Notes under the pieces: model-generated | The model's input: the letters and a program-made list of their open reading frames with translations, nothing else | Told to the model about the DNA's origin: nothing | Database searches by the model: none | NCBI RefSeq assembly: GCF_016592435.1 | Contig: NZ_AP014545.1 | Coordinates: forward strand, 1 to 64,000 | Reading direction: 5' to 3' | DNA from: Amphritea japonica ATCC BAA-1530 | GTDB taxonomy: Bacteria > Pseudomonadota > Gammaproteobacteria > Pseudomonadales > Balneatricaceae | Length of the DNA stretch: 64,000 nucleotides | Made by a program: the position numbers and the translations under genes | Shown here: positions 1 to 64,000 of the stretch, one piece after another | Numbering within the stretch: the stretch's first letter is position 1 | How the letters are laid out: each line of letters begins with the position of its first letter

Positions 1-300
1 TTGTGGTTAAGTGGCTAAAGTATAATTAATACAATAGCTTGTCTTGTTGTTAAGTCTGGATATTACCTGTTCTTAAATTATGGATAGTTTTTTATCTATT
101 CTTCTGTTCACCGCGTATCTTCTGGATTTATGCCTAATTGGTTGAATTGCATGAAAAAAATAATTAGTAACAGATTGTCTCTAATTGTGGATAAGAGAGC
201 AGTTACAAGGTATTATCTGCTGATAATTTTTTAGGGTTTTGGTCTTGTCTTGTGACTCCTTAAAGGTGGAGTGAAACAGCAAGGTTATTAAGGATTAGCT
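1..300. other. Origin-proximal AT-rich region upstream of dnaA
   Basis: AT-rich intergenic DNA in front of dnaA with no convincing ORF. It carries one exact DnaA box (186-194) and a one-mismatch box at 2-10 (TGTGGTTAA). In pseudomonads and many Oceanospirillales the origin lies beside dnaA, so this may be part of oriC together with sequence before the window. Two boxes alone do not prove an origin; a GC-skew switch here would support it. Confidence 0.5.
186..194 (-). promoter_or_regulatory. DnaA box (exact TTATCCACA on minus strand)
   Basis: TGTGGATAA on the plus strand is the exact complement of the consensus DnaA box TTATCCACA. It lies 106 bp before the dnaA start, where it could serve origin binding or dnaA autoregulation. 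Confidence 0.65.
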
Positions 301-1845
301 ATGTCGGCTGAGTTGTGGGAACAGTGTCTTCAGAATCTCCAGGATGAGTTTCCCTCACAACAATACAATACCTGGATCAGGCCACTGAAAGTCTCTGGTG
401 AATCAGAAACCGGACTGGTGCTATTAGCACCGAACCGTTTCGTTAAAGATTGGGTCAGTGATAAGTATCTGAAGCGTATTCGTGAGATTGTTAATACGGT
501 TACCGGCGACATTGCGGCGCAGGTAAGTATTGATATCGCGGGCCGTAATGGAGGCTTTGCTTCACGACCTGTTCGCCCATCTCCTCCTCCCGCTCCGGCG
601 CGACGTGCGCCTAGCCGTTTTGCTGAGGCTAAGCCTTTTACCTCGCCACAATCTGTTGCCCCAGAGCGGCAGAGTGCGCCGGTTGATGATAATCCGCCGA
701 TGCAATTAGCAATTGATGAAAGTAGTTTTCAGACAATCAGCCAGACTGAAATTATCGTCCCTCCCTCGGTAGCCCGTTCTCCTGCGCCTTCACGTAATGT
801 TGATGTCGACGGCGGTGTTGGTCATCAGTCAAATCTGAATCAGTCGTTTACGTTTAACTCTTTTGTTCAGGGTAAATCTAATCAGTTAGCACTGGCGGCG
901 GCTCAACAGGTGGCAGATAACCCGGGTGGCTCCTACAACCCGCTGTTTATATATGGTGGTGTTGGCTTAGGTAAAACCCACCTGATGCATGCGGTGGGTA
1001 TGGAGATGATGCAGCGCAACCCAAACGCTAAGATCGTTTATCTGCACTCAGAGCGTTTTGTTGCGGATATGGTAAAAGCGCTGCAATTGAATGCCATTAA
1101 TGATTTCAAACGTTATTACCGTTCAGTAGATGCATTGCTGATCGATGATATTCAGTTTTTTGCCGGTAAAGAGCGCTCTCAGGAAGAGTTTTTCCATACC
1201 TTTAACGCGTTGTTAGAGGGGGGGCAGCAGATGATTCTGACCAGTGATCGTTATCCTAAAGAGATTAACGGTGTTGAAGAACGACTTAAGTCCCGTTTTG
1301 GCTGGGGTCTGACTGTTGCTATCGAACCGCCAGAGCTGGAAACCCGGGTTGCGATTCTGATGAAAAAGGCAGAAGAAGCGCAGGTTCGCCTGCCGGACGA
1401 CTCAGCTTTCTTTCTGGCACAAAAAATTCGCTCCAACGTACGAGAGCTTGAAGGCGCCTTAAAAAGAGTGATCGCAAACGCCCATTTCACTGGAAATGCG
1501 ATAACCACGCCTTTTATTAAAGAATCACTGAAAGACCTGCTGGCATTGCAGGATAAACAGGTTAGTATTGATAACATTCAGCGGGTTGTTGCCGATTATT
1601 ATAAGATCAAAATATCGGACCTGCTTTCTAAGCGACGCAGTCGTTCTGTGGCCCGGCCCAGACAGGTTGCCATGGCCCTGTCTAAAGAGCTGACTAATCA
1701 CAGTTTACCTGAGATTGGTGATGCTTTTGGCGGACGGGATCATACAACAGTACTGCACGGTTGCCGGAAAGTTGCCTCGTTGCGTGAAACTGATACGGAT
1801 ATAAGAGAGGATTATCAGAACTTGTTGCGTCATCTGACTGCGTAA
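301..1845 (+). CDS. dnaA: Chromosomal replication initiator DnaA
   Basis: AAA+ initiator that binds DnaA boxes and melts oriC. Domain order is visible: an N-terminal oligomerisation domain (about 1-85), a Pro/Ala-rich linker (about 86-180), an AAA+ core with Walker [10 protein letters not shown] near residues 219-227 and Walker [10 protein letters not shown], the box [12 protein letters not shown], and a C-terminal DNA-binding domain with the signature [13 protein letters not shown]. Length 514 aa is normal for gammaproteobacteria with a long linker. The ATG has AAGGA just upstream. It opens the dnaA-dnaN-recF-gyrB cluster and lies behind a perfect DnaA box, consistent with autoregulation. 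Confidence 0.98.
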
Positions 1846-1873
1846 CAGACTGATCAATTAAGGGTAGCAAAAG

Positions 1874-2977
1874 ATGAAATTTGTTATTTCGCGAGAAGCG
1901 CTAATTAAGCCACTGCAGTTGGTTGCAGGTGTTGTGGAACGTCGTCAGACTCTGCCTGTGCTTTCCAATATCCTACTGGTTGCCGAAGGCGATCAGCTGT
2001 CGATGACCGGAACCGATCTCGAGGTTGAACTGGTTGGCCGGGTGCAGTTAGATGAGCCTGCTGAAGCAGGGTCTATTACGGTGCCAGCCCGTAAGCTGAT
2101 GGATATCTGTAAGTCACTACCGGATACAGCACAGATCGAGCTGACTCTGACCGGGCAGAAGATGGTAATCAAAGCGGGTCGTAGTCGGTTTACTCTGTCT
2201 ACACTGCCAGCGGCTGAGTTTCCAAATGTCGAAGATAGCCCTGAGTCCTTTGAGCTGAATGTGCTGCAAAGCCAGCTGCGCCATCTGATCGATCAGACCG
2301 GCTTCTCAATGGCTCAGCAGGATGTTCGCTACTACCTCAACGGGATGCTGTTGGAGATCAGTGAAAACAGTCTTCGTGCAGTCTCTACTGATGGCCACCG
2401 TCTGGCGACCAGTGTTGCTGAAGTTGATACTAACGGTCCGACTAATTCTCAGTTTATCGTGCCACGTAAAGGTATTCTTGAACTGGCCCGTCTGCTACAA
2501 AGCGGTGATGATCAGGTGAAGCTGGTTGTGGGTGCTAATCACCTTCGTGCGCATGCGGGCGACTATACCTTTACCTCTAAGCTGGTTGACGGCAAGTTCC
2601 CGGATTATCAGCGTGTAATCCCGCAAGGTGGTGACAAGTTTGTTCTTGGTACCCGCCAGGAATTACGTCAGGTATTCAGCCGCATCGCGATTCTGTCAAA
2701 CGAGAAGTATCGTGGCGTCCGGCTCTCCCTGACAAACGGTTATCTGCAGGTTATGGCGAATAACCCGGAGCAGGAAGAAGCAGAGGAAACCGTCGCAGTA
2801 GATTACGAAGGTGATACCCTGGAGATCGGCTTCAACGTCAACTATCTGCTGGATGTGTTGTCGATTGTAAGCTCTGAAGTGGTTCGTTTTACTCTCTCCG
2901 ACTCTAACAGCAGTGCGCTGATTGAGGGTCTGGATGATGCGAACTCGATCTATGTTGTTATGCCGATGCGGATGTAA
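1874..2977 (+). CDS. dnaN: DNA polymerase III beta sliding clamp
   Basis: The 367-aa clamp forms the dimeric ring that tethers DNA polymerase III and recruits other repair and replication proteins. The protein starts MKFVISREALIKPLQ and ends with the MPMRM C-terminus typical of gammaproteobacterial beta clamps; three repeated clamp folds fit the length. It follows dnaA by 28 bp with an AAGGG ribosome site, so it is probably cotranscribed. A short GC hairpin follows the stop codon before recF. Confidence 0.98.
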   Translation: MKFVISREALIKPLQLVAGVVERRQTLPVLSNILLVAEGDQLSMTGTDLEVELVGRVQLDEPAEAGSITVPARKLMDICKSLPDTAQIELTLTGQKMVIKAGRSRFTLSTLPAAEFPNVEDSPESFELNVLQSQLRHLIDQTGFSMAQQDVRYYLNGMLLEISENSLRAVSTDGHRLATSVAEVDTNGPTNSQFIVPRKGILELARLLQSGDDQVKLVVGANHLRAHAGDYTFTSKLVDGKFPDYQRVIPQGGDKFVLGTRQELRQVFSRIAILSNEKYRGVRLSLTNGYLQVMANNPEQEEAEETVAVDYEGDTLEIGFNVNYLLDVLSIVSSEVVRFTLSDSNSSALIEGLDDANSIYVVMPMRM

Positions 2978-2985
2978 TGTTGCCT

Positions 2986-3004
2986 GGAGGCCTTCCGGGC
3001 CTCC
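2986..3004 (+). other. GC-rich stem-loop between dnaN and recF
   Basis: GGAGGCC pairs with GGCCTCC across a 5-nt loop, directly after the dnaN stop. No U-tract follows, so it is more likely an attenuating or mRNA-stabilising hairpin than a full terminator. recF starts 15 bp later without a recognisable Shine-Dalgarno sequence. Confidence 0.45.
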
Positions 3005-3019
3005 TACTCTCCTCTCTCT

Positions 3020-4108
3020 ATGCCGATAACCCAACTCAATGTTCAAGCGATTCGCAATCTGAGTGAACTCAGCCTGACGCCCTCCTCCAGTATCAATATT
3101 ATTTACGGTGCCAACGGCAGCGGTAAGAGTAGCCTGCTCGAAGCGATTCACTTGTTAGGGTTGTGCCGTTCATTTCGTACCAACAAATTGAATCACCTTA
3201 TTCAGTCTGGGGGTGAGCGTTGTACGGTATTCGCACAGTTAGATGCAATGGGCAGTGGCATCAGCCAGCCGTTAGGTGTCGAGCGAGATCTGGCAGGTGA
3301 AAGCAGGATTCGTTTTGCCGGAAAGAACATCGATCTGACCACCCTGGCAGAGCTGTTGCCCATACAGGTAATTAACTCAGAAACCTTCATGATTCTTGAA
3401 GGAAGTCCGGGTGTCAGGCGACAGTTTTTAGACTGGGGTGCGTTTCACTCAAATCCTGAATTTATAAGGCTTTGGAGAGGGTTTAGACGGGTATTAAAAC
3501 AGCGTAATTCTTTGCTGAAATATGGTAAAATCGATCAACGGCTTCGTGCGGTCTGGGACAGCGAGTTTATTAAATATGCTGAACAGTTAAATACACTTCG
3601 CGAAGTGTATATTGAAGCCTTAAAACCCGAATTTGATTTAATCCTTGCTGATCTGCTTGAGGGCGTCAGCATCGAGCTTGGTTTTAGTCCCGGATGGGAT
3701 AAAAAACGCGGCCTGGATCAGGTGCTGGAAGAGAACTTTGAGCGCGACTTGCGACAGGGTTATACCGGTGCCGGCCCCCAGCGGGCAGATCTGCGGCTTA
3801 AGGTAGATGGCCATATTGCCTCAGAACGTCTCTCCAGGGGACAGAAGAAGGTAGTAGTGAGCGCCCTTAAGCTGGCACAAGGCGTTTTGTTTTATAAGCT
3901 GAACAGTCGCTCCTGTATCTATCTGATCGATGACCTACCGTCAGAGTTAGATAGACAACATAGCAGGCTGTTCTGTAACTATTTGGAAAAAACAGCCAGT
4001 CAGTGCTTTATCACTTGTGTAGATAAAGAGTCACTGACAGGCCTCTGGTCGGAGTCGACCGAGACCTGTTTTTTCAACATACAAGAGGGTGCTTTGAGCA
4101 CTCAGTAA
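3020..4108 (+). CDS. recF: DNA replication and repair protein RecF
   Basis: SMC/ABC-type ATPase of the RecFOR pathway that helps load RecA at gapped DNA. Walker A GANGSGKSSLLEAI lies near residues 30-43, the ABC signature is SRGQKK, and Walker B LIDDLPSELD is near the C-terminus. Length 362 aa is normal. The ATG at 3020 gives the standard N-terminus MPITQLNVQAIRNL, but the bases before it are a CT-rich run without a ribosome-binding site; translation may depend on coupling or on the preceding stem-loop. It sits between dnaN and gyrB as in most gammaproteobacteria. Confidence 0.97.
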   Translation: MPITQLNVQAIRNLSELSLTPSSSINIIYGANGSGKSSLLEAIHLLGLCRSFRTNKLNHLIQSGGERCTVFAQLDAMGSGISQPLGVERDLAGESRIRFAGKNIDLTTLAELLPIQVINSETFMILEGSPGVRRQFLDWGAFHSNPEFIRLWRGFRRVLKQRNSLLKYGKIDQRLRAVWDSEFIKYAEQLNTLREVYIEALKPEFDLILADLLEGVSIELGFSPGWDKKRGLDQVLEENFERDLRQGYTGAGPQRADLRLKVDGHIASERLSRGQKKVVVSALKLAQGVLFYKLNSRSCIYLIDDLPSELDRQHSRLFCNYLEKTASQCFITCVDKESLTGLWSESTETCFFNIQEGALSTQ

Positions 4109-4126
4109 GCTAGCCAGGAGAACTGA

Positions 4127-6553
<2,427 letters not shown>

Positions 6554-6559
6554 TGTTTG

Positions 6560-6564
6560 TGTCG
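6560..6564. repeat. Target-site duplication, left copy (TGTCG)
   Basis: TGTCG directly precedes the left terminus at 6565 and is repeated directly after the right terminus at 24213-24217. A 5-bp duplication is the hallmark of Tn7-family insertion. One caution: the element's own left end also starts TGTCG. Confidence 0.8.
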
Positions 6565-6631
6565 TGTCGAATCTCATTTAGAGTGAAACGGCGTCTCAGA
6601 ATAGTGAAATGCCGTCTCATTTAGAATGAAA
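6565..6631 (+). repeat. Left transposon end with three transposase-binding-like repeats
   Basis: Three direct copies of a motif close to TCTCATTTAGAATGAAA lie at 6571-6588, 6593-6609 and 6614-6631, spaced about 21 bp. Tn7-family left ends carry several spaced TnsB sites. The same motif recurs at the right end in both orientations. Confidence 0.75.
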
Positions 6632-6640
6632 TGGGAAATA

Positions 6641-6668
6641 AAAAAGCAGCCAGTGGCTGCTTTTTTTT
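6641..6668 (+). terminator. Rho-independent terminator inside the left end
   Basis: GCAGCC and GGCTGC pair around a 3-nt loop and are followed by eight T. It closely resembles the terminator outside the right end (24252-24273), so gyrB transcription can still end properly despite the insertion. It may also stop gyrB transcripts from entering the element. Confidence 0.85.
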
Positions 6669-6686
6669 GTGTGAAAAGTTTTGAAA

Positions 6687-7556
6687 TTAAGCCGCTAAGC
6701 TTATTAAGTGCTCAGCTGCTTGTTTTGCATTTTTAGTCTGTATCAAATTGATATCTTCAGAATTGGCCAGTTCAGAAACCATTTTTACTGTATCTTGCAG
6801 ACGGTTCACTGCTTTATTAGAGAGTGTTGGATCATCGAAAGCGGGCATTCCAATAATCATTTCATATGTGACTGGTTTCACTAAAAGCTGAGACTTTTTC
6901 AATGATTCTAAATCAAATAGTTTCGCCTTCATGGAATTTAATGAAGCAGAAAGTCGCGAAGGGACAAGTAATCCAAAATTGGAAACGTATTTGTCTGTTA
7001 GAAATCCATACGAAGTGAGTATATCTGTATCGCTGATCTTTATTCTCTTATTGAAGTGTGAGGCAAAATGAGGGCTAATTAGCCTTATTTCATCAGCAAT
7101 ACTTCGAGTCCAGTTTTCACTATATTGTCTAGGCTGTTCCTCGTCGTCTTCTCGTTCAGCATCCAAAGCTAATGTACTGAGGCTTGCGGATATACGTATA
7201 GCTTGCTTAAGAATACCTTCTATATTTTCATCTGCGGCAATATGCTCCTGACCAAGTTTCACTCCATCAAATGGAGGTGACCAATTACTAAGTGTGCCGT
7301 TAGTATTTATTTCATTGTTGGCGGAATTCATAACCCAATCAATCATGGCCTGCATTTTTTCTGCTTGAGAGCCATAAAGACAATCAAGCAATTCAGGCCG
7401 GATGGCTTGAATAACTTTACATTGCTTATCTACCCCTATTGCGGTCGCTACTATTGCAATTTTTTCACCTGAACCAATTATAGGTTCAAGGTAAATGGCC
7501 TGCCAAGACCCACTATAATCGGGCTGCGCTGGGAAAAGAGACTCTAAAGTATTCAT
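6687..7556 (-). CDS. Unknown partner of HipA-like kinase (cargo)
   Basis: A 289-aa soluble protein without a signal peptide or membrane segment. I do not recognise its family with confidence. Its start overlaps the stop of the upstream HipA-like kinase gene by 4 bp, so the two are translationally coupled and probably act together. HipA-like kinases of this short type often have a small neighbour of the DUF3037 kind; the N-terminal third could be a divergent relative, but this is a guess. An acidic stretch (EREDDEEQ) lies mid-protein. It is the first gene inside the left end, and the bidirectional use of the terminator at 6641-6668 may also end this operon. Confidence 0.6.
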   Translation of the reverse strand: MNTLESLFPAQPDYSGSWQAIYLEPIIGSGEKIAIVATAIGVDKQCKVIQAIRPELLDCLYGSQAEKMQAMIDWVMNSANNEINTNGTLSNWSPPFDGVKLGQEHIAADENIEGILKQAIRISASLSTLALDAEREDDEEQPRQYSENWTRSIADEIRLISPHFASHFNKRIKISDTDILTSYGFLTDKYVSNFGLLVPSRLSASLNSMKAKLFDLESLKKSQLLVKPVTYEMIIGMPAFDDPTLSNKAVNRLQDTVKMVSELANSEDINLIQTKNAKQAAEHLISLAA

Positions 7557-8314
7557 ATGGCCATCTCTTGCTGTTGCAGTTTTAATCGTTTCGAAAATAA
7601 TTCATGAAGCAAACTTGCTCTACTCTCCAAAAAATCGATTACACGAAGAACTTCATCATCTCTTAAGTATGACCCTGCATAAGTTTTCTCTGAGAGAATC
7701 GAAAAAGGTAGTTCTTGGTATTGGGGGATAAGTGAGGTCTGAACTTGCCTGTTCACCTTATATTTCTCAAACTCACTCTTCACAGAATATATTACATCCA
7801 CAATCTGATTCGAATGAGCCCCTTCTTTAAATTCTATCTCTTCACCAATAGCATTCTCGTGATCAATAAATGAGAATTCATTGCCGCCGTCATAGAGGAT
7901 ATTTCCAACATTTCTATCCCAGTTAGCAATCCATTCATCAAAAAGGCCTACATCTAGGGTTTTTGCAAACTCCCTTAATTTTAGCATAGCCTCTTCGGAG
8001 TGCGCATGTCTTCGAAAACTAGGATAATTAGCATCCTCGGAACCAAATGCGAGTTCGTAATTATCTTCAGGGATATTTGGAAAAGAGTCATTTGTCAGTT
8101 TTACAACTAACGGCTTTGGAATTGGTAGTCCTAAGTATCTTCCTAAAATTGCGCAGACACATTCAATGTAAAGCTTTTGGGGAGGTAACTGTTTAACAAA
8201 AGCCACAACAATCTTATCGTGTGTTTTTACATGACCTTTCCATGTTGGATTAACATTTTGGTCATTAAAAAGTTGTGCACCAGGCAGCATTATGCCGACA
8301 TCGACTTGTTCCAT
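7553..8314 (-). CDS. HipA-like kinase (cargo)
   Basis: Small HipA-family Ser/Thr-kinase-like protein of about 253 aa, without the N-terminal HipA_N region of classic HipA. The catalytic loop WDRNVGN (Asp near 133, Asn near 138) and the metal-binding IDH (Asp near 151) are intact, and the nucleotide-binding lobe ends in a GLPIPKPLVV strand. An in-frame GTG at 8323 and ATG at 8320 exist upstream, but AGGGAAG is correctly spaced only for the ATG at 8314. The classic partner HipB is not adjacent; instead a 289-aa protein overlaps its 3' end. It may be a toxin-like or protein-modifying defence kinase; substrate unknown. Confidence 0.75.
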   Translation of the reverse strand: MEQVDVGIMLPGAQLFNDQNVNPTWKGHVKTHDKIVVAFVKQLPPQKLYIECVCAILGRYLGLPIPKPLVVKLTNDSFPNIPEDNYELAFGSEDANYPSFRRHAHSEEAMLKLREFAKTLDVGLFDEWIANWDRNVGNILYDGGNEFSFIDHENAIGEEIEFKEGAHSNQIVDVIYSVKSEFEKYKVNRQVQTSLIPQYQELPFSILSEKTYAGSYLRDDEVLRVIDFLESRASLLHELFSKRLKLQQQEMAI

Positions 8315-8323
8315 GTTCATCAC

Positions 8324-8959
8324 TTCCCTTTTCTGGCCCGTATTTTTAGGCGCAATGCATTTTGAGTTTACAAGGTATTGTTATTAAAAGCATGATGATT
8401 GTAATGGCGAAGAAAGCTTACAGAGCTTTGTTAAGACTGTGGTGGGTCAATGGAGTCAGATTCGTTGGTTTCAAGTAGGAATTGCTGTTTTGCTAACTAC
8501 ACAAGTTCTAAATCAGCACTAATGCTTTCTTGTGTGAAATGACTTTCCACTTTTGTGAAAAAATAAATCATTTTAAATCAAGTGGTTAGGTATGTGAAAA
8601 ATACAAGTCGCACGTTTGTCGTCTTTTCTCACTATCTAAACTCTTCCTAATAAGGTCAAAACTAGGCGATACGCTAGTACGACTGAAGCCTCGCTAGAAA
8701 TTTCAATTCTTCCTATCTCCTATCTGTATTATGCCGATGACATTAGATTAGCGGCTTTCCTTCATTACAAAATATAACTGTATATTTCTTAATCAAAAAA
8801 GATCATAGAGTAACCTGAATGACAGATGGAAATATTTTTGTTTTTCTAATATTGCAATATTAACATATTGATTTTAATAAAGTTTTTTGATTTTATTTTT
8901 GATTTTTGAAGATTTTGGATATAAGTTTACTGAAGTTAGAAAATTATTCAGGTAGGCAC
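8324..8959. other. Long AT-rich intergenic region inside transposon
   Basis: About 640 bp between the divergent HipA-like operon and the XRE regulator. I see no convincing coding frame, tRNA or repeat. Divergent promoters for both sides are expected here. The stretch 8760-8930 is especially AT-rich. Confidence 0.5.
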
Positions 8960-9334
8960 ATGACCCCATTTAGCTCTTATCTCGAATCATTGCGCAGAAG
9001 CCGCAGAATTAAGCAGAAGGACTTCGCAAATGAAGTTGGCGTTAGCTCCTGCTATATAAGTGCTATTGAGCTTGGCCGCAAGAACCCCCCTTCTCATGAC
9101 ATCATCGAGTCCATGATTAAAGCTTTGCAACTAAGTTCTAAAGAAGCCTCTTTGTTGTGGGACTATGCAGAGCAATCTATTCGAGTACTACGCATACCTG
9201 AAGACCTGCCATTAGAGGAATACGCTGTCGTTAATGATCTTAAGCGCTCTTTTGGTTCACTATCTAAAGAGCAAATTACAATTATTCGAGCGACGCTATC
9301 TATACGTAGCTTTCAGCAAGAGCAAATTCAATAG
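8960..9334 (+). CDS. XRE-family helix-turn-helix regulator
   Basis: About 124-aa Cro/CI-type regulator. The HTH lies near the N-terminus (LRRSRRIKQKDFANEVGVS, then SAIELGRKNPPS), followed by a helical tail. An upstream in-frame start at 8906 adds 18 residues, but the ATG at 8960 has an AGGTAGG ribosome site and begins right before the HTH. It is placed 223 bp upstream of tnsA, reading toward it. XRE regulators controlling tns operons are known in some Tn7-like elements, so it plausibly represses the transposase operon, perhaps through the palindrome at 9482-9497. Confidence 0.85.
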   Translation: MTPFSSYLESLRRSRRIKQKDFANEVGVSSCYISAIELGRKNPPSHDIIESMIKALQLSSKEASLLWDYAEQSIRVLRIPEDLPLEEYAVVNDLKRSFGSLSKEQITIIRATLSIRSFQQEQIQ

Positions 9335-9481
9335 GATTCGGGAGGATAAACATATGTAAAAAAACGGACGAAGCTAATGCTTGGCCCGCTTTTGTAAGGT
9401 ATTAGATACCTCGACTGGTAATCAAAGTATCTATTCCTTCCGGCAGTTCGTCAAGCTCCAGTACTCATACAACATTTTTCA

Positions 9482-9497
9482 TTACCGATATCGGTAA
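9482..9497. promoter_or_regulatory. 16-bp perfect palindrome, candidate operator
   Basis: TTACCGATATCGGTAA is a perfect palindrome 60 bp upstream of tnsA and 150 bp downstream of the XRE gene. Its size and position suit a dimeric regulator controlling tnsABC-tniQ. No binding data; inferred from symmetry and position. Confidence 0.5.
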
Positions 9498-9557
9498 GGA
9501 TTTAGTATGCCAAAAATTCAGAATGTCGTGCCATTTGGCCAGCGATAAGGAGCCTCT

Positions 9558-10286
9558 ATGCCTCAAAAAACGAGACTTAAAAAGGCGCATCAACGATCTA
9601 GAGAAGCCGTTACTCGCTCAAGAATGACAGTAAGAGGGCGTTTCCCATCAGCGAAGATGGGAAGAATGGTTGATTGGGAGTCGCAACTTGAAAGGCGAGC
9701 TTGCTATCGATTTGAGTTCTCTCCTGCTGTCTTATCTTTCAAAGAGCAACCCCAGCCTATTCGATTTCGAATTGGTGACCAATTGGCGAAGTATACGCCA
9801 GATTTTGAGTTGGAATTGGTCAATGGGGAGACCTGGTTTGTTGAGATAAAACCTCTGGATCATCTACGGAAGCCAGAACTAGCAGAGCGTCTTTCATTGG
9901 CTGCAGGTTGGTTCAAGCGCAATGGATATAAATTCATTGTGATAACGGATGAAGAACTGATTCATCCTGACTTGGAATCAAATCTAGCCTTTCTAAGACA
10001 CTTTCAAACTCATGAGATTAATGAGTCCACGGTTAGTCATGTCTGTCATTGGTTTGATCATATAGACGCCCCCACCCTCGGTGGGTTGCACGAGTACTTT
10101 GGCGACAAGGCAACTGCTTATGCTCTTTTATCTCAGAACCTGATTAGCACCGACCTTTCTGATCCCTTCAATCTCAATTCGGAATTGTTTCTTCTTGAGG
10201 AGAATAGTTATGCAACGCTTTTATTTTCATACAGGACAGCACCTGACTTTAGACTCTGTACCGTACATGATGCAGAGAATTCTTGA
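9558..10286 (+). CDS. tnsA: Transposon endonuclease TnsA
   Basis: TnsA makes the 5'-strand nicks at the transposon ends, so that together with TnsB the element is cut out rather than copied. This 242-aa protein has the restriction-endonuclease-like core: E41/E45 in DWESQLERR, D82 in YTPDFELEL and E96-x-K98 in WFVEIKPL. The C-terminal half should contact TnsC. AAGGAG stands before the ATG. tnsB overlaps its 3' end by 77 bp. All catalytic positions look intact. Confidence 0.93.
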   Translation: MPQKTRLKKAHQRSREAVTRSRMTVRGRFPSAKMGRMVDWESQLERRACYRFEFSPAVLSFKEQPQPIRFRIGDQLAKYTPDFELELVNGETWFVEIKPLDHLRKPELAERLSLAAGWFKRNGYKFIVITDEELIHPDLESNLAFLRHFQTHEINESTVSHVCHWFDHIDAPTLGGLHEYFGDKATAYALLSQNLISTDLSDPFNLNSELFLLEENSYATLLFSYRTAPDFRLCTVHDAENS

Positions 10287-12162
10287 AAACAAAGATGTGA
10301 TTTTACAAAGAAAGTCAGATCTTGGATTAATTACTCGGTCCAGAAATGAGCTTATAGAAGCCTTTGGCGCTGGTGCGCTTAAATTTATTATCAAAGATGA
10401 ATTGGGTCTTGAATCTAAAGCCAACAAACCTGACAAACTTAAACCCCTGGATTCATTTACTGAAGAGCAGCAACGAGAGGCTTTACGGAAGCAGTCTTAT
10501 ATTAATCTTGCCGTTAAAGCTCTTGGAGAGGAGCCCTGCCATCAGAAGTTAAAGAATTACATCGACCTATTTGCGGATCGATTGCAAGACTCCAACCCCC
10601 CAAGCTCGATCACACTATATCGTTGGTGGGTTACCTGGATTAAATCAGGGAAAGATATTATTTCACTGGTTACTCGCTCGGAAGGACGAGCTTCTGTGTA
10701 TTTAAAAGAATACCGTGAAGTTATTTATGAAGTGATTGATGAGGTGTTAATGACACCTGAGTATGGTTCAAGGCAGGATGCCTTTGATCTATTTAAAGTG
10801 AAGCTGAATGAACTGAATTCGATTCGCTTAGATCCATTAGATATGCCCTCTAGAGCTACATTCTATCGTTTATTGAAAAGTTTGATAGATCCCCAAGAGT
10901 TGACTGCAGCACGGCATGGAAAGCGAGCAGCTGAAATGGAGTTTCGGGTTAGCGGGAAAGGTGTTACATCAACTCGAATATTGGAACGTGTAGAGATTGA
11001 TCATACACCGATAGATCTTATCGTTGTGGATGAACGTATTGGAGAAGCGGTTGGTCGTCCTACGTTAACCATGATTCTAGATCATTACTCAAGAATGCCC
11101 CTAGGGTTTTATTTAGGATTTGAACCCCCTTCTTCTGTTGCTGTTATGAGAGCTATCAGACACGCCATCATGCCCAAAAGTTATGTTAACGATGATTATC
11201 CAGACTTTGAAAATGGTTGGCCTGCCTATGGGGTTTTTTGGGTGCTGGTCTGTGATAACGGTTCTGAATTCCACGATCATCAGCTCCAACGAATGGCAAA
11301 TGAGCTGAATATTGAGCTGTTCTACTGTCCTAAGCAGCACCCCTATTACAAAGGAGCTGTTGAACGTTTTCTGGGCACTTTAAATAGAGCGGTGTGTCAC
11401 TCTGCTTCAGGTTCCACCCGGTCTAATATTCAGCAAAGGGGGAATTATAATTCAGCCCAAGAAGCCTCAATTACGCTGGAAAAACTCAGACGTCTCATTC
11501 ACGACTGGATCATCAATATCTACAGCCGTGAGTATCATGAAGGCTTAGGAGATAGTCCGGTGAATGTCTGGACGAAAGGCCTTCAGCATGTAGAGCCGAC
11601 TTTGCCTCTTAGTCGTGAACGCTTGGATCTTACCTTGACCAAGGAGTTTGAAAGAACGATCAATCATGAGGGGGTTAGTCTTTTCAGACTTAAATATAAC
11701 TCCCATGAGCTTGGCCTTCTGCGGCGTCAATTAACAGAGAAAGCGTTAGTAAAGGTCAGAATTGATCCTGAGAACTTAGGCCAGGTGTGGGCCTATGACG
11801 AGCGAGAAGGCTCGTTCTTCTCAGTCCCCTGCATCGACCCGGAATATGCGGAAGGTCTTAGTCAGCGCCAACACGAATATATTCTTAAGCATAGAACGAA
11901 CACCCGTAAGGCTTTAGATACTGATGAATTGCTGGAGAGAAAGGTTAGGTTTAAGCGGGATGTTCGAGAGGCGTCTAAAGCAAAAGGACTTCGCAAGCGG
12001 ACTAAAGCGGCACAGCTCTCACAACTGCCTATTGTGGATGTCGATCAGCTCTCAGTCCCTAAAAGAGAAGAACAATTACCTCTTATTGATATTGATGAAA
12101 TGGATGAGTTTGATATGGATGAATTGGACGAGCTTGATATGGATTGGAGGGCTGAAAAATGA
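10210..12162 (+). CDS. tnsB: DDE transposase TnsB
   Basis: Retroviral-integrase-superfamily transposase that joins the 3' ends to target DNA. The DDE triad is visible as D264 (VEIDHTPID), D349 (LVCDNGSEF) and E385 (GAVERFLG), with 35 residues between the last two. Helical DNA-binding domains precede it and a beta-barrel-like and tail region follows, ending in an acidic Asp/Glu/Met repeat. The longer reading frame opens with TTG at 10195, but GAGGAG at 10197-10202 sits exactly before the ATG at 10210, which I take as the start (650 aa). It overlaps tnsA by 77 bp and tnsC by 4 bp. Confidence 0.95.
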   Translation: MQRFYFHTGQHLTLDSVPYMMQRILENKDVILQRKSDLGLITRSRNELIEAFGAGALKFIIKDELGLESKANKPDKLKPLDSFTEEQQREALRKQSYINLAVKALGEEPCHQKLKNYIDLFADRLQDSNPPSSITLYRWWVTWIKSGKDIISLVTRSEGRASVYLKEYREVIYEVIDEVLMTPEYGSRQDAFDLFKVKLNELNSIRLDPLDMPSRATFYRLLKSLIDPQELTAARHGKRAAEMEFRVSGKGVTSTRILERVEIDHTPIDLIVVDERIGEAVGRPTLTMILDHYSRMPLGFYLGFEPPSSVAVMRAIRHAIMPKSYVNDDYPDFENGWPAYGVFWVLVCDNGSEFHDHQLQRMANELNIELFYCPKQHPYYKGAVERFLGTLNRAVCHSASGSTRSNIQQRGNYNSAQEASITLEKLRRLIHDWIINIYSREYHEGLGDSPVNVWTKGLQHVEPTLPLSRERLDLTLTKEFERTINHEGVSLFRLKYNSHELGLLRRQLTEKALVKVRIDPENLGQVWAYDEREGSFFSVPCIDPEYAEGLSQRQHEYILKHRTNTRKALDTDELLERKVRFKRDVREASKAKGLRKRTKAAQLSQLPIVDVDQLSVPKREEQLPLIDIDEMDEFDMDELDELDMDWRAEK

Positions 12163-13103
12163 ATAAAGAGCAATTAGCGGTGCTTTCAAAATTTAATCAT
12201 CGCGTCATCAAACATCCTCAGTTTGAATCAGCATTTAGCAAGATCGAAGAGGCTTATCAATTGAATGATGAGATCGGTTTTCAGCTGAACCTCATTTGCA
12301 TCGGAATGTCAGGAACAGGCAAGTCGACCCTGAAACGAAGGCTCGTAAAAAAATACCCAGAGTCATATGCGAAGGACCGAAAAATCGTACCAGTACTGGT
12401 GATTGATACTCCCTCCCTTCCAACAGTTAAAAATATGGCTGAAGGCATGCTATTTCAGTTAGGAGATCCTGCGTTTTTCAAGGGATCCGCGGTTGATAAA
12501 ACCGGTAGGATTCTGAATTACATCAAGAGCTGCCAGGTCAGGCTAATTATTTTTGATGAGCTCCAGCATTTTATTGATCAGGGAAGTCGCGCTGCGCCAC
12601 GGCAAGTATCAGATTGGTTAAAAACGTTAATTGATCAGTCCGGCTCATCAGCTGTTCTCATGGGGTTAGAGCAAAGTGAGTACATACTTAGGATAAATGA
12701 GCAGTTGCGCCGCAGGTTCAGTCGAAGAGTGGACCTTAAACCCTTCTCAATTGCATGCAGTAGTAGCTTTCGGGACTTCACCAAAGTGATCAAAGGGCTC
12801 TATCGTACTGCCGATATGCCCTTGTCGGGGAAGCTTAGCCAGGACCTTTTCAAGCGTTGGCACTTTGCTACGAATGGCATCATGGCGTATATGGTTAACC
12901 TGATTATTTCAGCGTATCAGGTCGCACAACGAGAAGGCTATGCTTCTATTCATCAAGAGTGTTTAGAGCAAGCCTTTATCGAATCAATCTGGTCTGAGGG
13001 AGAAGGAAGACTTAACCCGTTCAGTAAAAGCTTCAATTTCAATCGGCTCATAAAGCCAGGTATGCCCTTCCATAAGATTGAAACGAAGGAGCTGGCTATA
13101 TGA
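12159..13103 (+). CDS. tnsC: AAA+ transposition regulator TnsC
   Basis: ATPase that links the target selector TniQ to the transposase and gives target immunity. Walker A GMSGTGKST lies at residues 49-57 and Walker B LIIFDELQHF near 129-138; a sensor-like FSRRVDLKPFS and arginine-rich RRRFSRR follow. Length 314 aa is shorter than Tn7 TnsC (555 aa) and closer to the TniB-size proteins of many Tn7-like elements. Start and stop overlap the neighbours by ATGA, indicating tight coupling with tnsB and tniQ. Confidence 0.93.
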   Translation: MNKEQLAVLSKFNHRVIKHPQFESAFSKIEEAYQLNDEIGFQLNLICIGMSGTGKSTLKRRLVKKYPESYAKDRKIVPVLVIDTPSLPTVKNMAEGMLFQLGDPAFFKGSAVDKTGRILNYIKSCQVRLIIFDELQHFIDQGSRAAPRQVSDWLKTLIDQSGSSAVLMGLEQSEYILRINEQLRRRFSRRVDLKPFSIACSSSFRDFTKVIKGLYRTADMPLSGKLSQDLFKRWHFATNGIMAYMVNLIISAYQVAQREGYASIHQECLEQAFIESIWSEGEGRLNPFSKSFNFNRLIKPGMPFHKIETKELAI

Positions 13104-14977
13104 CGGGACTGATTCAACCAATTTGCTATCCACAGCCTTATGATGATGAATCGCCGGTTGGCTATTTGATACGGGTCTGTCAGGCCAATAAATTTAATAA
13201 CATTCGATGGCTTTACCCTGAGGAAGGTAAGTTATTCTCGTTGCAGCCAACAGAAATTTTAGAGCAGCTAGTAAGCTCTCCCTGGTCAGGATTTCAGAAC
13301 GTAAAAGATGGTATCTCACCCTATTGCTCTTTAAGCCCAGTCGATCTCAATATTACAGTGCTAAGGTACTGTCCTCTGTGCTTAAAGGAAGAGCCCTACT
13401 TTCGGGTTCAATGGCATCTGAAATGCACTACGGTATGTGTAAAGCATCAGTGTTGGCTGGTAGATCGATGTTTTGAGTGTAAGGAGCCATTGAAATATGG
13501 GCGCTTGGCATCGGTCGAAAACTGTCATTGTCGTTATTCATTGTTCGACACACCGATCCAAGAAATACCCAATAATGTGATTAGGTTTCAACAGTTCATA
13601 GATGGTGTAGACACCTATTTTGAAGGAGGCAATTACTGGCTTAGTGAGAGTTTAAATCCATCTGATTTTAATTTAAGAAGACGGGTTCAGCTGGTGCATG
13701 GGTTCTCTCTGTGGCAACCAGTTGAAGACAACTCACTTGCCAGGACTGGGACTTTCTCTGGTTTTAGTGATATTGAAACGGCTAAGGCGTATGTGCTTTC
13801 AGCCGCAGATACGTTTTTTACAGATACAGATGGTTTTACCCCCTTTCTTTATCACCTACATCAGCAGGTTTATGAAAATCAGGAGGATGGAGACAAGCTA
13901 TTTAAACGATTCTACAAATACTTCTTTCATCAGATTGGAGTTGCCATTGATCCTCTTTATCAGGCAGTAGAGCAGTACGTTAATCATAACTGGCAATACT
14001 ATCTCTCCCAAAAAAACTCTCTCTTTACTGAGTCAATGATAGATAGACACATGTGGCTTCCATTGCAAACTGCAAGCAACAGATTTGATATCACTAAGAG
14101 TGAGCTTAAGCGAGCCGTTGCTAAAGGGGCTGTGAGATCTAAAGAAAATTACTATTTTGATTCTGAGCGAACGCTTACATTGGTATACCTGCCTGATGTC
14201 TTGAAATACCTCGATATTAACGAGAACCTTGTTAATGCGGTGACTGCCGCCGGTATATTAGGTGTCACCAAAAAGCAGTTTTATCAGTTATTGGATAGTA
14301 GTTATATCGATGGAGAGGCTCCCTCCAAAAAGAGCGGCTCGTCTTGGCGTGTTAACAGGAGTGATCTCAAGGATTTGTTAGAGAGGTTTACAAAAGGTCA
14401 TCCTGTTCTGGATGATCAGTATATCCCTCTGCCGGATGCTATACGAAAAATTGGAAATAGAATTGAAAGCCCATTTATTCGTTTACTGCAGGCTATTGAA
14501 GGTGGTGATATCTCTACAAGGGTAAATCCTCAACTCGTTGGTTTGAGAAGCTTATGTTTATCAGAAGTGGAGTTAGCCGATTGGTATTCAGCAAAAACGG
14601 TCGAAGATAGGTTCTATAGTGTTCAAGAATTGGCCAAAGAGATGCAGGTGTTGCCAGGCTTGATAACCAGTTTGTTGGGTATTGGGGCATTGTCTTCTTA
14701 CTATGTTCCAGATTTGTCGGGAAAGAGGATTACAATACGCTCAGTACAGCAGTTTCAGGAGAAATACGTGATCCTTTCCAAGCTTGCAAAGTGTAGTGGT
14801 GTCTCCACGCATCGAATGAAGTCGATAGTCGAGTCACTTGGTATTCAGTCGATTGATGAAGGGGTATCGGATAATGCCAAGTTTTTAAGCCGTATTTACT
14901 ACAGACACGAAATGCTGGAAAAGAAGGAAATAGCGCCTTTGGTTTCTTCCATGAAGGACTGGGAATACATGGGGTAG
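13100..14977 (+). CDS. tniQ: TniQ/TnsD target-selection protein
   Basis: Target selector that should bind the attachment site and recruit TnsC. The N-terminal TniQ domain has a zinc-finger set C91, C94, C109, C113, H116, C124, C127, C142, C144. The long C-terminal region contains at least two helix-turn-helix-like segments (around AAGILGVTKKQFYQLLDSS and LAKCSGVSTHRMKSIVESL). At 625 aa it is of the large TnsD type that recognises a fixed DNA site rather than the short TniQ of CRISPR-guided elements. Insertion just behind gyrB suggests the gyrB 3' end as its target. The last 60 residues have a decayed homologue at 22285-22456. Confidence 0.92.
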   Translation: MTGLIQPICYPQPYDDESPVGYLIRVCQANKFNNIRWLYPEEGKLFSLQPTEILEQLVSSPWSGFQNVKDGISPYCSLSPVDLNITVLRYCPLCLKEEPYFRVQWHLKCTTVCVKHQCWLVDRCFECKEPLKYGRLASVENCHCRYSLFDTPIQEIPNNVIRFQQFIDGVDTYFEGGNYWLSESLNPSDFNLRRRVQLVHGFSLWQPVEDNSLARTGTFSGFSDIETAKAYVLSAADTFFTDTDGFTPFLYHLHQQVYENQEDGDKLFKRFYKYFFHQIGVAIDPLYQAVEQYVNHNWQYYLSQKNSLFTESMIDRHMWLPLQTASNRFDITKSELKRAVAKGAVRSKENYYFDSERTLTLVYLPDVLKYLDINENLVNAVTAAGILGVTKKQFYQLLDSSYIDGEAPSKKSGSSWRVNRSDLKDLLERFTKGHPVLDDQYIPLPDAIRKIGNRIESPFIRLLQAIEGGDISTRVNPQLVGLRSLCLSEVELADWYSAKTVEDRFYSVQELAKEMQVLPGLITSLLGIGALSSYYVPDLSGKRITIRSVQQFQEKYVILSKLAKCSGVSTHRMKSIVESLGIQSIDEGVSDNAKFLSRIYYRHEMLEKKEIAPLVSSMKDWEYMG

Positions 14978-15378
14978 AGAAAGGGATGCCCTATTCTTCC
15001 AACTTATGGTCCAGACTGAACCTTTTGGATGAAAGCGCGTATTTTCCTGAACGCCCATGAACTGTTTGTTAAATGAAGAATTTTGGTTATATACTGCTTA
15101 TATCAGCTAGATGACTCTACGAGTTGATCAATCCAGCTTCCAACTGGTTTGATAGCAAGAAGCCGCCCTCTCGGGGCGGCTTTTTTGTTCCTAAAGTTAG
15201 TGGCTTGTGATGGGCTAGTCGGGTTTAGAGGCGTATCAGCGTGAAAGATATTTTAGCCTTGTTGGTTCTGGAGGGACTGGGGTAAATCATCATTGATGGC
15301 CGCTTAGCTCCTACTAAAAGAGGAAAGATTACCCTCCTCTCTCTCCGTTAAACAACAAAAATCCGCCGGATATGACTG
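14978..15378. other. Intergenic region downstream of tniQ
   Basis: Some 400 bp between tniQ and the convergent minus-strand cassette. It contains a strong terminator at 15162-15186. The 180 bp between the tniQ stop and the terminator could encode a small RNA, but I see nothing specific. No CRISPR-like repeat is present. Confidence 0.5.
15162..15186 (+). terminator. Rho-independent terminator of tns operon
   Basis: GCCGCCC pairs with GGGCGGC around a 5-nt loop, followed by six T. It closes the tnsABC-tniQ transcript about 180 bp after tniQ. Confidence 0.88.
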
Positions 15379-16299
15379 TTAGTTAGTGGCTTCTTCAAGC
15401 TGAGGACTATTTTCTATCTGTTCGTTTATAGGTGAGTTAGATTGCTTAATCGAGCCACTTCGTAGGATTCTGTCCCTTCTAGCCTTGATCAAAGCTTCAT
15501 ATAGCTGAGGTCTTGCTTTGATTGTGTGAATCATACTGATAAGTAATCTACTAATAAGAATGGCAACAAAAAAGTATAGGGTTCCTATATACCAGAAGAT
15601 CTTTTGGTCTTTTATTGTCTGATTAAAGTATGCAATGCTTTCAGGGTCCTCAAACGAGCTACAAATTATTTTAACGCTTTCTATCGAAAGTCCTGTTGTA
15701 TTGACTACCCCGACTTGCCCTAGTGACTCACAAGCGGATTTATCAAACGCCCACTCCTTGCTTTCCTCTAAAATAATGAGATAGCTGATACTAGAGAAGC
15801 CGTTCTTATTCAAAGAAACCCACTGAGACTCGTTTTTAAGCTTTACGATTGCACCATTTGAGGAAGCTATAAAAAGTAATGGCTGAATGCTTAAAGCTAT
15901 TCCTAAAAAAACAACTCCAGGGAACACTGTTATCCAAGGGTTAATTTTCTTAACTTTTCTCAGTTGTGAGTCGAACCCTCCTCTCATCTTGGAGAAAAAT
16001 TTAATATTCAATTCGTTTTTTTGCACTCGTTGCTGAATCCAATGAATCTCTTTGAGTGATTTGGTCTGCATATGAAATAAGGCATTGAATCGCTCTATAT
16101 CTGTTCGCTCTTGCCAGAACTTTTTGAGCTTACGGTCGCTGAACTCTGATCCACCTATAAGTAGGGCGTACAGCCTATTCATGAGGGCGTATGAACTTCC
16201 AGATTTAAATTGAAAATATCCTGCTATAGCAAGCAGAAAGAGGCCCGTCACTAACCAGGCGGGCAAACTTAAAAATGCATTTAGAGGTGAGTCATCCAT
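15379..16299 (-). CDS. Unknown membrane protein (cargo)
   Basis: A 306-aa protein with three likely transmembrane segments: near the N-terminus (LPAWLVTGLFLLAIAGYF), mid-protein (WITVFPGVVFLGIALSI) and near residue 240-265 (WYIGTLYFFVAILISRLL). A soluble stretch of about 100 residues lies between the second and third segments. Basic C-terminal tail. I do not recognise the family. It is the last of three minus-strand cargo genes; 114 bp separate it from the 258-aa gene upstream. A membrane partner of a defence module is possible but only inferred from context. Confidence 0.6.
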   Translation of the reverse strand: MDDSPLNAFLSLPAWLVTGLFLLAIAGYFQFKSGSSYALMNRLYALLIGGSEFSDRKLKKFWQERTDIERFNALFHMQTKSLKEIHWIQQRVQKNELNIKFFSKMRGGFDSQLRKVKKINPWITVFPGVVFLGIALSIQPLLFIASSNGAIVKLKNESQWVSLNKNGFSSISYLIILEESKEWAFDKSACESLGQVGVVNTTGLSIESVKIICSSFEDPESIAYFNQTIKDQKIFWYIGTLYFFVAILISRLLISMIHTIKARPQLYEALIKARRDRILRSGSIKQSNSPINEQIENSPQLEEATN

Positions 16300-16413
16300 G
16301 ATATTTCTTCCGTGAAAAGTAATCGAATCAGGTTCAATAGCTTTAAATAATATAGATTTTTTACTTTTCTATTACATGAGCGGCCACTTATATGGCACAA
16401 GTCCAGAATGTTC

Positions 16414-17190
16414 TTACTTGCTTATAGTGCGACTATTTAGATCCTTGAGAATAGCACTCTCAAGCCAGTTCGGCACAATGAAGTCTTGAGATTTAAGTAT
16501 TGTTTTGGGCACGTCTTCCCAGAATCCTGTAATAGCGCTTGAAAATTCCTCTACATGAGCGTCCGTTATCGAGAGATGTGTATGATCCAAAAAGTCCAGT
16601 TCGAAAAAATCATCCCCAAACGTACCGTAAGGATTACGTAGGTATTCGGGGTATTTTTTCTTTAGTTCTTCCAGTGATTTACCTTTTCCATGTTTATAGA
16701 TATTAATCACCAAGCGGCAAGCATCAAGCTTTCGGAAATAACTTTTACTTTGAATATTCCAGCCTAAGGACTTAAATAGTTCAGCTATTTTCCCAAAATC
16801 TACGCTCCAGATTTTAGCCTCAGTATGGTTTCCATGATGCCAGTGATTCACCTCTGTAATCATCCAGTCACGGAATTGCTTATCCCACTCATGGTACATT
16901 CCTGCCACAACGCTTAAGCGCGTAGTGTTATGCATACCAGAAAGAAGTTGATAGAACTCGATCTCAATATCATGTGCTTGTTCATAGAAACTACCAGGGT
17001 CGTGTCGGTCAGGATCAAACCTATGATTGTTATCTTCTAGCCAGTGCTCAGCCGCTTTTCTTGCTTCAGTTTCTATATCTTTAAATTGAGCTAACAATCG
17101 CTTGTTAGCCTGGGTTACATAAAACTCATGGACGGCAATGAAGGATTTTCGGCTAGGCTCCCACATTTGAAATAGAACAAACTGCTTCAT
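16414..17190 (-). CDS. Unknown cargo protein, possibly HEPN-like
   Basis: A 258-aa soluble, mostly helical protein. Near residue 155-170 it has RLVINIYKHGKGKSLEELK, which looks like the N-x-x-KH-G element seen in several HEPN-like abortive-infection proteins; this is a motif-level resemblance only. Trp/His-rich in the middle (VNHWHHGNH). It starts 4 bp after the stop of the interrupted gene upstream (17194-18353) and is surely cotranscribed with it. Function unknown; RNase activity would be the prediction if the HEPN reading is right. Confidence 0.6.
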   Translation of the reverse strand: MKQFVLFQMWEPSRKSFIAVHEFYVTQANKRLLAQFKDIETEARKAAEHWLEDNNHRFDPDRHDPGSFYEQAHDIEIEFYQLLSGMHNTTRLSVVAGMYHEWDKQFRDWMITEVNHWHHGNHTEAKIWSVDFGKIAELFKSLGWNIQSKSYFRKLDACRLVINIYKHGKGKSLEELKKKYPEYLRNPYGTFGDDFFELDFLDHTHLSITDAHVEEFSSAITGFWEDVPKTILKSQDFIVPNWLESAILKDLNSRTISK

Positions 17191-17193
17191 AAA

Positions 17194-18353
17194 CTAATTC
17201 TCAGGCCAATTTTGGGGTAGGTCTAATAGGCAACCCAAACAGAACCCCTCCTCGAAGACTAATTCATCCTCTGAATTGGCTTTACAATGTGGAAATGCAT
17301 CTAGATATGATGGAACTTGGTAGTTAGCCCAAGGATTCATGAATAATCCTTGTTTTAGTTTTGCAATACACCAAGGAGAGTTTCCCTTAAAGAGCCATGC
17401 TCCGCTGACTCTGGTGTATTGAGGACCTCCGAAAGAGAGCCAAGCACCATTCGGCTTTCTTCCCCTCCCTACAACATCACCGGAATTCCTATCGATGGTT
17501 ATTGTTTCATCTCCAAAAAGCGCACTAATAGCCGTTAACTTATCAACATGCTTTGAATCCACACCAATAGCGATAATTAATGGCTTACTCAATTCACCAT
17601 ATTTATTTCCTTTTGTTTTTATGGCCTTCTTAATTTGCCGTCCAGTATCTAAAGGTCGTACTTCTGGCATGTTCATACCAATCAATCTGTCACCGGTACC
17701 TCTACTTTCTTCATTCTTGGGAATAGCTAGGAATTCCACTTCCCAACCATCATGCTGCCATTCTAATTTGGGTAATGTAGTTACACCATTAAGCTCGAAT
17801 TCGCGAGAGACCTCATCCGGGTTTAACGTCTCTAGCCATTCGGAAACTGAAGCGTTCAGATTTCTACTGCTTGGTCTGGAGTTAGGGTGGCCGTCAGCAT
17901 CAATTGCCAAAAAGAAATTAGGTGATTCTAGTGTATCTAATGTATCTAAAACGGCATTTTTGTTAGCTTCTGCACCAGGCACTAAATCCTGCTCAGTCAC
18001 GACAATTGCTTCCAAATAAAATTCGTCCCCTTCTGGTGTGGTGACAAGGAAGTCAGGCCTTTTTGGTGAGCCGTTATTGAGTACAGGGTGAGGAATTAGA
18101 GAGCATCCTAGGGCTTTCATGGATGCAAAAAGAATCATCTCGAATGCAGCAGACTTAAAGTTTATATTCCTATTGGACTGTATCCTTGAGCGAATATCTT
18201 TTTTTCTTCGTCCGGGAATTCCTCATAGATTCTTTCAAGGAAGTCTCTTACTTTTTTGGCTTCTTCTGTTCCTGAGCGGTCTAAGTAATGAAACTCAAGC
18301 TCAGAACGGCTTTTGGGGCCTAGGAATTCACGCTCTTTTTCTTCGAACAGCAC
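17194..18353 (-). pseudogene. Interrupted cargo gene with -1 frame change at A AAA AAG
   Basis: Two open frames make one protein of about 385 aa. The first (start GTG 18353 with AAGGAA upstream) covers 63 codons and stops at 18162; the second is open through 17194. Near 18202-18210 the reading frame passes over the heptamer A AAA AAG in the correct phase, and a -1 slip there continues as DIRSRIQSNRNINFKSAAFEM into the second frame, giving an uninterrupted, sensible protein. This is either programmed frameshifting, a lost A in a run of eight, or a sequencing error. After the junction RPDFLVTTPEGDEFYLEA resembles a PD-(D/E)xK nuclease core with the Lys replaced; tentative. It leads the minus-strand cassette. 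Confidence 0.65.
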
Positions 18354-18626
18354 GGATTAGTTCCTTTTCCTGACGTTCAGCTGATGAGGCGTACATAATT
18401 GAAATAGCCTATAGATGCTGTAAATAGTAATTCTAACCTACTCATGATGTAAGTTAAGAATGTACATACATCGCCTGCAGTTCGATAGAGACGTCCTGTA
18501 ATAGCTCTACGCGGGTAAATTCAATTCTAATTCAAGTCTAGTTTAGATACGTAATTCTTAGTTTGACGTAAAGTCTTACTTTGCGTTATAGTGTTTATTA
18601 TGTTTTTATTTTTGTATGGAGTCTTT

Positions 18627-19562
18627 ATGGAATTTCGAGCACCTTCAGTTGCTACAGAACAAACCGCACGTGCTGCAAAGTACCTCACGAAAAATCTTGA
18701 AGATCCAAATGCAGGAAGAGCAGTTTTAGATACTCTTATAAACGAGTTAGGAAACGTTGTTGAGAACTTTCCAGATTGGCACCCAATATTGACTATTCCT
18801 GCGAAAGACTCAACTAAAGAGGCTTGTTCGTTAAATGGACTGGATGCTTATAAAACTATTGATCACACAGTGATGTTTGTTCGTGGGTTTGTGACATGCC
18901 CATATAGTGAAGATAAAGCAGACCGTTTGGTGGAAGCTGTCGAGCAGTTAGAAGGGCTTCGTGCTTACCGGCTACATCAACCTTTATATGCTGACAGTGC
19001 TTACCCAGTGGTGGTAGAAGCATATATTGTTCAGTTAGAAGCGGATGGTACTATTCGTAGCCGTGATGCTTTAATTTGGTTTTCACAGCACTTACTTAAT
19101 GATCCTTCGAATTCAGAAGTTGCCGAAACTTGGTGGAATATTCGTTCTCTGATTTTGGGTCATCCCCATGGATCTCGCTCTTCTTTATTTGTGAATCAGC
19201 ACTCAGGTGCTCATATGCGAAAAATTCTAGAAGCTTTCAATAACAGCGGTATGTTTGGCCCAATAAAAGAATCTTCACTCGAAATGTTATCAAAAAAGAA
19301 GAGAGACACAATTTGTGAGGCTCTCATTCGAGCTGCTGTGAGCAGTTGGGATAAGCATAGCGAAAAGTTTGATTTTGAATTACGTGGTGAAACTTGCAAG
19401 GTTAATATTCGTGATACGTGGGGTGATGGTCAGGAATTGTCAGTTCAAGTTGTAATTGGTGATCATGATTTATATGTCTCGGGTTTTTTCTATCTACGAG
19501 AAGATCGACCTACATATACAGAACCTTTGGGAAAGCGCGCTTTAGCTGAAAAGTTCTTGTAA
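18627..19562 (+). CDS. Unknown cargo protein upstream of Septu-like pair
   Basis: A soluble protein of 311 aa from the ATG at 18627, which has GGAG upstream; an ATG at 18591 in the same frame would add a hydrophobic 12-residue leader and looks less likely. No family recognised. No catalytic motif stands out; it has conserved-looking HPHGSRSSLF and RDTWGDGQEL segments. Directly after the stop, another frame reads KAEQQAVKRLRKAGLF, a segment repeated in inverted orientation at 22958-23007, so the true C-terminus may once have been longer. It reads toward the ATPase/HNH pair 111 bp downstream and may be a regulator or third component. Confidence 0.6.
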   Translation: MEFRAPSVATEQTARAAKYLTKNLEDPNAGRAVLDTLINELGNVVENFPDWHPILTIPAKDSTKEACSLNGLDAYKTIDHTVMFVRGFVTCPYSEDKADRLVEAVEQLEGLRAYRLHQPLYADSAYPVVVEAYIVQLEADGTIRSRDALIWFSQHLLNDPSNSEVAETWWNIRSLILGHPHGSRSSLFVNQHSGAHMRKILEAFNNSGMFGPIKESSLEMLSKKKRDTICEALIRAAVSSWDKHSEKFDFELRGETCKVNIRDTWGDGQELSVQVVIGDHDLYVSGFFYLREDRPTYTEPLGKRALAEKFL

Positions 19563-19564
19563 AA

Positions 19565-19614
19565 GCAGAACAACAAGCAGTAAAGCGTCTACGAAAAGCT
19601 GGTCTATTCACCGC
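19565..19614 (+). repeat. 50-bp imperfect inverted repeat, copy 1
   Basis: About four-fifths identical to the reverse complement of 22958-23007. The two copies bracket the ATPase/HNH pair, the tniQ relic and a small membrane gene. In one frame both copies encode QQ-x-VKR-x-RKAG-x-F, so they may be remnants of the same gene 3' end. Confidence 0.6.
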
Positions 19615-19673
19615 TTGCTTTAAAAGCTGCGCAGTATGATTGTGTTAAGACTAATCTTAGGAACAATTGATCT

Positions 19674-21368
19674 TTGAAAATTATATATACACCAAACCTT
19701 CCTTGGGGAGCTGAACCCCCAGCTATTTCTGGAGAGAAAGATTACTTGTCTCTCAGTGGAAATAACTGGGATGACTTTGGTTACAGAACAACACTTAATG
19801 CTAGGATCTTCTTTGATGGAGAAGCCATTGATCTTGATTTTAGTATCAAGATGCTGATAGATGATGTCGAATATACACGAGAGCACCTAAATAACCTCTG
19901 CAAAGAAGGATGGAATGGTAGATTTCCTATTCCTGATCAGAAGTATGTATCTGTTCCAACAGACATTGATTTCTATAAGACAATTCATTCTCGCCTTTCT
20001 TCAGAAGAAATGTCTAAGTTCTTAGCTCTTCTAGGTGACGCCGGCTATTTGGTGGAGGTTAAAAAAGATAAGAGTTCAACTAGACTGACTCAGTTAGATA
20101 TTTTTAATACTTCTCTACTTCGTGGGAGTGGAAGTAACAAATGCTTTCAGGATGGTTGGCGGATATTAGAGCATCAGGATAGCTCGATTCGAGACTTCAA
20201 GTTCCGCCTTAATACACAAAGTGGTGGTGTTTGCGATATTCCTTTTAGCTTTGAGTCAGACCTTCTACCCTATGATATCAATGTACTGATTGGTCCCAAT
20301 GGTATCGGTAAATCATACTGTTTAAGGTCACTGGTTGAATACTGGTTACAAATTGATAAAGGGGCTCCAGATCAGCTTAGCGAGCTTGGGTATGATCCTT
20401 TTGACCATAGACCTAATATCAGTCGTCTTATCCTTGTTTCATATAGTCCGTTTGAAGAGTTCAGCTTAGGGCTTAAGAAAAAAGATAAGGTGCTTGATAC
20501 AAGTGCTTATCGATATTTTGGCTTTCGTAAGAAGTTAAAAAATGGGCGTATTGGCATTAGTCGAGGCTTACCAAAACTAAACGCAAGCGAATCGCTGCTT
20601 GATGCAATTTATGAAGACCATAAGTATCAAGAAGAAAGTTGGTGGATAAACAAGTTTGACACCTGTCTCAAAGTTCTCAAAAAGGCTGTAGGATTTGATG
20701 AAATCTACTTAAAGTTAGATAGCAATCAAAACTTATCAGCACTAAAAAAGTATATAAAAGATATTAAAGGATCAAGCTATCTTATCCTCGATAGCTCTCT
20801 CCCTGCAATCGTCTTCAAGCAAGAGTTGATTGACTGTTGTGATATGCAATCGGGAGCTTATTTCATTAAAAATAAGAAGTTATGCGACCTTAGTTCTGGT
20901 CAGCTGCTGTTCTCTTATATTGTAATTAACGTTATCGGATCAATCAGAGAAAATTCACTAGTTGTTATCGATGAGCCGGAGCTATTCCTCCATCCAACTC
21001 TTGAGATAGAGTTTTTATCTCTATTAAAATCTGTTTTAAAGCCATTCAAGTCTAAAGCAATACTAGCTACTCATTCATTGTCTGTTGTTCGCGAAGTACC
21101 TTCAAACTGTGTACATATTTTCAGAGAAGGCAAAGATGGCTTTGATGTGATTCCTCCTCCTTTTGAGACTTTTGGAGGGAGTGTCCAACGAATTTCTGCA
21201 TATGTGTTCGGTGATCGATCCGTCTCAAAACCGTTTGATGAATGGCTTGAAAAGCAGATGGCGGGCGGTAAGCAGGCTGATACTTTAATTGATCAGCTTG
21301 GAGAAGAGATTAATGAAGAGCTTATGATGCGGATTCATCGTATATCAAGGAGGTTAAATGGTAGCTAA
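19674..21368 (+). CDS. Septu-like AAA/ABC-type ATPase (PtuA-like)
   Basis: SMC/OLD-like ATPase of 564 aa. Walker A IGPNGIGKS lies at residues 206-214, the ABC signature LSSGQ at 406-410, Walker B VVIDEPELFLHP near 430-441 and the switch histidine in ATHS near 467. No TOPRIM domain follows, unlike OLD nucleases. The next gene is an HNH protein overlapping by 11 bp; this pairing is that of Septu (PtuA/PtuB) anti-phage systems and of some retron effectors, where the ATPase regulates the nuclease. No reverse transcriptase is nearby, so a stand-alone Septu-like system is the best reading. It starts with TTG at 19674; AGGAA lies somewhat far upstream. Confidence 0.8.
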   Translation: MKIIYTPNLPWGAEPPAISGEKDYLSLSGNNWDDFGYRTTLNARIFFDGEAIDLDFSIKMLIDDVEYTREHLNNLCKEGWNGRFPIPDQKYVSVPTDIDFYKTIHSRLSSEEMSKFLALLGDAGYLVEVKKDKSSTRLTQLDIFNTSLLRGSGSNKCFQDGWRILEHQDSSIRDFKFRLNTQSGGVCDIPFSFESDLLPYDINVLIGPNGIGKSYCLRSLVEYWLQIDKGAPDQLSELGYDPFDHRPNISRLILVSYSPFEEFSLGLKKKDKVLDTSAYRYFGFRKKLKNGRIGISRGLPKLNASESLLDAIYEDHKYQEESWWINKFDTCLKVLKKAVGFDEIYLKLDSNQNLSALKKYIKDIKGSSYLILDSSLPAIVFKQELIDCCDMQSGAYFIKNKKLCDLSSGQLLFSYIVINVIGSIRENSLVVIDEPELFLHPTLEIEFLSLLKSVLKPFKSKAILATHSLSVVREVPSNCVHIFREGKDGFDVIPPPFETFGGSVQRISAYVFGDRSVSKPFDEWLEKQMAGGKQADTLIDQLGEEINEELMMRIHRISRRLNGS

Positions 21369-22284
21369 ATTGTTACCTCCAGCTCATGACTCGGCAGAAG
21401 TTGTTCGAGACTCAATCGCGAATAGGAGACAACATAGAGATTTCTTCAGAGCTCTTCAAGAGGATTGGTTGGCCCTTATTGATGATTATAATCGCCTCTC
21501 AGGTGACCCAACGGCTATAGCACCCATAGATTTGTCTCAATATATCAGTGCTGAGAGGCTACAAAATGAAGCCGCTAGTGAGCCAGGAAGAGGAGAAAGC
21601 GATGATCCAGCAGAGAGGTTATATCAAAGGCGTAAAAAATCTCTGATAAATCTGTATTCGGCAGCAGCTGGAACAAATTTGCATACGACTTTAGATGCTA
21701 TGAGAAGGAGGCATGGGCTTAGATTCTGTCCTTCATGTGGAGAACCCGGAAAGCCAGGAACTCTAGACCACTATTTACCGAAAACTGAGTATCCCGAGTT
21801 TTCAATTGTATTAGAAAATTTGACACCAATGTGTGAGGCTTGCCAAGAAAAAAAGGGTACATCTGCCGTCGATGAGGAGGGAAATAAGCTCTTTATTCAT
21901 CCCTATTATGATCCAATTGAAGATGCTTCTCTTAGTCTTGTGATATCTGAACCATATGAAAGCCCTACTTCGTTTAATGTAGAGGTTCATCAAGATGTCC
22001 CTGAGCAAATAAGATCTCTATTTGAAAGGCATTTGTCTGAGATTAATTTTAGAGAAAGGTTCGAAGAGTTTTGTATAGATGAGTACTCGGACCTGCTTTC
22101 ACTTTTTACAGCAGAAAGAGCTGGAGATAATCCAGATAGTGCAAGGCGAATTCTACCAAGGTTTTTAATTAAAAGTGCAGTGCAATCACACAACCGCTGG
22201 GAAGCTATATTCTACCGTGGTGTTCTATCTAACCCAGATTTGCTGGATTACTTAGATAACGCTGATTTGCCAGGCTTGTTTTGA
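21358..22284 (+). CDS. HNH nuclease (PtuB-like)
   Basis: A 308-aa protein with a zinc-stabilised HNH fold: C124-x2-C127, the catalytic DH at 137-138, N154 and C159-x2-C162. It overlaps the ATPase gene by 11 bp, so the two are translationally coupled. In Septu systems the HNH partner degrades nucleic acid once the ATPase partner is released or triggered by phage infection. The gene's stop codon abuts the decayed tniQ fragment at 22285, so this module was probably joined to foreign transposon DNA exactly at its 3' end. Confidence 0.8.
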   Translation: MVAKLLPPAHDSAEVVRDSIANRRQHRDFFRALQEDWLALIDDYNRLSGDPTAIAPIDLSQYISAERLQNEAASEPGRGESDDPAERLYQRRKKSLINLYSAAAGTNLHTTLDAMRRRHGLRFCPSCGEPGKPGTLDHYLPKTEYPEFSIVLENLTPMCEACQEKKGTSAVDEEGNKLFIHPYYDPIEDASLSLVISEPYESPTSFNVEVHQDVPEQIRSLFERHLSEINFRERFEEFCIDEYSDLLSLFTAERAGDNPDSARRILPRFLIKSAVQSHNRWEAIFYRGVLSNPDLLDYLDNADLPGLF

Positions 22285-22456
22285 ATCGAACTGACCCACA
22301 GGCAAGCATTATCCGATCTACTTAATATGAATCGACCATGAACTACCTAAAGAAGAGCGCTACATGAATCGTATTTTCTACAGGTATGACCTAGTTAATG
22401 TGAAGGAGATTTCGGCTTTGATAGGAGCTATGGGAGATTGGGATTATATGGTTTAG
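22285..22456 (+). pseudogene. Relic of a second tniQ (C-terminal 55 codons)
   Basis: Starting right after the HNH stop codon, the frame reads IELTHRQALSDLLNMN, then with a one-base shift IDHELPKEERYMNRIFYR and on to EISALIGAMGDWDYMV and a stop. The intact TniQ ends with VSTHRMKSIVESLGIQSID, FLSRIYYRHEML and EIAPLVSSMKDWEYMG in the same order. The relic is clearly homologous but divergent, so it comes from a related element rather than a recent duplication of 13100-14977. It lacks the rest of the gene and is not functional. Confidence 0.8.
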
Positions 22457-22553
22457 AGGGTGGATGCTCAGTAGAGTTGTGTTGTAATGGTTTGATAAAT
22501 AAGAAAATATTTTAACATTAAAATTTTCAGGTAATTAAAGGAAGATTGCTGTT

Positions 22554-22964
22554 GTGAGAAAAGGAAAGTTCTTCAAGGCTCTAATAGAAGAAATAAAGTC
22601 CCCGTCAGGGGAAACAATGATATCACTTCTTATAACAGTGGCTTCAGTAGCTATCCCTGCTTTGGTTACAGTGTTTACACAAAATAAATCTATAACTGAT
22701 AGTTTTTCTTCTATGACCATCACTCTTGCAACTTTTTGCATAGTGGTCGTTGCATGGAGGCCAAAGGCTTGGTGCTCGATAGCTGAGTATTTAGAAGCAT
22801 TGTTACTTCTGTTAATCAGCTTGTCTTGGTTGATCATTATTGGCTATTTTGATTTGTTTCTTGAGTTATCTTGGTTTGTGTATCTAGCAGCATTACATTC
22901 AACTCTTAATGTTATCTACGTTCATCAAGTAGTTAAGTATGGAACTAGTACAGATAAGGAATGA
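22554..22964 (+). CDS. Small unknown membrane protein (cargo)
   Basis: A 136-aa protein starting GTG, with four predicted transmembrane segments (around residues 25-42, 52-67, 80-98 and 102-120) and short basic or charged ends. No family recognised. It lies between the tniQ relic and a convergent membrane-protein gene near the right transposon end. The 269 bp upstream include the relic and otherwise nothing I can name. Confidence 0.5.
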   Translation: MRKGKFFKALIEEIKSPSGETMISLLITVASVAIPALVTVFTQNKSITDSFSSMTITLATFCIVVVAWRPKAWCSIAEYLEALLLLLISLSWLIIIGYFDLFLELSWFVYLAALHSTLNVIYVHQVVKYGTSTDKE

Positions 22965-23007
22965 ATCGACCAGCTTTTCGTTGACGTTTTACTACTTGTT
23001 GATCTGT
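22958..23007 (-). repeat. 50-bp imperfect inverted repeat, copy 2
   Basis: Reverse-complement partner of 19565-19614. On the minus strand it encodes QQVVKRQRKAGRF followed by a stop a few codons later. It overlaps the last codons of the 136-aa gene. Confidence 0.6.
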
Positions 23008-23054
23008 TGTTTTCAAAGTCGATTCAGGCCTTGAAATCTAAATAGCGATATTAG

Positions 23055-23969
23055 TTATGCGCTATGTATGGCTTTGACCCCTATTTTTAGGCGCCATCGT
23101 TCAATTGAATAGCGAAGTGATGCGAATAATGCTATTCCTATATAGCTCAAAATTACGATAGAAGAGCTTGAAAGTACTTCTTGAGGATAGAAAGACAGTA
23201 ATGCTAGGATGCTGGCTCCAGTGTTTGATATGAGTAAAAAGATCACTCTGGGCATCATATATTTCTTTTTTCTTCTACTTACAGTATTAGCCCACTTTTC
23301 TTCTAATCGGTTCTTATGTTCCATATTCTGTGCTTTGTAAGCGCAGGCAATATGCTTTTTAAATGAAATACATACTATTGGGTAGAATGTGCCAAAAAAG
23401 ATACAAATTGCTGAAACTGTTGATACTGTCTGATGGTAATCAGTATGTGGCGCTAGGAAATAGGAAAGCCCTCCTGCGAAAAAAATAAAGTTAAAGGCAA
23501 AGAAAAGATAAGGTAGCTCTTTGATCAAGCTTCCGTATTTAATCTGATTTTTTCCCTTAGCTAAGGCATAGACGTCATCCAATTTGGGGTGTGATTTGAT
23601 ACGCAAAGTCCGCATACCTGCAACATGTTTATAGAGCATATGGATCAATGAAACCTTGTGAGCTATTACAGATAAGAAGCCCCAACCCATGAAAAAGACT
23701 ACGAATGAGTATACGGTGCCAATCGTTGCTGCTTGTGCGGTTAATTTTTGGTCACCTGAAAAGAAAGCAGCTATAGCAAATAGACCTGTTATGGATAATA
23801 GATAGGTCTTAACGTACCACTGGCATTGAGAATGCTGGTTTGCTATTGAGGTCGTCGACTCTTCAATTTCCTTTTCGATTACATTTTCCATAAGTTGTCT
23901 CGTTGTATGAGGGGTCGTCATAGTGATTATTGTCAGGTTGATGCTGCCTGATAGTGATTGATAAAACAA
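23055..23969 (-). CDS. Unknown multi-pass membrane protein (cargo)
   Basis: A 304-aa protein with about six hydrophobic segments (two near residues 50-95, two near 150-200 and two near 245-285) and a charged N-terminal region rich in Glu. Start uncertain: in-frame ATGs at 23921 and 23891 give shorter forms, and none has a strong ribosome site. No family recognised. It is the gene nearest the right transposon end, which begins about 110 bp upstream. Confidence 0.55.
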   Translation of the reverse strand: MFYQSLSGSINLTIITMTTPHTTRQLMENVIEKEIEESTTSIANQHSQCQWYVKTYLLSITGLFAIAAFFSGDQKLTAQAATIGTVYSFVVFFMGWGFLSVIAHKVSLIHMLYKHVAGMRTLRIKSHPKLDDVYALAKGKNQIKYGSLIKELPYLFFAFNFIFFAGGLSYFLAPHTDYHQTVSTVSAICIFFGTFYPIVCISFKKHIACAYKAQNMEHKNRLEEKWANTVSRRKKKYMMPRVIFLLISNTGASILALLSFYPQEVLSSSSIVILSYIGIALFASLRYSIERWRLKIGVKAIHSA

Positions 23970-24080
23970 TTAAACAGTCTCTCATCGACTTAATAAATAT
24001 AATTAACAAATGATTATGAGGGTAATCCTCCCCTATCCTATGGAGGGTTTGGATGATGAGGCAATTATGGCCTTAAGGTA

Positions 24081-24212
24081 TTTCACCTTAAGTGAGAGTT
24101 TACTCGGATATTTCATTCTATATGAGAAATTGGGGCTAAGGTCGTTTCTCATATAGAATGAAACACCGTATGTACCGGGGCTTTCTCATTTCACGTCAAA
24201 TGAGAAACGACA
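24081..24212 (-). repeat. Right transposon end with four binding-like repeats
   Basis: Copies of the end motif lie at 24081-24098, 24111-24129, 24145-24163 (this one in the opposite orientation) and 24189-24207, followed by the terminal CGACA. The left end has three copies; such asymmetry between ends is usual in the Tn7 family. Confidence 0.75.
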
Positions 24213-24217
24213 TGTCG
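24213..24217. repeat. Target-site duplication, right copy (TGTCG)
   Basis: Matches 6560-6564 and directly follows the right terminus. Confidence 0.8.
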
Positions 24218-24246
24218 AATCTCATTTAGACTTAAATGAGAAATTT
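24213..24246. other. Flanking palindrome that mimics the transposon ends
   Basis: The host-side flank begins with 18 bases identical to the element's left end (TGTCGAATCTCATTTAGA) and continues CTTAAATGAGAAA, which resembles the right end. TCTCATTT and AAATGAGA form a palindrome around AGACTT. It may be the scar of an earlier related element or the native post-gyrB sequence. Confidence 0.65.
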
Positions 24247-24251
24247 AAAAA

Positions 24252-24273
24252 GCAGCCTGAGGGCTGCTTTTTT
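24252..24273 (+). terminator. Rho-independent terminator (ancestral gyrB terminator?)
   Basis: GCAGCC pairs with GGCTGC around TGAG, followed by six T. Before the insertion it would have stood about 40 bp after gyrB. A near copy lies inside the left end at 6641-6668. Confidence 0.85.
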
Positions 24274-24799
24274 ATTGTCACAAATTTGTGCTCGTAAAGA
24301 ATTTTGAATGACCTCTGGTTTTACCAGACACTTAATTTTGACATTAATGGCTCATCTCTAAAAAGAGGCAGGCATATTCCGGGTTATCATATTTTTTGCT
24401 GATTGATTCAGTCACACCCGAATTTATCCTGTTATTCAGAGAGCGTGTATTTTGAAATTTCAGCGCTCTTCTCTGAGGCGTCTGTCAGAGCGCATGGTAA
24501 ATGTTGCTTGTTATGCATTCAACTGGGCTGGGTATGTATAAAAAGCCGCTCAGAAGCTCTCTTAGGAGGTCGTTTTTTGGCTGAATCGGTAAAAATAAGT
24601 CTATCCAGGCAAAGGCAGAGAATAGTTTTTAAGTTTTAATTGTTGCGCTGCGCCTTTTTGAGCGTTGGTTGAGTTCGTGTATTTGTGAAGCTGTTTGCAG
24701 TGGTGCTTCTTTTTACACTGCTATGGATTTTTTTTCGAAGCGGATGCTCGCTGCTTTTTTGTGTCTTCTTTGTCGCTCGTCGGATGTTTTTTATAAATT
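24274..24799. other. Intergenic region after the transposon
   Basis: About 525 bp without a gene I can support. Plus-strand open frames exist, but their Cys/Ser/Phe-rich translations look random. No repeat or RNA gene recognised. Confidence 0.45.
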
Positions 24800-25105
24800 T
24801 CAGCGAGGGCTATTTGAGGTTTTTACTAGCCCATTCTGGGATAAGACGCCGTGTATTTTTATCGCAGTTTTCTTAAGTCGGTTTATCTCTCCTAATGTCG
24901 GATTATGCCCTGTTGCCAGTAGAGTCTCTTTCTCTTCCAGTTCCATATCCAGATAATCCATCAGTTTTTTTGAACAGCCAGTACAAGGGCCATTACACAT
25001 TTCGGCAACAGGGGTGTCGAATGGAATGCCTGAGCGAATGTCCTTTATCAGGTTTCTCATCGCTTCTTTTGTGTCCGGTTTAGATTCCATAGTTGAATGT
25101 TTCAC
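24800..25105 (-). CDS. Conserved-looking small Cys protein of unknown function
   Basis: A 101-aa acidic, helical protein with a CNGPC-x2-C cluster near residue 37-44 that could bind a metal. I do not recognise a named family. The start is either GTG at 25105, with AGG eight bases upstream, or ATG at 25090. The GTG start would lie inside the parS-like site 25098-25113. It is the last minus-strand gene of the gmhB side, reading toward the transposon. Confidence 0.55.
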   Translation of the reverse strand: MKHSTMESKPDTKEAMRNLIKDIRSGIPFDTPVAEMCNGPCTGCSKKLMDYLDMELEEKETLLATGHNPTLGEINRLKKTAIKIHGVLSQNGLVKTSNSPR

Positions 25106-25113
25106 GTGGAACG
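25098..25113. promoter_or_regulatory. parS-like site 1
   Basis: TGTTTCACGTGGAACG matches the ParB-binding consensus TGTTTCACGTGAAACA at 14 of 16 positions and keeps the CACGTG core. Without the transposon it would lie about 7 kb from dnaA, a normal place for parS. Confidence 0.65.
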
Positions 25114-25118
25114 CCTGG

Positions 25119-25673
25119 TTAATCTGAACGTCGTTGATGATAAATAATATGAAGCGCAGCCGCTTCTAGGTCATCGACAACCGTTGTGTTTTTCGGTGTG
25201 TTTCCTTTTAAAAGCGTTCGATTCCCTTTGCCTGTTTTGACCAGGATTGAGGGGCATCCAGCGGCTTCAGCAGCTTCCAGATCGCGCAACGAGTCACCAA
25301 CAACATAGACTTGTCCCGGGTCGATATCGGGGTAGCAGCTGAGGATGTGTTGATACATCCCTGGCAGAGGCTTTCTACAGAAGCAGTTATCATCGGGTGA
25401 ATGGGGGCAGTATTCGATCTTATCAATTCGCCCGCCCTGCTCTACAACCAGTTGCTCCATCTTATGGTGCATCTGGTTAAGGGTGGTTAGATTAAAATAG
25501 CCTCGGGCCAGTCCAGATTGATTGGTTGCCACGCAGATATCAAAGCCAGCTTTGGACAGTCGGGCAATCGCCTCGATACTGCCAGGCAGAGGCTGCCACT
25601 CATCGACGGTTCTGATGTAATTATCGGAGTCGTGGTTTATTACGCCATCCCGATCAAGGATTACTAATTTCAT
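25119..25673 (-). CDS. gmhB: D-glycero-D-manno-heptose 1,7-bisphosphate 7-phosphatase
   Basis: HAD-superfamily phosphatase of ADP-heptose synthesis for LPS core. HAD motif I is ILDRDGVIN; ATNQSGLARGYF, the zinc site CPHSPDDNCFCRKP and VGDSLRDLEAA follow in the order typical of GmhB. The open frame extends 11 codons upstream, but the ATG at 25673 gives the family start MKLVILDRDG (184 aa). It lies downstream of glyS after a strong terminator, so it probably has its own promoter. Confidence 0.93.
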   Translation of the reverse strand: MKLVILDRDGVINHDSDNYIRTVDEWQPLPGSIEAIARLSKAGFDICVATNQSGLARGYFNLTTLNQMHHKMEQLVVEQGGRIDKIEYCPHSPDDNCFCRKPLPGMYQHILSCYPDIDPGQVYVVGDSLRDLEAAEAAGCPSILVKTGKGNRTLLKGNTPKNTTVVDDLEAAALHIIYHQRRSD

Positions 25674-25704
25674 AGTGTTTATTGTAAACCTATAAAGCAG
25701 AAAC

Positions 25705-25730
25705 AAAAAAGGCCGGTTAGTTAACCGGCC
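25705..25730 (-). terminator. Terminator after glyS
   Basis: GGCCGGTTA pairs with TAACCGGCC around a 2-nt loop; on the minus strand six T follow. It ends the glyQS transcript before gmhB. Confidence 0.88.
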
Positions 25731-25756
25731 TTATAATTAGCTTGCTGATAAAACGC

Positions 25757-27847
25757 TTAGCTAAGCGCTGAAATATCGGCGACACCTAGGAACAGATTGC
25801 GCAGCTGGTTTAGCAGAGCAAGGCGATTGTTTCTAACCGCTTCGTCGTCGGCCATCACCATAACTTCATCAAAAAACTTATCGACGGTAGGTCGCAGTTC
25901 AGCCAGCGCTTCGAGTACTTCCTTGAAGTTGCCCGCTGCAAACAGTGGCGCAAGTTCTGCTGACTTGTTTGCGACTGCTTTGGCAAGCGCCTTCTCTGCG
26001 TCTTCAATCAGAAGCGCTTCAGATACGTTGTCAGCGATCTTGGTGTCTTGCTTGCTCAAGATGTTTGATACACGCTTGTTGGCGGCAGCAAGGGCTTCAG
26101 CTTCGTTGAGTGTGCGGAAGTGACTTACCGCTTTCACTCGCTGATCAAATTCAAGCGGTCGGGTTGGGCGAAGTGCATGAACCGCTAAGTAGGCCTCAAT
26201 TGCAATCCCTTCATCGTCATACCATGCACGGAAACGTTCCAGCATGAAGTCGACGATTTTAGATTCCAGACCTTCCCGTGCAGGCAGGTTTGAGTGGCAA
26301 TCGGCGGCTACTTTAATCAGGTCTTCAAGGTCCAGGTTAAGCTGCCGCTCTACGATAATGCGTAGTACGCCTAAAGAAGCCCGGCGCAGTGCGAAGGGGT
26401 CTTTGGAGCCGGTTGGTGGCTGATTAATGCCAAACAGACCTGTCAGAGTGTCCAGGCGATCAGCAAGTGCTACCGCGATTCCGGGTTCGCTTTGAGGAAG
26501 CTCGTCGCCGGCAAAGCGTGGCATGTACTGTTCATTTTGTGCCAGAGCAACGGCTTCGTCTTCACCGTCGTTAAGCGCGTAATGGTATCCCATCAAGCCC
26601 TGAAGATCGGTAAATTCGTAAACCATATCCGTCATTAGGTCGGTCTTGGCGAGCAGTGCGGCCCGTTCTGCTTTGGCCTGATCCTGGCCGAGAGCTGCTG
26701 CAATATGCTTGGCCAGGGTTGCAACGCGGCTGGCTTTGTCGTGCAGTGTGCCGAGGTCTTTTTGGAAGACGATCGTCTTAAGGTCTTCGACGCGTGATTC
26801 AAGTGTGCGCTTCTTGTCGGTCTCAAAAAAGAATGCCGCATCGGATAAACGAGGGCGGATAACTTTTTCGTTTCCAGCGATGACTTGAGCAGGGTCTGTA
26901 GACTCGATATTTGAAATCGTAATGAAGAATGGCATTAGCTTGCCATCGCTATCAGTGACGTGGAAATACTTCTGATGCTCTTTCATTGAAGAGATCAGTG
27001 CCTGGGCGGGTACTTCGAGGAACCGGTCTTCGAAGCGGCCGGTTAGTGCAACAGGCCATTCATTGAGTCCGGTGACTTCATCAAGAAGGTCTTCATCAAT
27101 CTGAGCGATACCGTTTACCAAACGTCCCTCGGCTTCAACCTGGGCGCGGATTTTCTCGCGGCGCTCTTCGAAGTCAGCCATTACCCAGCCGACACTCTCG
27201 AGGTTTTCCAGGTATTCGTTTGCCTGACTAAGTACGATTTCCTGGTTGTGATGGAAGCGGTGGCCGCGTGTATTACGGTCGGCTTTCAGGCCAAGGATTT
27301 CGCATTCTACAACCTGGTCGCCCATGAGCATGACCAGCCATTTTACCGGACGTACAAATTCAGTACGTGAGGCGCCCCAGCGCATTCGTTTTGGGATAGG
27401 TAGCTTGCCGAGTGCGGTTTCAATAATAGCGGGTAGTTCGTTGGCCAGTGCTTTGGCTGGCAGTTCCCGGCTAAAGCTCATCTTGCCATCTATATCGACC
27501 AGCTTGTCGACGGTAGTACCACATTTGCGAGCGAAGCCTTCAAGTGCTTTGCTGGGGTTTCCCAGCTCATCATAGGCGATGCGTGCGGGTGGGCCCTGCA
27601 TCATAAAAGTGCTGCTAGGTACTTCGTCAGCCAGGTTGCTCAGGAATAAAGCAAGGCGACGGGGTGCTGCATATGAGTTAACAGTGGTGCCCTCAAAGAT
27701 CTCAGCGGCTTGCTTGCCGAACAGTTCTTTGATGCCAGCAATGACTTCTTTTTCTAATGCGGCTGACAGGGTTTTAAGTGCTTTCGGTGGAAGCTCTTCT
27801 GTACCGAGTTCGAACAGAAAGTCCTGACGGTTGATTGAATCACTCAT
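25757..27847 (-). CDS. glyS: Glycyl-tRNA synthetase beta subunit
   Basis: Beta chain of the bacterial alpha2-beta2 glycyl-tRNA synthetase, carrying tRNA binding and an HD-type domain. Its N-terminus [16 protein letters not shown] and the mid-region segment [21 protein letters not shown] are typical; 696 aa is the normal size. The ATG at 27847 shares one base with the glyQ stop (TGATG); an upstream GTG at 27850 is less likely. Cotranscribed with glyQ. Confidence 0.97.
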
Positions 27848-28821
27848 CACTTGCTCTCCTCTTCGCAGGCGGCCAGTACTTCATTGCGGATGCCCTCTTC
27901 CGCCAGCGGGAAGCCAAGCGCTTTACGGGTGTTGAAATAGGCGTGAGCAACTTCACGAGCAAGTGTTCTAACGCGCAGGATATAGCGTTGGCGTTCGGTA
28001 ACTGAAATCGCATGGCGAGCGTCCAGTAAGTTGAACGTGTGAGATGCTTTCAGAACCTGCTCATAAGCTGGCAGCGGCAGTGGTGTCTCCAGTGCTAACA
28101 ATTTATTGCACTCGGATTCATGATGGTCGAAGCTCTTGAATAGCTGAGGTACGTCAGCGTGTTCAAAGTTATAGGTAGACTGCTCTACTTCGTTTTGGTG
28201 GTATACGTCTCCGTATGTCACCGCGCTACCGTCTGCGTTGTATGTCCAGATTAAGTCATAAACACTATCGACATCCTGCAGGTACATAGCAATACGTTCT
28301 AGGCCGTAAGTGATCTCTCCGGTTACCGGATAGCACTCAATACCGCCTGCTTGCTGGAAATAAGTGAACTGGGTGACTTCCATGCCGTTAAGCCAGACTT
28401 CCCAGCCCAGGCCCCATGCGCCCAGTGTTGGTGATTCCCAGTTATCTTCTACGAAGCGAACATCGTGAACGTTAAGATCTAAGCCCATGCGTTGCAGTGA
28501 GCCGAGGTAGAGTTCCTGAATGTTATCAGGCGACGGTTTCATTACTACCTGGAACTGATAGTAATGTTGTAGTCGGTTTGGGTTGTCGCCGTAGCGACCG
28601 TCGGTTGGACGTCGGCTTGGCTGGACGTAGGCTGAGTTCCAGGTCTCAGGACCGATGGCGCGCAAAAATGTAGCTGGGTGGAATGTGCCGGCGCCCACTT
28701 CCATATCCAGTGGTTGCATTAATACGCAGCCCTGCTCTGACCAATACTCTTGCAGCGCCAGGATTAGCCCCTGAAAGGTGCTGGCATCCGGTCTCGCTTT
28801 ATCTGTCACTGAGTTCACCAT
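27847..28821 (-). CDS. glyQ: Glycyl-tRNA synthetase alpha subunit
   Basis: Catalytic alpha chain of heterotetrameric GlyRS. The start region [18 protein letters not shown] and segments [14 protein letters not shown] and [20 protein letters not shown] are diagnostic; 324 aa is slightly longer than in E. coli (303). First gene of the glyQS operon, with its promoter in the roughly 100 bp before ytoQ. Confidence 0.97.
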
Positions 28822-28928
28822 TTGAAATCTGTTTGTACAAAAATAGAGCGAAATTATACACGAATTAGAAGCTGTGAAAGCGCCTAGCTGCTCGATTAAG
28901 GTTGTTTTTCGGTGGCTTTTACGCGGTT

Positions 28929-29375
28929 TTAATAATCCCTGCTGAGATATTCCAGTATCTCAATTACCTGTTCGGTGTTTTCAGCGACAGCCATTGCTGC
29001 TGCATCAACTTCTTTCAGGGGGTGGGTGATCTCTTCGGCGTGCTCTACGATAAGTGATTTTCCGAGGGCGGTGGCGATGCCAGCATCGAAGGCTGCGTTC
29101 CATTGTTTGTATTTGTCGCCAAAACGTACGACGACAATGTCAGCGCGTTTAATGGCAGTCATGTGTCGGATGCTGTTTATCTTGGCAGCCTTATTGTCTT
29201 TCCAAAAGTGCTTTTCTTCAGCGCCTAGAATATTAGTACCGCAGTCGTCGCTGCTGCCGTGATCGGTATTGGGTGTCAGTATATCGATGGGCAGGTTCTT
29301 CTCGCTGATGGCTGTTTTTATCTTTTCTCGCCAGTCAGTATGGATCTCGCCTGATAGGTAAACGGTATATCGCAT
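28929..29375 (-). CDS. YtoQ family protein
   Basis: A 148-aa protein of the YtoQ family, related in fold to nucleoside 2-deoxyribosyltransferases; biochemical role not settled. Recognised by [46 protein letters not shown] and [20 protein letters not shown]. The frame is open 9 codons further up, but GAGG before the ATG at 29375 decides the start. It is divergent from the acyltransferase gene. Confidence 0.88.
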
Positions 29376-29490
29376 CGTGTTGCCTCGTTGATTTTGTTTC
29401 ATTGTTGGTCTTTATCAGATTCCCCATTATATAATCTCGGCAGTCGCTTAGTTGGTTATAAGTGCTTATTTTTATTCCATGTTGTGAAAA

Positions 29491-29506
29491 GGTTCCACGT
29501 GAAACA
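29491..29506. promoter_or_regulatory. parS-like site 2
   Basis: GGTTCCACGTGAAACA matches the parS consensus at 14 of 16 positions, with the CACGTG core intact. It lies 4.4 kb from site 1. The GTG inside it is the likely start codon of the acyltransferase gene. Confidence 0.65.
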
Positions 29507-30383
29507 TCTTAAAGGCTGGCTATCCATATCCGTTCTCTATCTACTCGCACTTCTTCCGTTGAGCGTGGCTCAGTTGTTGGGAAGCTATATTGGAAAGCGG
29601 ACCTATAAACAAAAAAGTAAAGCATACAAAATAACACGAATGAATATAGAGCTGTGCTTCCCTGAGCTGAATGCAGAGCAACAGGAGACGCTGGTAAAAG
29701 AGAGCTTGATTGAGACCGGTCGGTTGGCTGGAGAAATGGGAATGTCATGGATCTGGTCGCCCGAGCGAGTAATAAAAAAGATCCGAAAAATTCATCATGA
29801 AGAGCTTTTGTCAGAAGCGCTGGCGAATGGGAAAGGTGTGATTTTAATTGCACCACACCTGGGAAACTGGGAAGTACTAGGGCTGCATTTAAGCACAAAG
29901 TACAAGCTTACCTCTATGTATCGTCCCCCGAAGATTGAATTGATGGATCGGCTGGTCAGGCGTAAGCGAGCCCGATTAGGTTCAAAGCTTGCCCCGGCTA
30001 ATGTGAAGGGGGTGCGTATGGCGATGAAGGCGTTAAAGGCAGGTGAAGTGCTGGGTATCTTACCGGATCAGGAAGCCGATAAAGGGAGTGGTGTGTTCGC
30101 CCCTTTTTTTGGGCAGGATAGTTACAGCATGAAGTTGCTGCCACAACTTGCAGCCCAAACCGGGGCCGTGGTTCTCTCCGCATATGCTAAGCGTCTGCCG
30201 GGTGCTGAGGGCTATGAGATTTTCTTTCATCGCGCTTCCGATAAGATTAATGACAAAGATCTTTTGAGTTCTGCAACGGCGATGAATGCGGAAGTTGAGT
30301 TCTGTGTCAGGCAGGTTCCTGAACAGTATCAGTGGGAATATAAGCGCTTTCAACACTGCTCGGATGGCACGAGAAGGTATTAG
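29499..30383 (+). CDS. Lysophospholipid/lipid A acyltransferase (LpxL/HtrB family)
   Basis: Inner-membrane acyltransferase of the LpxL/LpxM family, adding secondary acyl chains to lipid A or a related lipid. An N-terminal membrane anchor (SISVLYLLALLPLSVAQLL) is followed by the H-x4-E motif APHLGNWE and LPDQEADKGSGVFAPFFG. The frame is open from 29388, but the likely start is GTG at 29499 with AAGG seven bases upstream (294 aa). That GTG lies within parS-like site 2, so ParB binding and translation start share sequence. Which acyl position it modifies cannot be told. Confidence 0.85.
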   Translation: MKHLKGWLSISVLYLLALLPLSVAQLLGSYIGKRTYKQKSKAYKITRMNIELCFPELNAEQQETLVKESLIETGRLAGEMGMSWIWSPERVIKKIRKIHHEELLSEALANGKGVILIAPHLGNWEVLGLHLSTKYKLTSMYRPPKIELMDRLVRRKRARLGSKLAPANVKGVRMAMKALKAGEVLGILPDQEADKGSGVFAPFFGQDSYSMKLLPQLAAQTGAVVLSAYAKRLPGAEGYEIFFHRASDKINDKDLLSSATAMNAEVEFCVRQVPEQYQWEYKRFQHCSDGTRRY

Positions 30384-30403
30384 AAGTTAAAGGCGCAGGT
30401 ATT

Positions 30404-30431
30404 AAAAAGGGGCTTCTATAGCCCCTTTTTT
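30404..30431. terminator. Bidirectional terminator
   Basis: AAAAAGGGGC and GCCCCTTTTTT flank a 7-nt loop. It serves the acyltransferase gene on the plus strand and trkH on the minus strand. Confidence 0.85.
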
Positions 30432-30448
30432 ATTGCCTTCAAAACGAG

Positions 30449-31897
30449 TTAGCGCTTCCAGAATGCCGGGGAGAAGAGCACCAGAAGGGTGAATACTTCA
30501 AGCCGCCCAAGGAGCATGGCAAAGGCGAGAACCCACTTGGCGGTTTCATTCAGGTCGCCATAGTGTGCCGCTACCTGCCCTAGTCCGGGACCCAGATTGT
30601 TCAGAGTGGCGCCCACAGCCGACCAGGCTGTAACTTGGTCGAGTCCTGTCCCCAGAAGAATAATCAACATCACTACGAAGACAATCAGGTAGACCGAGAA
30701 GAAACCCCATACGGCTTCCAGAACGCGGTCAGGAATTGGCTTGTTGCCAAATTTAACCGGGATCACCGCGTTCGGATGAATGAGTCGCTTTATCTCCCGC
30801 TGGCCCTGTTTAAGAATCAGTAAAATACGAATGACCTTCATGCCGCCGCCGGTTGATCCGGCACAGCCGCCGGCGAACGCCGCTACGAAGAGCAGAAAGG
30901 GAAGCATGACCGGCCACTGGGCAAAGTCTGCTGTCGCAAAACCGGTGGTTGTTGCGATTGAGACAACTTCAAATATGGCTTTACGAATAGACTCTACCGG
31001 CGCATATGTCTGGGTGGTAACCAGTACGACAGCTGCCAGTACCGTGATGCCGCCCAGCATCGATAGATAGAATTTAAATTCAGGATCCTGAAAGTAGTGG
31101 GTAATCGAACGCTGACGCCAGGCGAAAAAATGTAAGCCGAAATTAACGGCTGAAATGATCATAAAGAACGTACAAATTCCTTCAATCAGCGGACTGTCAA
31201 AATAGCCGATGCTGGCGTCGTGGGTTGAGAAGCCGCCAATAGCAACGGTAGAAAAGCTGTGCCCTACTGCATCAAACAAAGTCATTCCGGCAAACCAATA
31301 CCCTAAGGCGCAGGCAACGGTGAGTGATAAATAAATGTACCAAAGTGCTTTAGCGGTCTCGGTGATACGCGGAGTTAGCTTGCTGTCTTTCACTGGGCCT
31401 GGTGTTTCTGCACGATAGAGCTGCATGCCACCGATACCCAGCATCGGCAGAATAGCGACAGCCAGTACGATGATACCCATGCCGCCAAGCCATTGAAGCT
31501 GCTGTCGATAGAAAAGGATCGATTGTGGCAGCGCGTCGATTCCGGTGATAACGGTTGCCCCGGTAGTTGTCAGGCCTGACAGCGACTCAAACACGGCATC
31601 GACAAAGGAAAGATTAGGGTTGTCGGCCAGCATAAAAGGGATAGAACCAAACAGCCCCAATACCACCCAGAACAATACGGTAACAAGAAAGCCGTCCCGG
31701 GTCCGCAGGTCTTGTCGCACTCGATAAACAGGTGCCCAGATAATAAAACCGGTACACAGAGTTATAGTGAAAGCGGAGATGAACGCCAGGTGGGAGCTAT
31801 CATGGTAGCTGTATGAGATGGCGATCGGCGGCAGCATAGAGAAGCTGAATATCATCAGCAACAGGCCGAGAATCCGCAGGATTACTTTATAGTGCAT
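30449..31897 (-). CDS. trkH: Potassium uptake protein TrkH
   Basis: Inner-membrane K+ translocation subunit of the Trk system. The 482-aa protein has about ten transmembrane helices and four pore-loop repeats with filter-like sequences TTTGATV, VAIGGFST, TTTGFAT and NNLGPG. It follows trkA by 12 bp in one operon (trkA then trkH), so channel and regulator are made together. Confidence 0.95.
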   Translation of the reverse strand: MHYKVILRILGLLLMIFSFSMLPPIAISYSYHDSSHLAFISAFTITLCTGFIIWAPVYRVRQDLRTRDGFLVTVLFWVVLGLFGSIPFMLADNPNLSFVDAVFESLSGLTTTGATVITGIDALPQSILFYRQQLQWLGGMGIIVLAVAILPMLGIGGMQLYRAETPGPVKDSKLTPRITETAKALWYIYLSLTVACALGYWFAGMTLFDAVGHSFSTVAIGGFSTHDASIGYFDSPLIEGICTFFMIISAVNFGLHFFAWRQRSITHYFQDPEFKFYLSMLGGITVLAAVVLVTTQTYAPVESIRKAIFEVVSIATTTGFATADFAQWPVMLPFLLFVAAFAGGCAGSTGGGMKVIRILLILKQGQREIKRLIHPNAVIPVKFGNKPIPDRVLEAVWGFFSVYLIVFVVMLIILLGTGLDQVTAWSAVGATLNNLGPGLGQVAAHYGDLNETAKWVLAFAMLLGRLEVFTLLVLFSPAFWKR

Positions 31898-31909
31898 CGT
31901 TCTCTCCGA

Positions 31910-33286
31910 TCAGAAGAAGCCAAGACCAACCTGAAATAGGCGCTCAACTTCCCCGATCTTACGTTTGTCGACCAGGAACAAAATGACATGATCATCGTTT
32001 TCTACAACGACATCATCGTGGGCGATCAGTACTTCATCATTACGTACAATCGCGCCGATAGTCGTGCCTTTTGGCAGATCTATCTCTTCGATCATTTTGC
32101 CGACAACTTTTGAGCTGCGGCTGTCGCCGTGGGCAACGGCCTCAAGTGCCTCCGCTGCGCCTCGGCGAAGTGAATGCACTGCCGCGACGTCGCCACGTCG
32201 TACGTGGGTCAGTAGGCTGCCTATGGTGGTTTGCTGAGGCGAGATGGCGATATCGATCACCCCGCCCTGCACTAAATCGACATAGGCGGGATTATTAATC
32301 AGCGTCATGACCGTGCGGGCACCCAGACGTTTAGCCAGCATCGATGCCATGATGTTAGCTTCGTCATCGTTTGTCAGCGCGCAGAACACATCGGTATCTT
32401 CGATGTTTTCTTCCAGCAATAGCTCTTTATCGGAGGCGCTTCCCTGCAACACGATAGTGTTGTTAAGACGTTTTGCCAGGCTGTTACAGCGGTGAATATC
32501 CCGCTCGATTATTTTTACCTGGTATTTATCTTCAATTTTATCTGCCAGCCGGGCACCGATATTGCCGCCGCCAGCGATGATGATCCGTTTATAGGGTCTG
32601 TCCAGACGACGCAATTCACTCATAACCGAGCGGATATCTTTTTTAGCCGCGATAAAAAACACTTCGTCATCGGCTTCGATAACGGTGTCTCCTTTCGGAA
32701 TGATAGGGCTTCCTTTACGGAATATGGCCGCTACCCGGGTTTCGACCGAGGGCATATGAGAGCGCAGATAGGATATTTCACGGCCTACCAGTGGGCCGCC
32801 GTAATAAGCTTTTACGGCGACAAGCTGAGCGATGCCGTCGGCAAAGTCGAGTACCTGAAGTGCACCGGGGTGTTCGATGAGTCGGTGAATGTGCTTGGTA
32901 ACCAGCTCTTCCGGGCTGATTAAGACGTCGATGGGAATAGATTTATCGGTGAAAATTGTATTCTTTTTCAACAGGTAGTCATGCTCACGAACCCGGGCGA
33001 TTTTGGTGGGTGTGTGATACAGCGTCTGAGCGATCTGACAAGCGACCATGTTAACTTCATCGCTGTTGGTTACCGCGATGAGCATGTCAGCATCGCGGGC
33101 ACCGGCCTGATCAAGAATGGTGGGATGCGAGGCTTTACCCTCGACCGTACGGATATCCAGACGATCCTGGAGCTCTCGTAGCCGACCCATATCGGTATCG
33201 ACGATGGTGATGTCGTTCGCTTCGCTAGCCAGGTTCTCAGCCAGTGTGCCACCGACCTGTCCTGCCCCGAGAATAATAATTTTCAT
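31910..33286 (-). CDS. trkA: Trk potassium system NAD-binding protein TrkA
   Basis: Cytoplasmic regulator of TrkH with two RCK units, each with an NAD-binding Rossmann domain ([14 protein letters not shown] at the start, [15 protein letters not shown] near residue 240) and a RCK-C ligand domain. Length 458 aa is typical. Located between rsmB and trkH, the common gammaproteobacterial order def-fmt-rsmB-trkA. Confidence 0.96.
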
Positions 33287-33326
33287 ATTATGATGAGTCT
33301 CCGATCAGCGGGCGGCATCGCCATCA

Positions 33327-34625
33327 CTAATTCTGATCTTTTACCAATACGGCATAATAAAAGCCATCATGTCCCCCAGGTTGAGGGAAAAGCTGACGGC
33401 CAAAGGCTCGTTCTATGCCCCAGTCAGCCTCAATTGCAAGATGCTGAGCATCGGGCTGGGACTTCAGGAAGCGTTCTATAACCCGTTCGTTTTCCTGAGG
33501 AAATACTGAACAGGTTGCATATACCAGCCGCCCGCCCTGTTTGAGCATCTGCCAGCAGTTTTGAAGAATGGCTAACTGTAGTTCTGCCAGCGCTTTTATA
33601 TCTTCACTTTGACGCATGTGCTTTATGTCAGGGTTACGCCGGATGACACCGGTCGCCGAACAGGGAGCGTCGACCAGAATTCTGTCGTAATTCACCCCGT
33701 CCCACCAGTCTTTTGTAGCGGCATCGGCAATGATTACTTCAGCATTTAGTTGCAACCGTTGCAGGTTTTCCTGGATTCGTTGCGCTCGGTTGTCTTCAAG
33801 CTCGATCGCCGTGACATGATCCAGGGCCGGTTGGTGCTCAAGAATATGGCAGAGTTTTCCGCCAGGCGCTGCACAGGCGTCCAGTATCCGTTGTCCGGCC
33901 TGCAGATCCAGCAGGTCGCTACTGAGCTGTGCTGCCTCGTCCTGAATGCTGACAAAACCGTCATCAAATTCCGGTAGCAAGCTTACATCAATCGGGGTTT
34001 TAAGCTGAATACCTACATCGGAGTATGGTGTCGCGGACGCCTGAATATCAACATCGGACAGCTGCTGAAGATAGCTTGCCTGATCCGTTTTCTGACGATT
34101 AACCCGCAGCGTCATCGGCGGATGCTGGTTATTTTGCTCAAGAATGTCTGCCCAGTGATCTGGCCAGTTGTGCTGTAGTTTTGCGATCATCCACTGGGGG
34201 TGAATATAGTTGAACGCTTCTTTCTCAGACAGGCTTTCAAGCAGTTCATCTTGTTCACGTTGTAAGCGCCGTAATATGGCGTTGAGCAGGCCTTTTGCCC
34301 AGTCTTTGTTCAGTTGACTGGTGGCTTCGACGGTTTCACTGATGGCAGCATGGGCGGGAATGCGCATCTCTAAGAGCTGATAAAGACCGAGTAGTACCAG
34401 GGCGTATACATCCTGGTCCTGCTCTTTGAATGGCTTTTTAAGTAAATGTTTGGCTAGCCGCTCTAATCGGGGCAGGAAACGCATGGTGCCGTAACAAAAC
34501 TGCTGCAGGAGCGCGCGTTCATTTTCCTGGCAGTATTCCAGCGCTCTGGGTAGTGCCGTATTCAGCGATTCTTTGCGTGCGATTACTGGGCCGAGGGCGC
34601 GGGCGGCAATAGCGCGAATGTCCAT
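33327..34625 (-). CDS. rsmB: 16S rRNA m5C967 methyltransferase RsmB
   Basis: SAM-dependent methyltransferase of 432 aa. A NusB-like RNA-binding domain (about 1-140) precedes the Rossmann methyltransferase domain with SAM motif DACAAPGGK, the DAPCSATGVIRRNPD motif and the catalytic-cysteine motif YATCSVFPQENE. Its start overlaps the fmt stop (TAATG), indicating coupling. Confidence 0.96.
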   Translation of the reverse strand: MDIRAIAARALGPVIARKESLNTALPRALEYCQENERALLQQFCYGTMRFLPRLERLAKHLLKKPFKEQDQDVYALVLLGLYQLLEMRIPAHAAISETVEATSQLNKDWAKGLLNAILRRLQREQDELLESLSEKEAFNYIHPQWMIAKLQHNWPDHWADILEQNNQHPPMTLRVNRQKTDQASYLQQLSDVDIQASATPYSDVGIQLKTPIDVSLLPEFDDGFVSIQDEAAQLSSDLLDLQAGQRILDACAAPGGKLCHILEHQPALDHVTAIELEDNRAQRIQENLQRLQLNAEVIIADAATKDWWDGVNYDRILVDAPCSATGVIRRNPDIKHMRQSEDIKALAELQLAILQNCWQMLKQGGRLVYATCSVFPQENERVIERFLKSQPDAQHLAIEADWGIERAFGRQLFPQPGGHDGFYYAVLVKDQN

Positions 34626-35593
34626 TAAGACTGCCCCAGTTGCGTGCCGTTACTAAAGAGTTCTTTCTTGGAGTTAAGCACCGCGCTGGTCTCCATCGCT
34701 TTGCTACCCGGAAGCTGGATCTTCAACAATCTGACAACGCCCTGTCCACTGGCAACGATAATCGCTTTCTTATCGGTACCGATGATGGTTCCCGGAGTTG
34801 CTGTGCCTGGCTCAATATCAGTATCTGCTTCTGCATACCATACCCGCAAGGTTTCTCCGTTGAGAGAGGTGAAAGCCACCGGCCAGGGAGAAAGTCCCCT
34901 TACCTGTCGTGCGATCTCCACTGCCGGTTGTTGCCAATCGATCTGCCCTTCGGCTTTTTCCAGTTTATGGGCATAGCAGGCCAGACTGTCATCCTGAGCT
35001 TGATGGATAATCGTTTGATCGGCAATGCCTGGAAGACTTTCGAGTAACGCTGCGGAGCCAATCCCGGCAAGCCGGTCATGGAGCTCACCACTGGTGTCTG
35101 ACGGAGTGATTGGGCAGCTTTTCTTGAGTAGCATTGCGCCGGTATCTAAACCGATATCCATCTGCATGATGGTTACACCGGTTTCACTGTCGCCTGCCAG
35201 CAGTGATCGGTGAATGGGTGCGGCGCCGCGCCAGCGTGGCAGCAGGGATGCATGAACGTTGATACAGCCGAGACGGGGGGCATCAAGGACCGCTTTAGGC
35301 AGTAGCAATCCATAGGCAACGACGATCATCAGATCGGCACCCAGGTCGGCCAGCGCCTGACGGTCCTCATCCAGCTTAAAGTTGAGTGGCTGGTAAACCG
35401 GCAGGTCGTTATCCAGAGCGACTTTCTTCACGGGGCTGGGGGTCAGCTTGCGGCCCCGGCCTGCCGGACGGTCTGGTTGGGTGTATACGCCGATAACCTG
35501 ATGACCCGCTGCAATCAGAGCCTGTAAACTCGAAGCGGCAAAATCCGGCGTGCCGGCAAACAGGATACGCAGTCGTTTAGCTGAGTCTGACAT
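34625..35593 (-). CDS. fmt: Methionyl-tRNA formyltransferase
   Basis: Formylates initiator Met-tRNA using 10-formyl-THF. The 322-aa protein shows LRILFAGTPDFAASSLQAL, the catalytic region NVHASLLPRWRGAAPIHRS and a C-terminal OB-like domain. Three bases separate it from def upstream; the two enzymes act at opposite ends of formyl-methionine metabolism. Confidence 0.97.
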   Translation of the reverse strand: MSDSAKRLRILFAGTPDFAASSLQALIAAGHQVIGVYTQPDRPAGRGRKLTPSPVKKVALDNDLPVYQPLNFKLDEDRQALADLGADLMIVVAYGLLLPKAVLDAPRLGCINVHASLLPRWRGAAPIHRSLLAGDSETGVTIMQMDIGLDTGAMLLKKSCPITPSDTSGELHDRLAGIGSAALLESLPGIADQTIIHQAQDDSLACYAHKLEKAEGQIDWQQPAVEIARQVRGLSPWPVAFTSLNGETLRVWYAEADTDIEPGTATPGTIIGTDKKAIIVASGQGVVRLLKIQLPGSKAMETSAVLNSKKELFSNGTQLGQS

Positions 35594-35596
35594 GCT

Positions 35597-36103
35597 TCAA
35601 GCCTTCTGACGGTGAAGTTTATCCAGCTTGCTGCGGATTCGGGTGCGCTTTAAGGGTGACAGGTAGTCAACGAACAACTTACCTTCCAGGTGGTCAATCT
35701 CATGTTGAATACAAACGGCCAGAAGGTCGTCAGCTTCGAGACTGTAGGTTTCACCCTGCTCATCCTGTGCCGTGAGACGGATTCTGTTCGGCCGAATCAC
35801 GTCTTCATAGAAGCCAGGAACGGATAAACACCCTTCCTGCAACTTCTCTGTTTCGTCAGTAAGTATCTCAACTTGGGGATTAATAACCACCAGAGGGTCA
35901 TTTTTCTCTTCAGAGGTGTCGATAGTGATGATACGCTGATGTACATTGATCTGTGTTGCTGCCAGACCGATGCCTGGTGCATCGTACATGGTTTCAAACA
36001 TATCTTTGATAAGCTGACGTAACTCATCGTTAAATACAGTCACCGGTTCAGCAACTGTACGCAGGCGTGGATCTGGAAATTCTAGTATTGGAAGTAATGA
36101 CAT
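35597..36103 (-). CDS. def: Peptide deformylase
   Basis: Metal-dependent enzyme that removes the N-formyl group from nascent proteins. All three motifs are present: [16 protein letters not shown] and QHEIDH (HExxH). Length 168 aa is standard. First gene of def-fmt-rsmB-trkA-trkH, divergent from the LysM gene across about 140 bp. Confidence 0.97.
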
Positions 36104-36246
36104 GGTCGCTGCAGAAAAGAAATAGGTTGAAAAAAAAGAACACTGAAATCAATAATCTTTTCATTATACTGATATAGATACACAATGTATTGCCGATACT
36201 GTTATAGACTCTCAAAAATATGGCGGTCTGAGACAAGGATTTGAAT

Positions 36247-37290
36247 ATGAAACAACTGGTTGCAGGTTTTCTGGGCGCTCTGGCGATGTGTATCGCATTA
36301 GTGATGCCTGTTCAGGCTGAGGTTCGTAAAGACACACTGGCGTTACAGGATAATCATCCTAAAACCTATGTGGTCGTTAAAGGCGATACTCTTTGGGATA
36401 TTTCGGGGATGTTTCTTAAATCTCCCTGGAAATGGCCGCAGCTCTGGGGTTATAACCAGCAGATCGATGATCCGCACTGGATCTACCCTGGGGATGTATT
36501 AACGCTGAAGTGGATCGATGGTCAGCCCCGGTTAGTCAAGAATGACGGTATTATCCGCCTCAGCCCGAAGGCTAAAGTGACTCAGCTGAAGGATGCGATT
36601 CCAGCCATTCCACTCAAAGATATCATCGCTTTTCTGTCTGACAATATCGTCATGGATAGTGATGAGCTTCTGGCAGCGCCCTATATTGTTGGCAGCACAA
36701 ATAATCGCATCGTTGCCGGTGCCGGTGATCGCGTGTACGCCCGGGGAACACTGATTGAAGATCTTTCCCGTCAGAATATTTATCGTCCGGCGCGTGAATA
36801 TATTGATCCGGTGACGAAAGAACACCTGGGTTACGAGCTGTTCAAGATCGGTGAAGCCGCTGTTGGCAGTAAAAAAGACGACATTATTACCTTGGACTTG
36901 CGTAAAACCCGGGAAGAAATTTCGGCATTGGATCGGGTCTATCCTAGTCAAAAGACAGTAATTCAGTCCATTTTCTATCCCAGTTCTGCAGAAGATGAAA
37001 TTAATGGACGCATAATCTCTGTGCTGCGAGGTGTGCGACAAGCGGGTCAGTATGATGTTGTCGCAATCAACCAGGGTGCGCGCGAAGGTCTTGAGCCGGG
37101 AGATGTGCTGACTATTTATAAAGCCGGTGAACGGCTGAAAGATCCGGTGACGAAAGAATTGATTATTCTGCCGGCTGAAAAGTCAGGTTTGATGATGATC
37201 TTTAAAGCGTATGAAAAAGTCAGTTATGCACTGATTCTTAAGGCCACTAACGTTATCGCTATCGATGATGAGGTGCGCAACCCCTCTTAA
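36247..37290 (+). CDS. Secreted LysM-domain protein
   Basis: About 347-aa exported protein. The ATG at 36247 with AAGGA upstream gives the signal peptide MKQLVAGFLGALAMCIALVM ending near PVQA; a TTG six bases earlier is also open. A LysM domain follows directly (residues about 38-88: VVKGDTLWDISGMFLKSP). The rest resembles the LysM proteins usually found upstream of dprA, thought to bind peptidoglycan. Exact role unknown. Confidence 0.9.
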   Translation: MKQLVAGFLGALAMCIALVMPVQAEVRKDTLALQDNHPKTYVVVKGDTLWDISGMFLKSPWKWPQLWGYNQQIDDPHWIYPGDVLTLKWIDGQPRLVKNDGIIRLSPKAKVTQLKDAIPAIPLKDIIAFLSDNIVMDSDELLAAPYIVGSTNNRIVAGAGDRVYARGTLIEDLSRQNIYRPAREYIDPVTKEHLGYELFKIGEAAVGSKKDDIITLDLRKTREEISALDRVYPSQKTVIQSIFYPSSAEDEINGRIISVLRGVRQAGQYDVVAINQGAREGLEPGDVLTIYKAGERLKDPVTKELIILPAEKSGLMMIFKAYEKVSYALILKATNVIAIDDEVRNPS

Positions 37291-37317
37291 TGCAGGTCCA
37301 CTGGACAAGGAGTGTCC

Positions 37318-38433
37318 ATGCTTCATCATCTCAGGGAATGGATTGCCCTGTCAGAGCTGCCCGGGATCGGTCCCGGGCTTTTGCTTCAGCTGGTTCAGCG
37401 AACGCAAACCGCCCCCGTTGAACTGCTTAATCTAAGCGATGACTCTCTCAAAGCCCTTAAGCTTCGTCCCGACACTACCCAGCATATTCTGGCTTATAAA
37501 CAGGGTAAATGGCCCGGTGATGAATACTTCAACAGTATTGAAGCCTGGTTGGCGGAACCACACAATCACCTGATCAGTTATGCCTCTCCCGACTACCCGC
37601 CATTGCTAAAAGCGATCCCGGACCCTCCCCTGATGCTCTATGTCAGTGGTGACCCCGGTGTGCTGCATCTGCCGCAACTGGCGATCGTGGGAAGCCGCGC
37701 GGCCAGCCGCAACGGCGTAGAGTTGAGTAAATCATTCGCCAGTTCGCTGACAGCGGCTGGAATGACCATTACTAGTGGTTTGGCCAGGGGTGTTGATGGC
37801 GCCGCTCACAGGGCGGCTGTGGAGCTTTCGCGGCCGACCATCGCAGTGCTGGGGTCAGGCCTGAAGAAAATCTATCCACGGCAGCATCAACGGCTTGCCG
37901 ACTCTATTATTACGCAGGGTGGCGCGCTGGTGTCTGAATACCCGTTGTCGATGCCACCACTGGCGTATAACTTTCCCCGGCGCAATCGTATTATCAGCGG
38001 TTTGAGTGCCGGTGTTCTGGTGATAGAGGCGGCAAAGCGAAGCGGCTCGTTGATTACAGCGCGGTTAGCCCTTGAACAGGGGCGAGAGGTGTTTGCCCTC
38101 CCCGGGGCGCTGAATAACCCGCAGAGCCATGGGTGTCATGACCTGATTCGTGAAGGGGCTATTCTGGTGGAAACCAGTGCGCAGATTATTGAGCCTTTAG
38201 CGAGCCTGTTAGGCAGTTACCACTATGAGGAACGGCAGGCCGACGCTGAGTCAGTCAGGCTGTCAGAAAGTGAAACCCTGTTACTGGACCAGATGGGCTA
38301 TCAGCTAGTTACGTTAGAACAGTTGATCGGGCTGACCGGCCAGCCCGCTTCTGTATTGTTACCGCAACTGGTGGGAATGGAGCTGTCTGGTTATATCGAA
38401 AATACGCCGGATGGTTATCAACGGTTGATCTGA
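37318..38433 (+). CDS. dprA: DNA processing protein DprA/Smf
   Basis: Single-strand DNA-binding protein that loads RecA during natural transformation. A SAM/HhH-like N-terminus (SELPGIGPGLLLQLV) is followed by the Rossmann core with GSRAASRNG, SGLARGVDGAAHRAA and FPRRNRIISG, and a C-terminal winged helix. AAGGAG at 37307-37312 fixes the start at ATG 37318 rather than GTG 37312. Length 371 aa is normal. Confidence 0.95.
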   Translation: MLHHLREWIALSELPGIGPGLLLQLVQRTQTAPVELLNLSDDSLKALKLRPDTTQHILAYKQGKWPGDEYFNSIEAWLAEPHNHLISYASPDYPPLLKAIPDPPLMLYVSGDPGVLHLPQLAIVGSRAASRNGVELSKSFASSLTAAGMTITSGLARGVDGAAHRAAVELSRPTIAVLGSGLKKIYPRQHQRLADSIITQGGALVSEYPLSMPPLAYNFPRRNRIISGLSAGVLVIEAAKRSGSLITARLALEQGREVFALPGALNNPQSHGCHDLIREGAILVETSAQIIEPLASLLGSYHYEERQADAESVRLSESETLLLDQMGYQLVTLEQLIGLTGQPASVLLPQLVGMELSGYIENTPDGYQRLI

Positions 38434-38552
38434 ACCTGAATCCTTTTCGCAGTACGGCATAAAACCCATCTTTTTTCGTGGTTGAATGTTGTACAGTTTT
38501 AGAGTATTTTTCCACGTTTTCCCGACTAACTTCACAAATTTTGAAGAAAATC

Positions 38553-39065
38553 ATGACTAAACCATTTATTGCTATTTTGATGGGTTCTGACTCAGACCTT
38601 CCGATTATGAAAGCTTCTGCTGAAATCCTGCGCGGCCTGGATGTTCCTTTCGAAATGAAAGTTAGCTCCGCTCACCGTACGCCGGTTCAGACCCACGATT
38701 ACGTTAAAGACGCTGATCAGCGTGGTGCTGTTGCCTTTATCTGTGCAGCAGGTATGGCGGCTCATCTGGCGGGTGCAGTTGCGGCAAACACAACTAAGCC
38801 TGTGATCGGTGTACCAATCGAATCCTCTTTAGATGGTCTGGATGCCCTGCTGTCTACGGTACAGATGCCGGGTGGCATTCCAGTTGCAACTGTTGCTATC
38901 GGTAAAGCCGGTGCGAAAAACGCAGCTTACCTGGCGGCACAGATTGCTGCTGTACAGGATGCTGAACTGGCTGAGCGTATCAAAGCAGAGCGTCAGGCAA
39001 ACACTGATGCGGTTATCGCTAAAGATAACGCGCTACAGGAAAAGCTGGCGAACGGCGAAATCTGA
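38553..39065 (+). CDS. purE: 5-(carboxyamino)imidazole ribonucleotide mutase PurE
   Basis: Class I PurE of purine synthesis, converting N5-CAIR to [38 protein letters not shown] and [20 protein letters not shown] are diagnostic. The ATG at 38553 gives a 170-aa protein; the open frame extends upstream without meaning. The usual partner purK is not in this window; tsaC follows 5 bp downstream. Confidence 0.95.
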
Positions 39066-39070
39066 TCGCT

Positions 39071-39628
39071 ATGGGCTGGTGGCATATTCGTCAGGCAGCC
39101 AGGGCGATGCACCTTGGAGGTGTTATCGCCTATCCTACTGAAGCGGTTTGGGGGCTTGGCTGTGACCCGTTCAATGAAACCGCGGTTCACCGGTTGCTTA
39201 AAATTAAGCGTCGGCCTCTGCATAAAGGCCTGATTCTGGTGGCTTCCTCGATACAACAGGTGCAGCCATTGCTGGATAATATTGCGCCTGAAGAGCAAGA
39301 GAGAATCAAGGCGACATGGCCCGGTCCAGTGACCTGGATTCTTCCTGATCCGGACAATCTGATCCCCACCTGGGTTAAAGGAAATCATAGTTCTGTTGCT
39401 GTGAGAGTAAGTGATCACTATCAGGTAAAAAGTCTCTGTGATGCTTTTGGTTCCATGATTATATCCACATCGGCAAATTTCTCAGATAAACACCCTGCAA
39501 GAGATAAAATGAAAGTAAGTATTCACTTTAAGGAAAAAGTGGATGTTATCGTGCCTGGTGAGCTCGGCAAGTTAAGTCGGCCGACAAAAATATATCGTCT
39601 GGACAGTGACCAACCGGTAAGAAGTTAA
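39071..39628 (+). CDS. tsaC: Threonylcarbamoyl-AMP synthase TsaC
   Basis: YrdC/Sua5-fold enzyme making threonylcarbamoyl-AMP for t6A37 tRNA modification. The 185-aa protein contains GGVIAYPTEAVWGLGCDP, the KRRP loop KIKRRPLHKG, PGPVTWILP and STSANFS. No C-terminal Sua5 domain, hence TsaC rather than TsaC2. Placed before hemF and aroE as in pseudomonads. Confidence 0.95.
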   Translation: MGWWHIRQAARAMHLGGVIAYPTEAVWGLGCDPFNETAVHRLLKIKRRPLHKGLILVASSIQQVQPLLDNIAPEEQERIKATWPGPVTWILPDPDNLIPTWVKGNHSSVAVRVSDHYQVKSLCDAFGSMIISTSANFSDKHPARDKMKVSIHFKEKVDVIVPGELGKLSRPTKIYRLDSDQPVRS

Positions 39629-39680
39629 ATCAGTACAGTTAGTGATAACTAATCACATCGAGACCTTAAAGGTAATATAA

Positions 39681-40595
<915 letters not shown>

Positions 40596-40596
40596 G

Positions 40597-41427
40597 GTGA
40601 GTGATCGTTACGCAGTCTTTGGAAACCCGATTAAGCACTCTAAATCACCGCTGATTCATACGGCATTTGCTCAACAGACCCACCAGACGCTTAGCTACAA
40701 TGCGATGCTGGTGCCAGAAGATGGCTTCGACGAGGCTGTGGATAACTTTCTGTCGGGCGAGGGCAAAGGGCTGAACATCACCGTCCCGTTCAAAGAAGAT
40801 GCCTGGAAAAAAGCGGAGTCACACTCTGATCGGGCGAAACTGGCGGGAGCCGTCAATACCCTTTACCGAAACGAAGCGGGCCAGCTCTGCGGCGATAACA
40901 CCGATGGTTTGGGGCTGGTGGCAGACATCACCCTGAATAACGGCGGTGAAATACGCGGCAAAGATCTGCTGATTCTGGGCGCTGGCGGAGCTGTTCGCGG
41001 TGTTCTGGAACCTATCCTTGCTCATAACCCTGCGCGGGTTGTGATCGCTAACCGCACTCTGGCCCGGGCTGAAGTGCTGGTCGAGGTCTTTCAGGGGCTG
41101 GGTGCGATCGAAGCCTGTGGCTTTGATCAGTTAGCGGGTCAGCAGTTTGATCTGGTGATCAACGGCACAGCAGCCAGCTTACAGGGAGAGGTCCCTCCCC
41201 TGCCAGATGATCTGCTGCGTGAAGGCGCCTGGTGCTATGACATGATGTATGGCGCTGACATTACCGCCTTTAACCAGTGGGCAACCGACCATGGTGCAGA
41301 AAAAGCGATCGATGGGCTGGGGATGCTGGTAGAACAGGCGGCTGAGTCGTTTTCTATATGGCGTGGAATCCGCCCGGATACTTCTGAACTAATTCAAGAG
41401 CTTAGACATCAGTTATCGTCAAAATAA
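40597..41427 (+). CDS. aroE: Shikimate dehydrogenase
   Basis: NADP-dependent enzyme of aromatic amino acid synthesis. The start is GTG at 40597, giving SDRYAVFGNPIKHSKSPLIH; GGAG lies 7 bases upstream inside the hemF 3' end. Substrate motifs KGLNITVPFKE and GDNTDGLGL and the nucleotide-binding GAGGAVRGVLEP are intact; 276 aa. Confidence 0.96.
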   Translation: MSDRYAVFGNPIKHSKSPLIHTAFAQQTHQTLSYNAMLVPEDGFDEAVDNFLSGEGKGLNITVPFKEDAWKKAESHSDRAKLAGAVNTLYRNEAGQLCGDNTDGLGLVADITLNNGGEIRGKDLLILGAGGAVRGVLEPILAHNPARVVIANRTLARAEVLVEVFQGLGAIEACGFDQLAGQQFDLVINGTAASLQGEVPPLPDDLLREGAWCYDMMYGADITAFNQWATDHGAEKAIDGLGMLVEQAAESFSIWRGIRPDTSELIQELRHQLSSK

Positions 41428-41559
41428 CGGTCACTAAAATCCTTCCTTGCGCGGAGTTTCTCATCGGGTTATAAAAGAAGAAGCTGAATAATGCGTTCTG
41501 CAGAGTTTCATCAGGACTCATTCTCAGGTTCCGAACTCCAGCCGCAGGAATGATCCGTT

Positions 41560-43935
41560 ATGGAAAAAGAGACCCGCCTGTCCCCCGATCAGCTGTACCG
41601 TCACTGCAACACTGAGTTGCTGCCCTTCAAAACCACTGAAACTCTGGAACCCTACACCGGCTTCTTTGGTCAGGAGCGTGCGGTCGAAGCGATGGAGTTT
41701 GGTATCGGCATGAAACGGCCCGGTTACAACATGTTTGTCATGGGTAACCCTCATACCGGCCGATTTTCATTCGCCATCGACAGTATTCGCAGTATTGCCA
41801 AGAAAGAGCTGAAGAAAACCAGCGACTGGTGCTATCTCAATAACCTTGATGAGAGCCGCAGCCCTTTGGTTATTCAGCTGCCCGCTGGTAAAGGCTGGGC
41901 ATTCCGGCGGGATATAAAGCACCTGATCGAAGGTATTCTTACCGAGCTGGCGGCGGCGTTTGAAAGCCCTGCGTATCAGCGCAAGAAAAGCAAAGTCGAG
42001 CGGGACTTTAACCGTCTCTATGATCAGGCGATCGAACTGGTCGATGGTCTGGCCAGAGAGCACAGTATCGCGCTGTACCGGGATGCTGGCAGTATCGGCT
42101 TCACGCCGGTCGCCGAGGGTCAGGGCATGGACGAGGCGGCGTTCTCCCAACTGCCGGAAGATGTCCGGGATGAGTTCACCCGCAACATCGCGAAGCTGGA
42201 AGAACACCTGAACGAAGAGCTCGCGAGTATGCCGAAGTGGCGCCGTGAAGCGGGCGATAAAATGAAAGCGCTGGATCGTGAAACTGCGCGCAGTGCAGTA
42301 GCCCCGCTGATTCAACCCCTGCGTGAGAAATACCATAGCAACAGCGGTGTACCGGATTACCTGACACAGCTGGAATCTAATCTGGTTAAAAACGCGCTGG
42401 ATATTATCGAGGATGATAAACCCAACGAGGCGCGTACCGATCTGGCTCGTCGGCAGTACATGGAGAGCACCTTTGGCGTCAATATGGTGGTGGATAACCA
42501 AAAAACCAAAGGTGCGCCGGTGGTTTTTGAGACCCACCCTACCTACGATAATCTGTTTGGCCGGGTCGAATACAATTCCGAAATGGGTGCCCTGAGCACC
42601 AACTTCCAACTGATTCGCTCCGGTGCACTGCACCGGGCCAATGGTGGCTATCTGGTGCTGGAATCAGAGAAACTGCTGGAGCAGCCCTTTGTTTATGGTG
42701 CCCTGAAGCGGGCGCTCAAATCCCATGAGATCCGTATCGAAAATCCGATGTCAGAGATGACGGGCATGGGTACGATCACGCTGGCACCCCAATCTATCCC
42801 TCTGAGTGTCAAAGTGGTGCTGATCGGCACCCGGGAAACCTACTATCTGCTACAAGAGCTGGATCACGACTTCGAGAAGATGTTCCGCGTGGTGGTGGAT
42901 TTTGATGAAGACGTAAAACGCGAACCGGCGACGATCCGTAGCTATGCCCGGTTGATGAAAACCCTGGCCGATGAAGAAAATCTGGCTCCTCTCAATCGTC
43001 AGGCTGTTGCCCGGCTGGTGGAACACAGCTCCCGTCTGACGGAAGATCAGGAACTGCTCTCCGCTCATGTGGGTGAGCTGGTAGACCTGCTCTGTGAAGC
43101 AGACTACAAGCGGATCCGTCAGAAAGATGAGATTATTAACGATCAGCATGTCGAAATGGCGCTACAGGCGAAAGAGCGCCGTACCAGCCGTATCTCATCG
43201 AAGATTTTAGACAGTATTCTCAATGAAACCGTCCTGATTGATACCGATGGTGAAGAAGCAGGCCGTACCAACGGACTGACGGTGCTGGGTGTCGGTGATG
43301 TATCGTTCGGCTTTCCCGCGCGTATTACGGTGACGGTGCATCCGGGTAATCGCGGCATTGTCGATATCGAACGTGAGGTAACCCTGGGGCAGCCGATCCA
43401 CTCGAAAGGGGTGCTGATCCTCTCCGGCTATCTGGGCCATAAATACGCCAAAGACTTCCCGCTGACCCTGTCCGCCAGTATCGCGTTAGAACAGTCTTAC
43501 GGCTATGTCGACGGAGATAGCGCGTCAATGGCGGAAGTTTGCACCCTAATCTCCGCATTAACCGATATTCCAATTAAACAGCAATTCGCCATTACCGGCT
43601 CGATCAACCAGTACGGTGAAGTGCAGGCTATCGGTGGTGTGAATGAGAAAATAGAGGGTTTCTTCAACCTCTGTAAAACCCGCGGACTCACCGGTTCACA
43701 AGGGGTGATCATCCCGAAAGCCAATGTTCGTAACCTGATGCTCAAGCGCGAAGTGGTCGACGCGGTCGCCGAAGGGCAATTCTGCATCCACGGCGTCTCA
43801 ACCGTCGACCAGTGTCTGGAACTTCTGATGGGCCGCAAAGCCGGACAGTTGAAAGAGGACGGCACCTTCACCCAGCGCTCGGTTAATGCGCAGGTGGTGA
43901 AGCGGTTGAGGGAAATCGCAAAAGCTAAGGCGTAG
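41560..43935 (+). CDS. LonB-like ATP-dependent protease
   Basis: A 791-aa AAA+ protease of the YcbZ/LonB group, with an AAA domain and a C-terminal Lon serine/lysine protease domain. The catalytic Ser is in DGDSASMAEVC and the Lys in IGGVNEKIEGFF. It lacks the substrate-binding N-terminal domain of classic LonA. The ATP-binding loop near residues 50-65 reads MGNPHTGRFSF, a degenerate Walker A without the Lys, as is common in this group. Its 3' end overlaps a palindrome (43922-43944), and the variable region starts right behind it. Confidence 0.92.
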   Translation: MEKETRLSPDQLYRHCNTELLPFKTTETLEPYTGFFGQERAVEAMEFGIGMKRPGYNMFVMGNPHTGRFSFAIDSIRSIAKKELKKTSDWCYLNNLDESRSPLVIQLPAGKGWAFRRDIKHLIEGILTELAAAFESPAYQRKKSKVERDFNRLYDQAIELVDGLAREHSIALYRDAGSIGFTPVAEGQGMDEAAFSQLPEDVRDEFTRNIAKLEEHLNEELASMPKWRREAGDKMKALDRETARSAVAPLIQPLREKYHSNSGVPDYLTQLESNLVKNALDIIEDDKPNEARTDLARRQYMESTFGVNMVVDNQKTKGAPVVFETHPTYDNLFGRVEYNSEMGALSTNFQLIRSGALHRANGGYLVLESEKLLEQPFVYGALKRALKSHEIRIENPMSEMTGMGTITLAPQSIPLSVKVVLIGTRETYYLLQELDHDFEKMFRVVVDFDEDVKREPATIRSYARLMKTLADEENLAPLNRQAVARLVEHSSRLTEDQELLSAHVGELVDLLCEADYKRIRQKDEIINDQHVEMALQAKERRTSRISSKILDSILNETVLIDTDGEEAGRTNGLTVLGVGDVSFGFPARITVTVHPGNRGIVDIEREVTLGQPIHSKGVLILSGYLGHKYAKDFPLTLSASIALEQSYGYVDGDSASMAEVCTLISALTDIPIKQQFAITGSINQYGEVQAIGGVNEKIEGFFNLCKTRGLTGSQGVIIPKANVRNLMLKREVVDAVAEGQFCIHGVSTVDQCLELLMGRKAGQLKEDGTFTQRSVNAQVVKRLREIAKAKA

Positions 43936-44017
43936 CCTTGGCTTTAGACCGCTGCTGTGCGGCTAGCTCGTCGCTGGAACGTCACAAAAAACGTGACTAG
44001 CTCGTTGCTTGAAAAAT
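43922..44017 (+). repeat. Palindromic repeat, copy A (REP-like)
   Basis: Starts with the inverted repeat AAGCTAAGGC/GCCTTGGCTT at the end of the LonB-like gene and contains two near-direct copies of TAGCTCGTCGCT/TAGCTCGTTGCT around a small hairpin. The segment ending AGCTCGTTGCTTGAAAAA resembles the reverse complement of copies B and C. Confidence 0.45.
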
Positions 44018-44181
44018 CTAAGAAAGAGCAGCGGGTAAACGTTGAGTTAGCGCTTTGATTTAATTAAAAATGACAGTTACGACGGCCTGTCAAAGTCGGT
44101 GAAGAGTAGGTTATTAGAAAAAATGCAGCCTCTACAGGCACTATAATCTACAATTAGGCGTCAATTCATCAAGGAAGAGTC

Positions 44182-44628
44182 ATGAATCTACTAACTCTAG
44201 GTTTCAGTAGTTACGATATTGCGTTGCTCTTTTTTTGCCCTGCTGGAGCTGTACTAGGTAGCTTTGCATATGCAATAACAGAAACAATATCTCACAAGCC
44301 GCCAACAAAAGAAGACGATTATGAATTTGCTAATGCCCATGTAAGCAAAGCAAGGGGCGTATGGCTTGGTTTACGTCTCGTTCTCGGTGGTATTCTCGGT
44401 CTAGTTCTAGGGTTATATTTCATCGGTGCCATTCAAGAAACACCAACAACACTTGCTAAAATAGTAGCTCTTTCCATTTTGGCGGGATACGCAGCCCCAA
44501 ATATTTGGTTGGCACAAGAAAACGCTGTTACAAATCGATTGCTAAGTCTTATCAATGAATCGTCGCCAGAGTCGCTTAACAAGCCATTCAAAGGCCATAA
44601 CGGTGGCGATAAAGCTGCCACGCTATAA
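44182..44628 (+). CDS. Unknown membrane protein of a three-gene cassette
   Basis: A 148-aa protein with about three transmembrane segments (residues 12-35, 65-85 and 92-112), the middle pair glycine-rich (LVLGGILGLVLGLYF). No family recognised. AAGGAAGAG precedes the ATG. The DUF2188 gene follows after 28 bp, then the TIR-like gene, so the three are likely one operon. A membrane effector or anchor is possible by context. Confidence 0.55.
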   Translation: MNLLTLGFSSYDIALLFFCPAGAVLGSFAYAITETISHKPPTKEDDYEFANAHVSKARGVWLGLRLVLGGILGLVLGLYFIGAIQETPTTLAKIVALSILAGYAAPNIWLAQENAVTNRLLSLINESSPESLNKPFKGHNGGDKAATL

Positions 44629-44656
44629 TGGGGCTTTATGTTTCAAGGAGAAGTTT

Positions 44657-44890
44657 ATGAGTAAGAAGTCACAGCATGTCGTTAAAGGCAGTAAAGGAGG
44701 CTGGGATGTAAAAAAAGGGGGCGGTGAAAAAGCAAGCCGTCACTTCGATACTCAAGAGGAAGCAATCGATTACGGAAGGCAGGTAGCAAAGAATCAAAAG
44801 GCTGAGTTTTATGTCCACGGAAGAGACGGAAAAATTCGATCTAAAGACAGTTATGGTAATGACCCGCATCCTCCAAAGGATAAAAAGTAG
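44657..44890 (+). CDS. DUF2188 domain protein
   Basis: A 77-aa basic protein that fits the DUF2188 family: HVVKGSKGGWDVKKGGGEKA, then the helix TQEEAIDYGRQVAKNQ, then AEFYVHGRDGKIRSKDSYG. Function of the family is unknown; it often sits beside mobile or defence genes. AAGGAG at 44645-44650 sets the start. Two bases separate it from the TIR-like gene. Confidence 0.8.
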   Translation: MSKKSQHVVKGSKGGWDVKKGGGEKASRHFDTQEEAIDYGRQVAKNQKAEFYVHGRDGKIRSKDSYGNDPHPPKDKK

Positions 44891-44892
44891 CC

Positions 44893-45531
44893 ATGGACGG
44901 TTTTGACAGAAATGTTTTTGTAAACTGCCCCTTTGATGATGACTATCGCCAATTATTGCTTTCAGTTGTTTTTACTGTAAAGCACCTTGGTTACAATCCA
45001 AGGCTCTCTTTAGAGAGGGCTGATTCCGCTGAATCACGAATCGACAAAATAGTTGGTCTAATAAATCAATCGAAGTATGGGATTCATGATTTATCTAGGA
45101 TTGTTTCAGAAGGAGGAAATGAGCATTACCGAATGAATATGCCATTTGAGCTTGGTATTGATTACGGTTGCCAAAAACTCAAAGAGGGTGCTTGGTCTCA
45201 AAAGAGAATTTTGATTCTTGAAAAAGAAAAATATCGTTATCAGAAAGCACTTTCAGACCTTTCAGGATCGGATATAAAAAATCATGATGATGAGCCCTCA
45301 AAGATAATTAAGGCTGTTAGAGATTGGTTTGTAACGACAGAATCTATACGTGCAGATAGCGGAAATAAAATTTGGAATTCGTATAATGATTTCCAAGCTT
45401 ACCTTTATGATGAGCTTATCGAGAACGATGGGCATGAATCTGTTGATGACGCTCAAGTATCAGAGATTATGCAACACATGACAGTATGGTTCAGTATGGA
45501 AACAGATAACAAAGCAACCGGTTATCGGTAG
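44893..45531 (+). CDS. Predicted TIR-like nucleotide-binding protein
   Basis: A 212-aa protein beginning NVFVNCPFDDDYRQLLLSVV, with RIDKIVGLINQSKYGIHDLS and MPFELGIDYG following. This strand/helix pattern and the E-L-G element resemble TIR-like or related nucleotide-cleaving Rossmann-like folds found in defence effectors; a specific family name is not assured. It starts 2 bp after DUF2188 and is probably coupled to it. It could act as an NAD-consuming effector or a ligand sensor; inference only. Confidence 0.6.
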   Translation: MDGFDRNVFVNCPFDDDYRQLLLSVVFTVKHLGYNPRLSLERADSAESRIDKIVGLINQSKYGIHDLSRIVSEGGNEHYRMNMPFELGIDYGCQKLKEGAWSQKRILILEKEKYRYQKALSDLSGSDIKNHDDEPSKIIKAVRDWFVTTESIRADSGNKIWNSYNDFQAYLYDELIENDGHESVDDAQVSEIMQHMTVWFSMETDNKATGYR

Positions 45532-45592
45532 TCTGTTGGCTCGAAACTTTTAAACGGCTACTGAGTTGTCCGTATTGTTATTACGGCGTTAA

Positions 45593-46386
45593 ATGTACAT
45601 GGAGAGTATCTTGAGGTTTAAAGAGTTCATTAAAAGAGTGCTTGTTCTTGTGCTTTCTTTGATTTTTTTAGTGTTTTTAAAGATCGATTTAGGAATAGAG
45701 GGGGCCATTTTTTTTGTCCTTATTGTAGCAGTATTTATTTTTGCTGAATTAATTCAAATTAAGAGTTCGCTCGTCAAGACGTATGCTGAGGCTTTGACAG
45801 AAAATAAGCTAATTTTGTTTTTTTAGAAAATCGTATTTTAAATTATTTTGTAAGTGGCGTTTTTTCACTTTATTTTTCATTTTATCTATTTGTTCATGTA
45901 AATACGAATGAGTATAACGAGCTTTATTTTTTTGTTTTCTCTGGTTTTCTTCTCAGCTTTCTCGTGCTACCAGTAAAAAGCACAATGAATTCTTTGTTTA
46001 AAGAACTTCCTGCTAAGGCTTTTTCCCGCCTCTCTGTCGTTTTTATTGTCGTGCTTTTTACCGTGATTTTAGATGGGACGTATAATGCTTTTTTACCCGT
46101 TGATAGCAGAGTGAAAGAACCTTTCGATATAGATATACCTCTTTATGTGATGGATGATATTAAGCACTCTTACATCTATCTTCAGCATACCTTGCGAACA
46201 GCCTTATACCTGAAGGTTAATGTTCAATCTGTTGCCTTGTATGACGAGGTTGGTGACTGGTTTGCAATTATTAGGTTTTTTTTATTATTGTCTCCGACAC
46301 CATACATCGCGTATGCGCTTATTTACCTTTCACTAAATTCAATAGTGAATTTTAATATTACTAGAGCTGGTAATAATGACTTATAA
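45593..46386 (+). pseudogene. Membrane protein gene split by a frame change at a T7 run
   Basis: The first frame (45593-45826, 77 codons, two hydrophobic segments) ends at ATTTTG-T7-AG. In the -1 frame, reading continues without a stop through a hydrophobic region (LYFSFYLFVH, YFFVFSGFLLSFLVLPV) into the frame ending at 46386. The joined protein would be about 262 aa with five or six transmembrane segments. One T more would restore the frame. Real mutation, phase variation or base-call error cannot be told apart. Family not recognised. An alternative TTG start at 45611 has a better ribosome site. Confidence 0.5.
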
Positions 46387-46648
46387 AAAATGTTTTGTGG
46401 TGATGATTTTTCTCGCTTCGGCTTTGATCGTTGTATCCACTATGTTTATTAAGGCACAAATAATAAGTGCTAACCTTGATTTAAAAGACAAAATTTCATC
46501 TTTAAGTAGTGATCTTGATAATACAAAAGAACTGCTTTCTCTTTCTAGAGAGCAAGTTAAGGTACTTACCACTAAAAATAGTGAATTAGAGAAAATTGGT
46601 GAGGAAAGGGTTCTTAAAATCTGGGCAATGTACCAAGATGGCACCTAA
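46376..46648 (+). CDS. Small membrane-anchored coiled-coil protein
   Basis: A 90-aa protein with one N-terminal transmembrane segment (CFVVMIFLASALIVVSTMF) and a heptad-like coiled coil (residues 33-80). It overlaps the preceding membrane-protein frame by 11 bp, so it is likely its partner. No family recognised. Confidence 0.5.
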   Translation: MTYKKCFVVMIFLASALIVVSTMFIKAQIISANLDLKDKISSLSSDLDNTKELLSLSREQVKVLTTKNSELEKIGEERVLKIWAMYQDGT

Positions 46649-46780
46649 AGAAACAAAGGGGCAGACCTGAACAGAGTGATTGATTTGATTGTTGGAAGGG
46701 TGAGCAACAGATCTCGAACCCGTTGGTCTGCTATCTGAATATAAAGAAAGGGGGAATCAGTGCTATGCTGTTTTCCCAAT

Positions 46781-46834
46781 CTTTTTCGAGCAAGTAAAAC
46801 GAATTTTTACATCGAGCAACGAACAACGAGCTAC
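46781..46834 (+). repeat. Palindromic repeat, copy B (REP-like)
   Basis: CTTTTTCGAGCAAGTAAAAC, then a loop and TTTTTAC, then ACGAGCTAC. Closely similar to copy C at 50181-50227, and both stand just downstream of yrdA-like sequence on the minus strand. Confidence 0.6.
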
Positions 46835-47071
46835 TCGCAGTACTCTTCTGCGATATGCTTATCCTTCAATTTCACATAATTCCCCGCCGTGTAGGTAAAG
46901 AATTCCATCTCTTTCTCGGTCAGTGCGCGGGCTTCTTTGACCGGGCGGCCGACGTAGAGTGGGCCGCTTTTGAGGGTTTTACCCGGCGGGACCAGGCTGC
47001 CTGCGCCGATGATGACGTCTTCTACCACCACCGCGCCCATGCCTACTAATACCCGGCTGCCGATGGTGAGG
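46831..47071 (-). pseudogene. Truncated second copy of gamma-carbonic anhydrase gene
   Basis: The last 69 codons of a yrdA-like gene, from IIGAGSLVPPGKTL through GRPVKEARALTEKEMEFF to YVKLKDKHIAEE. It is similar to the 3' part of the intact gene at 50236-50775 but differs by scattered substitutions and an internal deletion near GTCTTCTACCACC. Homology stops at about 47071. The left-handed beta-helix repeats and the metal-binding His residues are missing, so it is inactive. The divergence suggests a copy from another lineage rather than a recent duplication. Confidence 0.85.
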
Positions 47072-47116
47072 ATTAAAGGGTCCTGATCCCTTCAATGCTA
47101 ATATCCGTGTATTACC

Positions 47117-47188
47117 TTATAACAAGCGCAAGCAGTCGGAAAAATTATTCGCTGTGCCCCCAATTTTCCGCTGTTTCGGGCGTTACAC
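47117..47188. other. attC-like imperfect hairpin
   Basis: TTATAACAAGCGC opens and GGGCGTTACAC closes a hairpin whose inner arms AAGCAGTCGGAAAAATT and AATTTTCCGCTGTTT pair with single unpaired bases. Core-like ends and bulged bases recall integron attC/VCR sites. The right core GTTACAC departs from GTTRRRY, and no integrase gene is in the window. Confidence 0.4.
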
Positions 47189-47245
47189 TAATATCGAACC
47201 ATCGTGCATACGTGATAGAATCATATGTAATGGATATTAAATTTT

Positions 47246-47527
47246 ATGGAGATTACTTTGGATAGTTTTTTTAAAGCAGCCCTTGGTGTAGGAGGCTTAG
47301 GAACAGTAGGCGCTGCTGTATTTTTTGGCTTATACAAAGATTGGTTAGCACTCGATATTTTCTCAAAACTATCAGCAGATCAAACGTTTATCATTATGCT
47401 GGTTTTCTTAGGGTTGGTTTTTCTTAGTCTTGTTGTGCTTGTGACAGCTTACATGTTGAAAGGAATTAAAATCAATTCAGCCAAAGCAACGAATAGCTCT
47501 GTAGCTATAATCAACGACACAAAATAG
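47246..47527 (+). CDS. Two-helix membrane protein of ABC-3C system (candidate effector)
   Basis: A 93-aa protein with two hydrophobic segments (residues 10-30 and 45-70) and a polar tail ending SSVAIINDTK. ATG at 47246 or TTG at 47258 may start it; the TTG has GGAG six bases upstream. It is 1 bp from the ABC-3C C-terminal-domain gene. In ABC-3C systems the effector is usually fused to that domain; here the tail recalls the N-terminal SVAAVNHG segment of the next protein, so this may be a split membrane effector. Inference. Confidence 0.6.
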   Translation: MEITLDSFFKAALGVGGLGTVGAAVFFGLYKDWLALDIFSKLSADQTFIIMLVFLGLVFLSLVVLVTAYMLKGIKINSAKATNSSVAIINDTK

Positions 47528-47528
47528 C

Positions 47529-48119
47529 ATGATTAATAGAAATAACGCAGAGGCGCAAGAAGGGTCAGTTGCTGCCGTCAATCATGGCAATGGCCCTCAA
47601 CACATTGATAACAGTACTACAATCCGACTTGGTGGATTAGTTAATCTTGCAGAAACTGCTACAGGGGCGATAGTATTTGATCCTGTGGCGATGCGCGAAG
47701 CAATTTTGTCAATAGATCACTCACTTGAGAGTATTAACGATAGCCAAAGTGATTTTGATATCATTGACGTAGAAAAGAAAAATAAACTTAATGGATTGAC
47801 ACAAGAGTATTATGACGAATTCATTTCGATAAATTATGAGCCATACTTCCTAGAGCTAGATGTATTTTTAAAGCAACGAGAGAATGAAGATCTTCAAAAG
47901 AAAGTGCACAATATTGTTGCAAGTTTAAATAGAAAGATTTTTATAAAACGAAAGTACTTTGATGCCTTTGAAGACCTCTTAACCTCCATTGAAGAAGCTC
48001 TCTTGGAGTCAGAATTCAAGGCTCTCCAAGGCAAAGAGTATACAATTAGCTTTTTCTTGTACTATTTATATGCTTGCTGTCTTATCGGGAAAAAAACTGA
48101 TGAGGAAAAGAAATGCTAA
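47529..48119 (+). CDS. ABC-three component system C-terminal-domain protein
   Basis: A 196-aa protein whose second half fits the ABC-3C C-terminal domain: NKLNGLTQEYYDEFISINYEPYF split around residues 81-103, a helical KIFIKRKYFDAFEDLL and FFLYYLYACCLIGKK. The N-terminal 80 residues include GSVAAVNHGNGPQHIDNSTT and no catalytic motif. ABC-3C systems are conflict modules in which an SMC-like ATPase and a small middle component control an effector carrying this domain. It is cotranscribed with the 93-aa membrane gene and overlaps the next gene by 7 bp. Confidence 0.82.
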   Translation: MINRNNAEAQEGSVAAVNHGNGPQHIDNSTTIRLGGLVNLAETATGAIVFDPVAMREAILSIDHSLESINDSQSDFDIIDVEKKNKLNGLTQEYYDEFISINYEPYFLELDVFLKQRENEDLQKKVHNIVASLNRKIFIKRKYFDAFEDLLTSIEEALLESEFKALQGKEYTISFFLYYLYACCLIGKKTDEEKKC

Positions 48120-48346
48120 CTCCTCATAGATTTACAAATTTTAATTACTGTCTTGTTTATGTGTCCTCATTAGTTATTGAATGCCTAATATACAGAGGTG
48201 ATTCAAACTTAAGCGAACTATACAAATACTGCAAAGCTTCAAGTACTGAAATAAATGAACAAGATATAACGCTTGCAGTAAGCTTTTTATATCTACTTAG
48301 TAAAGCAAAATACAATATCGAAACCGATATTGTTACGCTTGTGTGA
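48113..48346 (+). CDS. ABC-three component system middle component
   Basis: A 77-aa helical protein resembling the short middle components of ABC-3C systems (MC6-like): NYCLVYVSSLVIECLI, then SELYKYCK and ITLAVSFLYLLSKAKYNI. GAGGAAAAG precedes the ATG. It overlaps the preceding gene by 7 bp and is followed by the ATPase 7 bp later. Thought to bridge effector and ATPase. Confidence 0.78.
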   Translation: MLTPHRFTNFNYCLVYVSSLVIECLIYRGDSNLSELYKYCKASSTEINEQDITLAVSFLYLLSKAKYNIETDIVTLV

Positions 48347-48353
48347 GAGAATT

Positions 48354-50111
48354 ATGCTAAAACTGAGTCGTTTATACGCAAATAATAACAGCATTTTTCC
48401 GGACATAATATTTAGGGACGGCCTGAACATTATCTTTGCGAATGTAACAAAAGAGCAGAAAGACAAATCGTCTCACAGCTTAGGAAAAACTACCCTACTT
48501 GAACTGTTGAATTTTTCTCTATTAAAACAAATTGACAAATCTTTTTTTCTAAAAAACAAAGTCTTTGAAGATTTTATTTTTTACCTAGAAATTGAATACG
48601 ATTCAAACAAATTTGTTACTATAAAAAGGCCTGTAAAGGGTAAAATTTGCATACATTCTGTTTCTATAAAAGACAAGCTTAATTACTTAGATGATAAAGA
48701 CTGGGACTTCAGCTCCCTTAGCTTGAAAAAAGCAAAAGAAATATTTGATTCTATTGTTTTTATAAAAGATCTGAGGAAAAATGATTTCACTTTTCGAAAT
48801 GGTTTGAGATATTGTTTGAGAAAGCAAACTCAATACGAAAACACATTCAAAGTAAATGCTAGCCGAGAGACCGACTCTGCATGGAAACCATATTTGGCAC
48901 AGGTACTAGGCATAAATTCTATTCTTGTAAAAGAAAAGTACGCTGCTAATAAGCAAGTTGAATCTATAAAGAATGCAATCAAACAGATTGAATCTCTACC
49001 CCAAGAAAGCACTCAAAGTTTAGAGGCTGAAATTGCCCAATTAGGGGCTCATATTTCAAGGATGCAGGCTGAGTTAGATAAATTTGATTTTAGAAAAGCT
49101 GACACAGAAATCAATAGCGAGCTTATCGATAATACTTCTCTACAAGTATCCGATTTTAACAAGAAGCTATATGAAATAGACCAGAGACTCCATGCGATAA
49201 ATGAATCACTGAGAACAGAATTCTCTTTTGATTTGGATAAAGTTGTTGAACTTTTTGGCGAAGTAGAGATTCATTTTCCGGATCAACTTGCACACTCATA
49301 TCATGATCTAATTAATTTAAATACTCAGATGTCTGAGGGCAGAAAAATCAGACTAAAAAGTGCAAAGAAAAAATTGCTTAAGGAAAGAAAAAGTACAGAA
49401 GAATATTTGAGTCTTGCAACAGAAAAACAAAAAGAACTTGCAAGTATACTGCTACAAAAGGATGCCTTCTCTAAATACAAAGTAATGCAAGCTCGGTTGA
49501 GTAGAGAGGAAAGTAGACTTGCCGTATTGCAAGAAAGAGTTGAAAAGTTAGACTACGCTTCATCTTTGTCAGACAGGCTCGAGTCGGCAGTAAGCTCACA
49601 AAGCGACGCAGCTAAATTATTAGAAAAAGCAACCCGAGTTCGTGAAAATGCACAAATGAAACATGCTGTTGAAGTTTTCAGTGAGATTGTTGAGTATGTG
49701 CTCTCGATGTCAGCTTTTATTTTTACAAATACTAACTCTGAGGGAAATATAGAGTTTAAAATAGGTTTAAAAGATCAAACGTCAGTTAATGATGGTTTTT
49801 CATATACACGAACATTATCGGCTATTTTTGATATTACTCTACTTTCAATACACTCAAATGATAGCTTCTACAAGTTTAGTTACCATGATGGTCTCTTTGA
49901 GAGTCTTGATGACAGAGTCAAATTTAAGCTCATTGATAAAATGAGGGAAATTTCTGAGAGCCATGGTTTGCAGTTCATTATTAGTGTACTTGATAGTGAT
50001 ATTCCTATTTCAGAAACAGGAGAACGGTCATATTTTTCACAGGATGAAATAATTCGTGAGTTGCATGACGAAGGTAACTCCGGAAGACTTTTCAGAATGC
50101 CTGCTTTCTAA
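48354..50111 (+). CDS. ABC-three component system SMC-like ATPase (DUF2326)
   Basis: A 585-aa SMC/RecN-type ATPase with Walker A SLGKTTLLELL near the N-terminus, a long central coiled coil (about residues 205-440) and a C-terminal DUF2326-type domain (FSYTRTLSAIFDITLLS, FSYHDGLFESLDDRVK, LQFIISVLDSDIP). The open frame starts at 48330, but the ATG at 48354 with GAGAG upstream gives the usual start MLKLSRLYAN. Last gene of the ABC-3C operon; it probably senses DNA or foreign nucleoprotein and triggers the effector. Confidence 0.85.
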   Translation: MLKLSRLYANNNSIFPDIIFRDGLNIIFANVTKEQKDKSSHSLGKTTLLELLNFSLLKQIDKSFFLKNKVFEDFIFYLEIEYDSNKFVTIKRPVKGKICIHSVSIKDKLNYLDDKDWDFSSLSLKKAKEIFDSIVFIKDLRKNDFTFRNGLRYCLRKQTQYENTFKVNASRETDSAWKPYLAQVLGINSILVKEKYAANKQVESIKNAIKQIESLPQESTQSLEAEIAQLGAHISRMQAELDKFDFRKADTEINSELIDNTSLQVSDFNKKLYEIDQRLHAINESLRTEFSFDLDKVVELFGEVEIHFPDQLAHSYHDLINLNTQMSEGRKIRLKSAKKKLLKERKSTEEYLSLATEKQKELASILLQKDAFSKYKVMQARLSREESRLAVLQERVEKLDYASSLSDRLESAVSSQSDAAKLLEKATRVRENAQMKHAVEVFSEIVEYVLSMSAFIFTNTNSEGNIEFKIGLKDQTSVNDGFSYTRTLSAIFDITLLSIHSNDSFYKFSYHDGLFESLDDRVKFKLIDKMREISESHGLQFIISVLDSDIPISETGERSYFSQDEIIRELHDEGNSGRLFRMPAF

Positions 50112-50180
50112 TACGTAGCAATAAAGGGCACAGATTTATTTTCTATTGTTTAAGTAGCTTAGGAAATAGATCAGCCCCTT

Positions 50181-50227
50181 CTTTTTCGAGCAAGTAAAAC
50201 GAAGTTTTACGTCGAACAACGAGCTAC
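50181..50227 (+). repeat. Palindromic repeat, copy C (REP-like)
   Basis: Contains the hairpin GTAAAAC-GAA-GTTTTAC flanked by CTTTTTCGAGCAA and ACAACGAGCTAC. Lies 8 bp after the yrdA stop (minus strand), as copy B lies after the truncated yrdA copy. Confidence 0.6.
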
Positions 50228-50235
50228 GGCAAAGA

Positions 50236-50775
50236 TTATTCGTATCCTTCCGAAAGATGCTTATCCTTAAGCTTCACATAATTCCCCGCCGTATACGTAA
50301 AGAATTCCATCTCCTTCTCGGTGAGTGCGCGGGCTTCTTTGACCGGGCGGCCGACGTAGAGGTGGCCGCTTTTGAGGGTTTTACCCGGGGGCACCAGGCT
50401 GCCTGCGCCGATGATGACGTCGTCTTCTACCACGGCGCCGTCCATGACCATCGCGCCCATGCCGACTAATACGCGACTGCCGATAGTGCAGCCGTGGAGC
50501 ATCGCCTGGTGGCCGATGGTGACGTCGTCACCAATGATCAGCGGGTAGCCATCCGGGTTAAAGGGGCCTGCGTGGGTGATATGCAGTACCGAGCCATCCT
50601 GTACGCTGGTGCGGTTACCGATACGGATGCGGTGCATGTCGCCACGGATGACGGTGAGCGGCCAGATGGACACATTGTCACCCAGTTCGACATCCCCCAG
50701 AACGACGGCGGTTGGGTCGACAAAGGCTGCTTTACCCAGCTTGGGTGTGGTGTTCTGATAGCTGCGGATGGTCAT
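50236..50775 (-). CDS. yrdA: Gamma-carbonic anhydrase family protein
   Basis: A 179-aa left-handed beta-helix protein of the YrdA/PaaY group with hexapeptide repeats (AFVDPTAVVLGDVELGDNVS, then GDDVTIGHQAMLHGCTIGS) and the His residues that bind the metal (VLHITHAG, IGHQAMLHG). Activity as carbonic anhydrase is known for some members only. Divergent from prlC, as in many gammaproteobacteria. A truncated diverged copy lies at 46831-47071. Confidence 0.92.
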   Translation of the reverse strand: MTIRSYQNTTPKLGKAAFVDPTAVVLGDVELGDNVSIWPLTVIRGDMHRIRIGNRTSVQDGSVLHITHAGPFNPDGYPLIIGDDVTIGHQAMLHGCTIGSRVLVGMGAMVMDGAVVEDDVIIGAGSLVPPGKTLKSGHLYVGRPVKEARALTEKEMEFFTYTAGNYVKLKDKHLSEGYE

Positions 50776-50904
50776 CTGTTTATTCTCACTCTGCTGTTCC
50801 GGTGGGGTTTCTATAATAAACCCTGCAGCACGATTGAAAACAGTGAATCATCACCCCATTTAGTAGATATTGTTATTTATATTCTGCCCTGTTCAGGAGT
50901 ACCT

Positions 50905-52938
50905 ATGACCAATCCGTTGCTGCAAGACCACCTGCTGCCCCCGTTTTCTGAGATTACCCCTGAGCATGTTGAGCCTGCTGTCGATCAGTTATTGGCTGAC
51001 AGTCGTGCTGTGATCGAGCAGGTGCTGGATGGCAATGGCTCACCTGACTGGAACAATCTTGTGGTGCCGTTGGAGCAGAGTCAGGACCGTCTGGCGAAAG
51101 CCTGGTCACCGGTGTCCCATCTTAATTCGGTTGTTAACAGCGATGAACTGCGGGATGCGTATAACGCCTGCTTGCCTAAGCTGTCTCAGTTCTGGACGGA
51201 GATGGGTCAGCATCAGGGGCTGTTTGAGGCCTATGAGAAACTGGCAGGCAGTGACGCGTATCAGGCGCTGGATGAGCCGCAGCGTAAGGTTATCGATAAC
51301 GCCCTGCGGGATTTCCGCTTATCGGGGATCGCCCTGAATGACGCGGATAAGCAGCGCTACGGCGAACTGCAGCAGAAGTTGTCTGAGCTGACCACTAAGT
51401 TCTCTGAAAACGTGATGGATGCGACCGATGGCTGGTCAAAATTAATTGCCGATGAGGCTGAGCTAGAAGGGCTTCCGGCAAGTGCGCTGGCGGCAGCAAA
51501 GCAGTTAGCCGGGGCTAAAGGTGATGAGGGCTGGTTGATCACGCTGGATTTCCCCTCTTACTTCGCGGTGATCACCTATGCGGATAACCGGGAACTGCGG
51601 CGTGAGGTGTATGAAGCGTTTGCTACCCGGGCATCTGATCAGGGGCCGGGTGAAGGTAAATGGGATAACAGTGCGGTAATGACCGAGATTCTGACCCTGC
51701 GTGCCGAGCTGGCGAAACTGCTTGGCTTTGGTAACTATGCCGAATACAGCCTGGCGACCAAGATGGCTGATACCACCGATCAGGTGGTCGGTTTTCTGAC
51801 CGATCTGGGTGAGAAGAGCCGTCCCCAGGCGCAGAAAGAGTTTCAGGAGCTACAAGCTTTCGCGTTAGAAGAGTTCAGTGAGCCAGAACTGCAATCATGG
51901 GATATCTCCTATTACAGTGAGAAACTGAAGCAGGTGCGTTATGCGATCTCTCAGGAAGAGCTGCGCCCCTACTTTCCGATGACAAAAGTGTTGGCGGGTA
52001 TGTTTCAGGTGACCGGCAAACTGTTTGGTATCGAGATTGAAGAGGTGGCTGAGTTTGACCGCTGGCATGCCGACGCCCGCCTGTTCAATGTTAGTCGTCA
52101 GGGCGAGTTGATCGCCCGCTTCTTCCTCGACCCGTTTGCCCGGGCGAAAAAGCGCGGTGGGGCCTGGATGGATGATTGCCGGGTTCGACGCATGGATAAC
52201 GGTGTTCTGCAGCTGCCGGTGGCTTATCTGGTCTGCAACTTTAACCCGCCGGTTGGGGATGACCCTGCCCTGCTGACCCATAATGAAGTGACCACCCTGT
52301 TCCATGAATTTGGTCACGGTCTGCACCATATGCTCACCCGTATCACCTATGCGGATGTCAGTGGTATCAACGGTGTTGCCTGGGATGCGGTCGAGTTGCC
52401 CAGTCAGTTCCTGGAAAACTGGTGTTATGAGCCTGAAGCGCTGGAGATGATTTCCGGTCATTATCAAACCGGTGAGGCGCTGCCTGCCGAGATGCTAGAA
52501 AAGATGCTGGCGGCGAAGAACTTCCAGTCCGGCCTGATGATGGTCCGTCAGCTGGAGTTCTCACTGTTTGATTTTGAGCTGCACCGGGAATATCAGGCCG
52601 GTGTCACCGATGTGCAGTCGGTTCTGAATCGGATTCGCAGCCAGGTCGCAGTGATTACCCCGCCGGAGTTTAATCGTTTTCAACACGGCTTCAGTCATAT
52701 TTTTGCCGGTGGTTATGCGGCGGGCTATTACAGCTATAAGTGGGCCGAAGTGTTGTCCGCCGATGCTTTCTCCCGATTCGAAGAGGAAGGCGTATTCAAT
52801 ACCGACACGGGGAGCTCATTCCGGGCAAATATCCTGGAAATGGGCGGTTCTAAAGAGCCGATGGAACTGTTTGTTGCGTTCCGTGGTCGTGAACCGAGTG
52901 TTGAACCACTGTTGCGCCATTGTGGTATCGCAGGGTAA
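50905..52938 (+). CDS. prlC: Oligopeptidase A
   Basis: M3-family zinc metallopeptidase that degrades short peptides and cleaved signal peptides. The zinc motif HEFGHGLHH (HExxH) is present with the downstream Glu in ELPSQFLENW. Length 677 aa from the ATG at 50905, which has CAGGAG upstream; longer open sequence before it is not coding. yheV follows, the usual neighbour. Confidence 0.96.
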   Translation: MTNPLLQDHLLPPFSEITPEHVEPAVDQLLADSRAVIEQVLDGNGSPDWNNLVVPLEQSQDRLAKAWSPVSHLNSVVNSDELRDAYNACLPKLSQFWTEMGQHQGLFEAYEKLAGSDAYQALDEPQRKVIDNALRDFRLSGIALNDADKQRYGELQQKLSELTTKFSENVMDATDGWSKLIADEAELEGLPASALAAAKQLAGAKGDEGWLITLDFPSYFAVITYADNRELRREVYEAFATRASDQGPGEGKWDNSAVMTEILTLRAELAKLLGFGNYAEYSLATKMADTTDQVVGFLTDLGEKSRPQAQKEFQELQAFALEEFSEPELQSWDISYYSEKLKQVRYAISQEELRPYFPMTKVLAGMFQVTGKLFGIEIEEVAEFDRWHADARLFNVSRQGELIARFFLDPFARAKKRGGAWMDDCRVRRMDNGVLQLPVAYLVCNFNPPVGDDPALLTHNEVTTLFHEFGHGLHHMLTRITYADVSGINGVAWDAVELPSQFLENWCYEPEALEMISGHYQTGEALPAEMLEKMLAAKNFQSGLMMVRQLEFSLFDFELHREYQAGVTDVQSVLNRIRSQVAVITPPEFNRFQHGFSHIFAGGYAAGYYSYKWAEVLSADAFSRFEEEGVFNTDTGSSFRANILEMGGSKEPMELFVAFRGREPSVEPLLRHCGIAG

Positions 52939-52980
52939 ACCGATAGCAGGGTGTTTCTGAGGTATAATTCAGAAAACCTT

Positions 52981-52998
52981 CAGGGGGGTGACCCCCTG
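52981..52998 (+). other. Strong GC hairpin after prlC
   Basis: CAGGGGG pairs with CCCCCTG around GTGA. No T-run follows, so it is not a standard terminator; it may act as an RNA-stabilising or Rho-assisting structure. Confidence 0.4.
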
Positions 52999-53091
52999 CA
53001 TACTCAGTTTCAGGTCAGTTCATGGTTTAGGTTTATTGTAGATCGATTAATCGATTGATGATCTGAGAGTTAAAAAACAGTTGAGAGAATT

Positions 53092-53349
53092 ATGACGATT
53101 GTTAAACGTTTTATTGCCGGTGCTGTCTGCCCACGCTGTGCCGAGATGGATACGCTGAAAATGTATCGCGATGAGAACCGCGAGTATAAAGAGTGTGTTC
53201 GTTGTGACTACACTGACTCGATGGCGCTGGATGGCTCAGATCAACCTGAAGCTGAGCTGGATACCCGGGTAAACCGTGGCGGAAAAGTTGAGTTAGAGCC
53301 CGCCCAGCCACTGAATTTTGTGGCGAACCCCGGTACGACTAAGCATTAA
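53092..53349 (+). CDS. yheV: YheV family putative zinc ribbon protein
   Basis: An 85-aa protein with two CxxC pairs (CPRC near residue 14, CVRC near 36) forming a predicted zinc ribbon, plus the family motif KRFIAGAVCPRC. Function unknown. Located after prlC as in E. coli and Pseudomonas. Confidence 0.9.
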   Translation: MTIVKRFIAGAVCPRCAEMDTLKMYRDENREYKECVRCDYTDSMALDGSDQPEAELDTRVNRGGKVELEPAQPLNFVANPGTTKH

Positions 53350-53379
53350 TCGCTGAATAACGCTTTTCGGGAGAGAGCT

Positions 53380-53967
53380 ATGTGCCACCGTTGTGCCTGG
53401 GCGACCGCGACAGAGCTGGAACAGCAGTACCATGATCAGGTGTGGGGTGTGCCCCAGACAAATGATCAGCAGCTGTTTGAATATCTTATCCTGGAGAGCG
53501 CTCAGGCGGGGTTGAGCTGGCGTACTATCCTGCAAAAGCGTGAGGGTTACACCCGTCAGTACGAGGGCTTTGATCCGGCCACTGTGGCTGCGTTTTCACC
53601 AGAGAAGGCGGAACAGATGCTGCTTGATCCGGGTATCGTCCGCAACCGGCTTAAAGTGGAGTCTTCGATCCAAGGCGCGAATGTCTTTCTTGAGCTGGCC
53701 GCTAAACATGGCAGTTTTGCCAACTATATCTGGCAGTTTGTTGAGGGGAAACCGATTCAAAACAGCTGGAAAAGCCTCAGCGAAGTCCCCGCTGAAACCC
53801 CGCAGTCTCAGGCGATGAGTAAAGCGCTGAAGAAAGCGGGTATGAAATTTGTCGGTCCGACAATCTGCTATGCCTACATGCAGGCCACCGGGATGGTCAA
53901 TGATCACGAAGTGAACTGTATCCGTTATCAGCCCTGTCTTGAGCTGGCAGAAGGTTTACAGCTTTAA
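53380..53967 (+). CDS. tag: DNA-3-methyladenine glycosylase I
   Basis: Base-excision enzyme removing 3-methyladenine. The 195-aa protein has CHRCAWATATELEQQYHDQVWG, the LILESAQAGLSWRTIL helix, FVGPTICYAYMQATGMVNDH and the zinc ligands (Cys near the N-terminus, His and Cys near the C-terminus: NDHEVNC). Ends 3 bp before the convergent dehydrogenase gene. Confidence 0.95.
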   Translation: MCHRCAWATATELEQQYHDQVWGVPQTNDQQLFEYLILESAQAGLSWRTILQKREGYTRQYEGFDPATVAAFSPEKAEQMLLDPGIVRNRLKVESSIQGANVFLELAAKHGSFANYIWQFVEGKPIQNSWKSLSEVPAETPQSQAMSKALKKAGMKFVGPTICYAYMQATGMVNDHEVNCIRYQPCLELAEGLQL

Positions 53968-53970
53968 CTA

Positions 53971-55065
53971 TCAGGGTTTGCGATAGCTGACTCGGTAAAT
54001 AACCCCGGCTTTATCGTCTGAGATGAGCAGGCTGCCATCCCGATCGGTAACGATATCCACCGGCCTGCCCCAGGCGCTTTCCCCCTGTAACCAGCCCTCA
54101 ATAAACACCCGTTGCGTGATCGGCGTGGCCGAGGTATCCACCTGAACTACCCGGTAACCGACTTTGCTGGAACGGTTCCATGAGCCGTGTTCGGCGATAA
54201 ACAGGCTGTTCTGATTCGCATCGGGAAACTGATTACCCGTGTAGAAACTCAAGCCTAGCGGGGCGACATGTGCGCCCAGCTTCAGTACCGGGGATTGATA
54301 GTCGCTAAAGGACTGGCCCTGATGCAGGGCCGGATCAGGAATATCACCGGCATGCACATAGGGGTAGCCAAAGTGCTGGCCCGGTTCGCTGAGGCGATTG
54401 AGTTCATCATCGGGCTGGTCATCCCCCAGATGATCCCGGCCATTATCGGTAAACCAGAGTTCGTGGCTGCTGGGATGCCAGGCAAAGCCAACCGAGTTAC
54501 GCACGCCGTGCGCCACAATCGTTTGTCGCGTTGTCTGCAGGTTGAGCTTCAGGATGGAGGCAAAGCGAGGGTCATCACTGAGACAGATATTGCAGGGAGC
54601 CCCGAGATTAAAATACAGCTCTCCGTCAGGCCCGAATTTCAGATATTTCCAGCCGTGGTGCTTTATGTCAGGCAGGTAATCCGTGATCAGCTCTGTGGCA
54701 ACAGGTCGCTGAGGCTGAGTGCCAGCATCGGTTATCCGCAAAATCTGGTTCACGGCGGCGATGTAGAGATCGCCATCCCGATAGGCGATGCCGCTGGGCA
54801 TATTGAGCCGCTTCAACAGAATCTCTTGCTGTTCATAAATACCGTCACCATCGCTGTCTCTGAGGCGGTAGACCTTACCTGCGCGTCGACTGCCGACAAA
54901 CAGGGTTCCTGGCTCCCCTAGGGCGATCTGCCGCGCGTTATCTACTTCGGCCACTACCGACAGCGTATAGCCAGCCGGTAGCCTTAGCCGCTCCAGAGGC
55001 AGGTCTGCCAGTGAAGCATGTGACAGGCTATAAAGCAGTGTGAACAGCAGGATTCTCTGGGTCAT
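53971..55065 (-). CDS. Exported PQQ-type sugar/sorbosone dehydrogenase-like protein
   Basis: A 364-aa protein with signal peptide (MTQRILLFTLLYSLSHASLA) and a six-bladed beta-propeller as in L-sorbosone or soluble glucose dehydrogenases. Recognisable parts: GTLFVGSRRAGKVYRLRDSD, DIKHHGWKYLKFGPDGELYF and AEHGSWNRSSKVGYRVV. The NICLSDD segment follows the GAPCN typical of the sorbosone dehydrogenase-like group. Substrate unknown; periplasmic. Confidence 0.85.
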   Translation of the reverse strand: MTQRILLFTLLYSLSHASLADLPLERLRLPAGYTLSVVAEVDNARQIALGEPGTLFVGSRRAGKVYRLRDSDGDGIYEQQEILLKRLNMPSGIAYRDGDLYIAAVNQILRITDAGTQPQRPVATELITDYLPDIKHHGWKYLKFGPDGELYFNLGAPCNICLSDDPRFASILKLNLQTTRQTIVAHGVRNSVGFAWHPSSHELWFTDNGRDHLGDDQPDDELNRLSEPGQHFGYPYVHAGDIPDPALHQGQSFSDYQSPVLKLGAHVAPLGLSFYTGNQFPDANQNSLFIAEHGSWNRSSKVGYRVVQVDTSATPITQRVFIEGWLQGESAWGRPVDIVTDRDGSLLISDDKAGVIYRVSYRKP

Positions 55066-55300
55066 CGTTGATCATTGTCCGGTGTGGGGTTGATAGTTAT
55101 GCCTGCGTAACCAGAATCGGTTACACTCACCAAAACATAGCCGATGATCTGCATCTCTGCACATTGCAGCAGCCGTTCAGGGGGGATTTATTCCCTGCTG
55201 TTCCGTTTGAGTGATATCTATCGAGTCGGCTTCCATCCTATAAGAGCGGTGTGCGGATTTTGTCCTCCGGGTCTTAATATTTTTCGTAACGATTGAGTCT

Positions 55301-56173
55301 ATGTTGCAACAGATACAGAACATCCCTTTGGGATTACGCTTTATGCTGCTCTCTTCGCTGGGCTTTGCGCTGATGGGGGCATCGGTGAAGGCGGTGAGTC
55401 AGTATGGTATTCCGCTGATGGAGATCGTTATTGCCCGGGCGCTGGTGTCGCTGATCATCAGTTATGTCGACGTAAAGCGTAAAGGTATCGCGATCTGGGG
55501 CCACAATAAACTGCTGCTGAGTGCCCGGGGTGTTGTCGGTGCCGCGGCGTTGATCTGCGTCTATTATTCGGTCACGACGTTGCCTCTGGCCGAGGCTACG
55601 GTACTGCAGTATCTGCACCCGGTATTTACCGCCCTGCTGGCCTTTATGTTGTTGGGGGAACGGGTTCAGGTATCGACGATGATCTGTATCTTCCTCAGTA
55701 TTACCGGGCTGGTGGTGATGGTGAAACCGGATCTGTTCTTTGCTGCCGAGGTTGAGCTGCCGCTGTTCAGTGTTATCGCTGCCTTGCTGGGGGCGTTTGG
55801 CAGTGCCGTGGCTTATGTCATTGTCAGACGCTTGAGCCAGACCGAAGACAGTTCGGTGATTATTCTCTACTTCCCCTTGATCGCTTTACCTGCCGCGCTG
55901 ATTCTGTCCGGCGGGGAGCTGGTGATGCCCGATGGCTACGCTCTACTGCTGCTGATTCTGGTCGGTATCTTCACACAGATAGGTCAGGTGGGGCTGACCA
56001 AAGCGATGCAGCATGAGGCGGCCAGTAAGGCGACCGCCTTCTCTTATATTCAGGTGATACTGTCTATGCTGCTGGGCTGGTTTGCCTTCAATGAACTGCC
56101 CTCGCTCTGGACGCTGCTCGGCGGCGGACTGATCGTTATCGGCGCATTGATCAACGTGCTCTGGAAGCGCTGA
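55301..56173 (+). CDS. DMT-family (EamA) transporter
   Basis: A 290-aa inner-membrane protein with ten predicted helices in two EamA repeats (LLSSLGFALMGASVKAVSQY; SVIAALLGAFGSAVAYVIVR). Such proteins export metabolites; substrate cannot be predicted. Convergent with znuB, 1 bp apart. Confidence 0.88.
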   Translation: MLQQIQNIPLGLRFMLLSSLGFALMGASVKAVSQYGIPLMEIVIARALVSLIISYVDVKRKGIAIWGHNKLLLSARGVVGAAALICVYYSVTTLPLAEATVLQYLHPVFTALLAFMLLGERVQVSTMICIFLSITGLVVMVKPDLFFAAEVELPLFSVIAALLGAFGSAVAYVIVRRLSQTEDSSVIILYFPLIALPAALILSGGELVMPDGYALLLLILVGIFTQIGQVGLTKAMQHEAASKATAFSYIQVILSMLLGWFAFNELPSLWTLLGGGLIVIGALINVLWKR

Positions 56174-56174
56174 A

Positions 56175-56966
56175 TCAGGCTGTTCTGCGCAGGGGCAGGC
56201 TGTAGAGCAGCAGGAATTGCGCCAGTGCTGCGACCACCACTGAAGGCCCGGCTGGGGTATCAAAATTCCAGGAGGCATAGAGCCCAAGGCAGACCGAAAC
56301 GACACCCAGAAGACTGGCAATAACCGCCATCTGCTCCGGGGAGTTGGCCAGCCGACGGGCACTGGCGGCGGGAATAATCAGCAGCGAGGTGATCAGAAGT
56401 ATCCCCACCACCTTCATCGCAATCGCAATCACCACACCGATCAACAGCATCAGCGCCAGCCGTATACGCGTGACCGGTACTCCTTCTACCTGCGCCAGCT
56501 CTTCGTTAATGGTCACCGCCAGCAAGGGGTTCCAGAGTCGCCAGATCAGCAGCATGACGATACCCCCGCCGCCATAGATCCACAGCAGATCATCCGGGGT
56601 AATAGCCAGCAGATCACCGAACAGGTATTCCATCAGATCGACCCTGACATCATCTAACAGGGCAACGGCGACCAGACCCAGCGACAGACTACTGTGTGCC
56701 ATGATGCCTAAGAGGGTGTCGGTGGCGACTATTTTCTGTCGCTGCAGGCTAACCAGAATCAGCGCCAAAATAACACAGCAGCTGACGACCGCCAGATTGA
56801 AGTTGATATCAAAGAGCACGCCTACCGCGATCCCTAACAGAGCCGAGTGCGCCAGAGTATCACCGAAGTACGCCATGCGACGCCATACAACAAAGGAGCC
56901 CAGCGGCCCGGCTACCAGTGCTACACCGATACCGCCTAACAGCGCAAACAGGAGAAAATCAGCCAT
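56175..56966 (-). CDS. znuB: Zinc ABC transporter permease ZnuB
   Basis: A 263-aa membrane permease with about eight helices; starts MADFLLFALLGGIGVALVAGPLGSF in two parts around residue 15, then VVWRRMAYFGDTLAHSALLG, the family hallmark. Last gene of zur-znuC-znuB; start shares a base with the znuC stop. Confidence 0.93.
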   Translation of the reverse strand: MADFLLFALLGGIGVALVAGPLGSFVVWRRMAYFGDTLAHSALLGIAVGVLFDINFNLAVVSCCVILALILVSLQRQKIVATDTLLGIMAHSSLSLGLVAVALLDDVRVDLMEYLFGDLLAITPDDLLWIYGGGGIVMLLIWRLWNPLLAVTINEELAQVEGVPVTRIRLALMLLIGVVIAIAMKVVGILLITSLLIIPAASARRLANSPEQMAVIASLLGVVSVCLGLYASWNFDTPAGPSVVVAALAQFLLLYSLPLRRTA

Positions 56967-57754
56967 CAGTGGTGGCCTCCGCAGTGGCTATGATCATGTT
57001 CTGCCGCCTCTTCTAACGGCACTATATCGCCATGCTCGTTGTGCTGGTGGTTATGATGGTGGCTATAGAGCGCCAGATTCTCAGCCCCAGGCACACCAAA
57101 AAGCTCAATGTAGGACGGGTCGGTACTGACCTGTTCCGGATGGCCGGAGCAACAGATGTGGCGGTTCAGACAGATGACCTGATCGGTGGCGGCCATGACC
57201 AGGTGCAGGTCGTGGGAGATCATCAGTACCGAGCAGTTGTAGCGGTCACGGATACTGGCGATAAGGTTATACAGCTCGATCTGGCCGTTAATATCCACTC
57301 CTTGAGCGGGTTCATCCAGCACCAATAGCTCAGGTTTTCGCAGCAGTGCTCTTGCCAGAAGGACGCGCTGCATCTCTCCCCCGGAGAGGCTGTGAACGGA
57401 TTGCTTGAGCAGGGCTTCAGCCCGGACCGATTGTAAGGCCTGAAGGCGGTCTTCGGCACTGGCAAAGGCGGCGGTTTTAAGAAACCGTTCGACGGTCAGT
57501 GGAAAAGTGGCATCGATCTGCAGCTTCTGAGGCATATAACCGATTCTCAACGTTGGTGAGCGCTTAATAACCCCGTCAGTCGGTGATAGCAGCCCTAAAA
57601 CCGCTTTGACCAGTGTGGTTTTTCCCGCGCCATTAGGGCCGATCAGCGTGGTAATCTCCCCCTGCTTTAATGTCATAGAGACATTATCGATCACTTTGCT
57701 CGCGCCAAATTTGATATTCAGACTGGTGATTTCTACCAGGGTTGCCGGGCTCAT
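56966..57754 (-). CDS. znuC: Zinc ABC transporter ATPase ZnuC
   Basis: ATPase of zinc import. Walker A IGPNGAGKTTLVKAV, signature LSGGEMQRVLLARALL and Walker B LLVLDEPAQGVD are intact. The C-terminus is His-rich (HHHNHQHNEHG, HDHSHCGGHH), a likely zinc sensor or buffer. ATG at 57754 overlaps the zur stop by ATGA and has AGGAGG upstream, so the longer frame from 57769 is rejected. Confidence 0.95.
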   Translation of the reverse strand: MSPATLVEITSLNIKFGASKVIDNVSMTLKQGEITTLIGPNGAGKTTLVKAVLGLLSPTDGVIKRSPTLRIGYMPQKLQIDATFPLTVERFLKTAAFASAEDRLQALQSVRAEALLKQSVHSLSGGEMQRVLLARALLRKPELLVLDEPAQGVDINGQIELYNLIASIRDRYNCSVLMISHDLHLVMAATDQVICLNRHICCSGHPEQVSTDPSYIELFGVPGAENLALYSHHHNHQHNEHGDIVPLEEAAEHDHSHCGGHH

Positions 57755-58245
57755 TTGGCCTCCTGGCAATTCGGGCAGCGCCCCAGAATCTCAATATTTT
57801 CCTGTTCAACGGAAAATCCGGCGTCTGCGGCAACACTTTGAATACTGCTTTGCAGGGCGGGTGATTCAAGTTCAACCGTGGTACCGCAGCTCTGGCAGAT
57901 CAGGAAATAGCCGTGGTGGAAATGGTCCGGGTGGCTACAGCCGATAAATGCGTTAAGGGATGCTAACCGGTGCACCAGCCCCTGTTCCTGGAGGAAATCC
58001 AGCGCGCGATAAACGGTCGGCGGCGCCGAGTTAAATCCCGCCTCAGCAATCGCGGGCAGCAGGTCGTAGGCGCCCAGCGGTTTATGGCTTTGCCAGATGA
58101 GCTTGAGGACCAGCTCGCGAATACTGGTGAGCCGCTGACCATTCGCTTTACATAACTGCTGAGCCTGCAGTAACGCAGTCTTGATGCAGTGACTATGATC
58201 GTGGTCGGGCTGATAGGCGATATTGTCTATGCTTTGTGGGGCCAT
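57751..58245 (-). CDS. zur: Zinc uptake regulator Zur
   Basis: Fur-family repressor of 164 aa. The DNA-binding winged helix (RLTSIRELVLKLIWQSHKP, PTVYRALDFLQEQGLVHR) precedes a dimer/metal domain with CSHPDHFHHGYFLICQSCG and a final CPNC, forming the structural zinc site. An early HDHSHC is unusual but fits metal binding. It heads the zur-znuC-znuB operon and faces the Zur box. Confidence 0.94.
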   Translation of the reverse strand: MAPQSIDNIAYQPDHDHSHCIKTALLQAQQLCKANGQRLTSIRELVLKLIWQSHKPLGAYDLLPAIAEAGFNSAPPTVYRALDFLQEQGLVHRLASLNAFIGCSHPDHFHHGYFLICQSCGTTVELESPALQSSIQSVAADAGFSVEQENIEILGRCPNCQEAK

Positions 58246-58283
58246 AATAAAACCGGTTGATCTAATTAGTTGAACTTTGAATT

Positions 58284-58296
58284 GTTATATTATAAC
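58284..58296. promoter_or_regulatory. Zur box between zur and znuA
   Basis: GTTATATTATAAC is a perfect palindrome about its central T and matches the core of the gammaproteobacterial Zur operator. It lies in the 85-bp gap between the divergent zur-znuCB and znuA genes and should repress both in zinc-replete cells. Confidence 0.88.
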
Positions 58297-58330
58297 TTTG
58301 CGTTTCTTTGAATAACAGTGACTTCTACCG

Positions 58331-59392
58331 ATGCCAGCTAAATTACCTCTATTGTTCGTATCTTTTCTGCTAAGCACCTCTGCCTGGGCGGCTCCAACAG
58401 TGCCGGTGAAGCTGCTCACCAGTATTAAACCGATTCAGCTGATCGCGACCGATATGCTGGGTGAGCTGGCTCAGGTAGATGTGCTTTTGCCACCGGGTAG
58501 TTCACCGCATCACTACTCACTGAAACCCTCCTCTATCAGAAAGATTCACAGTGCTGACCTGTTTATATGGGGGGGGGCGGATCTTGAGCTGTTTCTGACT
58601 AAAAGTGTTAGCCAATTGGAGCGCCCTGCTCTGGCCTTATTGGATGATACAGATGGCCATCCGGTTGAGTCGGAAGAGACTGGGCATGAAGACGAGCATG
58701 AACACGAGCATGAAGCTGGCCACGAAGATGGTCATGAACACGAGCATGAAACTGGTCATGAAGACGAGCATGAAGCGGGCCACGAAGACGGTCATGAAGA
58801 TGGTCACGAAGACGGTCACGAAGACGGTCACGAAGACGGTCACGAAGACGGTCACGAGGCGGGACATGAACACAGTGGTGACCCGCACTTCTGGATGACG
58901 CCAGAGCGGGCATTGGTTGCCGCGGATATGATTAAAGACCGCTTGGTTGAGCTATACCCTGACAATGCAGCGCTATACCAACAGGCGTATCAGCGTTTTG
59001 AACAACGACTGGCGCATGCGGATCAACAGCTACAGGAACAATTAAAGCTTGTTAGTGATGTTGGATTTTTTGTCTTTCATGACGCTTTCAGCGGCTTTGT
59101 TGAGCACTACCAGTTGCGTCAACTGGGTTACTTTACAGTTGATCCGGGTCGTAAACCGGGTGCGCGTCGGTTGAGTGAAATCCGAGAGGCGCTGGAGAAT
59201 GAGCAGGCTCAGTGTGTCTTTGTGGAACCTCAGTTTAAAGCACCGGTGGTGGATAGCCTGATTCGTGGACTGGATATCCGTGTGGGACGTCTGGATCCCC
59301 TTGCTACAGAAGTGAGCGCCGTGAGTGGAGGCTACGTTGACTACCTGGAATCACTGGCAGATAGCTTCAGTGGCTGTCTATCGGGGAAATAA
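58331..59392 (+). CDS. znuA: Zinc-binding periplasmic protein ZnuA
   Basis: Cluster A-I solute-binding protein, 353 aa. Signal peptide MPAKLPLLFVSFLLSTSAWA is followed by the zinc-site His residues in PPGSSPHHYSLKPS, DPHFWMTPE and FHDAFSGFVEHY. Between them lies a His/Glu/Asp loop of about 60 residues built of GHED-like repeats, longer than in E. coli ZnuA; it probably captures zinc. The DNA under it is a 12-bp tandem array that may vary in length. Confidence 0.94.
   Translation: MPAKLPLLFVSFLLSTSAWAAPTVPVKLLTSIKPIQLIATDMLGELAQVDVLLPPGSSPHHYSLKPSSIRKIHSADLFIWGGADLELFLTKSVSQLERPALALLDDTDGHPVESEETGHEDEHEHEHEAGHEDGHEHEHETGHEDEHEAGHEDGHEDGHEDGHEDGHEDGHEDGHEAGHEHSGDPHFWMTPERALVAADMIKDRLVELYPDNAALYQQAYQRFEQRLAHADQQLQEQLKLVSDVGFFVFHDAFSGFVEHYQLRQLGYFTVDPGRKPGARRLSEIREALENEQAQCVFVEPQFKAPVVDSLIRGLDIRVGRLDPLATEVSAVSGGYVDYLESLADSFSGCLSGK
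58784..58855 (+). repeat. 12-bp tandem repeat (six units) in znuA
   Basis: Six in-phase units of GAAGACGGTCAC, the first two with one change each, the last four identical. Each encodes E-D-G-H. Irregular related units extend upstream to about 58680. Confidence 0.9.
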
Positions 59393-59460
59393 AAGAAAAA
59401 AAGTAGTGGTTTCTCTTCACAAATGAAAAGGGCGTCTTTATAATGCGCTCCTCTTTTGGA

Positions 59461-59547
59461 GCAGATGTGGTGGAATTGGTAGACACGCTAGCTTCAGGTG
59501 CTAGTGCTCGCAAGGGCGTGGGAGTTCGAGTCTCCCCATCTGCACCA
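59461..59547 (+). tRNA. tRNA-Leu(CAG), copy 1
   Basis: An 87-bp class II tRNA with encoded CCA. Acceptor stem GCAGATG/CATCTGC, anticodon loop TTCAGGT between CTAGC and GCTAG (anticodon CAG), variable arm CTCGCAAGGGCG and T-loop TTCGAGT. Reads CUG codons. Confidence 0.96.
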
Positions 59548-59628
59548 ACCGCTTTCGGCGGTTGAGCTTCGAAAGAGAAGGCTGTTTTAACGGCCAGGGG
59601 GACGCCCTTAAACGTGACAAGTTGATAC

Positions 59629-59715
59629 GCAGATGTGGTGGAATTGGTAGACACGCTAGCTTCAGGTGCTAGTGCTCGCAAGGGCGTGGGAGTTCGAGTC
59701 TCCCCATCTGCACCA
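59629..59715 (+). tRNA. tRNA-Leu(CAG), copy 2
   Basis: Identical to copy 1, with an 81-bp spacer between the genes. The pair is probably processed from one transcript. Confidence 0.96.
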
Positions 59716-59866
59716 ACTTTTCTTCTTTAGAATCCTCTCTATTTATAATCTTTTCTTCAGTACCCTCTTCATCTATATTTCAGTTTCTCCGACTATACTC
59801 TCTCATATTGTTTTTCGCTGACGGCGGTAAATTGCCTGCGTTGTTTTTTATCGCTTGGAGAAAGTT

Positions 59867-60823
59867 ATGGTGGTCACTCTGCGTTCATTTGGCGAACCAC
59901 TTGTTTTGCTCTGTATCGGCCTGCTTATCTGCTCATCTGTTGTATCAGCTCGTACTTTAAATGGCTTTGATCTCACAGGTAGTCTGATATACGAAGGCCA
60001 TATTGTCCCTGGCGGACCCGCAAAAGGGGGCATTCCTGCCATCGATCAGCCGGTGTTTAATCAGGCTGAGGATGTTAACTGGCTTGAGCCTGAGCAACGG
60101 GTAATCGGCGTTAAACATAACGGTGTGGCGAAAGCTTATCCTCTGGCGATCCTCAATTGGCATGAGATTGTGAATGATCGTTTTGCAGATGATCCCGTCG
60201 TCGTGACCTATTGCCCTCTGTGCGGCAGTGGGGTTGTTTATCGGGCGAGAATGGATAACCAGGACCTGACCTTCGGTGTGTCCGGGCTACTGTATAACAG
60301 TGATGTGCTGCTCTATGACCGTCAGACCGACTCACTCTGGTCACAACTTCATCATCACGCCATTTCAGGTCCGATGAAGGGAAGAGCGCTGGTTCAGCTG
60401 CCTTCTGAACATACCCAGTGGGGGAAATGGCTGAAAAATAATCCGGATACGCTGGTACTGTCCCGCAATACCGGGGCGACCCGGGATTACAACAGAAACC
60501 CTTATGACGGCTATGAAGAGTCTAAGCTTCTCTATTTTTCAGTGGAGTTTATGAGTCAGGCTTTTCACCCTAAAGCGCGGGTAATCGGGGTTGAATTAAA
60601 TGGTCTGGCTAAGGCCTATCCTTTTTCTGAGTTGGCAAAAGTCGCCCTGAGCGGGGTGCTGGAAGACCGTGTAGGAGAGAATCTTCTGAAGATTGAATAT
60701 GATGCAGAATCTCAGAGTGCACGAGTGTTTCAAGGGGCTGAAGAGATCCCCGTGGTGAATCTTTTCTGGTTCTCATGGTACGGGTTTCATCCGAACACAC
60801 AGATTTATCGTGTTATTGAATAA
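59867..60823 (+). CDS. DUF3179 domain protein, exported
   Basis: A 318-aa protein with an N-terminal signal or anchor (VLLCIGLLICSSVVSA). The family motif VTYCPLCGSGVVYRA and the repeat VIGVKHNGVAKAYPLAILN / VIGVELNGLAKAYPFSELA are clear. Function of DUF3179 is not established. GGAG before the ATG at 59867 decides the start over TTG at 59855. Confidence 0.88.
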   Translation: MVVTLRSFGEPLVLLCIGLLICSSVVSARTLNGFDLTGSLIYEGHIVPGGPAKGGIPAIDQPVFNQAEDVNWLEPEQRVIGVKHNGVAKAYPLAILNWHEIVNDRFADDPVVVTYCPLCGSGVVYRARMDNQDLTFGVSGLLYNSDVLLYDRQTDSLWSQLHHHAISGPMKGRALVQLPSEHTQWGKWLKNNPDTLVLSRNTGATRDYNRNPYDGYEESKLLYFSVEFMSQAFHPKARVIGVELNGLAKAYPFSELAKVALSGVLEDRVGENLLKIEYDAESQSARVFQGAEEIPVVNLFWFSWYGFHPNTQIYRVIE

Positions 60824-60853
60824 AACCCATCAGAAGGCGCTCTAAGGGGGCGG

Positions 60854-61006
60854 ATGTCGGCATTTGCGGTTCTGAATGAGGCTGGGTGGCCGAAGGGGAT
60901 GAGTAAAAATAATCCGAACCTGCCGCACTCGCCTGAGTTATCTTCCTTCTACAGCCCTTTAATACCGGGGGGAGAAGACAGAGAGATGATCAATATTCGT
61001 TTTTGA
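60854..61006 (+). CDS. Possible 50-codon small ORF
   Basis: ATG at 60854 preceded by AAGGGG, 50 codons, ending REMINIRF. No recognisable family and no codon-level evidence beyond the ribosome site; could be chance. The rest of the interval 60824-61121 holds nothing I can name. Confidence 0.2.
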   Translation: MSAFAVLNEAGWPKGMSKNNPNLPHSPELSSFYSPLIPGGEDREMINIRF

Positions 61007-61121
61007 TTTTTGCCTATACCTCTAATGAATTCTGGGTTCCAGAGCTGAAGATGATATATATCAAGCCAAGGTTTTGCAGAGTCAGTATTCTGCAACCCAG
61101 AGATAAACAGAGGTGAAAGAG

Positions 61122-61517
61122 ATGATTTCGAAGTTTTCTGATCTGCTGGATGCGGTTGCTAAAGAGGATGAACCGCAGCGCTTATTGATGCTGTTTGCCA
61201 AGGCCGAAGGGGGTTCAACAAACCCGAAGAAGCAGCGCAAACAACAGCGCGGTACTATTGAGCCGGTTATGTGTGTAGATAAACTGCCTGAAGAGGTCGG
61301 GTCTTTTACGCAGCTGGTGGCTGAAGCGGATAATATATCTAAAGAGTGGAACTTCATTATTATTGCCGGTCTTGCTGGCGAAAATGGCCAGGCGCCCACG
61401 ACTGAAGATGCCGATCCGTACCTGAATAAGATGGCTAACGGCCTGGCAATGGGTGAAGACCTGTCCCGTTATCTGATTTTTGACCGGAGTGAAAACCCGA
61501 TCGTTATGCAAGAATGA
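61122..61517 (+). CDS. Conserved protein often mislabelled ribonucleotide reductase alpha
   Basis: A 131-aa soluble protein resembling a small family in pseudomonads and relatives that carries the label 'ribonucleotide reductase subunit alpha' without any reductase motif. Typical segments are EPQRLLMLFAKAE, PVMCVDKLPEEVGSF and AGLAGENGQAPTTEDADPYL. Function unknown. ATG at 61122 with AGAGG upstream chosen over GTG 61113. Confidence 0.8.
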   Translation: MISKFSDLLDAVAKEDEPQRLLMLFAKAEGGSTNPKKQRKQQRGTIEPVMCVDKLPEEVGSFTQLVAEADNISKEWNFIIIAGLAGENGQAPTTEDADPYLNKMANGLAMGEDLSRYLIFDRSENPIVMQE

Positions 61518-61567
61518 TTAACCGGGAAGTGATTGCAGGTTAAAGCACTTCCTGGTGTTTTCAGGGT

Positions 61568-61593
61568 AAAAAAAAGGCCACTAAAAAGTGGCC
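61568..61593 (-). terminator. Terminator of the 66-aa minus-strand gene
   Basis: GGCCACT and AGTGGCC pair around AAAA; on the minus strand eight T follow. It may also serve the plus-strand gene weakly. Confidence 0.85.
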
Positions 61594-61613
61594 CAAAGGA
61601 GTCTCGTTAAGAC

Positions 61614-61811
61614 CTAAACGGTCCCGAATGAACGAGTGCTGTTAAAAATGTTTTGCTGTCGCTTCAAATTAAGTTTCTTAAGATTGCGAACCAGAGAGCG
61701 GAACATTCCAACCAGGAATTCGCTACGCTGTGCTTTGGCATGGGCAATGTAATGCTTCGTGTCAACGTTACCAAATTGATCCAGTTTAATTTCCTGTTCG
61801 AATGTATGCAT
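61614..61811 (-). CDS. RSP_7527-like small protein
   Basis: A 65-aa basic protein starting MHTFEQEIKLDQFGNVDTKH with YIAHAKAQRSEFLVGMFRSLVRNLKKL after it. The F-x-NVD-x-x-YI-x-x-A-x-x-x-R pattern is that of small RSP_7527/DUF1127-like proteins. Role unknown. ATG at 61811 follows TTGGTGG; a start at 61823 is also open. Confidence 0.7.
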   Translation of the reverse strand: MHTFEQEIKLDQFGNVDTKHYIAHAKAQRSEFLVGMFRSLVRNLKKLNLKRQQNIFNSTRSFGTV

Positions 61812-62027
61812 TATTACCACCAATAAAATTCATTAAAACGCCACGTGAATGGCTTGATCCGCCTGAGCCTAATTCTGATGCCTATTAATAAGTGCTTCAG
61901 TAAAATCAGTATCTATAGTGTCTGTCGGCTGGATCATCGTTAAGTTGATGTTTATACTAAGGTCGCACTGTTGATAAAACAAACGACAGTTTTTCAGCTT
62001 TAATGTGAAATAAATTCATGTATTGAG

Positions 62028-62936
62028 GTGTTTATCAGACGCTTGCCCCCTTTAAATGCGTTGCGTAGCTTTGAGTCCGCAGCCCGGCTGGGTAGCTTTA
62101 ACCGGGCGGCCGAGGAGCTGTTCGTCACCCCATCAGCGGTGAGTCATCAGATTAAATCGCTTGAGGAATTTCTGGGGTTAAAGCTGTTTCAGCGCGAAAA
62201 ACGGCAGGTACAGATTACTGTTGCTGGTGAAAAGTACCTGGTGGCGGTATCCCATGCGTTGGATGAACTGGATGCTGCAACCCGGCGATTAATCTCTGCG
62301 CCGAACACCAGCTCGCTCACCTTTGAGGCCCCTCCTGCATTTCTGAGCCGCTGGCTGATGCCAAAAATTAAAGATTTTCAGGCGCTATACCCCGATGTTG
62401 AGCTGCGCCTGAGCACCGGTGCGGTTAATAAAATCGATTTTGATCACAGTGATCTGGATATGGCGGTGTACTTTGGTGATGAACCAGGGGATGACAATAT
62501 GGAGGTGCATCTGGTGCATCGTTCCGTCGTCGTTCCGGTTTGTAGCCCGCGCAAAATGGAAGAGGATAAGATCGAGTCTCTGTCGGATCTGCGCAAACAA
62601 CCGTTAATTCATGTCACCAGCCGCCGTAATGAGTGGCAGCGTTTGCTGCATAAATCAGGGGTGAGTATGACTGGAGGGGAGAAAGGTTTATCTTTTTCCA
62701 GCACTCAGCTGGCACTGGGTGCGGCGCTGGAAGGTTTGGGTATCGCGTTATCTGATAAATCCCTGATCAGTCGTGAACTGCAGTATGGTCAGTTGGTAGT
62801 GCCGGTAGATGTGGAGCTGCTGACAGGTAAAGCGTTTTATCTTGTTTACCCTAAAGATCGGCAGATTACTTACGGTATGAGGGTGTTCCGTGAGTGGTTA
62901 CTTGAAGTGATGGGGCTGAATAAAGCAGCCGAATAG
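62028..62936 (+). CDS. LysR-family regulator (GcvA-like)
   Basis: A 302-aa LTTR. The N-terminal winged HTH is RLPPLNALRSFESAARLGSF, then NRAAEELFVTPSAVSHQIKS, followed by a LysR substrate-binding domain. The sequence style is that of GcvA-like regulators. Starts GTG at 62028. Its target is not evident; the convergent porin-like gene is the nearest neighbour. Confidence 0.9.
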   Translation: MFIRRLPPLNALRSFESAARLGSFNRAAEELFVTPSAVSHQIKSLEEFLGLKLFQREKRQVQITVAGEKYLVAVSHALDELDAATRRLISAPNTSSLTFEAPPAFLSRWLMPKIKDFQALYPDVELRLSTGAVNKIDFDHSDLDMAVYFGDEPGDDNMEVHLVHRSVVVPVCSPRKMEEDKIESLSDLRKQPLIHVTSRRNEWQRLLHKSGVSMTGGEKGLSFSSTQLALGAALEGLGIALSDKSLISRELQYGQLVVPVDVELLTGKAFYLVYPKDRQITYGMRVFREWLLEVMGLNKAAE

Positions 62937-62977
62937 GCGACTGCCCGGTGACATAGCCCCCGTGCAGCCGCCGCCTC

Positions 62978-64000
62978 TCAGAAGTGAGTCGATAGCACCA
63001 GATTCAGAGTGTCAGTATCATCGCCCTGATAGTCTTCCTCTCTCACCAGTTCAACAATGAATTCAGCATTGTCGTTCAGCTCTCTGGATGCTCCCAGCGT
63101 CATTCGAGAACGGGCAAACAGGTTTTCTCCGGCATCGGTTAGCTGTTCGCCGTTGTCGGTTTTACTGTAGCCCAGAGAAAGGTTGCCCGAAGCCCCCATC
63201 AACTCAGTGGCGTAATCGGTACTGAGGTGCCAGACAGAAAGCTCTGGCGTACCTGCCAGCTCATCGAACTGTGCTGTTTTCAGGTATTCCGCAGAGAGTG
63301 ACAGAGCGTTTATCTCATAACTCAGGTTTATTCGGGAGGCACTGACCTTGTTATCAGCGGTCAGGCTGTCGGCCTGATAAGGGTCAGTATTGCGGATATT
63401 ATTCAGATAACCGACGCCCACCGCAATGCCGTTATCGAAGGTCAGTGCAGCATTGAGTCCCAAGTTGTCGACTTTGCTTTCATCGCTCTGGCCTTTAAAC
63501 AGATAACCTTCAGCGCTGAATATTCCCTGACTAAAGCCGACCAGCAGCAGGTCATCGGTGTTATCGGTCAGATCGTCGGTTAGTGGGTCTGACCAGGCAT
63601 TGCCGTTGATTACTGCAAAGGGTGTCGCTGTGCGGCCTGCAATCAGAGACCAGGGATTATCTTCCGAACTGATCGTTACAATCGCTTCATCGACATACAG
63701 GTCCTGATCCTCGCCCTCATCTTCATATTTAAGGGTGGTTGATAGCGCCATATACTGATTCACTGTGGCGTCTATGGTTAGTTCGACAGCATCAACATCC
63801 AGATCGTTTTCGCTACTGCCATCCGCCTGTTCAGACCCTGTCGCTAAAAATTCTGCACTGCCGCTGATAGTCACCGGGCTGCTGTTGTTTTTGATACCGG
63901 TTTGTTCGGCCATGGTGTCGCTCAGTTGGGATTCGAGCTGCGTTATTCGCTCTTTCAACATACTGAGTTCCGATTGCAGATCACTTGCCTGAACCGTCGG
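62978..64000 (-). CDS. LbtU-like outer-membrane porin, 5' end cut by window
   Basis: At least 341 residues, open to the window edge. Upstream of the in-frame Met at 63961 the frame continues as PTVQASDLQSELSMLKE, so the true start and signal peptide lie beyond 64000. A coiled-coil start (ELSMLKERITQLESQLSD) is followed by a beta-barrel of alternating strands ending NLVLSTHF with a C-terminal Phe typical of outer-membrane proteins. The layout matches LbtU-family siderophore porins; substrate not determined. Confidence 0.8.
   Translation of the reverse strand, partial: PTVQASDLQSELSMLKERITQLESQLSDTMAEQTGIKNNSSPVTISGSAEFLATGSEQADGSSENDLDVDAVELTIDATVNQYMALSTTLKYEDEGEDQDLYVDEAIVTISSEDNPWSLIAGRTATPFAVINGNAWSDPLTDDLTDNTDDLLLVGFSQGIFSAEGYLFKGQSDESKVDNLGLNAALTFDNGIAVGVGYLNNIRNTDPYQADSLTADNKVSASRINLSYEINALSLSAEYLKTAQFDELAGTPELSVWHLSTDYATELMGASGNLSLGYSKTDNGEQLTDAGENLFARSRMTLGASRELNDNAEFIVELVREEDYQGDDTDTLNLVLSTHF

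Follow-up and report, generated by a model that had tools for sequence, protein, structure and literature searches.

Why should a transposon with an intact target selector gene also hold the tail of a second one? The question is raised by the first 64,000 nucleotides of contig NZ_AP014545.1 of Amphritea japonica ATCC BAA-1530 (the whole stretch of DNA analysed, hereafter the window), where a sequence-only reading had described a decayed second tniQ inside the cargo of a Tn7-like element. The genes ahead of the element are dnaA, dnaN, recF and gyrB, of which dnaA and gyrB were identified by Pfam and the other two from their order and size. The element spans 6565–24212, is bounded by arrays of TnsB sites and by TGTCG...CGACA termini, and has TGTCG as its target site duplication (TSD). 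From its genes, its ends, the 5-bp TSD and the fixed site, the whole of this segment is predicted to be a Tn7-like transposon.

The order inside the element is a 289-aa gene, a HipA-like kinase gene, Xre, tnsA, tnsB, tnsC, tniQ, cargo, the tniQ relic and two orphan genes; all features lie on the plus strand unless stated otherwise. The 289-aa gene and the HipA-like kinase gene form the left-arm cargo (6687–8323, minus strand), which resembles that of genome G332 in DNA sequence, and an Xre-type regulator (8906–9334; HTH_31), found in relatives too, lies ahead of tnsA. Among the proteins of the single operon-like transposition block are the TnsA endonuclease (9558–10286; PF08722), the TnsB transposase (10195–12162; PF09299, rve), TnsC, a TniB-type AAA+ ATPase (12159–13103; PF05621, 5e-28) with its nearest relative in genome G438, and an intact resident TniQ of 625 aa with an A-type C-terminus (13100–14977; PF06527, E=4e-12; PADLOC TniQ_IF, 1.7e-20).

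By Tn7 convention the tnsA-side end is the right end; the names gyrB-proximal and distal are used here. A site scan placed the gyrB-proximal (tnsA-side) end at 6565–6632, beginning 11 nt after the gyrB stop with TGTCG, which opens a tight array of three TnsB-like sites (6571, ~6593 and 6614), and the distal end at 24080–24212, with four spaced sites (24080, 24110, 24146 and 24188) and the CGACA terminus at 24208–24212. The gyrB-proximal end also includes, at 6640–6666, a duplicate of the hairpin that terminates gyrB, so that an element inserting between gyrB and the original hairpin would leave gyrB terminated. The TSD copies lie at 6560–6564 and 24213–24217 (ATTGT in the same-genus genome G016); the pentamer in the window equals the element's own terminus and therefore discriminates poorly. 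The second copy opens a segment (24213–24277) with a remnant of an older gyrB-proximal end and a gyrB-type terminator. A terminator copy in the proximal end, with a second one after the distal end, was likewise seen in G016, in G438 and at the internal junction of G315 (Neptuniibacter pectenicola). Beyond this, the stretch from the element to gmhB (24280–25105) is mostly non-coding; 103 nt of it are 79% like G367, and it possibly contains the remains of an older insertion. The interval 8324–24080 was scanned for a second, internal pair of transposon ends, and one lone site was found, in the ATPase gene, a count at shuffle level. A 23-nt direct repeat (8334/23075) was rejected as the element ends, the TnsB-site arrays being located elsewhere.

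A paralogue of gyrB, parE, is already known as a TnsD site. TnsD-type homing in the Tn7 family is exemplified by Tn7 itself at glmS and by the parE-targeting TnsD/TniQ of some I-F3 CASTs (PMC11406308). The window element resembles these systems in the tnsA, tnsB, tnsC, tniQ order, the TGT...ACA ends, the 5-bp TSD and an insertion point shortly past an essential gene, and differs from them in its gyrB site, its lack of CRISPR genes and the gyrB terminator copy in its own end. A literature search of partial coverage found no paper naming gyrB as a Tn7-like site.

The relic occupies 22331–22456 and corresponds to the 3' end (residues ~585–625) of a truncated B-type tniQ, as judged by tblastn, shuffles and identities. 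It consists of 41 codons in a single open frame (22331–22453, translated as IDHELPKEERYMNRIFYRYDLVNVKEISALIGAMGDWDYMV) without internal lesion, closed by TAG at 22454–22456. In a six-frame tblastn search of its own genome the relic matched the resident TniQ C-terminus with 36% identity over 39 aa (E=8e-7), and the reverse search against TniQ gave E=2e-4; the match is colinear with the final 41 residues of the intact protein. None of 500 dinucleotide shuffles equalled the relic's score (observed 99, shuffle maximum 47). That a colinear TniQ C-terminus immediately follows the HNH gene is thereby confirmed. Its description as some 55 codons with one frame change, aligning with the last 60 residues, has to be shortened to one frame and the last 41, because the 46-nt spacer that separates the relic from the HNH gene (22285–22330), read in its other frame, was equalled by 90 of 500 shuffles and had no DNA match to the tniQ of G332, G315 or G438. 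On the shuffles and the DNA alignment a frame-shifted upstream extension was ruled out, and the left junction of the relic is placed by the sequence comparisons at about 22330. On the other side, DNA similarity to the G332 relic (blastn; 22331–22475, 145 nt, 83.6%) stops ~20 nt past the stop codon, which defines a shared 3' flank of about 20 nt (22457–22475; blastn and alignment). The TniQ core (PF06527, zinc fingers) is absent while the C-terminal homology is present, so that the relic is a fragment of a tniQ gene and encodes no working TniQ.

To which kind of TniQ does the tail belong? The closest homologs are a tniQ pseudogene of G332 (88% aa identity over 41 aa in the bacterial family search), a tniQ pseudogene of G315 (89% over 36 aa) and the intact 627-aa TniQ of G438 (78%); the G332 relic itself shows 66% identity to the C-terminal 111 residues of the latter. 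Both pseudogenes, like the window relic, have lost the 5' part of tniQ and retained the 3' end, the remnant of G332 being longer (from about residue 330), as is that of G315 (from about 440), whose copy is without the last residues. Both adjoin the 289-aa gene (a fragment in G315), as in the window's element, and that of G332 also shares the site after gyrB and a retained HipA-like gene; the genes to the right of the two pseudogenes differ from the window's. In G438, by contrast with the 41 codons of the window, the B-type tniQ is complete and stands beside tnsC in an element inserted 11 nt after gyrB. At this locus (L036, G438:C16, 7305–11334) an IS3-family element takes the place of tnsAB, tnsC and the B-type tniQ being intact. 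A search of the plasmid collection with the relic gave no match, a scan of genome contigs with the longer relic recovered Neptuniibacter pectenicola alone, and a class-level search of 369 genomes gave no relic match outside its own genome.

Two C-terminal types of TniQ can be distinguished: type A, in the window and G016, and type B, in G438 and the G332 and G315 relics. A tree of the C-terminal ~130 residues keeps the two types apart, and grouping of the window TniQ with that of G438 was rejected for this part (AU p = 0.0003). In a sliding comparison the change between types falls near TniQ residue 490–500, past which identity to the G315 relic drops from about 50% to about 31% for the window TniQ and rises from about 50% to about 70% for the G438 TniQ. 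The window relic is assigned to type B by identity (78–89%, versus 36% to the resident TniQ), its 41 residues being too short for placement by a tree of their own. Since this type is common to other gyrB-homing elements, the relic is a trace of a second Tn7-like element that had a selector of its own, as the sequence-only reading had proposed. That reading had asked for the clade and attachment site of the relic; by identity the type is B, and every relative whose position could be established is at gyrB, with no sign of a different site.

Elements directly after gyrB were found in G016, G438 and G332, the insertion lying 10–11 nt past the gyrB stop in the window, G016 and G438. Genomes G446, G367 and G427 display the gmhB-glyS side of the gyrB interval, and the G315 contig is without gyrB but has element ends of the same type. 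Past the distal end, the window, G016, G438 and G315 each retain remnants of a further gyrB-proximal end, and in G315 a tandem pair of complete tnsABC-tniQ sets is accompanied by a B-type relic. Abutting ends and tandem copies show that elements pile up at the gyrB site, and through such stacking related selectors become neighbours. In G332 a decayed element has intact left-arm genes, a broken Xre, no tnsABC, a broken tniQ and a recognisable distal end, which shows how a stacked copy dies. At the locus of the tandem copies in G315 (L011/L012, G315:C149:1-40000) the contig starts with one more distal end, whose terminus directly adjoins an internal fragment of the 289-aa gene, a junction that resembles the outcome of an adjacent deletion. 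Two related elements (L040 and L041, in G350 and G427) have two tandem tniQ frames, a short match to the N-terminus preceding a longer one.

The remainder of the element is of mixed affinity. Its left arm is 82–86% identical to that of G332 at the DNA level, while gyrB is 69% identical; compared with the same-genus G016 the left arm is 73% identical, while gyrB is 80%. TnsC is 81% identical (aa) to that of the B-type G438 versus 69–70% to that of G016, and the resident TniQ is 59% identical to the A-type G016 protein versus 52% to that of G438. With a G332-like left arm and a TnsC nearest to G438, the element is a mosaic: by these comparisons the left arm, tnsC and the relic lean to B-type elements and the resident tniQ the other way. 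The TnsC tree, considered as proof of recombination, does not by itself separate the groupings (AU p 0.16–0.17). Either two stacked elements collapsed into one, or the tniQ of a B-type element was replaced by an A-type tniQ plus cargo. As no further tniQ or tns piece of the second element was found in 14978–25118, the route of exchange is not directly readable. The DNA shared with the closest B-type relative amounts to no more than 145 nt, and the matching flanking TSDs are most simply explained if the mosaic predated the present insertion.

We favour, with a probability of roughly 0.6, the reading that the relic is the scar of the tniQ of a second, B-type gyrB-homing element, left by recombination or deletion in a mosaic. 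Tn7-like elements insert repeatedly beside gyrB and displace older ones outward, as the abutting ends and tandem copies show; a mosaic may then arise by recombination or deletion among related elements, whether adjacent or newly arrived. That of the window would have retained both transposon ends intact together with a full tnsABC-tniQ set, the second tniQ surviving as a 41-codon scar that separates the HNH gene from the cargo gene after it.

A serious alternative, if a clearly less probable one, is that the selector was replaced in place, an A-type tniQ with cargo taking over the 5' part of tniQ-B in a B-type element, so that the relic would be the tail of the element's own former selector. 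The leaning of left arm and TnsC towards G332 and G438, with TniQ alone nearer to A-type G016, is what such a replacement would give, and grouping of the window TniQ with G438 was rejected for residues 1–500 as well (AU p 0.024). Against this, the TnsC tree separates no groupings, TniQ residues 1–130 are about equally close to the A and B types, and the incoming A-type tniQ would be just 59% identical to its nearest known relative. A related and more speculative proposal, to which we give little weight, is that gyrB-homing TniQs swap their C-terminal ~130 residues, with the break near 490–500 and the attachment site unchanged, orphan tails being the scars of such swaps.

The cargo around the relic was studied for a further source. 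Directly to its left lies a Septu-like defence pair, PDC-M01A/M01B (19674–22284; PADLOC E=3e-230 and 6.5e-100), in which the AAA ATPase and HNH gene (21358–22284) expected of a PDC-M01 / Septu-like pair were both present. To its right are the 136-aa ORF (22554–22964), without relatives in the 117 genomes of the family search, and the last cargo gene, a 304-aa ORF (23055–23969, minus strand), without relatives in the 392 genomes of the order search. With DNA similarity to the G332 relic confined to 22331–22475, these two orphan genes give no support to the earlier idea that the right half of the element came from the other transposon; the idea of selector exchange is supported in part, the claim for the whole right half is not. 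A 50-nt inverted repeat, 86% complementary (19561–19610 / 22962–23011), encloses the ATPase/HNH pair, the relic and the 136-aa gene, and its 19-nt core, TGAATCGACCAGCTTTTCG, has one further copy far off in the genome (G000:C1:1410908). The motif TGAATCGA has all four of its window copies within 750 nt, at the HNH stop (22282), the left junction of the relic (22328), the stop of the 136-aa gene (22962; plus strand) and just beyond (23026; minus strand).

Could a single defence block, with the tniQ tail between the ATPase/HNH pair and the 136-aa gene, have been inserted from another Tn7-like element? The exact flanking by the inverted repeat, the distant copy of its core and the motif at both gene ends and the relic's left junction would suit such a cassette. 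We consider this unlikely, since the inverted repeat has no associated recombinase or transposase, searches gave nothing related to the block, and the nearest relative of the HNH protein is 38% identical. As a cassette site the motif is unconvincing and may be due to chance, several other 8-mers clustering equally tightly in the window.

The age of the relic bears on whether it has a function. Comparison of the window and G332 relics gave dN 0.07 and dS about 1.06 (dN/dS about 0.07), a ratio resembling that of the living left-arm genes. As this is the ratio of working genes, most of the divergence predates the truncation, which is fairly recent; with 41 codons free of lesions, the term decayed is too strong. 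That the relic was retained as a small product, a peptide of 30–41 residues or an RNA acting on TnsC or the gyrB site, is very improbable: the 3' part is open in all three relics and dN/dS is low, but the low ratio is inherited from the stage of the full tniQ, third-position bias is also seen further upstream, where these pseudogenes are broken, and the fragment is without a TniQ core, the G315 copy being also without the last residues. An AlphaFold model of the resident TniQ (mean pLDDT 67, 6 sequences), too weak for a fold search and offering a rough picture only, shows repeated helix-strand modules in the C-terminal half. In this low-confidence model the residues matching the relic are the end of the last C-terminal module; being that and no TniQ core, the relic most likely does nothing. 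Chance similarity, or membership of another family, has short length and nothing else in its favour and is refuted by the shuffles and by the 78–89% identity to TniQ tails.

The mechanism behind the relic is an ordinary one. In TniQ/TnsD proteins the C-terminal extensions are modular and variable, and elements trade selectors with one another (PMC10293859, PMC11406308); compared with the published exchanges, the window presents an in-situ scar between elements sharing one site. The relic is a record of mixing between Tn7-like elements competing for a single homing site. Through it a small transposon family was recognised, whose members insert immediately past gyrB and have an extra copy of the gyrB terminator in the transposon end. 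With two selector C-terminal types at one unchanged site, what the TniQ C-terminus reads becomes testable.

Follow-up and report, generated by a model that had tools for sequence, protein, structure and literature searches.

Why should the sequence just outside a transposon repeat the transposon's own end? The question arises in the first 64,000 nucleotides of Amphritea japonica contig NZ_AP014545.1 (the whole stretch analysed, hereafter the window), where a 17.6-kb Tn7-like transposon spans 6565-24212 just 3' of gyrB (stop at 6553). The initial annotation had pointed to an exact copy of the transposon's left end beyond its right terminus, and this copy is indeed present: the 18 bases at 24213-24230 are those at 6565-6582 (TGTCGAATCTCATTTAGA). 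At up to three mismatches this 18-base end has two sites only in the window (the mean in 100 shuffles was 0.08, and none had two), and at 0-1 mismatch the end pattern occurs at three places only in the whole 3.83-Mb genome, namely both ends of the element and the stub outside its far end. Taken together, our results make it very probable that an earlier Tn7-like element, which also targeted gyrB, left 24213-24273 behind as the worn remainder of its gyrB-side end, together with the terminator built into that end.

A Tn7-like element directly downstream of gyrB

The element is of a known kind, Tn7-like and probably site-specific. TnsA, TnsB, TnsC/TniB and TniQ/TnsD proteins were all detected by profile (Table 1), with the DDE core of the TnsB-like product (PF00665, rve; E 3.1e-5) scoring below its cut-off, and the TniQ/TnsD-like product is presumed to be the selector of the gyrB target. 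Both ends carry arrays of TnsB-like repeats and the termini read TGT..ACA; the repeats of the left end are of the type TCTCATTTAGAATGAAA, and the right end has sites of this type in reverse orientation. 'Left' here means the gyrB-side end and 'right' the far end; in the Tn7 convention the end nearest tnsA is R, and the two names would be swapped. We take the gene order around gyrB to be dnaA/dnaN/recF-like, and in all 10 related loci tested, among them those of Methylobacter, Gilliamella and Limnobaculum, gyrB models outscored parE models on the gene before the element. Exact five-base duplications were found in three element copies only (G000, G015 and G063), reading TGTCG in the window, ATTGT in G015 and AAGTA in G063; no matching pair was read in G006, G005, G054 or G038, a point against our reading of the stub.

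Several features of the cargo and surroundings were recorded alongside. A HipA-like kinase gene and a 289-aa partner (window 6687-8323) are kept beside the gyrB-side end in G000, G015 and G074, and the Xre-like gene before tnsA holds the same place in other elements. Further into the element, 19674-22284 carries an AAA ATPase and HNH-like pair that matches the PADLOC candidate PDC-M01A/M01B and, more weakly, PtuA of Septu. This ATPase/HNH cassette is bracketed by a 50-nt inverted repeat (86% complementary; 19561-19610 and 22962-23011), with which it may form a nested mobile unit. Elsewhere in the window, G+C drops to 0.33-0.39 at ~44000-50000, compared with ~0.5 in the surroundings, marking a possible second island.

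Table 1. Features of the gyrB locus and its Tn7-like element, in window coordinates.
Feature	Position	Strand	Basis or remark
gyrB	4127..6553	+	ORF and gene order; attachment site lies on its 3' side
Target-site duplication TGTCG, gyrB-side copy	6560..6564	.	Identical to 24213-24217
gyrB-side ('left') end	6565..6639	+	Three TnsB-like repeats: 6572-6588, 6594-6610, 6615-6631
Intrinsic terminator within left end	6640..6667	+	GCAGCC stem at +81 from outer end
Xre-like regulator gene	8906..9334	+	PADLOC HTH matches; precedes tnsA
tnsA-like endonuclease gene	9558..10286	+	PF08722, E 1.6e-10, above cut-off
tnsB-like transposase gene	10195..12162	+	PF09299, E 3.7e-10, above cut-off; start uncertain, overlaps tnsA
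tnsC/tniB-like AAA ATPase gene	12159..13103	+	PF05621, E 5.1e-28
tniQ/tnsD-like gene (625 aa)	13100..14977	+	PF06527, E 3.7e-12
Far ('right') end	24111..24212	-	TnsB-like sites 24111-24129, 24147-24163 and terminal 24184-24212 (..ACGACA)
Target-site duplication TGTCG, far copy	24213..24217	.	Also the first five bases of the probable older end
Stub, probable gyrB-side end of an earlier element	24213..24246	+	Outer TGTCGAA and one TnsB-like repeat; palindromic core 24220-24241
Terminator of the probable older end	24247..24273	+	GCAGCC/GGCTGC; stem at +39 from the stub's outer end

A probable single-repeat end with its own terminator

The stub presents a TGTC outer end, a TnsB-like repeat at the spacing seen in the element and a terminator after the last repeat. 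Its repeat scored 16.1, and none of 500 shuffles did as well. The palindrome at 24220-24241 and the near-identity of the terminators inside the left end and after the stub are as the initial annotation described them, the two terminators folding at -15.5 kcal/mol (z -4.5) and -15.4 kcal/mol (z -3.7), respectively. An intact end has more than one repeat and the stub has a single one, and for this reason we regard it as a worn remnant rather than as an intact end. The palindrome of the stub is more perfect than that in the present left end, which counts against a remnant.

The stub aligns with the left end minus its repeats 1-2 (43 bp), and the alignment continues through the terminator. The number of repeats goes together with the position of the GCAGCC stem, which lies at +80 to +82 in ends with three repeats (+75 in G042), at +50 to +59 in those with two and at +39 in the stub with its one, a ladder that is what the loss of repeat units would be expected to leave. 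Before the present insertion, 24247-24273 would have been the terminator of gyrB.

End-like sequences after gyrB in the family

The initial annotation held that a palindrome found in all relatives would mean a native site and one found in only some a scar. The family search matched 115 of 116 genomes, from which 82 loci, hand-picked across genera, were examined and 80 scored, two being too short; the sequence of G011 stops within gyrB. Repeats were scored with a matrix trained on ten surveyed ends, the window's own end and the stub not among them. In the first 60 nt after gyrB the best score was at least 12 in 26 of the 80 (10 of these 26 genomes had supplied training repeats), 8-12 in five and below 8 in 49, compared with at least 12 in 0 and at least 8 in two of 1514 control stretches. 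The stop positions of G033 and G064 were corrected for the scoring of repeats, distances and hairpins, and kept uncorrected for the placement of control stretches. The end-like sequence is therefore present in some relatives and absent from others, and most genera in this survey of 80 have clean gyrB sites. Since most of the unoccupied sites outside the window's own genus lack it, it is no native feature of the gyrB flank at large; the motif tracks the transposon and not the host, which disfavours the suggestion that the end derives from a native site.

Where the outer end could be measured, it lay 2-14 nt after the gyrB stop in 25 of 25 sites, a near-constant distance that is consistent with site-specific insertion directed by TniQ/TnsD. 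Within the window's own genus, 10 of 16 sites scored at least 12, two (G008 and G009) 10-12 and four below 8; G012 and G016 are without an end remnant, and G002 and G013 gave weak scores. Given these absences and weak scores, and a genus tree with open inner forks and an open root, one ancestral scar and several cannot be told apart in the genus. As a separate observation, four members of genus g5 (G027, G030, G031 and G032; loci L063, L066, L067 and L132) have hairpins before the terminator, with arms that differ but pair, and G030 has an end-like repeat besides its hairpin.

The empty site was rebuilt from the two flanks in the window, linked by a single TGTCG, a reconstruction that stands in for an element-free strain of the same species and is presumed to read TGTTTG-TGTCGAATCTCATTTAGACTTAAATGAGA-terminator. 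It is closest to G003 (alignment score 47; mean of shuffles 16.2), where gyrB is free of adjoining element genes and a similar single-repeat stub is present, and is also like G009 and G008; in each of these three comparisons, 0 of 500 shuffles reached the score. The likeness of the rebuilt site to unoccupied relatives argues that the stub predates the present insertion. The alignment with the left end, the match to G003 and the patchy presence among relatives all speak for a scar left by a previous element of this kind, one of the two origins that the initial annotation had entertained.

Left ends beside other elements

The arrangement is not confined to the window. A left end lies 0-8 nt outside six of 12 right ends (those of the window, G015, G006, G054, G038 and L137), the 12 being right ends recognised by motif or by eye rather than a random sample, and outside 0 of 240 control stretches; not counted here are the worn right end of G016 and an inner site in G066 that resembles a right end. 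These neighbouring left ends range from a stub to a complete end: G015 has a two-repeat end with its terminator outside the right end, the second end in G054 (Motiliproteus sp. MSK22-1) is complete, with three repeats and a terminator, and in L137 (Neptuniibacter pectenicola) an end with its terminator follows one complete tns gene set, a second set (L146) lying on the same contig. The L137, L146 and L141 stretches exclude gyrB, L146 being assigned to gyrB by a terminator that resembles the post-gyrB one of G066 and L137 by the shared contig. Among the other six right ends, those of G063, G005, G066, the second N. pectenicola element and Marinobacterium ramblicola are clean, and that of G004 is doubtful.

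The view that the element sits beside a copy of its own end is thus borne out in the window and at five other right ends of the 12. Such an insertion would require no recognition of the old end, since the distance of 2-14 nt alone would put a newcomer at its outer edge. This recurrence suggests that Tn7-like elements land repeatedly at one spot by gyrB and leave pieces behind.

Two further loci show other arrangements. In an Ignatzschineria MAG (L150) two three-repeat ends stand in direct order at 5744 and 5861, 117 nt apart and right after gyrB, and here a solo end precedes the present one. The first 3.3 kb of L130 (G074) hold a decayed element, the end repeats of which are gone, while gyrB still has next to it the terminator, the HipA cargo and fragments of xre and tniQ.

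A terminator carried by the gyrB-side end

The left end in G063 has GCAGCC/GGCTGC at +80, whereas the host terminator outside its right end has another sequence (GCCCTGG..CCGGGGC), and from this difference we conclude that the GCAGCC terminator moves as part of the element, a pattern also evident in the N. pectenicola array. With a loose filter, an end-borne GCAGCC terminator was found within 130 bases in 20 of 30 entries, one of the 20 being the window's right end taken together with the stub. The terminator is absent at the fixed place from some type-B ends (G024, the first end of G038, G080 and G104), and also from ends from other orders (L138, L139, L144 and L150). Folded as the 3' RNA of gyrB, the entire left end of the window (6554-6672) gives an extended hairpin ahead of the terminator (-41.3 kcal/mol, z -5.95).

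Alternative origins of the stub

The initial annotation took the stub for a fusion of left and right ends, which would make it the closed scar of an excised element. What stands of its 'right-end-like' half is that AAATGAGAAA is common to the stub and the right end; in the stub, however, AAATGAGAAA runs on as repeat 3 of the left end and its terminator, so that the right end is not needed to account for the second half. Against the right end the match breaks off at GAAA and misses the CGACA terminus, whereas the match to repeat 3 extends into the terminator, and when the two alternatives were scored a left-right fusion covered 31 bases and a left-end deletion product all 68, terminator included. 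Since the versions with two or three repeats that lie outside other right ends are plain left ends, and given the ladder from three repeats to one, we consider a fusion very unlikely. That the present element made the copy itself, by duplication or by unequal recombination between near-identical terminators, is scarcely credible: two similar terminators do flank the site, but, compared with the present left end, the stub has two repeats fewer and several base differences, and the unoccupied site of G003 has its like.

The palindrome could instead be original to the gyrB 3' region and kept by selection, its likeness to the end having arisen by convergence or by borrowing on the part of the transposon. 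Palindromes are indeed found between stop and terminator at some sites without an end-like repeat, the arms in genus g5 differ between species and yet pair (G027 and G032), and several g10 hosts have palindromes like GTAAGTA..TACTTAC. Folding of the intervals from stop to terminator nonetheless gave z < -1.5 at 9 of 44 repeat-less sites (median z -0.48); the hairpin is not general, and a general native hairpin was rejected. The stub moreover, with its TGTCGAA outer end, fits the transposon motif, and this motif occurs also at the far end of the element and in many other elements; and outside the right ends of G015, G054, G038 and L137 there are two or three repeats, as in true ends. We therefore regard a native hairpin as unlikely, and favour the worn end of an earlier element.

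A proposed succession of elements at gyrB

The worn end could have come about as follows. TniQ, acting like TnsD, would mark the 3' end of gyrB, with an insertion point a few nt past the stop, as the measured distances suggest. The three TnsB-like repeats and the terminator in the gyrB-proximal end would then let gyrB keep a terminator. On loss of the earlier element, its end and terminator would have stayed with gyrB and worn down to the single-repeat form now seen, probably through slippage between direct repeats. The duplicated TGTCG, which forms the first five bases of the old end, shows that the present element went in at this very point, presumably afterwards. Should TniQ take its bearings from the end of gyrB, as we infer by analogy with TnsD at glmS (PMC2918618), the next element would come to lie against the outer edge of any older end.

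It is quite possible, if somewhat short of probable, that this amounts to domestication, the gyrB terminator of this lineage being transposon-derived and kept after the death of the element, with the fossil receiving the next one. As pure speculation, a leftover TnsB-like repeat might affect target immunity at the site.

gyrB as an attachment site

Tn7 reportedly inserts into the terminator region of its target gene, as the title of a 1986 paper by Gay and colleagues indicates. TnsD of Tn7 binds the 3' end of glmS at attTn7 (PMC2918618). Akin to Tn7 as described there, the element has TnsA/B/C with a selector of the TniQ family, a five-base duplication and a one-way insertion shortly after the stop of a conserved gene, in the terminator region; unlike Tn7, it targets gyrB, brings along a terminator at a constant position within its gyrB-side end, and has what is left of earlier ends at its site. 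Among type I-F3 CASTs parE is a known target of TnsD (PMC11406308), and with the parE-targeting elements of that source the present one shares a presumably TniQ/TnsD-directed insertion by the gene for a type II topoisomerase subunit, whereas here the gene is gyrB by model score and no CRISPR gene was recognised among the cargo proteins scanned. Separate TnsA, TnsB, TnsC and TniQ proteins are a likeness to Tn6022 and other non-CAST Tn7-like elements as covered in PMC10293859, in which Tn6022 lies in comM and uses TnsF, in contrast to the 625-aa TniQ and the gyrB site here.

A scan of the genome contigs with the TniQ protein gave no matches; a TnsC alignment search of the contigs yielded 32 loci, and ends directly 3' of gyrB were recognised in only some of these. 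The string 'gyr' is absent from the main texts of three surveys or reviews of Tn7-like elements (PMC10293859, PMC8649781 and PMC11406308), and our literature search found no paper on a gyrB attachment site of Tn7-like elements. Three features look new: the use of gyrB as the site, a terminator borne at a constant position in the end, and the end fossils retained next to gyrB.

These findings point to a Tn7-like clade that uses gyrB as its attachment site across several proteobacterial orders. With a terminator at a fixed place in the end, an essential gene would still have a terminator once an element has inserted. Through the fossil ends, the repeated occupation of one chromosomal site becomes readable, which opens the way to tests of the succession of target-immune elements at one site and of the takeover of transposon terminators by the host.
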